Assembly: GCA_001941045.1 (NCBI GenBank)
Contig: MSHD01000062.1
Span: 1-45,757 of the forward strand
DNA length: 45,757 bases
Source: Lachnospiraceae bacterium Zagget2
GTDB taxonomy: Bacteria > Bacillota > Clostridia > Lachnospirales > Lachnospiraceae
Direction: 5' to 3'
Positions 1-45,757 of the stretch are shown piece by piece. The stretch's first letter is position 1. Every line of letters starts with the position of its first letter. Position numbers and translations under genes: made by a program. The notes below the pieces were generated by a model. The model was given only the letters and a program-made list of their open reading frames with translations. It searched no databases and had not been told where the DNA came from.

Positions 1-2
1 AT

Positions 3-197
3 CAATCTGATTATGGTTTTGTCGAGATCGACGGGGAAATGACAAGCCAGGGAGAAGAGGCATGGAAAGCGAAGTTTCGCGCCGATTGGGAGCAGGCCGC
101 TTCTTCGTTTGACAAGGCAGAGTGGGTCAGAAAATGGGAGCCAGGCACAAAAAGGCTTCATGCGGCAAACGGGAGCAGGAGGGCCAGTGGTGAATGA
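3..197 (+). CDS. C-terminal end of an unidentified early phage protein (partial)
   Basis: An open frame enters from the left edge of the window and stops at the TGA at 195-197, giving 64 visible residues that start QSDYGFVEIDG and end RRASGE. The visible part is hydrophilic and tryptophan-containing, with no motif I recognise. The next gene's GTG start lies just inside its 3' end with a good ribosome binding site, so the two are probably co-transcribed and translationally coupled. The N-terminus is outside the window, so no function can be assigned. Confidence 0.45.
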   Translation, partial: QSDYGFVEIDGEMTSQGEEAWKAKFRADWEQAASSFDKAEWVRKWEPGTKRLHAANGSRRASGE

Positions 198-369
198 GTG
201 GATCAGGACCGCGGACGAGCTTCCGCCGGAATATCACGTGGTAGAAACGAAAATAGACGATGAATATGGTTGCAGAAATCAGCAATACCTGTATCGAATG
301 CGGAACCTGTGGTTTTATCCAGATGGAAGCATGTATGTATATTATACACCGACACACTGGCGTGGATAG
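190..369 (+). CDS. Small DUF551-like phage protein, 59 aa
   Basis: The GTG start at 190 is chosen because AGGAGGG lies five to six bases upstream; the frame stays open further upstream but with no ribosome binding site. The protein starts MNEWIRTADELPPEY, which resembles the 'W-I-x-x-x-x-x-L-P' opening of DUF551 proteins common in phage early regions, and it ends PTHWRG, like the 'HW.P' end of that family. The internal tyrosine- and tryptophan-rich segment fits a small beta-rich fold. It sits in a tightly packed run of early genes on the same strand. The molecular function of DUF551 is unknown, and the assignment rests on the short motif only. Confidence 0.6.
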   Translation: MNEWIRTADELPPEYHVVETKIDDEYGCRNQQYLYRMRNLWFYPDGSMYVYYTPTHWRG

Positions 370-374
370 GAGGA

Positions 375-551
375 ATGGAGCCTGTTCTGAACGGCGATGG
401 ATATGCCGACGGAAAGCCGGTATATGATTTTTGGGAATGTCCTGGCTGCGGCGAGCAGTTTGAAATCGACGACAAGTATAATTTTTGTCCGAAGTGCGGA
501 CAAGCCCTGGAATGGGAGGAGAATCATGAGCTTAATCTCACATCAGATTGA
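375..551 (+). CDS. Small zinc-ribbon protein, 58 aa
   Basis: ATG at 375 follows AGGAGG directly after the preceding stop. The 58-residue product contains two CxxC knuckles, CPGC and CPKC, about 18 residues apart, the classic four-cysteine zinc ribbon. Acidic and glutamate-rich residues follow the second knuckle. Such mini zinc ribbons are common in Firmicutes phage early regions and may bind nucleic acid or protein, but nothing in the sequence says which. The 3' end overlaps the start of the next gene at 526, consistent with one operon. Confidence 0.65.
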   Translation: MEPVLNGDGYADGKPVYDFWECPGCGEQFEIDDKYNFCPKCGQALEWEENHELNLTSD

Positions 552-909
552 CGAACTACGAGCCACACAGCGGGTTCTGCGCGATCATGGCTATGATACC
601 GCTGTGAAGCAGATTGGAGAAGCGATCGACACGATCGAGCATCAGAAAGCCATCATTGTGGCACAGAATTTCAGCAACGGGTGGATTCCGGTCGAGGAAA
701 GCTGCCCTGATTCGGACAGGGCGGTACTGATTACATATTATTTCATCGGGGACAACAGAGAAAGAATGACTATTGCCCGGTACAAGGACTGTTATTTCAA
801 ACCGGGGACAAAAGACTGGTTTTCCGCTGTGAACGATCATTTGTGGCACGGCGTGGCCGCATGGAGGGAACTGCCAGAGCCATACAGAGATCCGCGCCTG
901 GGCGGATGA
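526..909 (+). CDS. DUF551 domain protein, 127 aa
   Basis: ATG at 526 has GGGAGGAG upstream and lies inside the 3' end of the zinc-ribbon gene. The first half, about residues 1-55, is predicted helical and charged (ELRATQRVLRDHGYD...). The second half has the DUF551 signature: NGWIPVEESCPDSD near residue 60 and a C-terminal WRELPEPY. DUF551 proteins are widespread small phage proteins without a known activity. A second DUF551-like gene lies upstream at 190, so this early operon carries two members of the family. Confidence 0.7.
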   Translation: MSLISHQIDELRATQRVLRDHGYDTAVKQIGEAIDTIEHQKAIIVAQNFSNGWIPVEESCPDSDRAVLITYYFIGDNRERMTIARYKDCYFKPGTKDWFSAVNDHLWHGVAAWRELPEPYRDPRLGG

Positions 910-926
910 AGGATTGAAAGAAAAAC

Positions 927-942
927 GCCGCGGAAACGCGGC
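927..942 (+). other. Perfect GNRA-capped hairpin in early intergenic gap
   Basis: GCCGCG, loop GAAA, CGCGGC: a six-pair GC stem with a GNRA-type tetraloop, 18 bp after the stop of the DUF551 gene. No T-tract follows, so it is not a standard terminator. It may protect mRNA ends or pause transcription before the replication gene. The rest of the 110-base gap contains only the ribosome binding site for the gene at 1021. Confidence 0.5.
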
Positions 943-1020
943 ATCGGGCTTGTATATCACTCTTATCTTTAGGGACAAAGTATAAAGGGACAGAGAAGGA
1001 ACGGGCGAAGAGAGGGAGCT

Positions 1021-1905
1021 GTGGGACGATCAGTATACTACAGGGAGCAGAAACATATATGCGGGAAGAGCTATGATACTGCAGGGTATATGGAGGTGGA
1101 TCTGTATCCGGTCACACCATCACAGCACAAGGTAGGGAGCAGGGCAAAGAAGAGGGAGGCCACCGCTTTAGCGCAGCAGACCTATAACGAGAAGAGGGCA
1201 AAGCGCTATCACGTGCAGCTGGTGAATACCAATTTCGGGGAAGGGGATTACTCCTGGACAGGGACCTATAACGATGATCACCTTCCAGATCCGGAAGATC
1301 GGGATCGGGCGGATAAGGATTGGTCGAATTACATGAAAAGGGTGTACAGATGGTGCGATCGGCATGGAGTGGAGAGGCCGAAGTGGATCATGGCAACGGA
1401 GTACAGCACCAGGCAGCAGGATGGAAGCGTACTGGGACGGCATCATCACCATGCGATCATTCAACACACGGAAGGGCTGACACGGGACGTGCTGGAGGAA
1501 CTGTGGAGTGACCGGAGGGGCGAGAGCATCGGGTTGTGCCGCTGCGACCGCCTGGAAGTGGAGCACGGGAGCGTGGAAAGCCTCGTGCAGTATATCAGCA
1601 AGAATAAACGCTGTGATCGAAACTGGAGACAGAGTCGGGGGCTAGATAAGCCGAAGACGCCGCCGCCCAATGATAGCAGGTGGAGCAGGCGGAAACTGGA
1701 ACAGGCGAGCACATTATACATAGACGATCGGGAGTACTGGGAGAAACTGTATCCGGGGTATATCTTCGATCGGGTAGAAACGAAGGTGAGCGATGCGGGA
1801 ATGCGGCACACTACCGTGATCCTGTATCGGGAAAAGGGCATCGGCGGAAGAGCCGGGAAGAGAAGGGAGAGGGTGAAGTGCCGGGATGCACATGAGCCTC
1901 AGTGA
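1021..1905 (+). CDS. HUH-type replication initiator (rolling-circle Rep-like)
   Basis: GTG start at 1021 with GAGGGAG upstream; 294 aa. Residues 141-144 are four histidines followed by hydrophobic residues (GRHHHHAII), matching the metal-binding HUH motif. About 47 residues later, Tyr191 sits in VQYISKNKR, the position of the nicking tyrosine in the 'YxxK' motif of Rep proteins of the G2P/ORF2/microvirus VP4 type. The aromatic 'KWIMATEY' strand precedes the HUH motif as expected. These enzymes nick one strand at an origin and become covalently attached. In a large tailed phage it would act in early replication, presumably initiation, though the nick site is not visible here. The 3' end overlaps the DUF1064 gene. 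Confidence 0.75.
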   Translation: MGRSVYYREQKHICGKSYDTAGYMEVDLYPVTPSQHKVGSRAKKREATALAQQTYNEKRAKRYHVQLVNTNFGEGDYSWTGTYNDDHLPDPEDRDRADKDWSNYMKRVYRWCDRHGVERPKWIMATEYSTRQQDGSVLGRHHHHAIIQHTEGLTRDVLEELWSDRRGESIGLCRCDRLEVEHGSVESLVQYISKNKRCDRNWRQSRGLDKPKTPPPNDSRWSRRKLEQASTLYIDDREYWEKLYPGYIFDRVETKVSDAGMRHTTVILYREKGIGGRAGKRRERVKCRDAHEPQ

Positions 1906-2374
1906 TCTGCCGCCGCGGATGCGCAGGCAGGCGGAAAAGATACTGGCAGAGGAGGACGCAAGGCGGAAGGTGATGAAAGTACCATCCGTGGACAACTGCG
2001 CCAATCAGGATTTTGACAGCCGGGGAGAGTATGAATATTATGTCGGGACTATCGTTCCGAAGATCAGGGCGGGCGAGATCGTGAAATGCGATCAGCATCC
2101 GGCGTTTTTGTTGTACCCAAAGGGAAGCTATGGAGATATGAAGCTGCGAGAGGTTCGGTATACTGCAGATTTTCGTCTGGATTATGCGGACGGAACGGTG
2201 GAGATTGTAGAGGTAAAGAGCAAATTTGTCCGCCGGATGCAGCGGGACTATCCTGTGCGGCGCAGGCTGTTTCTGGAGAAAATCGCGCGGCCCGCGGGAT
2301 GGAAATTCACGGAGGTCATAACGGCGGACAGCCGGGATGATATAAAAGCATGGAAAAAGGAGAAGGAGGGGTAA
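1886..2374 (+). CDS. DUF1064 family protein, nuclease-like, 162 aa
   Basis: Starts within the end of the Rep gene (ATG at 1886, a second ATG two codons later). The pattern 'FDSRGEYEYY' near residue 50, then 'VRYTADFRLDYADGTVEIVEVKSKF' split around residues 95-120, has the conserved E...D...ExK spacing of DUF1064, which resembles a PD-(D/E)XK nuclease core. Phage DUF1064 proteins sit in replication/recombination modules, often in the place of a Holliday-junction resolvase; that role is inferred, not shown. Context beside an HUH initiator supports a DNA-processing function. Confidence 0.75.
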   Translation: MHMSLSDLPPRMRRQAEKILAEEDARRKVMKVPSVDNCANQDFDSRGEYEYYVGTIVPKIRAGEIVKCDQHPAFLLYPKGSYGDMKLREVRYTADFRLDYADGTVEIVEVKSKFVRRMQRDYPVRRRLFLEKIARPAGWKFTEVITADSRDDIKAWKKEKEG

Positions 2375-2378
2375 CAGG

Positions 2379-2564
2379 ATGCAGGTCGTGATTTACGCGC
2401 TGGCGGTGATCGGAGGATTAACGGTTGTGCTGGCGGTGGGAGTGCTACTTATCAGCATTGCAGCGGCGAAGAATGCGCCGGAGGAGGATGATACGTGGGA
2501 TAATCCATGCGAGGGATGCAGTATGCGGGAAAAAGCCATGGCGGAAAGGAGCAGGAGCAAATGA
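2379..2564 (+). CDS. Small single-span membrane protein, 61 aa
   Basis: ATG at 2379 follows AAGGAGGGG with good spacing. Residues 1-30 form one hydrophobic segment (VIYALAVIGGLTVVLAVGVLL), followed by a short polar, cysteine-containing tail (CEGCSM). The N-terminus is short, so the tail is probably cytoplasmic or exported depending on orientation, which cannot be decided. The stop overlaps the next start as ATGA. No family recognised. Confidence 0.6.
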   Translation: MQVVIYALAVIGGLTVVLAVGVLLISIAAAKNAPEEDDTWDNPCEGCSMREKAMAERSRSK

Positions 2565-3079
2565 AAGGGAAAAGACGTGCGGGTTATCCGTCGTATTATA
2601 GCAGAAATGTCATTCAGCAGGCAGAGCACCGCTATCTTCGCACTGGAAAAACGGAGGCCAGGAGAATCGAAGAGAAGCGCCGGGAAACGGAGGATGAACT
2701 GGCGGACTGCTTTCTCACGGCCTTGCAGGAAGGTTTCGCAGTACCGGAGGAGAAGATCGAGGAGATTAAGAGCAGAGTAAACCAGATTTCAAGGAGTTGC
2801 AGAGAGATGGAACGCATACAGGGCGTGAAACAGGCGCAGGAGCTTCTGAAAAAGCAGACGGAAGGTTTCATGCCGGAGCGCTTTTCTCTGCCGCTGGATC
2901 AGATGCCAAGGAAAGCAAAGGAACTGAACGAGCTGGCCGCCGTGCGCAGCGCAGCGGAAGCGACCGCGCAGATCCTTGCACTGGCGGCGCATGGCGTCAT
3001 GAAATACAATGCGGACGAACTGCATGCAATATTCGAGGCGACAAAGAGCGAGTACCGACGGAGAGAGTTTGCAGAGTAG
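2561..3079 (+). CDS. Hypothetical helical early phage protein, 172 aa
   Basis: ATG at 2561 is preferred over an in-frame ATG at 2507 because AAAGGAGCAGGAG precedes it and it overlaps the previous stop (ATGA). The product begins MKGKRRAGYPSYYS and is rich in Glu, Lys and Arg with long predicted helices, including a charged coiled-coil-like stretch around residues 30-60. I recognise no catalytic motif. Genes of this size and composition are common immediately before the sigma-like late regulator in Lachnospiraceae prophages, so it is probably an early accessory protein. Confidence 0.6.
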   Translation: MKGKRRAGYPSYYSRNVIQQAEHRYLRTGKTEARRIEEKRRETEDELADCFLTALQEGFAVPEEKIEEIKSRVNQISRSCREMERIQGVKQAQELLKKQTEGFMPERFSLPLDQMPRKAKELNELAAVRSAAEATAQILALAAHGVMKYNADELHAIFEATKSEYRRREFAE

Positions 3080-3110
3080 GAAAACCAGACTGTCGGAGGG
3101 AGAAACGGGC

Positions 3111-3596
3111 ATGGAGAGAGAAGACGTGAAAAGCATCCTGGTCTACTATGGGAATATACCGGGAATGATCGAAGCTGAAAATCAATGGTATAAGCAGATA
3201 GAAGATCAGTATTATAACGGGTTGCGCAGCCCACGGATGGACGGGATGCCACATGGCCAGACGTCCGGCAGTCAGACAGAGAGCATGGGAATGCTTGCAG
3301 CAAATGCAGGAGTGTCAGAAGGACGGGAAAAGCATTTTGTACGGCTGGAGGTGCTGCATGCGGACCAGGACACGATCCGGGGCTGCCTGGATGCCTTAAA
3401 CGGTATCTACAAAAAGGTCATTTTTAACCGTTACGTTCGTGGCTACAGCTGGGCAAAGATTTCTGTGAAAATGAGCGCGCCGGAAAGTACGGTCCGGAGC
3501 TGGCACGATCGGGCGGTTGATAAGCTCGGAAAATTACTCGAAGAGGATGTGCTTATGCTGGACGAACTGACCAGCAGGGCATCGCGCGCGCGTTAA
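3111..3596 (+). CDS. Sigma-region-4-like phage transcription regulator
   Basis: The start chosen is ATG 3111, with GGAGGGAG nine bases upstream; the frame is open back to 3009 without a good binding site. The 161-aa product has an N-terminal region with acidic helices (MEREDVKSIL). Its C-terminal helix-turn-helix, about residues 90-150, contains 'VIFNRYVRGYSWAKIS' and 'STVRSWHDRAVDKL', as in sigma-70 region 4 and ArpU/RinA-like phage late activators. Its position at the end of the early genes fits a switch that turns on late (packaging and structural) transcription. The target promoter is not identified. Confidence 0.75.
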   Translation: MEREDVKSILVYYGNIPGMIEAENQWYKQIEDQYYNGLRSPRMDGMPHGQTSGSQTESMGMLAANAGVSEGREKHFVRLEVLHADQDTIRGCLDALNGIYKKVIFNRYVRGYSWAKISVKMSAPESTVRSWHDRAVDKLGKLLEEDVLMLDELTSRASRAR

Positions 3597-3711
3597 TGGA
3601 AGAGATAGACAAAAAGAGACAGTCAAAAGTGGAGAAGGAGGGAGCGGGAAAAAGGGAGTGAGGAAAAGACTCCAGAAATCGGTTTTGTGAAAGCAGAAAG
3701 ATATATATAAA

Positions 3712-3724
3712 GACCAATTTGGTC
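3712..3724. promoter_or_regulatory. Operator-like palindrome beside a TATAAT box
   Basis: GACCAATTTGGTC is a perfect 6+1+6 palindrome. It is followed seven bases later by TATAAT at 3732-3737, with an AT-rich run just upstream. No good -35 box is at the right distance. This is the only notable feature in the 255-base gap between the sigma-like gene and the converging minus-strand operon, apart from the terminator. Confidence 0.35.
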
Positions 3725-3798
3725 AAAAAATTATAATGCGCGAAAAGGTCATTTCCGCGCGCCGGGAAGGGCGACGGAAAAACAATTTGCGAATAGGG

Positions 3799-3843
3799 AA
3801 AAAAGAATCCCCCGGCAGCCACTGTAGGCCGCCAGGGGATTCT
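3799..3843 (-). terminator. Bidirectional intrinsic terminator between converging operons
   Basis: AGAATCCCCCGGC at 3804-3816 pairs with GCCAGGGGATTCT at 3831-3843 (12 of 13 pairs). On the minus strand the hairpin is followed by six T (A run at 3799-3804), so it ends the 7256-3852 operon. On the plus strand it is followed by TCTTCTCGTT and may also stop read-through from the sigma-like gene. Confidence 0.75.
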
Positions 3844-3851
3844 TCTCGTTG

Positions 3852-4076
3852 TTAAGGCAGCAATCTGCTCAGATCCTCGAACAGCGTTTCGAGTTCGGCA
3901 AAGGTGAGGCCGTCTGCGTCGCCGATCATGCCGCGGTAGGAGTAGCGCTTCCCGTCATCGGTGTCGTACTCGTAAAGCGTGAAAGGGGAAAGCCTCGCGT
4001 AGAAATTGAAAGCCCTTTTACTCATTTTCTGTGCGGCGACGCGTCCGGCAAGCGCCATTTTGCTTGTATAATCCAT
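3852..4076 (-). CDS. Hypothetical protein, 74 aa, last gene of minus-strand operon
   Basis: ATG at 4076 with AGAAGGAGAAC upstream on the minus strand. The product (starting MDYTSKMALAGRVAAQ) is mixed alpha/beta, with 'FTLYEYDTDDGKRYSY' followed by an acidic helix 'FAELETLFEDLSRLLP'. No family recognised. It ends directly before the terminator at 3799-3843. It is the fifth cistron of an accessory operon whose genes are separated by similar spacers; the spacer in front of this one is a shortened copy. Confidence 0.6.
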   Translation of the reverse strand: MDYTSKMALAGRVAAQKMSKRAFNFYARLSPFTLYEYDTDDGKRYSYRGMIGDADGLTFAELETLFEDLSRLLP

Positions 4077-4121
4077 TTTGTTCTCCTTCTACCTTCGTAA
4101 CCTCCGGGGCGGGCGGTTTTG

Positions 4122-5030
4122 TTATACGAGATTCAGGACGCGGCGCGCGGCGCGTTCCGCGTTGGCCGTGAGCTGGCGCTGCCAGGCCTTGTTTTTGGGG
4201 GGCCAGCGGAAGGACTCTGATTTCAGGGCGGCGCGCGTATCCGGATCGGGGATGTCGTCGAAGACGATCTGCAGCCGGTTCAGCTCCGCGTTGCGGACGA
4301 TCTCGCCGCCGTCAAATTTCGTTGTACCTTCCGAGTCATCTTTCAGGGCGTCGAGCTTGTCGAGCTTCGCAAGGCGCGCCTGGATGCGCTTGATCTTCTC
4401 GCGGGCGCTTGACAGCTCATACTCAGGGAAAGGCTTGTTGTAAATATGTGGCAGGCTGCTTGTGTTCACCATGGTTTCGTTAATGGACGCCGCGGCGCGT
4501 TCTGTCAGGCCAGGGCATCCGGTGGCCGTTTTGTGCTTCCGCCACCAGGCGTTGACCGCTTTGTAAAGGTCAAGCCTGTTTTGTGCAGCAGTCAGCTGTT
4601 CCGTGAGCATTTCGCGGGCGTGAGGATCTGCCAGGTCTACCGGTCCGGAGCCGATCTGGCGGATTTTATCGGGAATCTCCTTGATGGAATCATATTCCCG
4701 CCAGAGGGATTCTTCGCGGGCGTTCTGCTTCTCTTTCTTTCGTGTCGGGAAATTACTTCCGCCGGAGATCATGATAGAGGGGCAGCTCGCGCCGTTGCGG
4801 TTGTGGTCGTTCGTCCATCCAGCGAGCTTCCGGGCGCATGAGTCCAGGAGCGCGTCGATCTTATCGTGATAGAAGGGGTTGACCTCGGACTTCCGTTTTT
4901 CTGCCAGGGCGGCGACCTGATCGACGCTGGCGCGATATTCCGCCGTGGCGCTTCCTTTGCGATAGTCGCTCATGCTCATCATTTCGTGAGCAAGCCGGGC
5001 CGTTTCCTCATTGATTTCGTAGTACTTCAT
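4122..5030 (-). CDS. Mobile-element hypothetical protein with FRW-P-WQRQLT C-terminal motif, 302 aa
   Basis: ATG at 5030 with AGGAGGATCACGAA upstream on the minus strand. Residues 1-70 are helical (YEINEETARLAHEMMSM). The middle is charged, with a 'KIKRIQARLAKLDKLDALK' helix. The C-terminus has 'IVFDDIPDPDTRAALKSE' followed by 'FRWPPKNKAWQRQLTANA'. That last motif recurs at the C-terminus of many uncharacterised plasmid, conjugative-element and phage proteins (established by pattern memory, not by a search). No catalytic site seen. Codon use and strand differ from the surrounding phage genes, as for the whole minus-strand operon, which looks like an acquired cassette. Confidence 0.65.
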   Translation of the reverse strand: MKYYEINEETARLAHEMMSMSDYRKGSATAEYRASVDQVAALAEKRKSEVNPFYHDKIDALLDSCARKLAGWTNDHNRNGASCPSIMISGGSNFPTRKKEKQNAREESLWREYDSIKEIPDKIRQIGSGPVDLADPHAREMLTEQLTAAQNRLDLYKAVNAWWRKHKTATGCPGLTERAAASINETMVNTSSLPHIYNKPFPEYELSSAREKIKRIQARLAKLDKLDALKDDSEGTTKFDGGEIVRNAELNRLQIVFDDIPDPDTRAALKSESFRWPPKNKAWQRQLTANAERAARRVLNLV

Positions 5031-5132
5031 TTCGTGATCCTCCTGTATTATGATTTATTTTGTGCCTTTTGGAAATCCCCGCCGCCGGTGGCGATCCGGC
5101 GGTTGTCCTCCAGGCGGGGCGGGCCGTTTTGC
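5031..5132 (-). repeat. Intercistronic structured repeat, copy 1
   Basis: The spacer between two minus-strand cistrons. Read on the minus strand it holds CCCCGCC, CCGCCGG, CCGGCGG and GGCGGGG blocks that can fold into a long nested hairpin, then a degenerate TCCAAAAGGCA mini-hairpin, then the AGGAGG site of the next gene. It matches the spacers at 5646-5740 and 5951-6050. This copy diverges most in the stretch before the ribosome binding site. Confidence 0.8.
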
Positions 5133-5645
5133 TTACTCCCAGTCAAGGCCGTTGTAAATGTATGAGTTCATGGCGATAAACTCAGCCAGTGAGCGCGCCA
5201 GCTCTACAAGCCCTTTGTGAAGAGGGTTGTGCCACGTTTTATCCTCCTCGCACTGGTAATTGAAAAACTGTAGCATTTTGTAGATTTTGTAGTGCCAGGC
5301 GCTTATTTTATAATGCCCTTCTATGCGGCATCCGTGCTCTTCCTTCGCGCCTATATACTCGGCGTGTGTAGCGATCGGATTCGCTTTGTAGGGAACGCGC
5401 TCCAGGTCGTCCGGTTCGTTATAGCGACCACTCCAGGCGGAAATGTTCAGATCAACCAGCGCGTTGTAAACTCGTTTCGTGTCAAAGAATCCGTAGCCAT
5501 CGGAGCAGTTGAGGTCATTCAAAGATTCATAAAGCAGATCCGGAACCGACCACATACCGGTGTAATCATGTCCCATATTGAGCTGTTTTGTGATGAAGTC
5601 CGCGAGGGCGGCGGTGTTTTCGGGTTTCTGTAATAAGCTTGACAT
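5133..5645 (-). CDS. Hypothetical accessory protein, 170 aa
   Basis: ATG at 5645 on the minus strand with AAGGAGGATCGC upstream. The product starts MSSLLQKPENTAALADF and is rich in aromatic residues and tyrosine (HYKISAWHYKIYKMLQFF near residues 110-130). I see no signal peptide, membrane segment or known catalytic motif. The size and aromatic content resemble small plasmid and ICE accessory proteins, but I recognise no family. It is flanked on both sides by copies of the same structured spacer. Confidence 0.6.
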   Translation of the reverse strand: MSSLLQKPENTAALADFITKQLNMGHDYTGMWSVPDLLYESLNDLNCSDGYGFFDTKRVYNALVDLNISAWSGRYNEPDDLERVPYKANPIATHAEYIGAKEEHGCRIEGHYKISAWHYKIYKMLQFFNYQCEEDKTWHNPLHKGLVELARSLAEFIAMNSYIYNGLDWE

Positions 5646-5740
5646 TTTGCGATCCTCCTTCGTTTCGTTGTGCTTGTGCCATCTGGCAATCCCCGCCGCC
5701 GGTGGTGATCCGGCGGTTGTTCTCCAGGCGGGGCGTTCTG
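5646..5740 (-). repeat. Intercistronic structured repeat, copy 2
   Basis: Nearly identical to the copy at 5951-6050 across the GC-rich core and the CGAAACGAAGGAGGATC segment. The small hairpin here reads TGCC-AGAT-GGCA on the minus strand where the third copy reads TGCC-AAAA-GGCA: the stem is kept and only the loop has changed, which suggests the fold matters. Confidence 0.85.
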
Positions 5741-5950
5741 TTATCTTTCTTTCACGTATCCGGCCTTTAACCAGGCGCGGGCCGTGACGCCGGGCTGCAG
5801 CGGCTCGCCTCCAAAACAGGCGATCGTTCCGGCTGTACGGTCTTCCGTGTGGTGCGCCCTTCCGATTGCTTCGCCGAGCGACGTATAAACGTAGGGCGCT
5901 TCGTTTACAGAATAGGCCGTGATCGGTATCGGGTAAGAATTGTTATACAT
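5741..5950 (-). CDS. Hypothetical small protein, 69 aa
   Basis: The start is ATG 5950 on the minus strand, preceded by AAGGAGGATCACGAA. The frame is open further upstream, but that part is the structured spacer and the end of the J-domain gene read out of frame. The product (MYNNSYPIPITAYSV...) has 'YVYTSLGEAIGRAHH' and 'IACFGGEPLQPGVTARAWLKAGYVKER'-like segments, suggesting a compact alpha/beta fold. No family recognised. It lies between two copies of the intercistronic repeat. Confidence 0.6.
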   Translation of the reverse strand: MYNNSYPIPITAYSVNEAPYVYTSLGEAIGRAHHTEDRTAGTIACFGGEPLQPGVTARAWLKAGYVKER

Positions 5951-6050
5951 TTCGTGATCCTCCTTCGTTTCGTTGTGTTTGTGCCTTTTGGCAATCCCCG
6001 CCGCCGGTGGTGATCCGGCGGTTGTCCTCCAGGCGGGGCGCTTCGTTCTG
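5951..6050 (-). repeat. Intercistronic structured repeat, copy 3
   Basis: Spacer between the J-domain gene and the 69-aa gene. On the minus strand: CCCCGCC, then CCGCCGG-ATCACCA-CCGGCGG, then GGCGGGG overlapping, then TGCC-AAAA-GGCA, then CGAAACGAAGGAGGATCACGAA just before ATG. It is about 100 bp from stop codon to start codon, like copies 1 and 2. Confidence 0.85.
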
Positions 6051-7256
6051 TCAGGCGATTTCGTGCCGCTCTTCGTTCTCGACCTTCTCGCTTCCGTAGG
6101 TCCGGCGAAGCTGGTCAAAGCTCTTCTTGCTTCCCTTGTGCCATTTCGATTCATAGGGGGCGAAGTGCCATTTTTGACGCGTGCGGCTCCACTTGTAACC
6201 GGCTTCCTTGAGCGCTTCGCGGTTTGTGAAGGTTTCGCCGTCGATCCAGATCCAGCAGCCGACGATCTCGATGTTCAGGCCGTGAAGGAAAACGACCTTG
6301 TAAAGCGCCGCCCTCAGTGCTTCATCTTCGACGTCGGACCACTTCGCCGCGTCCTTTTCGTTCTCGATCGTGACGCCGTTTTTCAGCATTTCGCGGGCCG
6401 TATCATAAGCGGCGTTGATGTTCTGCATGATCTCGACGTCGCCGCCGTTGTCCGGATGGTTCGCTTTCAGCAGCTCAAGGTATCTGATCCTCAGATCCTC
6501 AAGAGTCTTGACGCCCTCAAAATAGTTGGTGTTCTTCGTGGTTTCGTTCTTCATGGTTTCATTCTCCTTTTCGTTGTTGGTTTCGTTGCTGGTTTCCTTG
6601 TCGTCGGTATCGGATGTATAACCGGCGTTGTTCATGCAGTTGTTAAAAAAGCTTTTGTAATCGGCGATCTTGTCGGCCATGTTTGCCAGGATTTCGAGAA
6701 CCCGCGGCGTTATTTCGGTGACGATCCCGTTTTTCGTGCTACTTTCGGCGATGCTTCTACCGGTCCCGTGAAGTAGGATGATATAACGGTTGCGGCGGGA
6801 AAACGTCCGCTTGTAAACGTCAAATCTATATCCGGCCTTTTCAAAGGTCCAGCCGCTATGTACTTCAATAGCGTTTTCGCCGCTTTCAGTCTCAATTATC
6901 GAGTAAACCGTCGCAGCCTTTAAGGTGGTGCGGCTTTCGCCGTCCTCGATCGGCTCGAAGCTATAACGCTTCACCAGGACATCCGAAAGACCTAAGAACT
7001 TTTTGAGTTCTACATTGATCCGGGAAATTTCTTTTTTCCCCGACTCGCTCGACGGGCTCCAGGTTTTGCGCTCCTTCTTAAGGTCCACGATCCGGCTTGC
7101 GATATGGTCATAAACCTTTTTCGCATTGCTTTCCGGATCGTTAGTCAGGTCGATGGTATCGGTCAGCCGCTTAAAGTTGGCTTTACTGCAGGGAAGAAGC
7201 TGATCCAGGTCTACAACCATTCTTCCATGTCCAGCGTTGTAATTGAGTTCTAACAT
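6051..7256 (-). CDS. J-domain (DnaJ-like) accessory protein, 401 aa
   Basis: ATG at 7256 with TGGAGGTAAATCAG upstream on the minus strand; first gene of the operon. Residues 1-230 form a domain I do not recognise. Around residues 245-290 is a J-domain, with 'YFEGVKTLEDLRIRYLELLK', the HPDNGG loop that stimulates Hsp70 ATPase, and 'IMQNINAAYDTAREML'. The C-terminus has a WIWIDG...LKEAGYKWS...WHF segment typical of plasmid and phage J-proteins. An in-frame ATG at 6554 has AAGGAG nine bases upstream and could give a 167-aa short form holding only the J-domain and C-terminus. Such proteins may recruit host DnaK, but the client is unknown. Confidence 0.75.
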   Translation of the reverse strand: MLELNYNAGHGRMVVDLDQLLPCSKANFKRLTDTIDLTNDPESNAKKVYDHIASRIVDLKKERKTWSPSSESGKKEISRINVELKKFLGLSDVLVKRYSFEPIEDGESRTTLKAATVYSIIETESGENAIEVHSGWTFEKAGYRFDVYKRTFSRRNRYIILLHGTGRSIAESSTKNGIVTEITPRVLEILANMADKIADYKSFFNNCMNNAGYTSDTDDKETSNETNNEKENETMKNETTKNTNYFEGVKTLEDLRIRYLELLKANHPDNGGDVEIMQNINAAYDTAREMLKNGVTIENEKDAAKWSDVEDEALRAALYKVVFLHGLNIEIVGCWIWIDGETFTNREALKEAGYKWSRTRQKWHFAPYESKWHKGSKKSFDQLRRTYGSEKVENEERHEIA

Positions 7257-7334
7257 CTGATTTACCTCCAGTCTTTTTTTGATTCAGCCGGTCCGCGTTG
7301 CCGGTCCGGCTTGCGTCTCGTTCGTTGTGCCGTT

Positions 7335-7363
7335 ATCATATCGCATTGCTAGCAAGTTGTCAA
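7335..7363 (-). promoter_or_regulatory. Sigma-70 promoter of the minus-strand operon with operator in spacer
   Basis: On the minus strand TTGACA (7363-7358) and TATGAT (7340-7335) are exactly 17 bp apart, and the palindrome TTGCTAGCAA (7346-7355) fills the spacer. A protein bound there would block RNA polymerase. It reads into the J-domain gene, about 80 bp downstream. Confidence 0.75.
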
Positions 7364-7422
7364 GTCGGCAAAATTCACAAATTGCTAGCAACTTTTTTGT
7401 GCAAATTGCCGATTGCTAGCAA
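7346..7422. promoter_or_regulatory. Three TTGCTAGCAA operators between divergent promoters
   Basis: Perfect 10-bp palindromes lie at 7346-7355, 7382-7391 and 7413-7422. The first is inside the minus-strand promoter and the third abuts the -35 box of the plus-strand promoter. Centre spacings are 36 and 31 bp. The neighbouring ribbon-helix-helix protein is the obvious candidate ligand (inference). Confidence 0.8.
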
Positions 7423-7423
7423 T

Positions 7424-7452
7424 TTGACTTGCCGCGCTGGCAAGTGTATAAT
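7424..7452 (+). promoter_or_regulatory. Sigma-70 promoter of the ribbon-helix-helix gene
   Basis: TTGACT at 7424-7429, a 17-bp spacer and a perfect TATAAT at 7447-7452, 23 bp before the ATG at 7476. AGGAGGTGA at 7461-7469 is the ribosome binding site. The third operator ends one base upstream of the -35 box, so occupancy should repress it. Confidence 0.8.
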
Positions 7453-7475
7453 CATTTTCAGGAGGTGAAGCCATA

Positions 7476-7700
7476 ATGGAAAATTCAGCAGTGAAGAAAA
7501 AAAATAACTACAGCCCCAGGAAGAATAAGTATACACAAAAATATATACACGACAATTACAAACAATTATCTATCCGGCTGCCGATCGAGGGCGAGATCAC
7601 CAGGGAAACGATAGCAGCAGCGGCGAAGAAAGAAGGATACAGCACAAATGCTTATATCATACAAGCCATAAAAGAACATATGGCGAAAATGAATACTTGA
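7476..7700 (+). CDS. Ribbon-helix-helix (Arc/MetJ-type) DNA-binding protein, 74 aa
   Basis: ATG at 7476 has a near-perfect AGGAGGTGA site. The N-terminal 30 residues are a basic, flexible arm rich in Lys and Asn. The rest is a ribbon-helix-helix fold: strand 'KQLSIRLP', helix 'TRETIAAAAKKEG', turn, helix 'STNAYIIQAIKEHMAK'. Such proteins bind short palindromes as dimers or higher oligomers, with the beta strand in the major groove. Three TTGCTAGCAA sites lie just upstream, covering both this gene's promoter and the divergent operon's promoter. I infer it is an autorepressor that also silences the J-domain operon. Confidence 0.8.
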   Translation: MENSAVKKKNNYSPRKNKYTQKYIHDNYKQLSIRLPIEGEITRETIAAAAKKEGYSTNAYIIQAIKEHMAKMNT

Positions 7701-7725
7701 AATCCCGTCGCTTATCTGGTAGAAT

Positions 7726-7759
7726 AATAACGGCGGTTGACGGGAAACCCGCCGCTATT
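7726..7759 (+). other. Hairpin after the ribbon-helix-helix gene with alternative pairing
   Basis: AATAACGGCGG and CCGCCGCTATT pair over 10 of 11 positions. An upstream CCCGTC (7704-7709) can instead pair with GACGGG (7739-7744) inside the loop, so two mutually exclusive folds exist. No immediate T-tract follows. Possible attenuator or transcript end. Confidence 0.4.
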
Positions 7760-7780
7760 ACGTGAAGCTTTTTTAGCGCG

Positions 7781-7816
7781 TCGGCGTTCAGTGTGGTGAC
7801 TGGACGCCGATTTTTT
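7781..7816 (+). terminator. Strong intrinsic terminator
   Basis: TCGGCGTTCAG pairs with CTGGACGCCGA (one wobble), loop TGTGGTGA, followed by six T at 7811-7816. It ends transcription of the ribbon-helix-helix gene and overlaps the stop codon of the minus-strand small gene. Confidence 0.85.
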
Positions 7817-7943
7817 ATGCGCTTATCTTGAAACTACGGATGATATCCGCGGCTTCTTGGTTTCCCGTTCGAAGTTCTACCAGTTGAGCGATCGCTTCTA
7901 ACAGCTGGTTCATCATGCCGTTCGTCATACGCTCCACCTCCAT
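7815..7943 (-). CDS. Unannotated small protein, 42 aa
   Basis: On the minus strand ATG at 7943 is preceded by GGAGGT with eight bases spacing. The frame reads MEVERMTNGMMNQLLEAI and so on to a TAA at 7815-7817. A second in-frame ATG at codon 6 has its own GGAGGT, so two starts are possible. The product is an amphipathic helix-rich peptide (QLLEAIAQLVELRTG, ADIIRSFKIS) without a membrane segment. A promoter fits about 100 bp upstream (8072-8043). It could be a regulator or an oligomerisation peptide; no family recognised. Double ribosome binding sites and a promoter argue it is real. Confidence 0.55.
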   Translation of the reverse strand: MEVERMTNGMMNQLLEAIAQLVELRTGNQEAADIIRSFKISA

Positions 7944-8042
7944 GGCTTTTTACCTCCCCGTCCAAGGTGTAGGATGCCGATTATTTCACGATCGGCGGTT
8001 GTCTCTGTTTGCTCCGTCGGCGGTCGTCCCGTCGATGCGGCG

Positions 8043-8072
8043 ACTATAGCACGCCGAAAAATCCGCAGTCAA
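8043..8072 (-). promoter_or_regulatory. Candidate promoter for the 42-aa minus-strand gene
   Basis: On the minus strand TTGACT (8072-8067), 18-bp spacer, TATAGT (8048-8043). It would give a leader of about 93 bases containing a CCGAT...ATCGG hairpin before the GGAGGT site of the gene at 7943. Confidence 0.5.
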
Positions 8073-8098
8073 GCCCCCAAATTTTCCGCCGGAACCGT

Positions 8099-8130
8099 AC
8101 ACAAGGTCCCCCTAAAGGGGGACTTTGTGT
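8099..8130. other. 14-bp near-perfect inverted repeat (strong hairpin)
   Basis: ACACAAGGTCCCCC at 8099-8112 and GGGGGACTTTGTGT at 8117-8130 around a TAAA loop, with one G-T pair. No T-tract follows on either strand. It stands alone in a non-coding stretch between the small minus-strand promoter and the minisatellite. It could be a recombination, replication or RNA-processing signal. Confidence 0.7.
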
Positions 8131-8187
8131 AGAAAAATCGACGAATTTTCTGGGCAAATTTTGTGCAAAATGCCGAACGTTAAAAAT

Positions 8188-8204
8188 CAGGAGCGTAGCT
8201 CCTG
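8188..8204. other. Perfect 7-bp hairpin at the edge of the minisatellite
   Basis: CAGGAGC-GTA-GCTCCTG lies three bases before the first 14-bp repeat unit. With the larger hairpin at 8099-8130 it gives this non-coding stretch a structured left edge. Confidence 0.6.
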
Positions 8205-8206
8205 GA

Positions 8207-8542
8207 CAGGCCAGCGCCAACAGACCAGCACCAGCAGGCCAGCGCCAGCAGACCAGCACCAGCAGATCAGCACCAGCAGACCAGCGCCAGCAGGCCAGCG
8301 CCAGCAGGCCAGCATCAGCAGGCCAGCATCAGCAGGCCGACACCAGCAGGCCGACACCAGCAGGCCGGCGCCAGCAGACCAGCACCAGCAGGCCAGCACC
8401 AGCAGGCCAGCACCAGCAGGCCGACACCAGCAGGCCAGCACCAGCAGGCCGGCACCAGCAGGCCGGCGCCAGCAGGCCGACACCAGCAGACCAGCATCAG
8501 CAGATCAGCATCAGCAGATCAGCACCAGCAGATCAGCACCAG
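8207..8542. repeat. 14-bp minisatellite, 24 tandem units
   Basis: Twenty-four contiguous units with consensus CAGRYCRRCRYCAG (most often CAGGCCAGCACCAG), no partial unit and no indel, 336 bp in total. Positions 1-3, 6, 9, 12 and 13 are invariant. Positions 4, 5, 7, 8, 10 and 11 vary, and every difference is a transition (A/G or C/T); the first unit also ends in A. Because 14 is not a multiple of three and the unit lacks stops, several overlapping frames on both strands are open; I do not regard these as genes. Confidence 0.9.
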
Positions 8543-8752
8543 TCCTACACTACAGCCCTACACTCCACCACCAATAGCAGCCACCTCTCAAGATTCAAGA
8601 ATCTAACTCTATGACCTTCTCTATTGACAATAGGTACTGGGAACGCGCCTGTAAGAATTGCGGGTTCAGGAGCGCAAAATTTGGCTAGGTTTGTATGGAA
8701 AATTCCATTTCCGCCCGTATGGTCCGAAAATAAAGGGTGGGGTCAAAAATAA

Positions 8753-8781
8753 TTGTCTGGAGACATAAAAGGATGTATAAT
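8753..8781 (+). promoter_or_regulatory. Promoter of the lipoprotein gene
   Basis: TTGTCT at 8753-8758, 17-bp spacer, perfect TATAAT at 8776-8781. It reads into AGGAGGATC and the ATG at 8818. The 8543-8752 stretch before it holds only a CTATTGACAATAG palindrome at 8621-8633 that I can point to. Confidence 0.7.
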
Positions 8782-8827
8782 TTTGGAAACAAAATACCAC
8801 ACAGGAGGATCTTGAAAATGGCAGTGT

Positions 8828-9940
8828 ATGAAAAACTCAGAAAATTTATGGGGGGGGGTAAAAAATAACAGACAATTCAAGACGGCGCTGTGCGCTGTCC
8901 TTATCTGCTTTATATTAAGTGGGTGCTCAGATAATAGCGCAAAGCTTCCCTTCGGGAGCAGTGATCGGAGCGGCATGTCCTACGAGGAAGCGCTGGCACA
9001 GTTGGAGGATGCCGGATTCACAAACATAACGGCGGAAGCATCTTCGACAACGAGTAAAGACCGTGACGGAATGCTCCAGACGGTTAAGGTAGACGGTAGC
9101 ACAACATTCAAAGAGGGAGATTGGGAAGAAAAGGATGTAGAAATTCTCCTGACATATTACGAGTTGGAGCAGTATGAAGTTGCTTTGAATGTGGATACAG
9201 AAGGGGAGGAGGGAAAACCTGAATTTATTGTGAGCACGAATCTGCCGGATGATGTAGAACTTACATTAACGCTTTCTGGCGATGGAGATTATTCAGGGCA
9301 GCAGATTGTGGCAATAGAAGACGGGATGGCAGCGAGCAGCGCATTTACGACGGGATATGAGGAAGCACTTCCGGCTGGCGAGTATATCCTGGCAATTACT
9401 ATGCGGATGGAAGATCAGCCAAGCGGATTCTTTACCGGAACAAAGGGAGCATCTGTATTAGGCTCAGACGGGGAGTGCATGATCGGCGACTATGTGGTGG
9501 ACGACGAGGATAGCGGCGGTAAATACATATATGCAGAATTTGATTACACGTCGGAATATGAAGAACCGGAGCCGGTAAGCAAAGAAGAACTGTTGCAGAC
9601 AATAGAAGATGCAGTAAAGGAAGGGTTCGGAGACAACTGCGAGGTTGTGATGGATGATTACGGTTACACCGCGAATGTATGGCAAAGCGGAGTGGCAATG
9701 CTCGCGATGTTGGCGCAGACCGGAGCATCTGAATACCTTGATGAATGGGATTCCATGGTAGACTCAACGGAGTATGCAGCTTCGTCTATAAAACTTTTGC
9801 TTATGAGCGCAGGGTATAGTGATATGATGATTGTTATAAATATCATGAACGACCAGAACACAGATTACACGCTCCTTACCGTGGTGGATGGAACCACATA
9901 TTATGATTACGTAAATGGGATAGATTTACTGGGTGGTTGA
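8828..9940 (+). CDS. Lipoprotein with PASTA-like region, out of frame with its ribosome binding site
   Basis: As written, the long frame opens at ATG 8828 (370 aa), 18 bases beyond GGAGG, too far for normal initiation. The well-placed ATG is 8818, whose frame (MAVYEKLRKFMGGGKK) stops at 8868 after a run of nine G (8850-8858). Removing one G joins the two frames, giving MAVYEKLRKFMGGVKNN and then a hydrophobic signal 'ALCAVLICFILSGC' with a lipobox (LSGC). After cleavage the Cys would be lipidated. Residues about 50-95 ('SYEEALAQLEDAGFTNI...') look like a PASTA repeat; the rest is an acidic extracellular domain. It has its own promoter and lies outside the late operon, like a lysogenic-conversion gene. 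Expression may be phase-variable. Confidence 0.75.
   Translation: MKNSENLWGGVKNNRQFKTALCAVLICFILSGCSDNSAKLPFGSSDRSGMSYEEALAQLEDAGFTNITAEASSTTSKDRDGMLQTVKVDGSTTFKEGDWEEKDVEILLTYYELEQYEVALNVDTEGEEGKPEFIVSTNLPDDVELTLTLSGDGDYSGQQIVAIEDGMAASSAFTTGYEEALPAGEYILAITMRMEDQPSGFFTGTKGASVLGSDGECMIGDYVVDDEDSGGKYIYAEFDYTSEYEEPEPVSKEELLQTIEDAVKEGFGDNCEVVMDDYGYTANVWQSGVAMLAMLAQTGASEYLDEWDSMVDSTEYAASSIKLLLMSAGYSDMMIVINIMNDQNTDYTLLTVVDGTTYYDYVNGIDLLGG
8850..8858 (+). repeat. G9 homopolymer at the start of the lipoprotein gene
   Basis: Nine consecutive G, 32 bases after the properly spaced ATG. At G9 the ribosome meets TAA at 8866-8868; at G8 (or G11) it would enter the lipoprotein frame. Such tracts are classical slipped-strand mispairing sites but are also a common sequencing-error type. 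Confidence 0.8.
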
Positions 9941-10030
9941 TGCAGACTATAAAAAATAAAAAAATTATAAAATTTTGAAAAGTTAGCAACTTTCGCAGGG
10001 TATCCGTGCTAAAATAATACAATCCAAAAT

Positions 10031-10058
10031 AAGCCCGTGGCAAGACGCCGCGGGCTTT
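10031..10058 (+). terminator. Hairpin before the packaging genes
   Basis: AAGCCCGTGGC pairs with GCCGCGGGCTT (one wobble) around AAGAC, followed by only a short T run. It probably ends the lipoprotein transcript. The preceding 90 bases are AT-rich and may hold the late promoter, but no box pair is convincing. Confidence 0.6.
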
Positions 10059-10087
10059 GTCATGGGAAAAATTCGGAGGAGAACTGG

Positions 10088-10843
10088 ATGCCGAAGCGGA
10101 GCGACAAGCGCGATTCCGTAAAGGCTGAATACATCGCCCGGAAGAGTAAAGGCGAGAGCGTAAACCTGCGTGAACTGGCGGAGGAGATGGAAGTCAACTA
10201 CCAGTCGTTGCGGAAGTGGAAGCAGACGGACAAGTGGGACGAGTCTTTGCCAAAGCGGACGCGGGGAGGGCAGCCGGGGAATAGGAACAGCGCGGGAAAG
10301 AAAAATGCAGCGGGGAGCCACAAGGGCGCGCCGCGGGGAAATAAGAACGCAGAAAAGGACGGGGCTTACAGCGCTGTCTTTTTTGATATGTTGACGGACA
10401 GCGAGAAGGAGCTGGCGGAAAAGACGCCGACCGGGAGCAGGGCGGCACTGGAACACGAGCTGCAGATCCTGAAAGTGCGGGAGCACCGGATACTGGAAAA
10501 GATCGCGAAGTACGAGAGCGAACCGGAGGACACGCTGTATATCAATAGCCTGCTGGACATGCGCGTTCCGGCAGGGAAAGGAAAGAACAAGCAGGACGGC
10601 GCGGAGCAGTCTATGGGAATGTACAACAAGGGCAGCGCCTTTGCGCGGTCATTGAAATTACAGGAAGAACTCTATAAAGTCCAAGGGCGGATCGCGACGA
10701 TCGCGAACAGTCTTCGGGCATTGGAGGAGAGTGACCGCCGGATGGAAATCGAAAAGAAGAAACTGGAGATTCTGGAAATGCGCGCGACCGGAGCGATCGA
10801 GATCGCGGAGCCGGACGGTGGCGAGGATGTGGATATGCTGTAA
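10088..10843 (+). CDS. Phage terminase small subunit (YqaS-like)
   Basis: ATG at 10088 with GGAGGAG upstream; 251 aa. Residues 1-55 carry a basic N-terminus and a helix-turn-helix, 'NLRELAEEMEVNYQSLRKWK'. The next segment has the family's hallmark 'GGQPGNRNSAG' and 'GAPRGNKNAEKDGAYS' glycine/asparagine-rich motifs. Helical and coiled-coil segments follow. Small terminases bind pac or cos DNA and hand it to the large subunit. A Nu1-like gene follows directly, so two candidate DNA-recognition subunits are encoded here. Confidence 0.75.
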   Translation: MPKRSDKRDSVKAEYIARKSKGESVNLRELAEEMEVNYQSLRKWKQTDKWDESLPKRTRGGQPGNRNSAGKKNAAGSHKGAPRGNKNAEKDGAYSAVFFDMLTDSEKELAEKTPTGSRAALEHELQILKVREHRILEKIAKYESEPEDTLYINSLLDMRVPAGKGKNKQDGAEQSMGMYNKGSAFARSLKLQEELYKVQGRIATIANSLRALEESDRRMEIEKKKLEILEMRATGAIEIAEPDGGEDVDML

Positions 10844-10862
10844 AGCCTGGGAGCGATGAAGG

Positions 10863-11342
10863 ATGAAGCTGTACACGAGTAAGGTAGTAGCCCAGTGGCT
10901 CGGACTGACGGAGAGAAGAATCCGGCAGCTGCGAGACGAGGGCGTGATTGCGGAGGACAGGCAGGGGCTGTACGACCTGCAGCCGACGGTCCTGCGCTAT
11001 ATCAAGTATCTGGGTGGAGCAGGCAAGGAGAGCCTGCAAACAGAGCGGATGAAACTGACCGCAGAGAAGCGCAAGGCTGCGGAGATGGACAACGAACAGC
11101 GCCGCGGGGAGCTTCACAGCACAGCGGACATCGAGACTGGCATCAAAACAATGTGCCTGAATATCCGGAGCCGCTTTCTCACGCTTCCCGCAAAACTGTC
11201 TCCTGCGCTGGCGGCAGCAGGAGGGGATCAAACAGAGATCTTCGACATCCTCAAGGAAGCGGTCGATGAAGCGCTGGAAGAACTGAGTGATTACAGGGTG
11301 GCGCTGGCAGCGCGGGACGATGATGAAGCAGAAGACGGTTGA
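10863..11342 (+). CDS. Nu1-like DNA-packaging protein (second small terminase candidate)
   Basis: ATG at 10863; 159 aa. The N-terminus 'YTSKVVAQWLGLTERRIRQLRDEGVI' is the winged helix-turn-helix of lambda gpNu1-type proteins, which bind cosB. It is followed by a helical linker rich in Lys and Glu and a C-terminal acidic region that in lambda contacts the large subunit. Its 3' end overlaps the start of the GpA-type large terminase, as expected for a lambda-like packaging pair. Confidence 0.75.
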   Translation: MKLYTSKVVAQWLGLTERRIRQLRDEGVIAEDRQGLYDLQPTVLRYIKYLGGAGKESLQTERMKLTAEKRKAAEMDNEQRRGELHSTADIETGIKTMCLNIRSRFLTLPAKLSPALAAAGGDQTEIFDILKEAVDEALEELSDYRVALAARDDDEAEDG

Positions 11343-13158
11343 TATACCAAAGGCCACAGTTGATATGCTGGCACGGTGTATCTCGCTCCTGAAACCGCCG
11401 CCAGAGTTGACGCTTTCCCAGTGGGCGGATAAGTACCGCGTACTGTCTGCGGAGAGCAGTGCGGAGCCGGGGCGCTGGCATACAGATAAAGCGCCATATC
11501 AGAAGGAGATCATGGACGCGATCGGAGATCCGCATGTGCGGCGGGTTGTTATCATGTGTGCGGCACAGCTGGGGAAGACAGAGCTGCTGCTGAATATCCT
11601 CGGATATTTCATGGCATATTCACCAGCGCCGATTTTGGTGATGCAGCCGACGCTTGACATGGGGCAGACCTTTTCCAAGGACCGGCTGGCTCCGATGCTG
11701 CGGGATACACCGGCGCTGCAGGGGCTGGTCGATGTGAAAAGCCGGTACTCCGGGAACACGATCATGAAAAAGAACTTTCCGGGTGGACATGTGACGATTG
11801 TCGGTGCGAACAGCGCCACCGGGCTTGCAAGCCGCCCGATCAAGGTTCTCCTGGCCGACGAGGTAGACCGTTATCCAGGCAGCGCCGGGACAGAGGGCGA
11901 TCCGCTGTCACTGGCACAAAAGAGACAGACAACCTTCTGGGATAAAAAGACGGTTATGGTTTCGACGCCAGTGATTAAGAATCACAGCAGAATCGAGACG
12001 GAGTTCAACCAGTCTACCAAGGAGGAGTGGTATGTACCGTGTCCAGAGTGCGGGCATTATCAGCCGCTTGTGTGGGCGAACATTCGCTTTGATCCAGAGG
12101 ACCAGAGCAAGGACGTAACCTATGTGTGCGAGCGCTGCGGATGCATTTCAGGAGAGTACAGTTGGAAAGCCCAGGAGATTAACGGGAAGTTCGTCGCGGA
12201 GAATCCGGAGGCGGAGACGCGGGGATTCCACCTGAATACTCTGGCGTCAACCTTCTGCAGCTGGAAAGAGGTCGTACAGAAATTCCTGGTGGCGAAGGAA
12301 CAGCTCGACCAGGGGAATCCGGAGGGCATGAAGGTATGGACCAATACGGAGCTGGGCGAGACATGGGAGGAAATGGGCGAGCGTGTGGAAGACGCGGAGC
12401 TTGTCAACCGCCGGGAAATCTACAGCGCCGATGTGCCTGATGATGTGCTGGTGCTGACGGCAGGAGTCGACGTGCAGGACGACCGCTTCGAGGTGGAAGT
12501 TGTCGGCTGGGGTGTCGGCAAGGAGAGCTGGGGTATCCGTTACCAGAAGATTTTCGGGGATATGCTCGGAAAACGGATATGGGACGAGCTGGACGAATTT
12601 CTCCTGCAGAGTTTCGCAAAGGAGGACGGGACGCGGCTTTCCATCATGGCCGCCTGTATCGACAGCGGAGGCCACCACACGAACCAGGTATACAAATTTA
12701 CCAAGGAGCGCTGGGAGCGCCGTGTGTGGGCGATCAAGGGAAAGGGCGGCGCGGATGCGCCATATTATCGGAACCCGTCAACCAACAACCGCGAGAAGAC
12801 GCCGCTTTTCATCATCGGCGTAGACGCGGGAAAGGCATTGATCTACCAGAGGCTGAAACGCGAGACGAAGGGACCGAACTATTGTCACTTCCCGCTGAAT
12901 GAGGAGGCGGGATACAACGAGGAGTATTTCAAAGGGCTGACCAGTGAGCAGATGGTGGTACGCTTCCGGAAAGGCCGGAGCGTCGTTGTGTGGGAACTGC
13001 GGGACGAGCGGAATAAACGGAATGAGCCGCTGGACGTCCGGAATTATGCGACGGCGGCACTGGAGATTGCGAACCCTGTGTTGCAGAAACCGGATGCCGC
13101 AGCGCCGCCGAGAGTTCACAAGGCAGGCAGGCGGCAGATCACAGGAGGAATTGTATAG
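11323..13158 (+). CDS. Terminase large subunit, lambda GpA family
   Basis: The start is taken as ATG 11323 (MKQKTVDIPK), overlapping the Nu1-like gene; the frame is open from 11287. About 611 aa. The ATPase domain has 'CAAQLGKTE' (Walker A-like, as in GpA) and 'VLLADEVDRYP' (Walker B). A zinc-binding insert has CPECGHYQ and CERCGC. The nuclease part starts at 'GVDVQDDRFEVEVVGWG', with further conserved acidic residues ('CIDSGGHHT', 'IGVDAGKA'). The enzyme cuts concatemers and pumps DNA into proheads. This is a lambda-type rather than a P2-type terminase. Confidence 0.9.
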   Translation: MKQKTVDIPKATVDMLARCISLLKPPPELTLSQWADKYRVLSAESSAEPGRWHTDKAPYQKEIMDAIGDPHVRRVVIMCAAQLGKTELLLNILGYFMAYSPAPILVMQPTLDMGQTFSKDRLAPMLRDTPALQGLVDVKSRYSGNTIMKKNFPGGHVTIVGANSATGLASRPIKVLLADEVDRYPGSAGTEGDPLSLAQKRQTTFWDKKTVMVSTPVIKNHSRIETEFNQSTKEEWYVPCPECGHYQPLVWANIRFDPEDQSKDVTYVCERCGCISGEYSWKAQEINGKFVAENPEAETRGFHLNTLASTFCSWKEVVQKFLVAKEQLDQGNPEGMKVWTNTELGETWEEMGERVEDAELVNRREIYSADVPDDVLVLTAGVDVQDDRFEVEVVGWGVGKESWGIRYQKIFGDMLGKRIWDELDEFLLQSFAKEDGTRLSIMAACIDSGGHHTNQVYKFTKERWERRVWAIKGKGGADAPYYRNPSTNNREKTPLFIIGVDAGKALIYQRLKRETKGPNYCHFPLNEEAGYNEEYFKGLTSEQMVVRFRKGRSVVVWELRDERNKRNEPLDVRNYATAALEIANPVLQKPDAAAPPRVHKAGRRQITGGIV

Positions 13159-13394
13159 TGGCAGTATTTACCAAGACATTATGCACACAGAAGCTGAATA
13201 CATGGCTGGCCGCGGAGGAGAGTATCGCGACAGGCCAGAGTTACCAGATCGGGAGCAGGTCGCTCACCAGGGCGGATCTCGAAGCGGTCCGCGAGGAGAT
13301 AGAGTACTGGGCAGGGAAGCTGGCAGAAGTGGAAGCAGAGGAGGCAGCAGGCGGACGAAACCGGCTGTACCACTTTGTAGCCAGGGACGTATAG
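13158..13394 (+). CDS. gpW/DUF6148-like head-tail joining protein, 78 aa
   Basis: GTG at 13158 with AGGAGG nine bases upstream. The pattern 'LNTWLAAEESIATGQSYQIGSRSLTRADLEAVREEIEYW' (quoted here only in pieces: WLAAEE, GQSYQIG, LTRADL, EEIEYW) is that of the small proteins placed between large terminase and portal in lambda-like phages. The lambda counterpart gpW closes the filled head. It is a short alpha+beta protein with a helical C-terminus. Position and length support the call. Confidence 0.7.
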   Translation: MAVFTKTLCTQKLNTWLAAEESIATGQSYQIGSRSLTRADLEAVREEIEYWAGKLAEVEAEEAAGGRNRLYHFVARDV

Positions 13395-13404
13395 GGAGGA
13401 AGAC

Positions 13405-15030
13405 GTGGCAAAGCTGAGTATCATGGACAGGCTCTATACTGCCATAGCGCCGGGAAGGGCGGCAAAGTCCGCCGAGGCAAGAGCGAAGACGGCGGCTGCC
13501 AGGGCGGCAGAGTCTTTTATTAACAGTGGATACGGGAACTATGGCGCAAACCAGACAAAGAAGAGTATGCGAGGCTGGGAGTATTACGGCGGCAGCGCGA
13601 AGGAGGACATCGAGGACAACATTGACGTCCTGCGCCAGAGGAGCCGCGATGCCTACATGGGGATACCAACGGCCAGCGCAGCGCTCAAAACCCTGCGCAC
13701 CAATGTGGTCGCCGGGGGACTGATGCCTGCGCCGCAGCTCGATGCGGAGTTTCTGGGGCTGACAGACGATCAGACCGAAGTTCTCCAGACGCAGATCCTC
13801 CGCGAGTTTTCGCTGTGGGCAGATACTCCGGTATGTGATGCGGAGCGGATCGACAATTTCTACAAGCTCCAGCAGCTCGCTTTCCTGAGTTACCTGATGA
13901 ACGGGGATGCGATCGCGCTGCTGCCATTGCGGGAGCAGGCGGGGCAGCCATATTCCCTGCGGGTGCAGATTGTTGAAGCGGACAGGGTATGCAGTCCGGA
14001 TCTCTATGACAGGCTGGTGCCTTGCGAGGTAAACGGGTACTCTGTGCAGCAGATCGTCCAGGGCGTCGAGACAGACGCGGACGGCATGGTGGTGGCTTAC
14101 TGGATTTGCAACCGGCATCCGCTCGCAAATGATGCGACGATTCAGCCGGGAAAGATGGAGTGGGTACGGGTCGAGGCATACAGCGCCTTAAGTGGTCGCA
14201 GAAATGTGCTGCATGTGATGAACCGGGAAAGAGCAGGGCAGAGACGGGGTGTCCCCATCCTTGCGCCGGTACTGGAAGCGATCAAGCAGCTCGGACGGTA
14301 TACAGACGCTGAGATCACGGCGGCGGTGCTGTCCGCTATGTTCACGGTATTCGTGAAACCAGAGAGCGCAACGGACGGCAGACCGTTTGGAGAAATGCTG
14401 CCGCCGGACATGCTCCTGGACGCGCAGGATCAGAGCAGCATTGAACTGGGGCCGGGCGCGATCGTTGGGCTGAATGCCGGGGAGGATGTGCAGTTTGCAG
14501 ATCCAAAACACCCAAATACCGGCTACGACGCGTTCACAAATGCCCTGATTAAGCAGATCGGGGCGGCGTTGGAGATTCCGCCGGAAGTACTGCTCAAACA
14601 GTTCTCAACGAGCTACAGCGCGGCGAGAGGAGCTTTAAACGAGTTCTGGAGAAGCTGCGCGATGCAGCGGGACTGGTTCACGGATGATTTCTGCCAGCCC
14701 ATCTATGAGGCATGGTTTGCAGAAGCGGTGGCGAGAGGCCGGATCAGCGCTCCGCATTTCTTTGACGATCCGGTGATCCGGAAAGCCTACACTTCCTGCA
14801 CCTGGAACGGACCGGCGAGGACGAACCTTAATCCGGTGCAGGAGGTGAACGCAGCGGTGGCGAGGGTGGATGCAGGATTCAGTACCGCCCAGGAGGAAAC
14901 CGCATCTATGACCGGCGGGGATTATAACCGGAATATCCGGCAGCGGGTCATGGAAGCGAAGCGGAAACGCGAGGTGGACGAGATCAAGAACACAGTACAG
15001 GAAACAGCCGGAAGAGCGAAGGAGGAGTAA
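13405..15030 (+). CDS. Portal protein, lambda gpB family
   Basis: GTG start at 13405 with GGGAGG upstream; 541 aa, close to lambda gpB (533 aa). Characteristic stretches are 'RSRDAYMGIPTASAALKTLR' early, 'NGDAIALLP' and 'VQIVEADRVCSP' in the middle, and 'QIGAALEIPPEVLLKQFS' followed by 'SYSAARGAL' towards the end. The dodecameric portal is the DNA gate in the head and the docking site for terminase. The stop is followed two bases later by the GTG of the protease gene. Confidence 0.9.
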   Translation: MAKLSIMDRLYTAIAPGRAAKSAEARAKTAAARAAESFINSGYGNYGANQTKKSMRGWEYYGGSAKEDIEDNIDVLRQRSRDAYMGIPTASAALKTLRTNVVAGGLMPAPQLDAEFLGLTDDQTEVLQTQILREFSLWADTPVCDAERIDNFYKLQQLAFLSYLMNGDAIALLPLREQAGQPYSLRVQIVEADRVCSPDLYDRLVPCEVNGYSVQQIVQGVETDADGMVVAYWICNRHPLANDATIQPGKMEWVRVEAYSALSGRRNVLHVMNRERAGQRRGVPILAPVLEAIKQLGRYTDAEITAAVLSAMFTVFVKPESATDGRPFGEMLPPDMLLDAQDQSSIELGPGAIVGLNAGEDVQFADPKHPNTGYDAFTNALIKQIGAALEIPPEVLLKQFSTSYSAARGALNEFWRSCAMQRDWFTDDFCQPIYEAWFAEAVARGRISAPHFFDDPVIRKAYTSCTWNGPARTNLNPVQEVNAAVARVDAGFSTAQEETASMTGGDYNRNIRQRVMEAKRKREVDEIKNTVQETAGRAKEE

Positions 15031-15032
15031 GA

Positions 15033-16199
15033 GTGCCAGAGAAAAAACATTGGAAGATTCGGAATGCAGGACAGGCAGGGGTGGCACAGCCCCGGAAAAA
15101 GTTCTGGCAATTTCGGAACGCGACAGGGGAGAGCGCGGAACTATTGCTGTATGGGGACATCTCCAACGAGACATGGTGGGGAGACGAAGCGACGCCGCGC
15201 CAGTTCTCGGAGGATCTGAATAAGCTCGGTGTGCTGACAGCGATCACAGTCCGCATCAATTCCGGAGGCGGTGATGTATTTGCCGCGTCGGCGATCGGCA
15301 ACCTGCTGGAGCAGCATCCGGCGGAAGTCACAGCGAAAATCGACGGACTCTGCGCGAGCGCCGCGACAATCGTGGCCTGCCACTGTAATAAAGTGGTGGC
15401 AGCAAAGGACAGCATCTACATGATCCACCCAGCCAAGATTGGGATGTGCGGATATGTGGACGCGGAAACCATGCAGCAGTATCTCGATGCCCTGACGGCT
15501 ATCCGGGAGAATATCGTCACCCTGTATGCCAGGAAGACCGGCAGGGACAAGGAAGAGGTCGGCAGGCAGATGGACGAGACAAGCTGGTGGACGGGCGAGG
15601 AAGCGAAGGACAATGGCTTCGTGGACGAACTCATAGAAGACGAGGAGCAGACCGTGGTCGAGAACCGAAACGGGATCATCTTCGTCAACAGCGTGGACAG
15701 CGGCTTTTCACTGGAAAAAGCCCCTAAATTTGTACAGGACACTTTGGCAGCAGCCCCCGCCGTCAAATGTTTTGTAAATAAACCGGCAAGTACGCCGGGA
15801 ACACCATCACACAAGGAGGAAAAGACGATGGATATTAAGACCGTAGATGACCTGCGCAGGGCATTCCCTGACCTGGTAAACGAGATTGAGACGGCGGCAG
15901 CAGAACAGGCGGCAACTGCGGAACGCCAGAGAATCCGCGACATCGAAGAGATGTGTCTGACCGGGAGCGAGGATTTCGCAAATGAGGCGAAGTTCGAGAA
16001 GCCGATCAGCGCGAGCGAGTACGCGGTGCAGGCAGTCAAGAATGCGAAGCAGGCCGAGGGCAAGAAGGGACAGGAGCACCTCAATAGTATGAGAAACGAC
16101 TATGAGGGAAGTGGGATGAAGGGCGTGAAATCCGAAGCCATCCCGCCCAAGAACGACGAGTTTATGGACGCGATCAAGTCCGTAGGCAGCAGGAAGTAA
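15033..16199 (+). CDS. Prohead protease (ClpP-like, lambda gpC type) with C-terminal scaffold
   Basis: GTG at 15033 with AGGAGG upstream; 388 aa. The N-terminal 220 residues are a ClpP/S14-like protease: 'INSGGGDVFAASAI' oxyanion region, Ser109 in CASAAT, His132 in MIHPAKIG, then conserved acidic residues. After a Pro/Thr linker (residues about 245-262), residues 266-388 are charged and helical, as expected of a scaffold. An internal SD and ATG at 15828 mark the boundary, copying the lambda C/Nu3 design in which a scaffold is made both fused to the protease and alone. Confidence 0.88.
   Translation: MPEKKHWKIRNAGQAGVAQPRKKFWQFRNATGESAELLLYGDISNETWWGDEATPRQFSEDLNKLGVLTAITVRINSGGGDVFAASAIGNLLEQHPAEVTAKIDGLCASAATIVACHCNKVVAAKDSIYMIHPAKIGMCGYVDAETMQQYLDALTAIRENIVTLYARKTGRDKEEVGRQMDETSWWTGEEAKDNGFVDELIEDEEQTVVENRNGIIFVNSVDSGFSLEKAPKFVQDTLAAAPAVKCFVNKPASTPGTPSHKEEKTMDIKTVDDLRRAFPDLVNEIETAAAEQAATAERQRIRDIEEMCLTGSEDFANEAKFEKPISASEYAVQAVKNAKQAEGKKGQEHLNSMRNDYEGSGMKGVKSEAIPPKNDEFMDAIKSVGSRK
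15828..16199 (+). CDS. Nested scaffold protein from an internal start (Nu3-like)
   Basis: AAGGAGG at 15813-15819 lies eight bases before an in-frame ATG at 15828, inside the protease gene. The resulting 123-aa protein (MDIKTVDDLRRAFPDL...) is acidic and helical, the normal character of head scaffolds. In lambda, gene Nu3 is translated in exactly this way from within gene C. The strength of this internal ribosome binding site matches those of neighbouring true starts. Confidence 0.7.
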   Translation: MDIKTVDDLRRAFPDLVNEIETAAAEQAATAERQRIRDIEEMCLTGSEDFANEAKFEKPISASEYAVQAVKNAKQAEGKKGQEHLNSMRNDYEGSGMKGVKSEAIPPKNDEFMDAIKSVGSRK

Positions 16200-16213
16200 G
16201 GAGGTAAAAAATT

Positions 16214-16549
16214 ATGAGTATGAATCTGGCAAGACAGAGCTTTGCGATGGAGCCGGAATATCTGATCGCCGGTACGACGATCCGCATCACGACTGCGGCA
16301 AAGACCGCAGGCGAGGATCTGGAAGTCGGGACGCCGGTCATTCTGGCGGATGGAAGTGTAACCGCAGTGACCGCCGACGGAGGAACTGCCGGACTGTATG
16401 GCATTACCGCGGACAGCGCGGCGAGCGGGGAGACGGTCGTGGTCTATCTGACTGGTGAGTTCTTCGCCGACAATCTGGTGCTGGCTGACGGTGTGACGTC
16501 TGATACTCTGGAAGTGCCGTTCCGCGAGATCGGTATTTTCCTGAAATAG
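16214..16549 (+). CDS. Head decoration protein, lambda gpD-like
   Basis: ATG at 16214 with AAGGAGGT upstream; 111 aa, the same size as lambda gpD (110 aa). Beta-rich with small residues: 'AGEDLEVGTPVILADGSVTAV' and 'LYGITADSAASGETVVVYLTG' (in separate parts of the chain). These trimeric proteins cement the expanded capsid. Position between protease/scaffold and major capsid matches the lambda gene order C-Nu3-D-E. Confidence 0.85.
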   Translation: MSMNLARQSFAMEPEYLIAGTTIRITTAAKTAGEDLEVGTPVILADGSVTAVTADGGTAGLYGITADSAASGETVVVYLTGEFFADNLVLADGVTSDTLEVPFREIGIFLK

Positions 16550-16571
16550 TCGAAGGGAGGAGACATAAGTA

Positions 16572-17624
16572 ATGGCTAACGAGATTAACATTTATACTCC
16601 GCGGTATCTGGCGGAGGTCGTGCGGCAGGCGCCGCCGGTGCATACGTTTTTCAGGGACAAGTTTTTCACCAACGTCAAGACGTTCTCGACGGAGCGCGTG
16701 GACATCGACCTGGTGAAAGGGGATCGCCGGATGGCAGCGTTTGTCCATCCGCGGATCGGCGGAAAGGCGCTGAAATCGGAAGGTTACCAGACGGAGAGCT
16801 ACAAGCCGCCGCTGATCAATCCTTACGACATCACGACCGCAGATCAGCTGATGACCAGGCTGCCGGGCGAGGATATTTACAGCGGCATGACTCCGGCGCA
16901 GAGAGCGGCGCAGAAGCTCGTGGAGGAGTACAACCGGCTGAACGACGCCACCACCCGCAGGGAGGAATGGATGGCAGTGCAGGCAATCGTGACCGGCGAG
17001 ATCCCCGTTGTCGGGGAGGGCGTCAACGAGACGATTGACTTTGGCTTCTCCAACAAGGTGGAACTGACCGATGATTCGAGATGGGGGCAGGCAAATGCGG
17101 CAATCCTCGATAACCTGGAAGACTGGACGGATCAGGTTCTGATCAGCGGATTTGCGAATGTCGACATGGCAATCATGGGCAAGGATGCACTGAAAGCATT
17201 CCTCGCCGACGAGAATGTCTACAAGATGCTGGACAACCGCCGGATCAACATTGGCGAGATCAATCCGCGTGATCTTCCGAACGGCGTCAAGTATTACGGG
17301 CATCTGAACAGACCGAGCCTTGACATTTATGGCTACGGGGAGGTGTACTACGACGACTGGACGGACCCGGAGAATCCGGAGACGAAGCCGCTCATCCCGA
17401 CGAATGCGGTTATCCTGACGCCGTCGAATCCGCAGTACATGCTGGCTTATGGCGCGTGTACCTACATCGAGGATGCATCTCAGCAGTGGGTGACAGCACA
17501 GACCGCAAGGCTCCTGCGCTCGTTTGTAGAGCACCATCCGGATCGCCGCATGGTGGAGCTGCAGTCCCATCCGCTGCCGATTCCGGACAAGGTAGACAGC
17601 TGGCTTGTCGCAACCGTGCTCTGA
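16572..17624 (+). CDS. Major capsid protein, lambda gpE family
   Basis: ATG at 16572 with GGGAGGAG upstream; 350 aa (lambda gpE is 341). Family signs include 'FFTNVKTFSTERVDIDLV' early, then 'RRMAAFVHPRIGG', 'NPYDITTADQLM', and the C-terminal 'HLNRPSLDIYGYGEVYY' and 'PNPQYMLAYGA'-like region. It has the HK97-type fold by family. It is followed by a hairpin with a short T run, perhaps reducing downstream transcription relative to the abundant coat protein. Confidence 0.9.
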   Translation: MANEINIYTPRYLAEVVRQAPPVHTFFRDKFFTNVKTFSTERVDIDLVKGDRRMAAFVHPRIGGKALKSEGYQTESYKPPLINPYDITTADQLMTRLPGEDIYSGMTPAQRAAQKLVEEYNRLNDATTRREEWMAVQAIVTGEIPVVGEGVNETIDFGFSNKVELTDDSRWGQANAAILDNLEDWTDQVLISGFANVDMAIMGKDALKAFLADENVYKMLDNRRINIGEINPRDLPNGVKYYGHLNRPSLDIYGYGEVYYDDWTDPENPETKPLIPTNAVILTPSNPQYMLAYGACTYIEDASQQWVTAQTARLLRSFVEHHPDRRMVELQSHPLPIPDKVDSWLVATVL

Positions 17625-17640
17625 TAGCAGGCATGTAACC

Positions 17641-17674
17641 GCCCCATCCGGCATAAGGCCGGACGGGGCATTTT
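17641..17674 (+). terminator. Hairpin after the major capsid gene
   Basis: GCCCCATCCGGC pairs with GCCGGACGGGGC (one mismatch) around a short ATAAG loop, then ATTTTC. The T-tract is weak, so partial termination or mRNA protection is more likely than a full stop; the next gene follows without an obvious new promoter. Confidence 0.6.
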
Positions 17675-17689
17675 CGTGGGGGCAGGAAA

Positions 17690-18103
17690 ATGATGGCACT
17701 ATTTGAACTGGAGCAGACATACGGCGAAACGGAAGAGGAATGGACAGCGCCGACCTTCAAGGACTGCGCGATGAAGGACATCGACCTGGCGTTTTTCAAC
17801 GGAGACGAGCATGAGGATCTCCACAACATAGATGGAGAAGATCACCTTGTTATCGTCGAGGAGGAAGATATTCGGGAGAGGTCCGCGCACTGGGAGGCCG
17901 GAGCGAAGCAGAATTTTGATACCGGACTGTATACGGCGCATACAATCCTATACATCCGCGTGGAGGATTACGGGCTGAAACCGAAGATCGGGAAGCTGCT
18001 GGTAATGGATGCGGGAACGGATCATAAGCGGACTTATAGCATCCTTCTCTGCGAGGAGGAAGCGGGAGTCTACCGCATGACGCTGGAAAGGATCAGGCAG
18101 TAA
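17690..18103 (+). CDS. Probable head-tail connector protein, 137 aa
   Basis: ATG at 17690 (a second ATG follows). The product is acidic at its N-terminus ('FELEQTYGETEEEW'), then beta-rich, with 'PKIGKLLVMDAGTDHKRTYSILLCEEEAGVYRM' in parts of the last 50 residues. Such small proteins between the capsid and minor tail Z genes in lambda/P2-like mosaics act as head-completion or stopper proteins. Family not named with confidence. The stop overlaps the next start (TAATG). Confidence 0.6.
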   Translation: MMALFELEQTYGETEEEWTAPTFKDCAMKDIDLAFFNGDEHEDLHNIDGEDHLVIVEEEDIRERSAHWEAGAKQNFDTGLYTAHTILYIRVEDYGLKPKIGKLLVMDAGTDHKRTYSILLCEEEAGVYRMTLERIRQ

Positions 18104-18792
18104 TGGGAAGAGTCACCTATAACACTGACACGATGACGATTACGCTTGTGGGAGCGGATGACGTTGCCGACGCGCTCGGCGATCTGAAAAGCAAGACACC
18201 GGCAGCAGTGAAGGTGGCCATCAATGCCACGGCGCGAAAAGCGCGGAAGCTCATGATCGCGCATGCCAAGGCCAGGTACGCCGTGAACACGGCGGGGCAG
18301 AAGCACCTCAAGGATCTGGTGCAGCGCAAGAAAGCGACGAACACGAGCCTGAGTGCCGACCTGCACATTTCCAGTTTTCGGAATGATCTGGGCTATTTTA
18401 AATACAGCCCGAAGTCAGTATACACCGGGCAAAGTGTTTTCACTAACGCGCCGGATGTGGTCAAGGCGAAGGTGCTGAAAGCATCGAGCATGAAGCCATT
18501 AACCGGAACGGCGAATTTAAGCAAGGGCTTTGCGATCGAGTTTGCCAGTGGGCATGTCGGAATGGTGCAGAGGGTGATTGGATCAAGATCAAAGAATACG
18601 AAGACCGCCCGCGGCTATCCGAGATGGACGACGGAGGATGGACGCGTGGAGAAACTGCAGACGATGGGAAGTCCGTCGGCGGCAGCCATGCACAGCACCA
18701 TCTGGCCGGAGGTACAGCCGGAAGTTGTGGAGTATTTGCAGGAGCGCTTGGATCAGCAAGTGCAGAAGGTTCTGGCGAGGGCTGGGAGGTAA
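18103..18792 (+). CDS. Minor tail protein Z-like (tail completion)
   Basis: ATG at 18103 overlaps the previous stop; 229 aa. The first half has 'AVKVAINATARKARKLMI' and 'KDLVQRKKATNTSL', and the second half 'LSKGFAIEFASGHVGMVQR', all typical of the lambda gpZ-type minor tail proteins (Minor_tail_Z). gpZ helps tail ends mature for head joining. It lies in the usual place before the tail terminator gene. Confidence 0.75.
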   Translation: MGRVTYNTDTMTITLVGADDVADALGDLKSKTPAAVKVAINATARKARKLMIAHAKARYAVNTAGQKHLKDLVQRKKATNTSLSADLHISSFRNDLGYFKYSPKSVYTGQSVFTNAPDVVKAKVLKASSMKPLTGTANLSKGFAIEFASGHVGMVQRVIGSRSKNTKTARGYPRWTTEDGRVEKLQTMGSPSAAAMHSTIWPEVQPEVVEYLQERLDQQVQKVLARAGR

Positions 18793-18795
18793 AGC

Positions 18796-19323
18796 ATGAG
18801 CGATTACAGCAACTATGTGGAGCAGGCGGGGATCGGAAGAACGCCGCAGCTATGCCAGGATGCACTGGTGGAGATGCTAAAGGAGCTTTTCGCCGGAAAG
18901 AAGTATACCGGACAGGAAGGACGCGAGGAGCTGACCATCTACAAGCAGGATCTTCCAATACCGGAAGACAATGATGTGGATGCGGATACAGAGGCGGCAG
19001 CAGCCCCTTATATCGTGGTACAGATGACCGGCGGGGAGATCGCGGATGATGACAGTCCGCAGACGGTTGAGTTTTCGCTGATTATCTGCTGCTATGACAC
19101 TGGCGTCAAACGGGAAGGGTATCAGGACGTCACGAACATCAAGGAGGATATTATCCAGCGCGTTTGCACCGCTCCTTATTTCGGAGGCGTTTTCACGATC
19201 CTGAAACCGATCGCCTGGGCTTTGCAGATTCAGGACACTGCCCCTTATTATTTCGGGGCGTGTACTCTGACCTGTACAGCACCGGCCATGACTCAAGACA
19301 CTGTATTAAAGGAGCTGTTATGA
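18796..19323 (+). CDS. Probable tail terminator protein, 175 aa
   Basis: ATG at 18796, three bases after the previous stop. The product has the layout of tail terminator/gpU-like proteins: N-terminal helix ('LCQDALVEMLKELF'), a beta sheet carrying 'APYIVVQMTGGEIADDD' and 'VEFSLIICCYDTG', and a helix 'NIKEDIIQRVC'. Such proteins cap the tail tube and fix its length. The stop overlaps the next ATG (ATGA). Confidence 0.6.
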   Translation: MSDYSNYVEQAGIGRTPQLCQDALVEMLKELFAGKKYTGQEGREELTIYKQDLPIPEDNDVDADTEAAAAPYIVVQMTGGEIADDDSPQTVEFSLIICCYDTGVKREGYQDVTNIKEDIIQRVCTAPYFGGVFTILKPIAWALQIQDTAPYYFGACTLTCTAPAMTQDTVLKELL

Positions 19324-19568
19324 GCAGGAAGAGGAAAAAGAAAACGGGTCCGCGCGTCTACTGCGGTCCAAGCATACGGAACGTCGCGAGGCAGTATACC
19401 GTCTATACGGGAGCACTCCCGGAAGCGCTGGAAAGTTTTGTGGAAGAGCATCCGGCGGCAAAGGCGCTGATTGTACCAACTTCGCGATTCGCCGAGGTAA
19501 GGAAGAGGCTGGGGACAGCAGGTACGGCGGAGGCGCTTCTTTACCAGAAAATCAAGTCTGAACTGTAA
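19320..19568 (+). CDS. Small basic tail-module protein, 82 aa
   Basis: ATG at 19320 overlaps the preceding stop, and AAAGGAG lies upstream. The first ten residues are almost all Lys/Arg (MSRKRKKKTG). Then come 'VYCGPSIRNVARQYTVYTG' and a helix 'PEALESFVEEHPAA'. Genes of this size precede the sheath gene in many Firmicutes myoprophages. No function is known to me; the basic tail suggests binding to DNA or to an acidic partner. Confidence 0.6.
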   Translation: MSRKRKKKTGPRVYCGPSIRNVARQYTVYTGALPEALESFVEEHPAAKALIVPTSRFAEVRKRLGTAGTAEALLYQKIKSEL

Positions 19569-19583
19569 GGAGGGAAAGGACTT

Positions 19584-21038
19584 ATGAGCAGTACTTACAA
19601 ACATGGAATCTATGTCAGCGAGCAGGAGACAAGCATGGCCGCTCCAGCAACGGGAACCGCCGGGCTGCAGGTGATCTTCGGAACCGCTCCTGTCAATATG
19701 CTGGACGATCCGGAAGCGGCGTGCAATGTGCCGCTGCTGGCAAACAATTACAAAGAGGCGGTGGCCGCTGTAGGCTATGCGGATGATTTTGAAAGCTACA
19801 CGCTTTGCGAAGCCATCAGCGCCAATTTCAGTGTCATCGGGTCGGGACCGATCGTCCTTATCAACGTGCTGAGTCCGTCGAAGCACAGCGCCGCGATGAC
19901 CGGCGGAGATATTGCTGTAGAAAACGGAGTGGCAGTGATCGAGGAATCGGGTGTCCTGCTCAGCGCACTGGTGGTGAAGAACGGAGATACGGAACTCACC
20001 GCAGATGTGGACTACACGACGTCCTGGAATGATGACGGGACGCTGAATATCATACTGATCGAAGGTGGAGCAGGAGACGGGGCGGAGACGCTCACCGTGA
20101 GCGGGAGTAGGCTTGATCCGTCTCTGGTAACCGCTGCAGACATCGTGGGAGGCGTGGACAGCGACACGCTGGAAGAGACAGGGCTTGAGGTGATCCGCCA
20201 GGTATTTCCGCTCCTGTCGATGGTTCCGGGCATCATCCTGGCGCCGCGCTTCTCGGCAGACGCCACAGTGGCAGCCGCCATGCAGGCGAAGACCACGGAG
20301 ATCAACGGAGTGTTCCGGTGCGCCTGCATCATTGACATTGACAGCAGCGAAGCCGGGGCAACGAAGTACACGGACGTCAAGACTGCAAAAGAGAATCAGG
20401 CTGTGTCCAGCGAGAACGCCTACGCGGTGTGGCCTTATGCCAAGGTAGGAGACGTGATTTACAGTGGCTCTTCACTCGCCGCGGCATTGACGGCCTACAC
20501 GGACACAGAGAACGACGATACTCCCAATGTGAGTCCGTCCAACAAAACGCTGTCGATCTCCGCAGTGTGCCTGCCGGACGGGAAGGAGATTATCCTCGAT
20601 CAGGATCAGGCGAATACGATCAACAGCTATGGCGTGGCTACCTTCCTGAACATGAACGGTTTCCGGCTGTGGGGAAATAATACTGCGGCCTATCCGGGGA
20701 CTACGGACCCAAAAGACAGATGGTTCTCGGTCCGCCGGTTCATGAGCTGGGCGGCCAACACGTTCATTCTGACGTATTTCCAGAAGGTCGACAGTCCGGC
20801 CAACAAGCGGCTGATCGAGGCGATCGTGGACAGTGAGAATGTCAGAGGCAATGGTTTTGTGGCGCGCGATGTCTGTGCAAGGTATGAGATCAAGTTCAAC
20901 GAGGACGAGAATGATACCACGAGCCTGCTGAATGGGAAGCTGACTTTCCATCAGTACATCACGCCGTATACACCGGCGGAGGACATCGAGGATGTGATCG
21001 AGTTCGATCCGGAAGCCCTGTCTACCGCACTGAGCTAA
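19584..21038 (+). CDS. Contractile tail sheath protein (P2 FI-like)
   Basis: ATG at 19584 with AAGGAGGG upstream; 484 aa. N-terminal 'KHGIYVSEQETSMAAP' and 'GTAPVNM', a variable beta-rich middle, and the conserved C-terminal part with 'GFRLWGNNTAAYPGTTDP', 'WFSVRRFMSWAANTFILTYF' (in part) and 'GNGFVARD' identify the phage sheath family. It assembles around the tube and contracts on infection. This makes the phage a myovirus despite its lambda-type head. Confidence 0.92.
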   Translation: MSSTYKHGIYVSEQETSMAAPATGTAGLQVIFGTAPVNMLDDPEAACNVPLLANNYKEAVAAVGYADDFESYTLCEAISANFSVIGSGPIVLINVLSPSKHSAAMTGGDIAVENGVAVIEESGVLLSALVVKNGDTELTADVDYTTSWNDDGTLNIILIEGGAGDGAETLTVSGSRLDPSLVTAADIVGGVDSDTLEETGLEVIRQVFPLLSMVPGIILAPRFSADATVAAAMQAKTTEINGVFRCACIIDIDSSEAGATKYTDVKTAKENQAVSSENAYAVWPYAKVGDVIYSGSSLAAALTAYTDTENDDTPNVSPSNKTLSISAVCLPDGKEIILDQDQANTINSYGVATFLNMNGFRLWGNNTAAYPGTTDPKDRWFSVRRFMSWAANTFILTYFQKVDSPANKRLIEAIVDSENVRGNGFVARDVCARYEIKFNEDENDTTSLLNGKLTFHQYITPYTPAEDIEDVIEFDPEALSTALS

Positions 21039-21053
21039 AGGAGGGAATAGAGG

Positions 21054-21578
21054 ATGATTAGTAACAGCTATGTTCCGGAGAAAATCAATGACGCTAATGC
21101 CTATCTTGACGGAACAAAAATGATCGGCATGGCGGCGTCTGTCACGATTCCGGAAGTCAACATGAAGACCAGCACGATCGAGGGCTTTGGCATCGGAGGA
21201 GAACTCGACAGCCCCACGATCGGGCAGTTTGAAAGCATGGAGCAGGAGGTGCAGTTTAACACGCTGTACTCTTCCGCGACGGACATGCTCTCCCCGCTCT
21301 CCACGGTAAACCTGACCTTCCGCGCGGCGCAGCAGGTCTACGATAAGACCGGAGGCTATGGCTTCAAAGGTCTGCGCGTTGTAGAGGTGGGACGCGTCAA
21401 GAAGTTTAACCCTGGCAAGATCGAGAAGGGCGAAACCATGGAAGCGACTGTAACCCTCGAGCTGACCTATATTCTGGTCGAGGTTGACGGAACAGCCGTC
21501 CTCGAAGTGGACAAGCTGAATGGCGTCTACTCGGTCAACGGCGTTGACCAGCTGGCGGAAGTCCGGAGCCTGATCTAA
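21054..21578 (+). CDS. Tail tube protein (P2 FII-like)
   Basis: ATG at 21054 with GGAGGG upstream; 174 aa, close to P2 gpFII (172). It starts with 'VPEKINDANAYLDG' and has 'GMAASVTIPEVNMKTSTIEGFG' in the first 60 residues, as in the Phage_tube family. A strong terminator follows at once, so sheath and tube form the end of one highly expressed transcript block. Confidence 0.9.
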   Translation: MISNSYVPEKINDANAYLDGTKMIGMAASVTIPEVNMKTSTIEGFGIGGELDSPTIGQFESMEQEVQFNTLYSSATDMLSPLSTVNLTFRAAQQVYDKTGGYGFKGLRVVEVGRVKKFNPGKIEKGETMEATVTLELTYILVEVDGTAVLEVDKLNGVYSVNGVDQLAEVRSLI

Positions 21579-21597
21579 CCAGGCCGGTACAATAAGC

Positions 21598-21640
21598 GCA
21601 TAGTTTCCCGTAAAGCATGGCGGGAGACTATGCATTTTTT
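21598..21640 (+). terminator. Strong intrinsic terminator after the tail tube gene
   Basis: GCATAGTTTCCCG pairs with CGGGAGACTATGC (one mismatch) and is followed by ATTTTTT. It separates abundant sheath/tube expression from the catalytic-level chaperone and tape measure genes. Confidence 0.85.
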
Positions 21641-21677
21641 GATACAGGAAATAACGAAAAGTGTAAAGGAGCAGGAC

Positions 21678-22331
21678 ATGGCGGAAGAGAAGAAAGCAAT
21701 CGCAACGGAGCAGGCGGCGGAGGCCGCGGAGAACACTACGGAGCGCGAGAATGTAATCACGCTTTCAAGACCGTATCTTTTCGAGGGAAAAGAATATGCG
21801 GAAGTTGATCTGAGCGGCATTGAAAAGCTGACAGTACAGGACGCGATTGACGCGCAAAAAGAGCTTTTCGGGCAGCAGGACATCGCAGCATCTGTGATTA
21901 CAGAGACAACTACGGCATTTGCCAGGGCGATCGCCGTGAAAGCAACAGGTATGCCGGTGGAGTTCTTTCGGCTTATGCCGCGTATGGTGGAAAGGCAAAT
22001 CATGACCACCGTCAGGAACTACATGAATGCCGACAAGGACACAGAGAACCACTCCATGAAGCTGGAAAAGCCCTATGTGTTTGGCGGTAAGGAATATACG
22101 GAGGTTGACCTGAGCGGCCTGGCAAATCTGACAGGAATGAATGAGAGCGAGGCAGAAAACAGGATGGTCCGGCAGGGCGTAACCATCACATATACCGCCC
22201 TGAACTTTCTCTATCCGTGCATCGTTGCAAGCATGGCAACGGGTTTGCCGGAAGAGTTTTTCAAGGGGCTGCCCATTCGGGAAACACTGAAATTGAAAGC
22301 GGTGGTGAACGACCCGGATTTTTTCGAATAG
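21678..22331 (+). CDS. Tail assembly chaperone, short form (P2 gpE-like), duplicated domain
   Basis: ATG at 21678 follows AAAGGAGCAGG. The 217-aa product holds two copies of one domain. Each begins with a 'L.(R/K)PY.F.GKEY.EVDLSG' motif (LSRPYLFEGKEYAEVDLSG near residue 28, LEKPYVFGGKEYTEVDLSG near 130) and ends with a helix 'A.GMPVEFFRLMP' or 'ATGLPEEFFKGLP'. Family members usually have one copy. It lies between tube and tape measure genes, where tail chaperones sit, and ends at TAG 22329-22331 right after a slippery run. Confidence 0.8.
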   Translation: MAEEKKAIATEQAAEAAENTTERENVITLSRPYLFEGKEYAEVDLSGIEKLTVQDAIDAQKELFGQQDIAASVITETTTAFARAIAVKATGMPVEFFRLMPRMVERQIMTTVRNYMNADKDTENHSMKLEKPYVFGGKEYTEVDLSGLANLTGMNESEAENRMVRQGVTITYTALNFLYPCIVASMATGLPEEFFKGLPIRETLKLKAVVNDPDFFE

Positions 22332-22480
22332 CAGGCGGGGCAAAGGAAATCCGCAAAGCAGCGATCCGCCTGTCCACGGCAACCCATACAGGGCTGGACT
22401 TTTACCTGAATATGCCGATCAGGGAATTTGTAGAGCTGAATAACGAGGTAGCGGAGGAATGGCGAAAGACAAAACATTAG
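21678..22480 (+). CDS. Tail assembly chaperone, -1 frameshift product (gpE+E'-like)
   Basis: A -1 slip on T TTT TTC (22319-22325), one codon before the zero-frame TAG, carries translation into a frame open to 22480. It adds FFRIAGGAKEIRKAAIR and more, ending AEEWRKTKH, about 50 residues. The extension shows the usual helical end (FYLNMPIREFVELNNEVAEEW), and the tape measure gene starts inside it, as in P2 T versus E'. Long and short forms together chaperone the tape measure protein and recruit tube subunits in known phages. Confidence 0.8.
22319..22325 (+). promoter_or_regulatory. Programmed -1 ribosomal frameshift site
   Basis: Slippery heptamer T TTT TTC in the zero frame (GAT TTT TTC GAA TAG). 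P2 uses a T-run at the same place in gene E. It sits one codon before the stop, and the -1 frame is open for about 50 codons beyond. Confidence 0.8.
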
Positions 22481-25400
22481 ACCTGACAATCAAAATCGCC
22501 GGGCAGGTAGACAAGAGCCTGCTGAATGCGATCGGCCAGACACAGAACAGCGTCAGCAGTCTGTCTAAAAATCTGAGCAAGATTGGCACAGCAGGTCTTG
22601 CCGCCATGGGAGCGCTTGCCACCGGGACGGTCGCCGCGATCGTGCAATGCACAAATGTGGCGGAAGAGTTTGAGTCCAATATGTCGGACGTCGTGAAGTA
22701 CGTGAGCGGGCTTGCGGATGCGACCGGAGAAATCAGCGACGCCATAGCGGAGAATGGAAAGAGCTATGCAGAAAACTACAGTGACGCGAAAAAAGCCATT
22801 CTCGATCTGAGTACGCAAATCCCCTACACCGCAGAGGAGCTGACAAAGCTTGCGGCTGCCGCCGGACAGTCCGGGTATTCGATGGAGGAACTGTTTTCCT
22901 ACGATTCAAACGGGAATGTACAGGGATTCCTGAAAGACGTCGCAGAGTGGGGCGTCGCCATGGATATTGACGCGGAGCAGGCCGGTGACTGGGCGGCGAA
23001 ATGGGAAGTCGCCTTTGGCATGACGCATGATGAAGTCATGGAGCTGGCCGACATCATCAACTACCTTGGCGCGAACAGCGCCACGACAGCGGCGGAGATC
23101 GCACAGGTTGTGAATGAGACTGTGAGCATGGGCGATATGGCGGGCGTGGACTCGAAGACCACAGTTGCCATCGCAGACGCCATGCTGGCGATGGGCGTCA
23201 GCGCGGACTCGGCAGGCACAAGCATCAAGAGGATGTATACGAACCTGTCAAAAGGCTACGCGGCTTCAAGCACAATCCAGACTGCGTTGGGAAAACTCGG
23301 AATGACGGCAGAGGGCGTCGCGGAGTCTATGCAGGTAGACGGCACGCAGACGCTCCTGGACATCCTGCAGGGTATCAAAGAGCTGCCGGAGAGCGAACAG
23401 CTCGCGACAGTATCCAGTCTCTTCGGCCAGTGTGCAGTAGAGGGAGGCGGCAAGCTCGTCGAAAATATCGAGGTACTGGAGTCCGCACTGGAGGCAGCAA
23501 ATGATTCCAGCCTGTACTCAGGCAGCATGGAGCGGGAGTTTATCATCAAATCCAGTACCGCGGAAAGCATCGACACCATGATGTCAAATTCCTGGTACGC
23601 CTTACAGGAGGAGATCGGCGAAGAGTTCCTGCCGGTCAAAAAACAGTTTTCTCTCATGATGATCGACGTCATCGACACTCTGAGAAACAACATGCCACAG
23701 CTGGAACAGATCGCGGAGTCTATGGCGACGATCCTTTCCGGAGGCGTGGAGAAACTGGGGCAGGCGCTTGAGGACGCTCTGCCATATATCCAGCAGGGGC
23801 TTGATTATGTGGCGAATAACGGGGACAAGGTGGCTTCCATCATCGGAGGGTTGGCCGCGGCGTTCGCGACAATGAAAGCTGCACCGCTCATTGAAACTGT
23901 ATTAGGCGGAGCGGGGAGTCTGCTGTTTGGAACATCGACCAGTTACGGGAAGAAAAAAGGTGGATTGATCAGCTCCTTGTTGGGGCTTGGAGGTTCTGCG
24001 TCTAAGACCGTGAGCGGAATTGGAAGCGGGATCAAGAATACCGCAACCGGAGTGGCAAGCTCAGCCTCCGGATACGCCGGAAGCATCCTGAGTTCTATCG
24101 GGAACATTGGGAACACGAAGATAGGCGGCATGATCGGAAGCGGTCTATCAAAGGCGGGGAGCTTTGTCACAGGCGGCCTGTCCACCATTGGCTCAGGACT
24201 CGCAGGAGTCGGGAGCAAGATTGCAGGGGGCGCGGGCAACCTCGTTTCGCTCGTGGCGTCATCGAGTCCAGGGCAGGCAGCGAGTAGCGTTCTGAGTGGG
24301 ATAGGCGGCGCAGCGAGCACCGCGGGAAGTTTTCTTGGGAGCATCCTGAACGTAGGTACTACGGTATTAAGTCCGGTTACTTCCATGTTCGGCGGCATCC
24401 TGTCGACCGCGCTTCCGATTGTGGGAGTTATAGGCAGTATCATCGCGGTACTTGGAATCCTGTATGACAATGTGGATGGTCTTCAGGGTATATTCGTAAA
24501 AGTTTTCGGAAGTGAAGGATTCGAGATATTTGAAACCTTTAAAAACAAATTAACGAGCAGTGTAGATTTTATTGAAGGCCTGTTTAATGGTGGATTGTCC
24601 ACTGCCCTTCTGGGCTTTCGCCAGAAAATTGTGGGAGGGTACGATGATACCGGAGAAAAGGTCAACGGTATTTTTGGAACGCTGTTTAATACGGATCTTG
24701 TAGCAGGAGCATACGACGGTATTGTATCTGTGTTGCAGTCAATATTGGGTGTCATCGGGCAGGTTGTATCTTTTGCACGGAATTACATCCAGCCGATCAT
24801 CGAGGAGATTTTCAGCTACATCACAGGCACGGTGATGCCGATCATTTTGCAGGTGGTTTCGGCTGCGGCACCGATCGTAAGCCAGATTATTACAAATATC
24901 GGGACAGCGGTTATGACGGTCGCGCAGATTATCGCGACGGCAATCCAGGCAGCTTTGCCAGTCATCGAGGGAATCATCACGACGGTGCTGAGTATCGCAA
25001 GCGTGGTCGTACCGGCTGCACTCGCCGGATTCAATGCTTTGTGGGAGGGGCTGAGCAGCATTATCCAGTCTATCCAACAGATTTTCAATGGCGTCATTGA
25101 ATTTATAACCGGTGTTTTCACCGGGGACTGGGAGACGGCCTGGACGGGAGTCAAGGATATATTTGGAGGCATTTTCGATACGCTGGCAGAGTTGATCAAG
25201 ACACCGATCAATGCTGTGATCGCGATCATCAATGGAGCGATAGAAAATATCAATGCGCTTGGGATTACCATTCCTGACTGGGTGCCGAAGCTCGGAGGTA
25301 AGACATTTTCTCTGGACATTCCGGAGATTCCTCAGCTGGCGAAAGGCGGCTTCACGAACGGTCCCAGCATCGCAGGTGAAGCGGGAACAGAAGCAGTCAT

Positions 25401-25680
25401 CAGCTTTGCAAGCGGCGTCCGGTCCCAAAATATCGACACCTGGGCGCAGGCTGGCCGTATGCTTGGCCTGGACAGCCTTTACAGCTCAGAGGCAAAGCTT
25501 GATGACATCGACACAGACAGTTCTTCTTATGGGAGCATTACCTTCGCGCCGCAGATCACGATTCAGGGGAATGCGGACGAGAGCACTGTAGACCAGATGG
25601 TGACGCAGATGAAGGAAATGTTTGAGCAGATGATGGAGCAGTACACACGCCAGAGAGGACGTGTAGCACTGAGTAGATAG
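22459..25680 (+). CDS. Tape measure protein (P2 gpT / TP901 type)
   Basis: ATG at 22459 lies inside the frameshifted chaperone extension, with AGCGGAGGA upstream; 1073 aa. The N-terminal third has the TP901-type signature ('AAAGQSGYSMEELFSY' and 'GVSADSAGTSIKRMYTNLS'). The centre is Gly/Ser/Ala-rich with long hydrophobic helices (about residues 470-900), and the C-terminus has 'QLAKGGFTNGPSIAGEAG', typical of tape measure ends. It spans the tail lumen and sets tail length. By the usual rule of about 0.15 nm per residue, the tail would be near 160 nm. Confidence 0.9.
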   Translation: MAKDKTLDLTIKIAGQVDKSLLNAIGQTQNSVSSLSKNLSKIGTAGLAAMGALATGTVAAIVQCTNVAEEFESNMSDVVKYVSGLADATGEISDAIAENGKSYAENYSDAKKAILDLSTQIPYTAEELTKLAAAAGQSGYSMEELFSYDSNGNVQGFLKDVAEWGVAMDIDAEQAGDWAAKWEVAFGMTHDEVMELADIINYLGANSATTAAEIAQVVNETVSMGDMAGVDSKTTVAIADAMLAMGVSADSAGTSIKRMYTNLSKGYAASSTIQTALGKLGMTAEGVAESMQVDGTQTLLDILQGIKELPESEQLATVSSLFGQCAVEGGGKLVENIEVLESALEAANDSSLYSGSMEREFIIKSSTAESIDTMMSNSWYALQEEIGEEFLPVKKQFSLMMIDVIDTLRNNMPQLEQIAESMATILSGGVEKLGQALEDALPYIQQGLDYVANNGDKVASIIGGLAAAFATMKAAPLIETVLGGAGSLLFGTSTSYGKKKGGLISSLLGLGGSASKTVSGIGSGIKNTATGVASSASGYAGSILSSIGNIGNTKIGGMIGSGLSKAGSFVTGGLSTIGSGLAGVGSKIAGGAGNLVSLVASSSPGQAASSVLSGIGGAASTAGSFLGSILNVGTTVLSPVTSMFGGILSTALPIVGVIGSIIAVLGILYDNVDGLQGIFVKVFGSEGFEIFETFKNKLTSSVDFIEGLFNGGLSTALLGFRQKIVGGYDDTGEKVNGIFGTLFNTDLVAGAYDGIVSVLQSILGVIGQVVSFARNYIQPIIEEIFSYITGTVMPIILQVVSAAAPIVSQIITNIGTAVMTVAQIIATAIQAALPVIEGIITTVLSIASVVVPAALAGFNALWEGLSSIIQSIQQIFNGVIEFITGVFTGDWETAWTGVKDIFGGIFDTLAELIKTPINAVIAIINGAIENINALGITIPDWVPKLGGKTFSLDIPEIPQLAKGGFTNGPSIAGEAGTEAVISFASGVRSQNIDTWAQAGRMLGLDSLYSSEAKLDDIDTDSSSYGSITFAPQITIQGNADESTVDQMVTQMKEMFEQMMEQYTRQRGRVALSR

Positions 25681-25691
25681 GAGCGGCAGCA

Positions 25692-25895
25692 GTGAGCACT
25701 TACACAACGGTCCAGGGCGACACCTGGGACAGTATCGCATATAAGGCATATGGAGCAGGACACGAATCGCAGGCAGGGACGCTGATGCAAAATAACTGGG
25801 ATCTCCTGGATTATTTTGTGTTCCCCGCCGGGATCGTGGTGCAGATTCCGGAGCTTGACACTGACACTTCGGATCTGCCGCCGTGGAGACAGTGA
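25692..25895 (+). CDS. Tail protein X (P2 gpX-like, LysM-type)
   Basis: GTG at 25692 with GGAGCGG upstream; 67 aa, the same size as P2 gpX. The 'YTTVQGDTWDSIAYKAYG' opening is the LysM-like pattern of this family, and 'FPAGIVVQIPEL' closes the fold. gpX-type proteins are baseplate hub components. The next gene starts two bases after its stop. Confidence 0.88.
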   Translation: MSTYTTVQGDTWDSIAYKAYGAGHESQAGTLMQNNWDLLDYFVFPAGIVVQIPELDTDTSDLPPWRQ

Positions 25896-25896
25896 C

Positions 25897-27195
25897 ATGG
25901 GAACATCGAACACGAGGTATGTAAAGCCGAAGATCACCTATACGGAATGGACGGGAAGCGAAGTAAACTTCGTGAACATCAGCGGGCAGGTGCGGGAATA
26001 TATCAAGTCCATCTCTTACACAGACGCCGCAGAGGGTGACTGTGACGAGATCAGCATGGAGCTGGAGGACAGGGATAGAAAGTGGATCGGGAGCTGGAAA
26101 CCAGGCGAATATAACCGGATGGCGGTTTACCTCAACACCTACAACTGGATGTCGGAGGGAGACAATTATTCCTACTGGTGCGGGAACTTCCTGATCGACA
26201 ATTTGTCCGTATCCGGTCCGCCGAACAGCATGACAGTCGGCGGGCTGGCAGTACCGCAGGATAACAACTTCCGCACGCGCACCGTCACCAAGACATGGGC
26301 AGCGACGACACTCCAGACCATAGCGGAGGACATCGCAGCCGCGGCAGGGGAGCCGCTGATCTTTGACGCCGATGACATTCAGATCGAATCCATCGAGCAG
26401 AGCGGACAGACGGACTGCGCATTCCTGAAATCCCTGTGCGAATCTTACGGATACGCATTAAAAGTACACTCGGAGAAGCTGGTCATTTATGACGTGGAGG
26501 CATACGAGGCCAAGGGCGCAGTAAAGACGCTGCACTTCAACAGCAGCAATAAGAACGTCGTCAGCTACAGCATTGACGACTCCATCTATGGAGCGTACAC
26601 GGGAGCCAATTTCAGTTTCACGGACCCGAACACCGAGGAGGATTATAACGTCACGGTCGGAGAGGACGGGCGCATGCTCGAAGTAAATGTGACGGCGGAC
26701 AATCTGGCAGATGCGGAGAAAAAGGCAATCGCGTCCCTGAACCTGTCTAATCGAAGTACAACGACGATGCGGGTGACTATGATAGCCGCGCCGGGGCTTT
26801 CTTCGACATCCTGTGTCCGTGTGAGCGGACTGGGGAGCTACGACGGGAAATACTTTGTAGATAAGGTTGCGCATAAGACTTCCGGAAGCGGGGAGTACAC
26901 GATGACCCTGACGCTGCACAAGGTACGGAGCTGGATCAGAACCGTTTCCCTGCAGGCAGTCAAGGCCGCGGCGGAGGAAGCATCGAGCAGCATCCAGTAT
27001 ACGGTGGTATCCGGAGATACCCTTTGGGCGCTTGCAAAGACCTACCTCGGAGCCGGTACGCAGTATGTCCAGATATATAACGACAACAAGGAAACGATAG
27101 AGTCCGAGGCGAAATCGCACGGGAAATCCAGCTCGGAAAATGGACACTGGATTTATCCGGGGACGGTTTTGACGATTAACAATGTGGTGAACTGA
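25897..27195 (+). CDS. Baseplate hub protein D-like with C-terminal LysM
   Basis: The start is ATG 25897 (MGTSNTRYVKPK), two bases after the preceding stop; an upstream extension of the frame lacks a binding site. 432 aa. The body resembles P2 gpD and other gp27-like hubs ('WCGNFLIDNLSVSGPPN', 'FLKSLCESYGYALKVH'). The last 65 residues are a LysM module ('YTVVSGDTLWALAKTYLG ... YPGTVLTI'), which would bind peptidoglycan or a neighbouring hub subunit. The stop overlaps the V gene start. Confidence 0.85.
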   Translation: MGTSNTRYVKPKITYTEWTGSEVNFVNISGQVREYIKSISYTDAAEGDCDEISMELEDRDRKWIGSWKPGEYNRMAVYLNTYNWMSEGDNYSYWCGNFLIDNLSVSGPPNSMTVGGLAVPQDNNFRTRTVTKTWAATTLQTIAEDIAAAAGEPLIFDADDIQIESIEQSGQTDCAFLKSLCESYGYALKVHSEKLVIYDVEAYEAKGAVKTLHFNSSNKNVVSYSIDDSIYGAYTGANFSFTDPNTEEDYNVTVGEDGRMLEVNVTADNLADAEKKAIASLNLSNRSTTTMRVTMIAAPGLSSTSCVRVSGLGSYDGKYFVDKVAHKTSGSGEYTMTLTLHKVRSWIRTVSLQAVKAAAEEASSSIQYTVVSGDTLWALAKTYLGAGTQYVQIYNDNKETIESEAKSHGKSSSENGHWIYPGTVLTINNVVN

Positions 27196-27917
27196 TGGCA
27201 GATACAGGGATCAGGGTAGGGAAAGTAAGCTCTGTGAATTACCAGACCGGTATGGCACAGATCGTATATACAGACAAAGGGCAGGCCGTGACGGCAGAGA
27301 TGCCGCTTTTGAACTATAACGACGAGTACAATATGCCGACGGTCGGCTCCCAGGTGGCGGTTGCGCACTTGGAAAATGGTTCCTCCCGCGGTGTTATCCT
27401 TGGGAATGTGTGGGATAAAAAGAACACGCCAGCGGAGAGTGGCTCGGGACTTTACCGAAAGGATTTCTCGAAAACGACAGGAGCGGCATATGCACGGTAT
27501 TCCGATGAATCCGGGGAGTATATCATCCATGCACCGGCAGCGACCCTGAACGGGCTGAACAGTGCGAAAGTAACAGGCGCGGTCGTGGAACTGTCTGCAA
27601 GCGGGAGCGTGGCCGTGGTGACGCCGCTCTTTTCCCTTGACGCCCCAGCGGTCAAGATCACAGGAGGCGAAGACGGGAAAGCAGAGATTACCAACGAAGC
27701 GGATATTACTTTTACATCTTCGGAAAAAGGGATTGAAGCAGAGATCAAGAGCATTCTCACAAAGGTACTGGAAGGTTTCAGCCTGGAAGTGACGGAAGCG
27801 CTGTCTGTCAAAACAGATGAGGATCTGGAACTGGAGGATGCAAGCTTTAAGACAACGCTTTCAAAGATACTGAAACGGCTGGAAGCGCTTGATGGGGACA
27901 GCAGCGCAAGGAAGTAG
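27195..27917 (+). CDS. Baseplate assembly protein V (central spike)
   Basis: ATG at 27195 overlaps the hub stop; 240 aa. The N-terminal OB-like domain has 'GKVSSVNYQTGMAQIVY' and 'VGSQVAVAHLENGSSRGVILG', the hallmark of P2 gpV family spikes. The C-terminal half is beta-rich and repetitive ('VTGAVVELSASGSVAVV'), consistent with the triple-stranded needle. It punctures the envelope or anchors the hub. Confidence 0.88.
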   Translation: MADTGIRVGKVSSVNYQTGMAQIVYTDKGQAVTAEMPLLNYNDEYNMPTVGSQVAVAHLENGSSRGVILGNVWDKKNTPAESGSGLYRKDFSKTTGAAYARYSDESGEYIIHAPAATLNGLNSAKVTGAVVELSASGSVAVVTPLFSLDAPAVKITGGEDGKAEITNEADITFTSSEKGIEAEIKSILTKVLEGFSLEVTEALSVKTDEDLELEDASFKTTLSKILKRLEALDGDSSARK

Positions 27918-27925
27918 GTGAGGGC

Positions 27926-28324
27926 ATGGCGCAGGTCGGAAATTTCGGGAAAAGCATCGTATTCAAGGTGAGTGACAGTTATGTGTTCACGCCGAACAAC
28001 TTTACAAAAAAAGTGAGTGGAAAGTGGAACACGCACGACATCATGCTCAAGAAACCCAAGCCGGAGTTCAACGGTGCGGATCAGGGGGAGATCACCTACA
28101 AGATCATTCTGGACGCCGTCCTGGGCGTCCGCCCGCGCACCGTCCTTGAGACGCTGGAAAACATGGTCGAAAAAGGTACGGCGGACATACTGGTTATCGG
28201 CGGGCGACAGGTCGGAAAGAATGAGTGGGTGATCACCAGCATGTCGGAAACATGGGATGTCGTATACAACGGCGGCGAACTCGTTCAGGCAACATGCTCG
28301 ATCACCATGAAAGAATACACGTAG
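27926..28324 (+). CDS. Tail protein U-like (P2 gpU)
   Basis: ATG at 27926; 132 aa. It contains 'WNTHDIMLKKPKPEFNGADQGEI' in the first half and 'LGVRPRTVLETLENMV' and 'WVITSMSETWDVVYNGGEL' later, the pattern of the Phage_P2_GpU family. Tail protein in the baseplate/hub zone; precise role unknown. In P2 the U gene is next to T and D; here it follows V. Confidence 0.85.
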   Translation: MAQVGNFGKSIVFKVSDSYVFTPNNFTKKVSGKWNTHDIMLKKPKPEFNGADQGEITYKIILDAVLGVRPRTVLETLENMVEKGTADILVIGGRQVGKNEWVITSMSETWDVVYNGGELVQATCSITMKEYT

Positions 28325-28337
28325 CAGGAGGTAGACC

Positions 28338-28661
28338 ATGGCATATATAGAAGCGGCAAAGCTTTCTTTCGAGTATCTGGACGAGGAGAGCGTAAAGGAA
28401 ATACGCAGGAACCTGGAAACGCTGCTGTCCACGGCAGAGGGGACGCAGCCGATGGACCGCGAGTTTGGACTGGACTGCTCTTTCCTGGATTATCCTGTCA
28501 GCACGGCAGCCAATATGTATGCACTGGAAGTGATCAAGAAGGTAAAAAAGTACGTTCCGCAGGTGGGCGTTAAGGATGTGACCTATGAATATGCGGACGG
28601 AACCATCTACCCGACGATTACCTTTGGCGCGCCGGATGAAGAGGAGGATGATGAAGAGTGA
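28338..28661 (+). CDS. Baseplate wedge protein W (gp25-like)
   Basis: ATG at 28338 with CAGGAGGTAG upstream; 107 aa. 'IRRNLETLLSTAEGTQPMDREFG' matches the GPW_gp25 core, including the EGT...P...FG stretch shared with T4 gp25 and P2 gpW. It starts sheath polymerisation at the baseplate. The acidic tail (EEEDDEE) overlaps the start of J. Confidence 0.88.
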   Translation: MAYIEAAKLSFEYLDEESVKEIRRNLETLLSTAEGTQPMDREFGLDCSFLDYPVSTAANMYALEVIKKVKKYVPQVGVKDVTYEYADGTIYPTITFGAPDEEEDDEE

Positions 28662-29806
28662 GCACAATAGACGACATCAACAACTATCCGGACATTTCGT
28701 TTATTGATGATCTGACGCTGGATCAGCTGATGGGGGAAATGGTGAACGACTTCACGACGAAGTATGAGGAGCTTACCGGAGAATCCATTTCCCTGGGGAA
28801 AGCGGACCCGAATCGCCTGATCCTGCAAGCCGCCGCGCTGCAGATCTATCAAGGATTTGTCAACATCGACAAGGCCGGAAAGATGAATTTCCTGAAATAC
28901 GCGACGGGCGACTACCTGGAAAATCTGTGTGCCCTGAAGGGTATCACGCGCTCGGAAGGGAGTTATGCAGTCACGACATTACGTTTTACGCTCTCGGCGG
29001 CGCAGACATCTGTCATCACAATCCCGGCCGGAACCAGGGCTACGGATGGGAATGAAAATTACTTTTATACAACTGAGGTAGCGGAGGTTCCGGCCGGCGA
29101 ACTTTATGTAGATGTATCGGCACAGAGCGTGTCAGTAGGGGAAGAAGCCAACGACATTGAGATCGGTGAGATCGGCACGCTGGTGGATTATGTGGCTTAT
29201 GTGGCATCCGTGTCCAATATTACAAAGACACAGGGCGGCACGGGAGAGGAGGATGACAATTCCCTGAAAGAGCGTTTTTATCTGGCTCCGGCCAGTTACA
29301 GTGTGGCAGGGTCGGAGGCAGCCTATGAATATTGGACAAAGACCTGCAACGCCAGCATCTCAGATGTCAAGGTGGTCTCCCCGGATCCATGCGTGGTGCA
29401 GGTATATATCCTGGTGGACGGGGAACTGCCAGAAGATACGATCCTTGAAGAAGTGGAGGATTTCCTGGCAGATGAAAATATCCGTCCGCTGACAGATCAG
29501 GTCAGCGTACATGAGCCAGAAGTCGTAGAGTTTAACATAGGACTGACTTACTATGTTGCATCGAGTAACACCTCGAATGTTGTGACCATTCAGACCGCGG
29601 TTGCTCAGGAAATCGAAAATTATATTACATGGCAAACTGGAAAAATTGGAAGGGATATAAATCCGAATACGCTGGTGCAGTATATTATGGCAGCCGGAGC
29701 GAAACGTGTAGAGATCAGTGAGCCGGTTTTTACTGTGGTTGGAGAAACAGCGGTGGCACAGTTATCCACGCAGGCTGTAACCTATGGAGGGCTGGAAGAT
29801 GACTGA
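28658..29806 (+). CDS. Baseplate protein J
   Basis: GTG at 28658 overlaps the W gene end; 382 aa. 'QIYQGFVNIDKAGKMNFLKYATGDYLENL' (in parts) and 'PAGTRATDGNENYFYTT' are characteristic of the baseplate J family (T4 gp6/P2 gpJ). It forms the wedge ring around the hub. The 3' end overlaps the I gene by eight bases. Confidence 0.9.
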   Translation: MSTIDDINNYPDISFIDDLTLDQLMGEMVNDFTTKYEELTGESISLGKADPNRLILQAAALQIYQGFVNIDKAGKMNFLKYATGDYLENLCALKGITRSEGSYAVTTLRFTLSAAQTSVITIPAGTRATDGNENYFYTTEVAEVPAGELYVDVSAQSVSVGEEANDIEIGEIGTLVDYVAYVASVSNITKTQGGTGEEDDNSLKERFYLAPASYSVAGSEAAYEYWTKTCNASISDVKVVSPDPCVVQVYILVDGELPEDTILEEVEDFLADENIRPLTDQVSVHEPEVVEFNIGLTYYVASSNTSNVVTIQTAVAQEIENYITWQTGKIGRDINPNTLVQYIMAAGAKRVEISEPVFTVVGETAVAQLSTQAVTYGGLEDD

Positions 29807-30371
29807 GTATTATGACAGCAGCCTGGAAGAAATCCTTCCACCTTTTTTCCGGAAGTCACCGGAGGTGCAGTCCATCAGTTATGCGCTCCGGCAGCAGATC
29901 CGGAAGCTGTACCTTTATATGGGGAGGGTGCAGGTTTACACGGCGATTGATGATCTGGAAGATGAAATGCTGGATCTGCTCGCGTTGGAGCTGGGGAGCC
30001 AGTATTATTCTGAGGATATGGACTCGGACGCCAAAAAGGGAGTCATCAGGAATACACTTTTGTGGTATATGAAAGCGGGGACTGTGACAGCCGTGCAGGA
30101 ACTGATTGACACGGTCTTCGGAAGCGGGAAGGTGATCGAAAACTATACGATCAAAGGCGGCGAGGCGGGAACATTCCTGATCACGATCACGGGGGACGCG
30201 ACGGAAGAAGCGATGGAGGAAGCAAGAACCCGGATCCGGAATGTAAAGAATGTCCGCTCGCATTTCGCCGGATTCTGCCTGATCCGGAGCCTTTCCGGGA
30301 CGGCGGTTTCCGGAGGGCGCATATTCAGCCACGTGACAACCAGCATGAAGATAAGGGAGGACGGGCAGTAA
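29799..30371 (+). CDS. Tail protein I (P2 gpI-like)
   Basis: The start chosen is ATG 29799 (MTEYYDSS), with GGAGGGC upstream and overlap with J; 190 aa. 'LPPFFRKSPEVQSISYALRQ' and 'DSDAKKGVIRNTLLWYMKAGT' match the Tail_P2_I family, where the second motif is the 'R..LI..s...hr.kGT' element. It links the wedge to the tail fibres. Confidence 0.85.
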   Translation: MTEYYDSSLEEILPPFFRKSPEVQSISYALRQQIRKLYLYMGRVQVYTAIDDLEDEMLDLLALELGSQYYSEDMDSDAKKGVIRNTLLWYMKAGTVTAVQELIDTVFGSGKVIENYTIKGGEAGTFLITITGDATEEAMEEARTRIRNVKNVRSHFAGFCLIRSLSGTAVSGGRIFSHVTTSMKIREDGQ

Positions 30372-30995
30372 ATGGCAGCAGTGTATAAATCCGTATTGAC
30401 GCAGAAGGGCCTGAACCTGATCGCAAAAGCAGAGGCGGGAGATACCGGGATAAAATTTACGCGACTTGTGACCGGGGACGGGGAGTATGACGGCACAGAA
30501 GATCTGACGGAATTTACGGAGATGAAATCAGTAAAGCAGGAAACTGCATTTACCGGGAAGGAATATGTCGAGGACGCGACCGTGGTCCTGACGGCAATCG
30601 TAACGAATCTGGATCTGGAGGAAGGGTATTATATCCGGGAGATCGGAATTTTTGCAGAGGATCCTGACGAAGGAGAAATTCTGTACTCCATATCACGTCC
30701 TGTAGGTGATATTTATGACTATCTGCCGGACAGCAGCAATGGGCAGGTATCCATCCAGCTTGAGGCAGACACAGGGATTTCAGGGTCGGATTCAGTCACG
30801 GTCAACATGAAGGGCGCGCTTGCACTCCAGGCAGATCTGGAAGAGGTGCAGGAAGAGGTGAATGAAATTCTGGCGGGGATGCTTTCGGTCAGTTATGATG
30901 AAGAGAAAAAAGCGCTGGTTTTCTCTATAGGGGATCTTGAGTCGTTAAAGAGTACGCTGGCCTCGCTGACCGACATTGACGAGGAGGCGGAGTGA
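30372..30995 (+). CDS. Tail fibre N-terminal (DUF3751-like) protein, 207 aa
   Basis: ATG at 30372 with GGGAGGACG upstream. 'YKSVLTQKGLNLIAKAEAG' and 'KFTRLVTGDG' near the start, then 'EEGYYIREIGIFAEDP', are the conserved features of phage tail-collar/fibre attachment domains (DUF3751/P2 gpH N-terminus). The C-terminus is a coiled coil ('LEEVQEEVNEIL') followed by a short acidic tail. With no receptor-binding part of its own, it probably acts as an adaptor for the following fibre-like proteins. Confidence 0.8.
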   Translation: MAAVYKSVLTQKGLNLIAKAEAGDTGIKFTRLVTGDGEYDGTEDLTEFTEMKSVKQETAFTGKEYVEDATVVLTAIVTNLDLEEGYYIREIGIFAEDPDEGEILYSISRPVGDIYDYLPDSSNGQVSIQLEADTGISGSDSVTVNMKGALALQADLEEVQEEVNEILAGMLSVSYDEEKKALVFSIGDLESLKSTLASLTDIDEEAE

Positions 30996-32317
30996 TGGCG
31001 ACACTAAGGGATTATATTGCGGCGCTGATACGTGACCGGGATGACCTCGCAGCGAATCTGAAGGAGATGGGCGTGGAGGCGGATGCGAGCGAAAAGTTTC
31101 CCTCGTTAGTCGAAAAAGTTTTAGATATTGAAACTGGCGGGGCTTTATCTGATATTACAGTACAATCGGGACAGAGCACGTTTACAGAGACGCCTGCGGA
31201 CGGATACTATGGCATCGGCTCTGTCACGGTGCAGGGTGACGAAAATCTGGTTGAGGGCAATATTAAGCTTGGTACGGATATTCTTGGAGTAACAGGCACT
31301 TATGCTCCGCGTTTACAGACGAAGACGAAAAGCATATCATCTGCCGGGACATACAGTATCAGCCCAGACAGCAGTTATGACGGGCTGGCAAAAGCTACCG
31401 TTACCGTCACAATGCCATTACAGGAAAAATCAGTCTCATACACCGAAAACGGTGAGTACACCATATCTCCAGACAGCGGATACAGTGGAATGACTGAAGT
31501 AGGCGTTACTGTCGATGTGCCAACCGAGGTAATACTACAATCAAAATCAGTTACGCCGGGGGCGAGCTCACAAACAGTAAAGCCTGATGATGATTATAAT
31601 GGATTATCATCTGTGGCTGTAGACGGGGATAGTGATCTGATCGCTGAAAACATCCGTTATGGAGTATCTGTCTTTGGTGTGGAAGGTACGTATAACGAGA
31701 TTCTTTTGCAGGAAAAATCCGTCACACCGTCAACTTCTGCTCAAACGGTTAAAGCTGATAGTGGTTATGACGGCCTGTCACAGGTGACAGTTGAAGGGGC
31801 AGATGACCTGATAGCATCTAATATCCGTGAAGGTGTAACCATTTATGGCGTAGAAGGTTCTTATTCATCAGGGACAACCTATCAATCCAAAACTGTAACG
31901 CCAACTAAAAACAGTCAAACGGTTACAGCTGATAGTGGATATAATGCACTGGCCAAAGTCGTGGTAGACGGGGATAGCAATCTTATAGCAGGTAATATTG
32001 CAAAAGGTGTTTCTATATTCGGAATAACAGGAACCTATTCACCAGAACCCGCATTGCAAGAATTGACTGTTATTCCGAGTGTGTCTGCACAATACATCAC
32101 GCCTGGTGACGGGTATGATGGTTTTTCATCTGTCACTGTAGAGGCTGGGGAGGCCAGCGGAGATTATACAGAAGGCTATGCTGATGGAGCAGCGAGCAGG
32201 GATGATGAAGTTGCGGACTTAGAAGATCAAATAGCGAATTTAGAGGCGCAGCTTACGGAGTTAAAAGCTCAAGTTGATGAACTGGCAGCCTTTGTTGATC
32301 TTGAGGAGGAAGAATGA
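30995..32317 (+). CDS. Repeat-rich tail fibre-like protein with N-terminal docking module, 440 aa
   Basis: ATG at 30995 overlaps the previous stop; GTG 30992 is also possible. Residues 1-45 ('YIAALIRDRDDLAANLKEMGVEA') are shared with the next protein. Residues about 185-385 carry nearly four copies of a unit of roughly 57 residues built as 'KSVTP..SSQTV..D..Y.GL..V.V.G...LI..NI..GV.(V/I)(F/Y)GV.GTY'. The C-terminus is a predicted coiled coil ('LEDQIANLEAQLTELKAQV'). I infer a fibrous tail appendage whose repeats can expand or contract by recombination. Confidence 0.75.
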   Translation: MATLRDYIAALIRDRDDLAANLKEMGVEADASEKFPSLVEKVLDIETGGALSDITVQSGQSTFTETPADGYYGIGSVTVQGDENLVEGNIKLGTDILGVTGTYAPRLQTKTKSISSAGTYSISPDSSYDGLAKATVTVTMPLQEKSVSYTENGEYTISPDSGYSGMTEVGVTVDVPTEVILQSKSVTPGASSQTVKPDDDYNGLSSVAVDGDSDLIAENIRYGVSVFGVEGTYNEILLQEKSVTPSTSAQTVKADSGYDGLSQVTVEGADDLIASNIREGVTIYGVEGSYSSGTTYQSKTVTPTKNSQTVTADSGYNALAKVVVDGDSNLIAGNIAKGVSIFGITGTYSPEPALQELTVIPSVSAQYITPGDGYDGFSSVTVEAGEASGDYTEGYADGAASRDDEVADLEDQIANLEAQLTELKAQVDELAAFVDLEEEE

Positions 32318-32318
32318 A

Positions 32319-32909
32319 ATGGCGGAATTAAGTGAATATATTGCAGCGCTGGCACGTGACCGAGATGCATTAGTAGCAAACTTAGGCGAGATGGGCGTGG
32401 AGGCAAACAGTGATGAAACGTTTACAAGCCTGGTATTGAAGGTTCTACAGATCAGCGGAGGAGAGGAGGAAGCAGAGATGGTAACACTGGACATGGCGGA
32501 GCTGGGGGTGACATTTGGGACGACCGGTCAGATCGCTGTGGATACGAGCATTACGGAGGCGCTGGTCGAGGCCGCAGCGAACAAGGCAGCGGTCTATGTA
32601 GATGGGACGTATTCGTCTATTCCGTTCACGATGCAGCTGACACTTGCAGGAGGGTCGGAGGCTCTGGGTACTTATCTATTCGGAGGCCTGACAATGGTCA
32701 GCCTGGATGCAGAGTCTGTACAGATGGTGTATATCATCCTCATGCTGGTGCCATCGGCTTCCGCGCTGGTTGTGCTATCCGGGCTTTATACCCCATCAAG
32801 CTCAGGGTCAGATACGACATTCGTGACTGTGACGCAGGACGAGCTGGAGAGTGCCGACCTGTCGCAGTATGACGAGGGCACTATACTTCTGGTGGAGGTG
32901 ACAGACTAA
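32319..32909 (+). CDS. Tail fibre-associated protein, paralogous N-terminus, 196 aa
   Basis: ATG at 32319 with GAGGAGGAAG upstream, right after the previous stop. Residues 1-47 (YIAALARDRDALVANLGEMGVEA) copy the N-terminus of the preceding protein almost residue for residue, so both probably dock on the same tail partner. The rest is beta-rich without a known motif. The stop overlaps the ATG of the Hint-domain gene. Confidence 0.65.
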   Translation: MAELSEYIAALARDRDALVANLGEMGVEANSDETFTSLVLKVLQISGGEEEAEMVTLDMAELGVTFGTTGQIAVDTSITEALVEAAANKAAVYVDGTYSSIPFTMQLTLAGGSEALGTYLFGGLTMVSLDAESVQMVYIILMLVPSASALVVLSGLYTPSSSGSDTTFVTVTQDELESADLSQYDEGTILLVEVTD

Positions 32910-34711
32910 TGGTCCGATATGAGATCGACGGCACAGGCCTGATGCAGGAGGGCGTGTCCGGCAGGTCCATGTATAAGGTGTCCGGCGGGGAGGCGAAGAA
33001 GCTGTCCCCCTGCGTGGTTTCCAATGGCGAGGCAAAGAGATGCCTTGCCATCTGCATCGATGGGGATACGGCCAGCGTTTATTACACGAAAGTATCGTTA
33101 GTAAAGGGGTATTATTACACCGTCAGCGGGGAGGCTTATCCGGTTGGAGTAAGGGTTCGGTTATCATCCGTATCAGATATAAGCAATTTTACTATCTCGG
33201 ATTTGGAAGCAGGCGCTCTTTATGCTACGAAATCAGGCGACGATGGGACGTACAGTATTGAAAATGTGGAAGGTACTGGAGAGACGCTGGTCGCATGGAT
33301 ACAGCATTCCGCTCAAACGTATGCGGACGTGGCCACATACAGCTTGACAGCTTCTGTAGAGGCAACGAGCGCGGTTACCTACGTGACGTCTAAGGCGATC
33401 GGCGAATCATCATATGTGGAATGCGGTATCTGCGGAGGCACCGGGACAGAGGCGTGTAGTTATTGTGGCGGAACGGGGACATACACATATACAATGTCTG
33501 AGACGTATGACGTTAATGAAGCCTGTACCGAGTGTGGCGGGAGCGGAACCATATCGGAGAGCTGTTCGACCTGCGGGGGAAGCGGTTCAGAGACCTGCCA
33601 TGACTGTTGGGGTTCCGGTGAAGTGGAATCCGGCACAGATGAAGAAGGAAACACAATATATGAGACCTGCCCAAATTGTGGAGGAAGCGGTACGATTACC
33701 TGTACCAACTGCGGTGGAAGCGGAAGCATTGACAACGGCTGTCCGAGCTGCGGCGGGGTAGGCACTACAACCCATACTGAATATCAGGACGTGGAATATG
33801 AAGAGTCTTGTCCATCGTGTGGAGGACAAGGATCCTGGGCGTGCTCATCCTGTGGTGGCAATGGTTATACCGATCAAATAATTTTAGCGGACTATGAAGC
33901 CCTGGCATTTGTCGTGACTGGTAAATGCAACGCCGGGACGGAGATCATCTATGTCAGCACAAATTCGTCGAACCTGGTTAATACTGTGAAAGCAAGTGCA
34001 ACGCCGGATGAGGACGGTTCTTATACGCTTGGATTTACCGGCGATTATGACATCACCTATTATATCTGGTACGAGGCGGAGGATGGAATTCTGACCACGC
34101 ACACGACATATAGCGTAGTTGATATCAGCGTATGCCTCTCTGGTGATACGCTGATTATGATGGCGGACGGTACGCAGAAGCGGTTGGAGGACATCCGGGA
34201 GGGCGCCCGGCTGCGGTCAGGTGACGGAACTGAAACCACAGTCACGCGTATCTCGGAGCGGGGACATTTCCGACCCGGGCACATTCTGTATACCTTTGAA
34301 GACGGGACAATCATCAATGAGGTGCATGAGCATCGTTTCTACAATGTGGAGCAGGGTTTCTGGCAAAAGTTGATGAACTGGGAGATCGGGGAACACGCCC
34401 GCCGGGAAGACGGCGCAGAGGTCGCACTGGTATCGGTAGAGATGATCGAGGATGAGCCGACAGAGATGTTCGGTTTATGGACGGAAAGCGGAAGCTACTT
34501 TGCGAACGGTCTGCTGTCCGGGGACGCGTCAGCGAACCAGCCGCTCCTTACGGATGCCACGGCGGAGCAGGCTGCGGATATGGCGCTGTCCATCGGGGGG
34601 CGGGAAATCATGGAATTATTGGGATTGGAGGAGATGTTGATACATGAAAAGGTTAGTGATACTGGCGGACGAAAGTGTACTTGCGGGATGTGCCAGGAGC
34701 GGCGTTGCTGA
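32909..34711 (+). CDS. Tail-region protein with ten CXXCXGXG motifs and a C-terminal Hint domain
   Basis: ATG at 32909 overlaps the previous stop; 600 aa. Residues 1-165 are a beta-rich domain. From Cys172 to about 319 there are ten CXXCXGXG-type motifs (CGICGGTG, CTECGGSG, CPNCGGSG and others), the zinc-binding unit of DnaJ, where only four occur. Residues about 409-537 form a Hint (hedgehog/intein) domain: Cys409 in CLSGDTLI, the histidines of NEVHEHRF (473, 475) and the closing YFANGLLSG (Asn533). Hint domains rearrange to a thioester at the first Cys and can cleave or transfer the upstream part. The last 23 residues overlap the next gene. By position it is a virion or tail-associated protein (inference). 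Confidence 0.8.
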   Translation: MVRYEIDGTGLMQEGVSGRSMYKVSGGEAKKLSPCVVSNGEAKRCLAICIDGDTASVYYTKVSLVKGYYYTVSGEAYPVGVRVRLSSVSDISNFTISDLEAGALYATKSGDDGTYSIENVEGTGETLVAWIQHSAQTYADVATYSLTASVEATSAVTYVTSKAIGESSYVECGICGGTGTEACSYCGGTGTYTYTMSETYDVNEACTECGGSGTISESCSTCGGSGSETCHDCWGSGEVESGTDEEGNTIYETCPNCGGSGTITCTNCGGSGSIDNGCPSCGGVGTTTHTEYQDVEYEESCPSCGGQGSWACSSCGGNGYTDQIILADYEALAFVVTGKCNAGTEIIYVSTNSSNLVNTVKASATPDEDGSYTLGFTGDYDITYYIWYEAEDGILTTHTTYSVVDISVCLSGDTLIMMADGTQKRLEDIREGARLRSGDGTETTVTRISERGHFRPGHILYTFEDGTIINEVHEHRFYNVEQGFWQKLMNWEIGEHARREDGAEVALVSVEMIEDEPTEMFGLWTESGSYFANGLLSGDASANQPLLTDATAEQAADMALSIGGREIMELLGLEEMLIHEKVSDTGGRKCTCGMCQERRC

Positions 34712-35795
34712 GGTGGCTGATTCTCTGGCGAATGCAATGACCGGAGATTGTGAGGTATCTGTGGTCTGTCCGAACGGAAACGAGAAATTTCTGCAATTTT
34801 CAGGGAATCTGCGTCAGTATACGGAAGGTGTACGCACCTGCCGCCTGTTCGCGGTAACTTACTATGCAGTGTCGAGGAAAATCTGGCCTGATAGAGCCAT
34901 GGAACTGGTAGACGAGCTTGCACCGGATATATTTCACAACTTCGCCGCGTCTGAGCTTTTAAGTCAGCTCACCACGCGTCCGGCACGGTGTATTTACACG
35001 ATCGACCAGAAAGATTTTGTGAAGGACAAGGCGGAGGCGCTAAGTGCCTACGATGCGGTCACGACGGTCTCGGAGGCCTACGCGCAAGAGATACTGGACG
35101 GAGGTGACGAACTGGCGGAGACGCTGGCGGGGATGGATTTTCGGGGAATCACAAATGGCATCCTGACGCCGATATTTGCCCCAGAAAAGGGCCTGCTGGT
35201 GTCAGCAAAGTATAGCGCAAAGAATCTGTCCGGGAAAGCCATATGTAAAGCGCGTCTGCAAACCACCTATGGTATTGGGGATGTGTGCATCTACCTCATG
35301 ATGTGCCGTCTGGTGCGTGATAAGGGTTTGGACGCAGTGATCGAGAGTGCGCACGCTATCCGTGACAGTGGAGGGTTCCTGCTGATTGTAGGAAAGGGCG
35401 ATGCTGAGTACGAGGAAAAGCTTCACGCCCTGACACGGGATGACGGTGTGCTGTGGCTCGACAAGTGGGCGAGCGCTTTACAGTCAATCCCGATGCTGTC
35501 CGGCGCGGATTTCTACTTGTCTCCATCCGTAACGGAGCCCTGCGGCCTTATGCCAATGCACGCGGCGCGCTTTGGCTGTATTCCCATCGTGACGCTGAGC
35601 GGGGGCCTGAAGGACAACTTTGACAGCGAGGTCGCCGTGATTGTTGGTGAAGATGGCATGGAGACAGCGATCACCGAGGCAGCAGAGCTGTATGCGGATA
35701 AGGATACGTTGACTGCGAAGCGGGTAGCATGTATGGACAGGGATTTTTCGTGGGCTACCAGAAAGGCCGGGTATCTGGAGGTATATGACTTATGA
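34644..35795 (+). CDS. Phage-borne glycosyltransferase, glycogen-synthase-like (GT-B fold)
   Basis: ATG at 34644 with GGAGGAG upstream, 68 bases inside the end of the Hint gene; 383 aa. The N-terminus 'SGVAEVADSLANAM' matches the GlgA 'KTGGLADV' loop, but Arg replaces the nucleotide-sugar-binding Lys. 'CRLVRDKGLDAVIES' keeps the Arg and Lys that bind the diphosphate, and 'SVTEPCGLMPMHAARFG' followed by 'SGGLKD' matches the catalytic C-terminal site of GT5 enzymes. It should transfer a sugar from a nucleotide sugar; acceptor unknown. It is shorter than GlgA (about 480 aa). The stop overlaps the prenyltransferase start, so the two are translationally coupled. Confidence 0.8.
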   Translation: MKRLVILADESVLAGCARSGVAEVADSLANAMTGDCEVSVVCPNGNEKFLQFSGNLRQYTEGVRTCRLFAVTYYAVSRKIWPDRAMELVDELAPDIFHNFAASELLSQLTTRPARCIYTIDQKDFVKDKAEALSAYDAVTTVSEAYAQEILDGGDELAETLAGMDFRGITNGILTPIFAPEKGLLVSAKYSAKNLSGKAICKARLQTTYGIGDVCIYLMMCRLVRDKGLDAVIESAHAIRDSGGFLLIVGKGDAEYEEKLHALTRDDGVLWLDKWASALQSIPMLSGADFYLSPSVTEPCGLMPMHAARFGCIPIVTLSGGLKDNFDSEVAVIVGEDGMETAITEAAELYADKDTLTAKRVACMDRDFSWATRKAGYLEVYDL

Positions 35796-36439
35796 AGCAT
35801 CTGGCGATTATTGCGGATGGAAATCGCCGGTGGGCGAAAGAAAATGATCTGCCCGTGGAGACCGGGTATCCGGCAGGACTGGCTACGATCGAGCGGATCT
35901 GTGAATGGGCGATTGCCCGGCAGGTGGAATACCTTACTGTGTACTGCTTCAGTACAGAGAACTGGTCCCGCCCGCAGGAGCAGGTGGACGCGATCATGGA
36001 GCTGGCAAGATGGTGTTTTTCGGGACGTCGGGACTGGTACATAGCCAGAGGTATCCAGGTGCGATTTGCTGGCCGACGTGACCGGTTGGCAGCAGACATC
36101 GCGGACAGTATGAATGTTATGGAGCAGGAAACGCAGAGTGGAAGAAACCTGACGATGACGATTTGCATGGACTACGGTGGACGAGACGAGATCGTCAGGG
36201 CTATACAAAAAGGGGCGCGGACGGAAAAGGAAATCACATGGATGCTCACCCATGGGATCCCGGATCCGGACACCATCCTGCGGACAGGCGGACATCAACG
36301 GCTGTCTAACTTTATGCTGTGGCAATGCGCGTACAGCGAGCTGTATTTCACAGATACGCTGTTTCCAGCGCTGGAAGATGAAGAACTGGACAGTGTGCTT
36401 GCACAGTACGAAATGGTTGAACAACACTATGGCTGCTGA
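35792..36439 (+). CDS. cis-Prenyltransferase (UppS homologue) in a prophage late operon
   Basis: ATG at 35792 overlaps the glycosyltransferase stop; 215 aa (E. coli UppS 253). Diagnostic motifs: 'IIADGNRRWAK' with catalytic Asp9, 'YCFSTENWSRP', 'CMDYGGRDEI', and 'RTGGHQRLSNFMLWQCAYSELYF', which keeps the two Arg, Ser and Glu of the isopentenyl-diphosphate and metal site. Two changes stand out: Tyr26 replaces the conserved His of the GHxxG motif (His43 in E. coli) and His replaces Glu198. The family makes undecaprenyl diphosphate, the carrier for wall glycans. Activity may be retained, altered in chain length, or lost. A terminator follows. Confidence 0.88.
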   Translation: MKHLAIIADGNRRWAKENDLPVETGYPAGLATIERICEWAIARQVEYLTVYCFSTENWSRPQEQVDAIMELARWCFSGRRDWYIARGIQVRFAGRRDRLAADIADSMNVMEQETQSGRNLTMTICMDYGGRDEIVRAIQKGARTEKEITWMLTHGIPDPDTILRTGGHQRLSNFMLWQCAYSELYFTDTLFPALEDEELDSVLAQYEMVEQHYGC

Positions 36440-36441
36440 GG

Positions 36442-36466
36442 TCGACCGGGGAATCGGTCGATTTTT
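36442..36466 (+). terminator. Intrinsic terminator after the prenyltransferase gene
   Basis: TCGACCG pairs with CGGTCGA around GGGAAT, followed by five T. It closes the Hint-glycosyltransferase-prenyltransferase block as a unit. Confidence 0.8.
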
Positions 36467-36482
36467 CTGAAGGGAGGTAAAA

Positions 36483-37223
36483 ATGTCAGAAGTATCGAAT
36501 CTGATTATAAATAATACTACATACGAGATATGTGATGAAGAAACAAGAAATGCGGTCGGCGGTGATGCGTTTTCCGAGGATGTGTATTACTATGCGGGGG
36601 ATTATTGTATTCAGGATAATCAGATGTATAAGTTTACAGTTGACCATCCGGAGGGACCGTGGATTGGGGAGAAGGTTACGACGACGACCACGGATGAAGA
36701 GACTGGGGAGGAGGTTACAACGGAAGAGGCTGGAGTTGTGGAAGCAGTATCAATCATGAGCGAGCTTGCTTCATTAAATGGGAATCTGACTGCCGAAGAC
36801 AGCACGGCATTCCGATTCGGCGTTGATGATGGAAAGTATGGCTACTACACCACTGATGAGGCAGGTGCTGATACATTCAACCCTTTTAGCAATATTACAA
36901 GCCTTAGTAATCTTACTTTGCTAGCAACGCTAACGGGCGATGGGACGGTAAAATGTACTGGAATAACTGGCTACAAATCGCTGACAAAAAATAATTTTAT
37001 CGTAATGGTTACAGGAGGAGCTTCAGGATCATCATCCAGTTCATATGCATATTACGGCACAACCGCAGCTGCTGGATTTACCGTAAGCAAATCTTATTCG
37101 GCGAGTTCGGGCACTCTTACTGTCTCCGGACTAACTCAATCCGTTTATCAGTTAACGAGTGATGGCGGGTCTACCTGTTCTTTTACGCAGAAGATGACTG
37201 CAAAAATATATCTGATTTCATGA
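36483..37223 (+). CDS. Tail fibre/receptor-binding-like protein, 246 aa
   Basis: ATG at 36483 with AGGGAGGTAAAA upstream. The N-terminus 'LIINNTTYEICDEETRNAV' and the following 'DVYYYAGDYCIQDNQMYKFTVDHPEGPW' (in parts) are frequent in Firmicutes phage fibre proteins (carbohydrate-binding 'YYAGDYVIYNG' type). The C-terminal 100 residues are Ser/Thr/Gly/Tyr-rich beta sequence, typical of a variable receptor-binding tip. The GC content falls noticeably from here to about 38170. Confidence 0.6.
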   Translation: MSEVSNLIINNTTYEICDEETRNAVGGDAFSEDVYYYAGDYCIQDNQMYKFTVDHPEGPWIGEKVTTTTTDEETGEEVTTEEAGVVEAVSIMSELASLNGNLTAEDSTAFRFGVDDGKYGYYTTDEAGADTFNPFSNITSLSNLTLLATLTGDGTVKCTGITGYKSLTKNNFIVMVTGGASGSSSSSYAYYGTTAAAGFTVSKSYSASSGTLTVSGLTQSVYQLTSDGGSTCSFTQKMTAKIYLIS

Positions 37224-37240
37224 CATAATGGAGGAAAATT

Positions 37241-38173
37241 TTGGATAAAAAATATCGTTTCGAGGTGCCGTATAATTTCGCTGATGATTATATTGAAACA
37301 ATGAAGCCTTACTTAGAAAATATATGTATTGTTATGGTACAGGCTTTGAATGCTGACTGTACCAACTCGCGGGAAGAAATGCTAAAGAAGCGAAATGCTT
37401 ATGTTCCAACCACATGGGAAGATTATGCATCACATATTCATCGTTTAACGGTTGCCGGGTTCCCTGTGGGAATTTTATTCCAGGAGGATAAAGTTTTCGA
37501 GGCCGAAGTAATTGAACGGTATGTGGATTTAGGCATCTGTGCAGTGATTACCATCTCGGATAGTTTGGCGCAGTATATTAAATTACATCATCCGCATATC
37601 ACTACTATTTGTTCTATAACAAAAACTTTGACCTTCCGCGATTATTTTGAAAAAGACTTAAGCATGTATGATGAATCCGTACTCGATTTCCCATTTGAAA
37701 GAGGTTTGAGCGCTATTCAAGCATTGCCGAAAACAATGGAATATAACATTATTGTGAATAATGGTACGTGCCGTTATGACTGCCCATATAAAAAATTACA
37801 TTGGTTCGATTTTGAAAAATTTGTGGAATCTCATGCAGGCGAAGGGTTTTGTAAATTGCCGGAATATAACTTTATGAGCAAACAGTGTGAACCGTTTATG
37901 ATATTTTATCAGCAGGATTTGCGATATTTTGACCCGTACATTCATTCATTTAAGTTACAAGGACGGGAATACACAACTCAGGAAATAGTCGCAAATTTCC
38001 TGTATTTTCTTAAAGATGACTATCCTTTGATTCATACTCGTGCTTACTTCGACGATGCTATTCGTACAGGTCATCTACAAATGAATTTTGATAACCATCA
38101 GTATACATCAATAGCAGCCGATACCGAAGACTGTTTCGATGGCGCAATCAAAATAGGATGCCTTAGAATGTAA
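37241..38173 (+). CDS. U32-peptidase-like protein, AT-rich, probably acquired
   Basis: TTG start at 37241 with GGAGG seven bases upstream; 310 aa. It follows the U32/COG0826-like TIM-barrel pattern: 'SDSLAQYIKLHHPHI' and 'ICSITKTLTF', strand 'VLDFPFERGLSAIQAL', then 'NIIVNNGTCRYDCPYKKLHW' with the CxxxCP pair, and 'DLRYFDPYIHSFKLQGREYTT'. In U32 relatives these cysteines and others bind an Fe-S cluster or metal. Base composition is clearly more AT-rich than the phage genes on either side. Function in a prophage is unknown. Confidence 0.65.
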   Translation: MDKKYRFEVPYNFADDYIETMKPYLENICIVMVQALNADCTNSREEMLKKRNAYVPTTWEDYASHIHRLTVAGFPVGILFQEDKVFEAEVIERYVDLGICAVITISDSLAQYIKLHHPHITTICSITKTLTFRDYFEKDLSMYDESVLDFPFERGLSAIQALPKTMEYNIIVNNGTCRYDCPYKKLHWFDFEKFVESHAGEGFCKLPEYNFMSKQCEPFMIFYQQDLRYFDPYIHSFKLQGREYTTQEIVANFLYFLKDDYPLIHTRAYFDDAIRTGHLQMNFDNHQYTSIAADTEDCFDGAIKIGCLRM

Positions 38174-38199
38174 AACCAACGACAAAGGGAGGTGAGGAA

Positions 38200-38661
38200 A
38201 TGGAGACTCCGGTAAACCACTGGGAGCACACGGAATTAGAGAAACTGATGGACGCGAAATTTGAGGGCTTGCAGGCAGAGGACAAGCGTCTTAACGAGCG
38301 GTTGAAAATCGTGGAGCAGCAGAGCAAGCAGATTATGGATATGACTGTGACCATGAAGGAACAGACCGCAAACATCGAAACGCTGGCGAAGAACATGGAG
38401 AGCATTTGTCGTATCCAGGAGGCCGAAGGGAAGCGGCTCCAGGAACTGGAGAATGGCCGCATTGCCGACGATGAGATCATAGACATGCTGAAAAAGCAGG
38501 ATGAACGGATCAAGGCGATCGAGACAGAGGACTTTGAAAAATATAAGTCCACCAAAAAGCAGGTGCGCACCACTGTTATCACGGCGGCTGTAACGGCAAT
38601 CGTAACAGCCCTGCTAAGCGCTGGCGTCACTCTCGCCGTCACCATGGCCAATATGATGTGA
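38200..38661 (+). CDS. XhlA-like membrane-anchored coiled-coil lysis protein, 153 aa
   Basis: ATG at 38200 with GGGAGGTGAGG upstream. Residues 15-115 form a long coiled coil ('KIVEQQSKQIMDMTVTMKEQTANI', in part). One transmembrane helix lies at the very end ('TTVITAAVTAIVTALLSAGVTLAV'). This is the layout of haemolysin XhlA proteins, which assist holins in Firmicutes prophages such as PBSX. It opens the lysis cassette. Confidence 0.75.
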   Translation: METPVNHWEHTELEKLMDAKFEGLQAEDKRLNERLKIVEQQSKQIMDMTVTMKEQTANIETLAKNMESICRIQEAEGKRLQELENGRIADDEIIDMLKKQDERIKAIETEDFEKYKSTKKQVRTTVITAAVTAIVTALLSAGVTLAVTMANMM

Positions 38662-38674
38662 AAGAAGGGCGCGC

Positions 38675-39142
38675 ATGGGAAACAGGAATACAGGAAGGGC
38701 AGAGGAAAAAAGGTTCCAGTACTCAAAGATCATTGTCTTTGTGAGTGGAGCCATTTTTATTGCCACGCTGTTCTTCTGCCTGACAAGGGATTACAGCAGT
38801 ATATATGATGCATCCCTGCATGTGGCGGCGGTCACTGTGACAGGCGGCGTTTTCGGCTCAGCGATCGTCTGGTATGAGAAAAAGGCCCAGGCGGAGAATA
38901 TATCCAAAATGCAGCTGCAGCATGTAAAGGACGTCGCCGAAATCGAGTTTAACATCTACGAGCGCAAAGTGAGACTACAGAAAGAACTCGGCATTCTCGG
39001 AAAACCGGACATCGGCATGGATGACGAGGGCATGATGCATGTAGATGAACAGCTCGGCGAAGCGATCAGTAAAGATCAGAATTATCTGGATGCACGGATG
39101 GACGACAGCACGTCGGAGCCAGAAATACAGGCATACGGCTAA
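38675..39142 (+). CDS. Two-span membrane protein of the lysis cassette, 155 aa
   Basis: ATG at 38675. Residues about 18-36 ('KIIVFVSGAIFIATLFFCL') and 48-66 ('LHVAAVTVTGGVFGSAIVWY') are membrane helices with a short loop between. The rest is a charged cytoplasmic helix and an acidic tail. Its place between XhlA and the holin suggests a holin partner, antiholin or superinfection-exclusion protein; no family is recognised. Confidence 0.6.
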   Translation: MGNRNTGRAEEKRFQYSKIIVFVSGAIFIATLFFCLTRDYSSIYDASLHVAAVTVTGGVFGSAIVWYEKKAQAENISKMQLQHVKDVAEIEFNIYERKVRLQKELGILGKPDIGMDDEGMMHVDEQLGEAISKDQNYLDARMDDSTSEPEIQAYG

Positions 39143-39164
39143 GAAGCCGGGAAAGGAGAACAAT

Positions 39165-39476
39165 ATGAGTTATGAAGTGTTTTTAACAGCGTTGTTACTG
39201 GTGTCAGTGCTCACATCACTGACTGTCCAGGCAGTCAAGAGCTGGCTGACTGAACAGGGAAAGGCGTATCACGCAAACGCGCTGGCCGGATACATATCGG
39301 TCATTCTGTCTGTCGTGGTAGGGGCAGCCTATACCATCATCACAGGGGCGGCCTTGAATGCCAGGATGATAGTGATCCTGATCGCGCTTATATTTTTGTC
39401 CTGGTTATGCGCGATGCTGGGATACGACAAGGTGGTACAGTCACTCGCACAATTTCAGGTGAAGGAGGTTGAATAA
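39165..39476 (+). CDS. Holin
   Basis: ATG at 39165 with AAAGGAGAAC upstream; the frame extends further 5' but without a site. 103 aa with three hydrophobic segments ('VFLTALLLVSVLTSLTV', 'LAGYISVILSVVVGAAY', 'MIVILIALIFLSWLCAML') and a short charged tail. Size, topology and position just before the endolysin fit a holin that permeabilises the membrane to release it. Confidence 0.75.
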   Translation: MSYEVFLTALLLVSVLTSLTVQAVKSWLTEQGKAYHANALAGYISVILSVVVGAAYTIITGAALNARMIVILIALIFLSWLCAMLGYDKVVQSLAQFQVKEVE

Positions 39477-39477
39477 T

Positions 39478-40326
39478 ATGGCAACGAGCACAACGGAAAA
39501 AACAATCTGGAGCTACCTCATGGGGAAGATCGGCAATGCTTATGGCGTGGCCGGGTTGATGGGAAACCTCTATGCAGAGTCGGGGCTGTCATCGAACAAC
39601 CTCCAGAACTCAGGCAACACGAAACTGGGGCTGACGGATGCAGAGTACACGGCGCAGGTCGACGCCGGAACCTACACCAAGTTCGCAACGGATTCTATCG
39701 GTTACGGGCTGGCACAGTGGACATATAAGACCAGGAAAAAGGCGCTCAAGGAATACGCTGACGCGCAGAAAGCCTCCATCGGGGATCTGGAGATGCAGCT
39801 CGGCTTCCTGTACAAGGAACTGTCCGGCTCCTATTCCGCGGTCCTGAAAGTACTGAAAAGCGCCACTACTGTGCTGGAAGCGTCCAACGCGGTGCTGACT
39901 GGATATGAGAAGCCCGCGAATCAGGGAACCAGTGTCCAGACGGCGCGCGCGAAGTATGGGCAGAAATATTACGATGCCTATGCCGGGAGCAGCACGTCAA
40001 GCGCATCTGCTTCCACGACGAGCACGAGCAGCGGGACAAGCTCCGCCAGTTCATCTTCCACCACGACCAAGAAAGCGACGGAGGCGGCGAAGAAATTCCT
40101 TAAATCGCTGGCCGGGACATACAAGGCTACGGCCAATCTGAATGTGAGGAATGGAGCCGGGACGGACAAGACCTATATGGTCACGATTCCGAAAGGAACC
40201 GAGGTGAAGAACTACGGTTATTACACCCTGGTAGGGACTACAAAGTGGCTCTACATTCAGTTCACGTATAAGAATGTGGAGTACACCGGGTTTTCATCCG
40301 AAAAGTATCTGGAAAAAACAAAATAA
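39478..40326 (+). CDS. Endolysin with tail-lysozyme-like domain and SH3b domain
   Basis: ATG at 39478 is preferred (AAGGAGG seven bases upstream); a TTG at 39469 is in frame. 282 aa. The N-terminal 165 residues resemble the phage tail lysozyme domain: 'GVAGLMGNLYAESGL' with Glu34 as likely general acid, 'GYGLAQWTYKTRKKAL', and 'DLEMQLGFLYKEL'. A Ser/Thr/Ala linker follows, then an SH3b cell-wall-binding domain ('LNVRNGAGTDKTYMVTIPKG ... GFSSEKYL'). It cleaves peptidoglycan at the end of infection. A terminator follows. Confidence 0.85.
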   Translation: MATSTTEKTIWSYLMGKIGNAYGVAGLMGNLYAESGLSSNNLQNSGNTKLGLTDAEYTAQVDAGTYTKFATDSIGYGLAQWTYKTRKKALKEYADAQKASIGDLEMQLGFLYKELSGSYSAVLKVLKSATTVLEASNAVLTGYEKPANQGTSVQTARAKYGQKYYDAYAGSSTSSASASTTSTSSGTSSASSSSTTTKKATEAAKKFLKSLAGTYKATANLNVRNGAGTDKTYMVTIPKGTEVKNYGYYTLVGTTKWLYIQFTYKNVEYTGFSSEKYLEKTK

Positions 40327-40336
40327 ACCGCGAAGG

Positions 40337-40373
40337 GCAGGAGCAGGGCGTTACGTCTTACTCCTGCTTTTTT
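40337..40373 (+). terminator. Terminator of the lysis operon
   Basis: GCAGGAG pairs with CTCCTGC around a 17-base loop, followed by six T. It marks the end of late transcription. Confidence 0.8.
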
Positions 40374-40409
40374 CATGTGCGAAAGAGTAAAAACCAGAGA
40401 ACAGTGCCG

Positions 40410-40438
40410 TTGAAAGCGGCGGAAACATCTGCTATTTT
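40410..40438 (+). promoter_or_regulatory. Candidate promoter of the transposase gene
   Basis: TTGAAA at 40410-40415, 17-bp spacer, TATTTT at 40433-40438, located after the lysis terminator and about 85 bp before the transposase start. The -10 box is imperfect. Confidence 0.45.
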
Positions 40439-40522
40439 AAAAATAGAAAAAGTGCGACAAGCGCGGCGGAACGGGAAACCGACACCAACGCGCCGGAAGA
40501 CATGGAGAGGAGGATATGAGAG

Positions 40523-41581
40523 TTGCGCACCTTTAAACACTTAACGAAGACCGACCGGCTGCGGATTGAGAAGTGGCTGAACGAGGGATTGAAACCGACA
40601 GAGATTGCCGGGAAATTGCGGGTAGACAGATCCACGATATACCGCGAACTGCAAAAAGGAAAGTACGAGCGCCTGGATGGCGATACCTGGGAAATGAAAA
40701 CGGCTTATAGTCCGGACATCGCGGAAGAGAAGTACCAGGCAAACCTGCGGGCGAAGGGACCGGATCTGAAAATCGGGAATGATCAGGATTATGCAGATTA
40801 TCTGGAGAAGACCATGATCGAGAAAGACTGCAGTCCGGCTGCCGCGCTGGCTCTGGCGGAGCAGGAAGACTTCGAGACAAAGGTTTCCATACCAACACTT
40901 TACAGCTACATCGAGAAGGGCGTATTCCTGAATCTAACGCAGAAAGAGCTGCCAAGGCACGGGAAGCATAAGGGGAAGTATAAGAGTGTCACCAAAAAGA
41001 AAGTCGCTTCCCGCGCACCAGCGGGGGAGAGCATCGAGAAGCGACCGGAAGAGATAAACAACCGCGAGGAGTTCGGACACTGGGAGGGAGATACTGTTTA
41101 CAGCGGAAAGAATAAAAGTACGGAAGCTCTGTTTACGATGACGGAGCGCAAGACGCGGGAAGAGATTATCATAAAAGTGCCAGATCGGAAAGCGGGGACT
41201 ATTGTGAAAGTGATTGACGCACTAGAGCGCGAGTGGGGCGCTGTAAACTTCCGGGCGGTGTTTAAGAGTATCACCTTTGATAACGGATCAGAGTTTGCAG
41301 CAGTCGAGCAGCTGGAGAAGTCCTGTATCAATAAGACAATACCACGCACAAAGATATACTTCGCCCATCCATACAGCAGTTGGGAGAGAGGGAGCAATGA
41401 GAATAACAACGGGATGATCCGGCGGAAGCATCCGAAGGGGACGAACTTTAAAAAGGTGAGCAAGAAGGAGATTGCAGCCACCGAGGACTGGATGAACCAT
41501 TATCCGCGGCGGATACTGGGGTATAAGAGCAGCCATGCATTTTTCAAGGAGTGCCTGGAAGAACTGGGGATAGCGGCATAG
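40523..41581 (+). CDS. IS30-family transposase at the right end of the prophage
   Basis: TTG at 40523 with GAGAGGAGG nine bases upstream; 352 aa, normal for the family. The N-terminal HTH_38 domain is intact ('HLTKTDRLRIEKWLNEG' and 'VDRSTIYRELQKGKY'). The DDE core is intact: Asp in 'GHWEGDTVYS', Asp in 'ITFDNGSEFAAV', and Glu in 'ERGSNENNNGMIRRKHPKGT'. An IS30-like end occurs 130 bp downstream, but I find no matching inverted end in the 200 bp upstream. It may be a decayed or one-ended IS, or the phage's own recombinase standing where an integrase often stands. Confidence 0.9.
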   Translation: MRTFKHLTKTDRLRIEKWLNEGLKPTEIAGKLRVDRSTIYRELQKGKYERLDGDTWEMKTAYSPDIAEEKYQANLRAKGPDLKIGNDQDYADYLEKTMIEKDCSPAAALALAEQEDFETKVSIPTLYSYIEKGVFLNLTQKELPRHGKHKGKYKSVTKKKVASRAPAGESIEKRPEEINNREEFGHWEGDTVYSGKNKSTEALFTMTERKTREEIIIKVPDRKAGTIVKVIDALEREWGAVNFRAVFKSITFDNGSEFAAVEQLEKSCINKTIPRTKIYFAHPYSSWERGSNENNNGMIRRKHPKGTNFKKVSKKEIAATEDWMNHYPRRILGYKSSHAFFKECLEELGIAA

Positions 41582-41710
41582 AAGGAAGAGATATATAAAG
41601 AACAGAATCATGAAAACGATGGGGTACTGGCGCGATTTGCTGAAATCGGGGCAGCCTTTTTTATGAACGGATGTTTTGTGAAATGCAGACAAAAATCAAA
41701 GAGAAATTTT

Positions 41711-41745
41711 GTTGCATTTATTAGTTGACTTTTCACAATAGTTAA
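41711..41745. other. IS30-like terminal sequence, candidate right end of the element
   Basis: GTTGCATTTATTAGTTGAC at 41711-41729 has the GTTGC...TTGAC order seen at IS30 ends when read outwards. The sequence becomes AT-rich host-type DNA and then the gcv promoter within 35 bp. The exact junction cannot be fixed without the other end. Confidence 0.4.
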
Positions 41746-41761
41746 AATCATGATGTTTTCC

Positions 41762-41791
41762 TTGACATGAACTTCAATTTACTGTTATACT
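41762..41791 (+). promoter_or_regulatory. Promoter of the glycine cleavage operon
   Basis: TTGACA at 41762-41767, 18-bp spacer, TATACT at 41786-41791. It reads directly into the glycine riboswitch. The candidate end of the prophage is only about 20-30 bp upstream. Confidence 0.8.
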
Positions 41792-41812
41792 GAAAGATAA
41801 GAACAAAATATT

Positions 41813-42029
41813 GCTGGATGACGGATTTTGGAGAGACCGCGGAGCTTCATTTCACGCGGAGCCGAAGGGGCAGTTGCAGGTAAACTCTCAGGCAAAAGGA
41901 CAGGATCTCGACAGCTCTCCGGAAAGTTCTTCAGTGAACACCGAAGAAGTAATTCCGCAGATGAGCGGGACAATCTTTCAGGTACCAGGACGGGGTGCGC
42001 CGATGAAAAGGCGTGCGCCGTCTTTTTTG
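41813..42029 (+). ncRNA. Tandem glycine riboswitch with terminator platform
   Basis: The first aptamer shows the glycine-riboswitch core: GGAGAGACC (41830), GCCGAAGGGGCA (41860) and CTCTCAGGCAAAAGGACAG (41885). The second is more divergent: CTCCGGAAAG, ACCGAAGAAG and CTTTCAGGTACCAGGAC (about 41914-41992). It ends in a terminator hairpin. In known cases glycine binding to such tandem aptamers prevents termination and switches on glycine cleavage genes, so excess glycine is degraded. That fits the genes immediately downstream. Confidence 0.92.
41989..42029 (+). terminator. Riboswitch expression-platform terminator
   Basis: GTGCGCC pairs with GGCGTGC around GATGAAAA, extended by ACGG/CCGT, then TCTTTTTTG. 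Folding of this hairpin should compete with the second aptamer's closing stem. Confidence 0.75.
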
Positions 42030-42068
42030 TCGGGTTGTTCTAATCTGATGAAACGGAGGAGGGTTATT

Positions 42069-44720
42069 TTGAGCGAACTGAAACAAACAGTACTTCATGA
42101 TGTCCATGTGGAGCTCGGCGCAAAGATGGTGGACTTCGGCGGCTGGGATATGCCGATCCAGTATCCCTGCGGCATCGTGGAGGAGCATCTGGCGACACGG
42201 CAGGGCTGCGGGATCTTCGACGTCTCCCACATGGGGAGACTTGTCATCAGCGGACCGCAGATGGTGGAATTCCTGCAGCATGTGCTGAGCAGCAATGTGG
42301 AGGCGCTGGAGCTGAATCAGGCGCAGTACTGCATCATCCCGAACGAGACCGGCGGCGCGGTCGACGACGCGTATCTCTACCGGTATGAGGAGGGCAATTA
42401 TTTCCTTGTAATCAATGCCGCCAACATTGACAAGGACAAGGCGCATCTGTTCTCATATGCGAAGGACTATGACGTCACGATCGAGGATGTCAGTGATAAG
42501 ACTGCTTCGATCTCTATCCAGGGACCGAAGTCCAAGGAGATTCTGATCTCCATGCTGGGCGGACAGCAGCCGACCGAGGATCCGAGCAAGAACGCGCTGG
42601 CCACGACGGAAATTGACGGCATCCCGGTGCGCATCGCGAAGACCGGCTACACCGGCGAGCCGCTGGGCTATGAGATTTTCGTCGCCTCGGAAAAGGCGGG
42701 ATATTTCTGGAAGAAGCTGATGGATATGGGCGCGCATCCCGCTGCGCTTGGCGCGCGTGATACGCTGCGGCTGGAGGCCGCGTTGCCGCTCTACGGCCAT
42801 GAGATGGGCATTAATAAATATGGGGAAGATATTCCGATCTTCTCTGTGCCGCTGGCTAAGTTCGCGGTTTCCTTCGCGGAGAATAAGGGAGATTTCGTTG
42901 GCAGGAAGCCGCTTCAGAAGCAGGCTGCCGCGTTCCGCCGTATCCTGAACCGCGACTTTGCGGCCTGTGTGGATCTGCCTTACCGCATCCGTCCGATCGC
43001 ACTGCTCGAAAAGGGCGTGCTGCGCGCCGGTTTCCCGGTCTATCGGGATGGAGAAGAGGTCGGCTATGTGACCTCCGGCACGATGGTTCCCTATTTCAAT
43101 ACAGAAGGCGAGGGCATGGCGACGGAGATTCTGGACGAGATGTCCAGGCGCTCGATCGGCCTTGCCTACCTGAAAAGCGATCTGATCAATGACGACCATG
43201 TGCAGATCGATGTGCGAGGAAAGAAGCTTGACGCGGTTGTCGTGCCTTATCATATGCGCACCGACGCGCCGCCCTTCGCCAGACCCATCCTGTGGCAGCC
43301 GGAGGAGGAAGAGGAGCTGCATGTCAGCGACGACTACGCTGCGAAGGCCGCCGCACTGCTGAAGAAAGCCGCGGGCAATCAGGTCTGGAGGCAGAGTGAG
43401 TGCGTGAACCTGATTCCTTCGGAGATGACGGCATCGCCCGCCGTGCATGCGCTGTGCGCCTCGGATCCGAGCAACCGCTACGCGGAGCACAAGAAGGTGC
43501 GCGCTTTCTATGACAGCGAGGTCTTCTATTATCAGGGGACGAAATTCATCGAGGAGGTCGAGTGCCTGCTGGTGGATGAGATGCGCAAATATCTGGGCTG
43601 CACGGAGGTTGAGACCCGCGTGACCTCGGGCCAGATGGCGAATACTGCCGTGTTCTCTGCGCTGATGGATTTCAAAAACCGCGTCGACCGCAAGGTGACG
43701 CCGAAGCGCCTCGGCTATATTATGAACAACCATATTATCCGCGGCGGGCATCTGTCCGCGCAGCCGATGGGGGCGCTGCACGACTATATTGCCGTCGATC
43801 CGGTGACGGAGAAACCGGCGCTGGTGAATTTCCCGGTGTGTGCGGACAATCCCTACAAGATCGACGTGGAGGCCGCGAAGGAGCTGCTGCTGCGCTACCG
43901 TCCGGAGCTGATCATTTTCGGAAAATCCATGGTTCTGCATAAGGAGCCGGTGGCCGAGATCCGGAAATTTGTGGACGAGCAGGGCATTCAGACGACGATC
44001 ATGTACGATATGGCGCATGTCCTTGGCCTGGTGGGCGATCATTTCCAGAAGCCCTTTGAAGAGGGCGCGGAGATCGTCACCGGTTCGACGCACAAGACCT
44101 TCTTCGGACCGCAGCGCGGCGTGATCGGTACCAACTGGAAGAAGGAAGATCTGAAATACGGTCTGTGGGAGACCATCGAGACCCGTGCGTTCCCGGGCAG
44201 TGTCTCCAACCATCATCTCGGCACGCAGCTCGGCATGCTGATGGCCGCCTACGAGATGAATGCGTTCAGGGATGCGTATCAGAGCGCGGTCGTTCACAAT
44301 GCGAAGTACTTTGCGAAATGCCTGAAGGAGGCCGGCATGGACGTGGCCGGTGATCCCGCGATCGATTATACCGAGACGCATCAGGTCATCACCTCTGTCG
44401 GCTACGGCCAGGGCTACGAGGTCGCCGAGCGCCTGGAGCGGAACAACATTATTGTCAACTATCAGGCTACGCCCGACAACGAGGGCTTCACGGCCTCCGG
44501 CGCGCTGCGCATGGGCGTCTCCGAGATGACGCGCTTCGGTTTCGGCGAGGCAGAATTCAAAAAGCTGGCGGAGCTGATGGCTGACTGTGTCCTGAACGGA
44601 GCGGAAGTAGGAGAAGAGATCAAGAAACTGCGCGCGGGCTTCACCGAGCCGAAATACTGCTTCACCGACGCGCAGATGGAGGGCGCGCTGGGCGCTCTGT
44701 CTGAGAAACTGGGGTTCTGA
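42069..44720 (+). CDS. gcvT-glyA: Bifunctional fusion: GcvT aminomethyltransferase and SHMT (GlyA)
   Basis: TTG at 42069 (MSELKQTVLHDVH) with GGAGGAGGG upstream; the frame is open back through the riboswitch but without sites. About 883 aa. Residues 1 to about 415 are GcvT: 'FDVSHMGRLVISGP', 'GYTGEPLGYEIF', 'LGARDTLRLEAALPLYGHEM' and a C-terminal 'HVQIDVRGKKLDA'. Residues about 430-883 are serine hydroxymethyltransferase-like: 'ECVNLIPSEMTASPAV', 'SNRYAEHKK' and the PLP lysine Lys676 in 'GSTHKTFFGPQRG'. GcvT makes methylene-THF from the aminomethyl group on GcvH; SHMT uses methylene-THF and glycine to make serine. Fusion would couple two glycine to one serine. The THKT context is slightly atypical (GSTHKTFFGP). 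Confidence 0.93.
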   Translation: MSELKQTVLHDVHVELGAKMVDFGGWDMPIQYPCGIVEEHLATRQGCGIFDVSHMGRLVISGPQMVEFLQHVLSSNVEALELNQAQYCIIPNETGGAVDDAYLYRYEEGNYFLVINAANIDKDKAHLFSYAKDYDVTIEDVSDKTASISIQGPKSKEILISMLGGQQPTEDPSKNALATTEIDGIPVRIAKTGYTGEPLGYEIFVASEKAGYFWKKLMDMGAHPAALGARDTLRLEAALPLYGHEMGINKYGEDIPIFSVPLAKFAVSFAENKGDFVGRKPLQKQAAAFRRILNRDFAACVDLPYRIRPIALLEKGVLRAGFPVYRDGEEVGYVTSGTMVPYFNTEGEGMATEILDEMSRRSIGLAYLKSDLINDDHVQIDVRGKKLDAVVVPYHMRTDAPPFARPILWQPEEEEELHVSDDYAAKAAALLKKAAGNQVWRQSECVNLIPSEMTASPAVHALCASDPSNRYAEHKKVRAFYDSEVFYYQGTKFIEEVECLLVDEMRKYLGCTEVETRVTSGQMANTAVFSALMDFKNRVDRKVTPKRLGYIMNNHIIRGGHLSAQPMGALHDYIAVDPVTEKPALVNFPVCADNPYKIDVEAAKELLLRYRPELIIFGKSMVLHKEPVAEIRKFVDEQGIQTTIMYDMAHVLGLVGDHFQKPFEEGAEIVTGSTHKTFFGPQRGVIGTNWKKEDLKYGLWETIETRAFPGSVSNHHLGTQLGMLMAAYEMNAFRDAYQSAVVHNAKYFAKCLKEAGMDVAGDPAIDYTETHQVITSVGYGQGYEVAERLERNNIIVNYQATPDNEGFTASGALRMGVSEMTRFGFGEAEFKKLAELMADCVLNGAEVGEEIKKLRAGFTEPKYCFTDAQMEGALGALSEKLGF

Positions 44721-44750
44721 TATAAATATAAATAATAGGAGGAAATAATA

Positions 44751-45137
44751 ATGAATATCCCTGTTGAACTGAAATATTCCAAAACACATGAATGGGTCAA
44801 AATGCTGGATGAGACGAGCGCTCTGATTGGTATCACCGATTACGCGCAGGACGCGCTGGGCGATGTGGTCTTCGTGGATATCCCGGAGGTTGGCGACGCC
44901 GTGACGGTCGGAGAGTCCTTCACGGACGTGGAGTCTGTCAAGGCGGTGTCCGAGGTGATCAGCCCGGTCTCCGGAGAGATCGCAGAGGTCAACGACGCAT
45001 TGGACGAAGCGCCGGAGCTGCTCAATCAGGACTGCTATGGAAACTGGATTATCAAGGTCAGCGGCATCACGGAGACAGAGGAACTGCTGGACGCTGTGGC
45101 TTATGAGGAATATCTGAAGACCTGCGAGGAGGAGTAA
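44751..45137 (+). CDS. gcvH: Glycine cleavage system H protein
   Basis: ATG at 44751 with ATAGGAGGAAAT upstream; 128 aa. The lipoyl domain has Lys64 in 'DVESVKAVSEVISPVSG', the lipoylation site, preceded by 'GITDYAQDALGDVVFVDIPEVG' (in part). GcvH shuttles the aminomethyl group between GcvP and GcvT. It lies 30 bp after the fusion gene and two bases before gcvPA, one operon under the riboswitch. Confidence 0.96.
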   Translation: MNIPVELKYSKTHEWVKMLDETSALIGITDYAQDALGDVVFVDIPEVGDAVTVGESFTDVESVKAVSEVISPVSGEIAEVNDALDEAPELLNQDCYGNWIIKVSGITETEELLDAVAYEEYLKTCEEE

Positions 45138-45139
45138 GT

Positions 45140-45757
45140 ATGGGCTCTTACGTATCCATCACAGAGATGGAACAGCAGGAACTGCTGGACGCCATCGGCG
45201 TTCGTTCGCTGGATGAGCTCTACCGGGATGTACCCGCGCAGATGATTCTGAAGGAGGGCGAGCTCAGGCTGCCCCCTGTAAAGAGTGAACTGGAGGTGCG
45301 GGAGTCCATCAGCGCTTACGCCGCACAAAATACGCGTTTTGCGACTGTGCTGCGGGGCGCGGGCTCTTACCGCCACTACATACCGGCAGCAGTGAAGTCG
45401 GTCGTCTCGCGCGAGGAGCTTGTCACGGCCTACACGCCTTATCAGGCGGAGGTGAGCCAGGGCATCCTGCAGTCAATTTATGAATATCAGTCCATGATCT
45501 GCCAGCTTTTTGGCATGGACGTCTCTAATGCCTCCGTGTATGACGGCTGCACCGCGGCTGCCGAGGCCGTGGGCATGTGCCGTGACCGCCGCAGGGGAAA
45601 GGCGCTGGTGTCCGCCTGCGCGGATCCGCAGATTATTGAGACGATCCGTACCTACTGCTTTGGCTCCGGTATGGAAGTCGCTCTGGTGCCGGAGAAGAAC
45701 GGGCATACGGATGCGGATGCGCTGAAGGAGCTGGCCGGCGCCGACACCGCCTGCCTG
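45140..45757 (+). CDS. gcvPA: Glycine decarboxylase subunit 1 (partial, runs off the window)
   Basis: ATG at 45140, two bases after gcvH, GAGGAGTAAGT upstream. The 206 visible residues show the GcvPA N-terminus: 'YVSITEMEQQELLDAIGVRSLDELY', 'GAGSYRHYIPAAV', 'YTPYQAEVSQGILQSIYEYQSM', 'ASVYDGCTAAAEA'. The typical opening 'M.HRYIP' is changed here to MGSYVSI. GcvPA/GcvPB is the two-subunit, PLP-dependent decarboxylase of Firmicutes. The C-terminal part lies outside the window. Confidence 0.93.
   Translation, partial: MGSYVSITEMEQQELLDAIGVRSLDELYRDVPAQMILKEGELRLPPVKSELEVRESISAYAAQNTRFATVLRGAGSYRHYIPAAVKSVVSREELVTAYTPYQAEVSQGILQSIYEYQSMICQLFGMDVSNASVYDGCTAAAEAVGMCRDRRRGKALVSACADPQIIETIRTYCFGSGMEVALVPEKNGHTDADALKELAGADTACL

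Follow-up and report, generated by a model that had tools for sequence, protein, structure and literature searches.

What brings a Hint-domain protein, a glycogen-synthase-like glycosyltransferase (GT) and a cis-prenyltransferase of the UppS family together in the tail region of a phage? The genes lie on contig MSHD01000062.1 of Lachnospiraceae bacterium Zagget2, of which we analysed a stretch of 45,757 nucleotides, referred to as the window (Table 1). All three open reading frames (ORFs) are on the + strand, with overlaps of 68 bp (Hint/GT) and 4 bp (GT/UppS). A GGAGG-type stretch precedes each of the three starts, and the TAA of an upstream fibre-like gene shares one base with the Hint ATG. 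A sequence-only reading had described three overlapping genes (32909-36439) ending at a terminator, in a late-operon position; we confirm the arrangement, with a plausible terminator, and a late-type position between fibre and lysis genes. The region as a whole holds 10 terminator-like sites, no clear excess over shuffles (7.7, sd 2.5). Pfam and NCBIfam profile matches also agree with the domain identities it had assigned, namely a Hint protein with a zinc region, a GT5-like GT and UppS. A longer antisense ORF overlies the window UppS.

Table 1. Features of the cassette and its flanks, in window coordinates.
Feature	Position	Strand	Remarks
Upstream fibre-like gene	32319..32909	+	ORF listed from 32274; ATG 32319 fits L009
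Conserved tail of upstream gene (last 32 residues)	32811-32906	+	Aligns in 4 loci
Hint protein, 600 aa	32909..34711	+	Order: beta-rich domain, zinc repeats, second beta-rich domain, Hint, conserved tail
Zinc region, ten CxxCxG motifs (DnaJ-type), optional insert	33422..33862	+	PF00684 E 1.8e-10
Hint domain, Cys409 to Gly538	34133..34522	+	End YFANGLLSGD, without His-Asn
Conserved post-Hint tail, about 40 aa	34523..34639	+	Predicted helical (low-confidence models)
GT5/GlgA-like glycosyltransferase (GT), 383 aa	34644..35795	+	N-terminal half shortened
Cis-prenyltransferase (UppS family), 215 aa	35792..36439	+	PF01255 E 6.2e-66
Terminator-like hairpin, then T's	36438-36465	+	-15.8 kcal/mol, z -2.9

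This arrangement is more than chance, since other phages keep the gene order, with identities of 35-62%, and the window and locus L009 give dN/dS values of 0.10-0.21. When 2.9 million viral contigs were scanned with sequence patterns, Hint-GT-UppS turned up in this order in just three further contigs from two phage lineages, G397 (locus L003) and G399 (locus L005), with locus L004 100% identical to L005 over the cassette. One scan of 84,980 genomes added a single further locus, L009, which carries the upstream gene and Hint-GT without UppS and brings the distinct loci known to four. GT identity to the window is 50% in L003, 50% in L005 and 88% in L009. These collection scans used short peptide patterns and then checked hits by tblastn against the first sequence, a procedure that may overlook distant relatives. 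Single-protein scans of the viral contigs with the window GT and the window Hint gave nothing further, and tblastn of Hint returned 14 phage records (terminase and repair genes) and one terminase among plasmids; the L003 Hint matched no phage record. Of 250 family genomes, seven (G000 among them) had a match to the Hint core; the remaining six score at most 40.6 bits, and the two inspected, with surroundings out to about 3 kb, encode other kinds of Hint protein. The GT alignment matched 384 of 397 family genomes at E<=1e-20, the best non-window match reaching 137 bits vs 728, and those matches whose size was judged from listed open frames resemble GlgA in length. At E<=1e-50, a match was seen in G000 alone among 392 order and 391 class genomes (overlapping sets). 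In the scans made, this GT form and the cassette UppS clade were met only alongside Hint.

The phages that carry the cassette share little else. A tblastn comparison (E<=1e-4) of complete ORFs from the window, 80 aa or longer, against G397, G399 and L009 gave only the following outside the unit and its antisense shadows: short pieces of fibre in G397 and L009, a tape-measure stretch at 28% in G397 and an XhlA-like one at 36% in L009. The tail genes themselves differ, with a sheath and baseplate wedge in the window, minor-tail/Dit-like genes in L009 and an SPP1-Dit type gene in G397. Among 34 ORFs shared by G397 and G399, UppS (62%) and GT (55%) are the most alike, barring one 34-aa match at 59%; Hint identity between the two is 38%. 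The window-L009 dN/dS values are 0.16 for the upstream gene, 0.21 and 0.17 for the N-terminal and Hint pieces of the Hint protein, and 0.10 for GT, which shows purifying selection on the unit. The upstream tail, Hint, GT and UppS genes form one travelling unit with common inheritance and transfer, and the presence of so rare a block in otherwise unrelated phages suggests that its parts work together. The claim that the three genes make up a single system is mostly favoured by the recurring order, with the exception of UppS: because L009 lacks it, we take upstream tail, Hint and GT as the core and UppS as an accessory.

The upstream gene is 88% identical to that of L009, while in L003 and L005 recognisable similarity sits at its tail. 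The last ~30 residues align in all four loci, with S, D, S, G and V invariant, and shuffles matched the alignment scores in 3/2000, 0/2000 and 0/2000 cases. This common tail is a new observation. Three tail queries each ranked the four upstream genes highest among ORFs of at least 60 aa in the window, L009, G397 and G399, and a viral-contig scan, checked against the L003 tail only, returned the same three contigs only. The tail was not found beyond the four loci in the scans made, and a comparison with phage records gave eight matches, all at E 2 to 3. The window and L003 tails score 43 against each other, barely over background (next ORF, 42), so the link between these two lineages rests mainly on L005, L009 and position.

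The Hint protein has constant and variable parts. Its zinc region consists in the window of DnaJ-type CxxCxGxG repeats that score over the PF00684 cut-off, and CxxCxG motifs number 10 in the window, 10 in L009, 2 in L005 and 0 in L003. Because it is absent in L003, the region is not core but optional, and the earlier description of a Hint protein with an extended zinc region is not supported as it stood. The Hom_end_hint profile passes in L005 (34.6 vs cut-off 32.1 bits) and stays below cut-off in the window (E 8e-4) and L003. The features that define the Hint superfamily (fold, N-terminal Cys, block-B His) were found, Cys409 and block-B His475 being invariant in 4/4 loci; block-B Thr occurs in L003 only, with Val in the other three. 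In PDB fold searches at E<=0.001, inteins or bacterial intein-like (BIL) proteins made up 15/15 chains for the window Hint core model and 13/15 for the L003 Hint model, these matches coming from few distinct proteins at low TM-scores, and a viral fold search listed many Hint proteins with poor TM-scores. The Hint protein models (pLDDT 51 and 54) predict, with low confidence, two beta-rich domains and helices in the post-Hint tail. None of the PHROG tail families matched the protein. In all four loci the Hint domain ends in YFAN[GE][LI]LSG with D, A or M as the next residue, and the tail behind it keeps the pattern A..N..LL..A.AEQA..M..S. As the His-Asn needed for C-terminal cleavage is missing from 4/4 loci, no splicing is expected and a splicing intein is ruled out; N-terminal cleavage without splicing, as in B-type BIL or Hedgehog domains, would be expected from these motifs.

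The GT passes Pfam PF00534, PF13692 and, narrowly, PF08323 (starch synthase, 23.8 vs 22.7 bits; residues 126-161 only). With NCBIfam TIGR02095 it reaches 155.6 vs 328.45 bits over residues 131-382 only, and it reaches the cut-off of none of the listed GlgA models, falling far enough under the NCBIfam values to reject a true glycogen synthase. Over its C-terminal two thirds it can be aligned with GlgA of Agrobacterium (1rzu), where the RL...KG and E.CGL (EPCGL-type) motifs, which we take to hold catalytic residues, line up. UppS matches TIGR00055 over its full length (203.5 vs cut-off 109.55 bits) and keeps the DGNRRW, FSTENW and RTGG motifs, with GYxxG in place of the GHxxG found in host UppS and in 3ugs (225 aa), its closest solved relative. 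The cassette enzymes of the window, L003 and L005 form one long-stemmed clade (support 100/100) separate from host UppS, which rules out acquisition from the present host. The single UppS in the L009 genome is of housekeeping type. Bacterial UppS makes the carrier of wall glycans, and its product is a diphosphate, not a free alcohol. UppS matched 25 phage records, of which we inspected two, Gilgamesh and 6H (the latter with a shortened gene); most others are unannotated and may be bacterial DNA. The Gilgamesh and 6H stretches have no Hint or glycosyltransferase annotated, many of their genes being labelled 'hypothetical'.

We consider the cassette best explained, at a probability of roughly 0.42, as an exchangeable, late-position tail-tip module in which a self-processing Hint protein travels with its own modifying enzymes. 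The ~30-residue tail of the upstream fibre would probably dock the Hint protein as the next part of the tip. Judging from motifs and fold, the Hint domain most likely undergoes an N-to-S acyl shift that yields a thioester at Cys409, a step that most likely frees the ~408-residue N-terminal part. The GT, akin to a shortened glycogen synthase, would then most likely add sugar to tip or fibre, with UppS supplying a polyprenyl carrier or acceptor; the host's own UppS would make the phage copy dispensable. What we infer for such a module is the docking, the cleavage, the acceptor and the chemistry. The enzymes may modify either virion or host, and the roles proposed in the sequence-only reading (wall remodelling, virion glycosylation or lipidation, receptor alteration) are candidates. 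Weighing against it are the low-confidence models, block-B Thr only in L003, the lack of a PHROG tail match, L009 without UppS, a total of four distinct loci and the near-background window-L003 tail score.

Somewhat unlikely, though the strongest competitor, is that GT and UppS alter a polyprenyl-linked host surface glycan late in infection, this glycan being the receptor and the Hint protein its matching binder; such a change would spare progeny from being trapped on debris or let a lysogen exclude rivals. The match over the TIGR00055 cut-off fits a family that makes the wall-glycan carrier, and it would be reasonable for a tip to travel jointly with receptor-altering enzymes. PMC10955285 describes phage glycosyltransferases with effects on host wall or serotype. 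Against this, the ten ORFs of 30992-40326, scanned up to E 1, gave no GtrA-type flippase or GT2-type match, the GT resembles soluble GlgA, and the late-type position is a poorer fit to lysogen conversion.

Quite unlikely is a Hedgehog-like conjugation, in which UppS and GT make a prenol or prenyl-linked sugar that intercepts the Hint thioester, and the tip fragment ends up with a lipid or glycolipid at its C-terminus. Enzymes for lipid and for sugar do co-travel with Hint, but the UppS family yields a diphosphate rather than a free alcohol and UppS is missing in L009. A Hint domain with a conserved tail and without His-Asn parallels Hint plus sterol recognition region in the portion of PMC7906309 consulted, but the tail is short (about 40 aa vs 97 in human SHH). 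A full viral hedgehog-like system, in which the N-terminal part of the tip protein passes to a polyprenyl(-sugar) acceptor to give a C-terminal glycolipid on the virion, the fibre tail docks and host UppS substitutes where the phage enzyme is missing, is a distinctly long shot. We also regard it as rather improbable that the genes are hitch-hiking morons, neighbours by history that move with a fibre recombination spot and have no joint function: this agrees with the absence of UppS from L009 and with the Gilgamesh and 6H genes, which stand apart from any annotated Hint or glycosyltransferase in the stretches shown, but not with an order kept at 35-62% identity across phages sharing little else, nor with a GT form and UppS clade met only with Hint in the scans made. 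That the Hint domain is a decayed, catalytically dead intein in a fibre gene of which only the N-terminal part matters is very improbable, for although His-Asn is absent in 4/4 loci and block-B Thr replaced in 3/4, the Cys and block-B His are invariant, the Hint piece shows no less constraint than the N-terminal one (dN/dS 0.17 vs 0.21) and only a conserved short tail follows the domain.

If the tail-tip module reading is right, phages possess a portable unit equipped with a self-processing step and with sugar and lipid enzymes of its own. Changes of host range would then be tied to virion or receptor chemistry. The unit is small enough for in vitro work. Among the matches listed in a search of the open-licence PMC literature, no description of Hint, GT and UppS together in a phage was found. 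Each component has known counterparts. The GT is like GlgA (GT5) in its C-terminal two thirds and differs in its 383-aa length and shortened N-terminal half, whereas UppS is alike over its full length and differs in its separate long-stem clade and GYxxG. Work by Freeman et al. in 2023 reportedly linked mycobacteriophage glycosyltransferases to virion glycosylation; these are phage-encoded, as in the cassette, and we know of no Hint protein or cis-prenyltransferase that accompanies them. B-type BIL domains have a Hint fold with all intein motifs but the C-terminal one and undergo N-terminal cleavage, according to the section of PMC7765530 used here, and the window protein resembles them in its Hint fold, Cys and block-B His. 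Unlike them, it is encoded in the tail region of a phage, with a conserved tail behind the Hint domain and genes for GT and UppS downstream, and block-B Thr is present in just 1/4 cassette loci. The Hedgehog Hog domain, as far as the relevant part of PMC7906309 describes it, is a C-terminal Hint with a further region behind it and a Cys at the junction, and does not splice. While the window protein differs in that no sterol region was found in it and its post-Hint stretch is about 40 aa rather than 97, it resembles Hog in having a region behind Hint, a junction Cys and no splicing expected.

The Hint protein, glycosyltransferase (GT) and cis-prenyltransferase (UppS) genes that form the cassette lie 3′ of fibre-like genes in a contractile-tail phage structural region, and the window itself makes up the first 45,757 bases of the 95,257-base contig G000:C62. 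Their coordinates, overlaps and domain calls were found to be correct on re-reading, while the label "late operon" follows from position and is retained here as putative. The sequence-only reading had also placed a terminator after UppS. A terminator-like hairpin does overlap the UppS stop codon (-15.8 kcal/mol, z -2.9), but such sites are not clearly enriched regionally, with 10 found in a consensus scan of the region versus 7.7 (sd 2.5) in shuffles, and that scan by itself would not pick out the hairpin at the end of UppS.

Features of the window and of related loci
Sequence	Feature	Coordinates	Strand	Remarks
Window	Phage structural genes	~10-36 kb	+	Terminase, portal, Clp protease, major head protein, tail sheath, tape measure, baseplate wedge, Tail_P2_I protein
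Window	Fibre gene	30992-32317		
Window	Upstream gene	32319-32909		Fibre-like, directly before Hint
Window	Hint	32909-34711	+	
Window	GT	34644-35795	+	
Window	UppS	35792-36439	+	
Window	Fibre-like ORF	36483-37223		3′ of cassette
Window	ORF, 310 aa	37241-38173		3′ of cassette; unmatched in Pfam, PHROGs, NCBIfam, PDB sequences and a viral-contig scan
Window	Hemolysin/XhlA-like protein			Downstream of cassette; PHROG E 1.3e-4
Window	Endolysin			Downstream of cassette
Window	Transposase-like gene	40523-41581		PHROG transposase; between phage lysis genes and host glycine-cleavage genes
Window	Host glycine-cleavage genes	from 41,811		
Window	ORF, 969 aa	41811-44720		GcvT-like and SHMT-like domains; possible fused host folate-glycine enzyme
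L005	568-aa protein gene, then reverse transcriptase gene (RVT_1)	10729-13830		G399 tail region; perhaps a diversity-generating retroelement
L009	Gene piece 3′ of endolysin	13212-13868		Penicillin-binding-protein-like by eye; perhaps the prophage insertion site
L096	Short cis-prenyltransferase	5059-5718		
L097	Short cis-prenyltransferase	4536-5186		
L098	Short cis-prenyltransferase	3681-4319		

Querying viral contigs with the window UppS matched three contigs, and the same three were returned every time when the GT, Hint and UppS alignments were each scanned against this set. Since the cassettes of loci L004 and L005 are 100% identical, these matches represent two lineages, G397 (127.7 kb; locus L003) and G399 (122.9 kb; locus L005). 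Against genome contigs, the GT alignment identified a single locus, L009, on a 23.4-kb contig of a MAG named Lachnospiraceae bacterium. Hint and GT thus occur in four distinct loci, the only ones known, and UppS in three of them, there being no UppS 3′ of GT in L009. The one UppS match in the L009 genome is nearly identical to the UppS of the window host, beside whose housekeeping enzyme it groups in the tree; by this likeness the window host, too, probably belongs to the Lachnospiraceae. Distant relatives may be missed because the scans rely on short peptide patterns. Single, independent homologues had been proposed as evidence against one system; in the scans made, the phage-type GT and the cassette UppS clade turned up only together with Hint. 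UppS can be missing from the unit, but the outcome mostly favours one system.

A tblastn comparison (E<=1e-4) set every complete ORF of 80 aa or more in the window against all of G397, all of G399 and 21 kb of L009. Identities to G397 and G399, respectively, were 48 and 39% for the best piece of Hint, 50 and 49% for GT, and 62 and 58% for UppS; the remaining matches were antisense shadows of the cassette, to which G397 alone added short pieces of fibre repeat and a tape-measure stretch at 28%. Between the window and L009, identity was 88% for the upstream gene (dN/dS 0.16), 78 and 87% for the two pieces of Hint (0.21 and 0.17) and 88% for GT (0.10). Further L009 matches comprised 49 aa at the start of the fibre gene, 35 aa of the fibre-like ORF 3′ of the cassette, a 36% XhlA-like stretch, and antisense or out-of-frame shadows. 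G397 and G399 are distant kin, with matches for 34 of 125 G397 ORFs, among which UppS (62%) and GT (55%) showed the top likeness, one 34-residue match at 59% aside; Hint reached 38%. The tails are of different types, being sheathed in the window, minor-tail/Dit-like in L009 and of the SPP1-Dit type in G397.

The body of the upstream gene varies by lineage, but its last ~30 residues can be aligned across the four loci, where five positions (S, D, S, G and V) are invariant. Shuffles attained the alignment score in 3 of 2000 cases for window-L003 and in 0 of 2000 for both window-L005 and L003-L005. For each of three tail queries, the four upstream genes were the four best scorers among ORFs of at least 60 aa from the window, L009, G397 and G399, by margins that were thin for window versus L003 (43, next ORF 42) and, when the L005 tail was the query, for the window (45, next ORF 42). 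A tail scan of the viral contigs (91 pattern hits) returned only the three known contigs, and a tblastn search of 50,697 phage records with the L003 tail yielded eight, only at E 2 to 3. We infer that this tail may be a docking site or acceptor.

The Hint protein consists of two predicted beta-rich domains either side of zinc repeats, followed by Hint and a conserved tail predicted to be helical. CxxCxG motifs number 10 in the window, 10 in L009, 2 in L005 and 0 in L003, and the repeats are therefore an optional insert. In DnaJ such motifs act in pairs, each pair binding one zinc, and the even numbers here would fit this arrangement. Cys409 and His475 are invariant across the four proteins, the block-B Thr is present in L003 only, and none of the four has the C-terminal His-Asn. 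PMC7765530 describes B-type BIL domains as having every intein motif except the C-terminal one, with N-terminal cleavage possible. AlphaFold models were weak (pLDDT 51 and 54). All 15 PDB chains matching the Hint core model at E<=0.001 were inteins or BIL domains. With the L003 model this held for 13 of 15, and the other two were reelin and a CBM22 pair; because TM-scores were low, these matches give the Hint fold no more than general support.

The GlgA match of GT is confined to its C-terminal two thirds. The window and L003 enzymes fall under every GlgA cut-off in NCBIfam, the former lying just over the Pfam GT5 cut-off, and donor-site motifs are conserved in alignment with Agrobacterium GlgA. 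The cassette UppS is a full-length cis-prenyltransferase with GYxxG versus GHxxG in the host enzyme; as the solved enzyme 3ugs (225 aa) likewise has GY, this difference is no argument for a dead enzyme. In a 38-row tree, the three cassette UppS formed one clade (100/100 support) on a long stem, separate from the UppS of the host and L009 genomes and from 29 others taken from across the class. With UppS-like genes present in phages Gilgamesh and 6H, the occurrence of UppS in a phage is not in itself new. Some genomes of the class also encode a second, short cis-prenyltransferase family, which is clearly distinct from both UppS and the cassette clade.

The enzymes move between unrelated tails in company with the fibre-end tail and a candidate tip protein, and we therefore favour an exchangeable tail-tip module, in which GT and UppS may modify the tip protein (probability about 0.4). 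That they change the host glycan to which the tip binds seems somewhat unlikely. The absence of UppS from L009 counts against any reading that requires the phage's own UppS, unless the host UppS substitutes. Hedgehog-like conjugation, the boldest of the readings, would find a parallel in the order of Hint then sterol recognition region, as outlined in PMC7906309, and is improbable. Phage Hint domains are described in PMC5259590 and PMC3556154 as inteins in terminases or ribonucleotide reductase. In the tail-tip module that we prefer, fibre-end tail, candidate tip protein and enzymes would be exchanged as one. Among phage fibres, examples are known of C-terminal domains that cleave themselves off and of tips exchanged as a unit with a helper.
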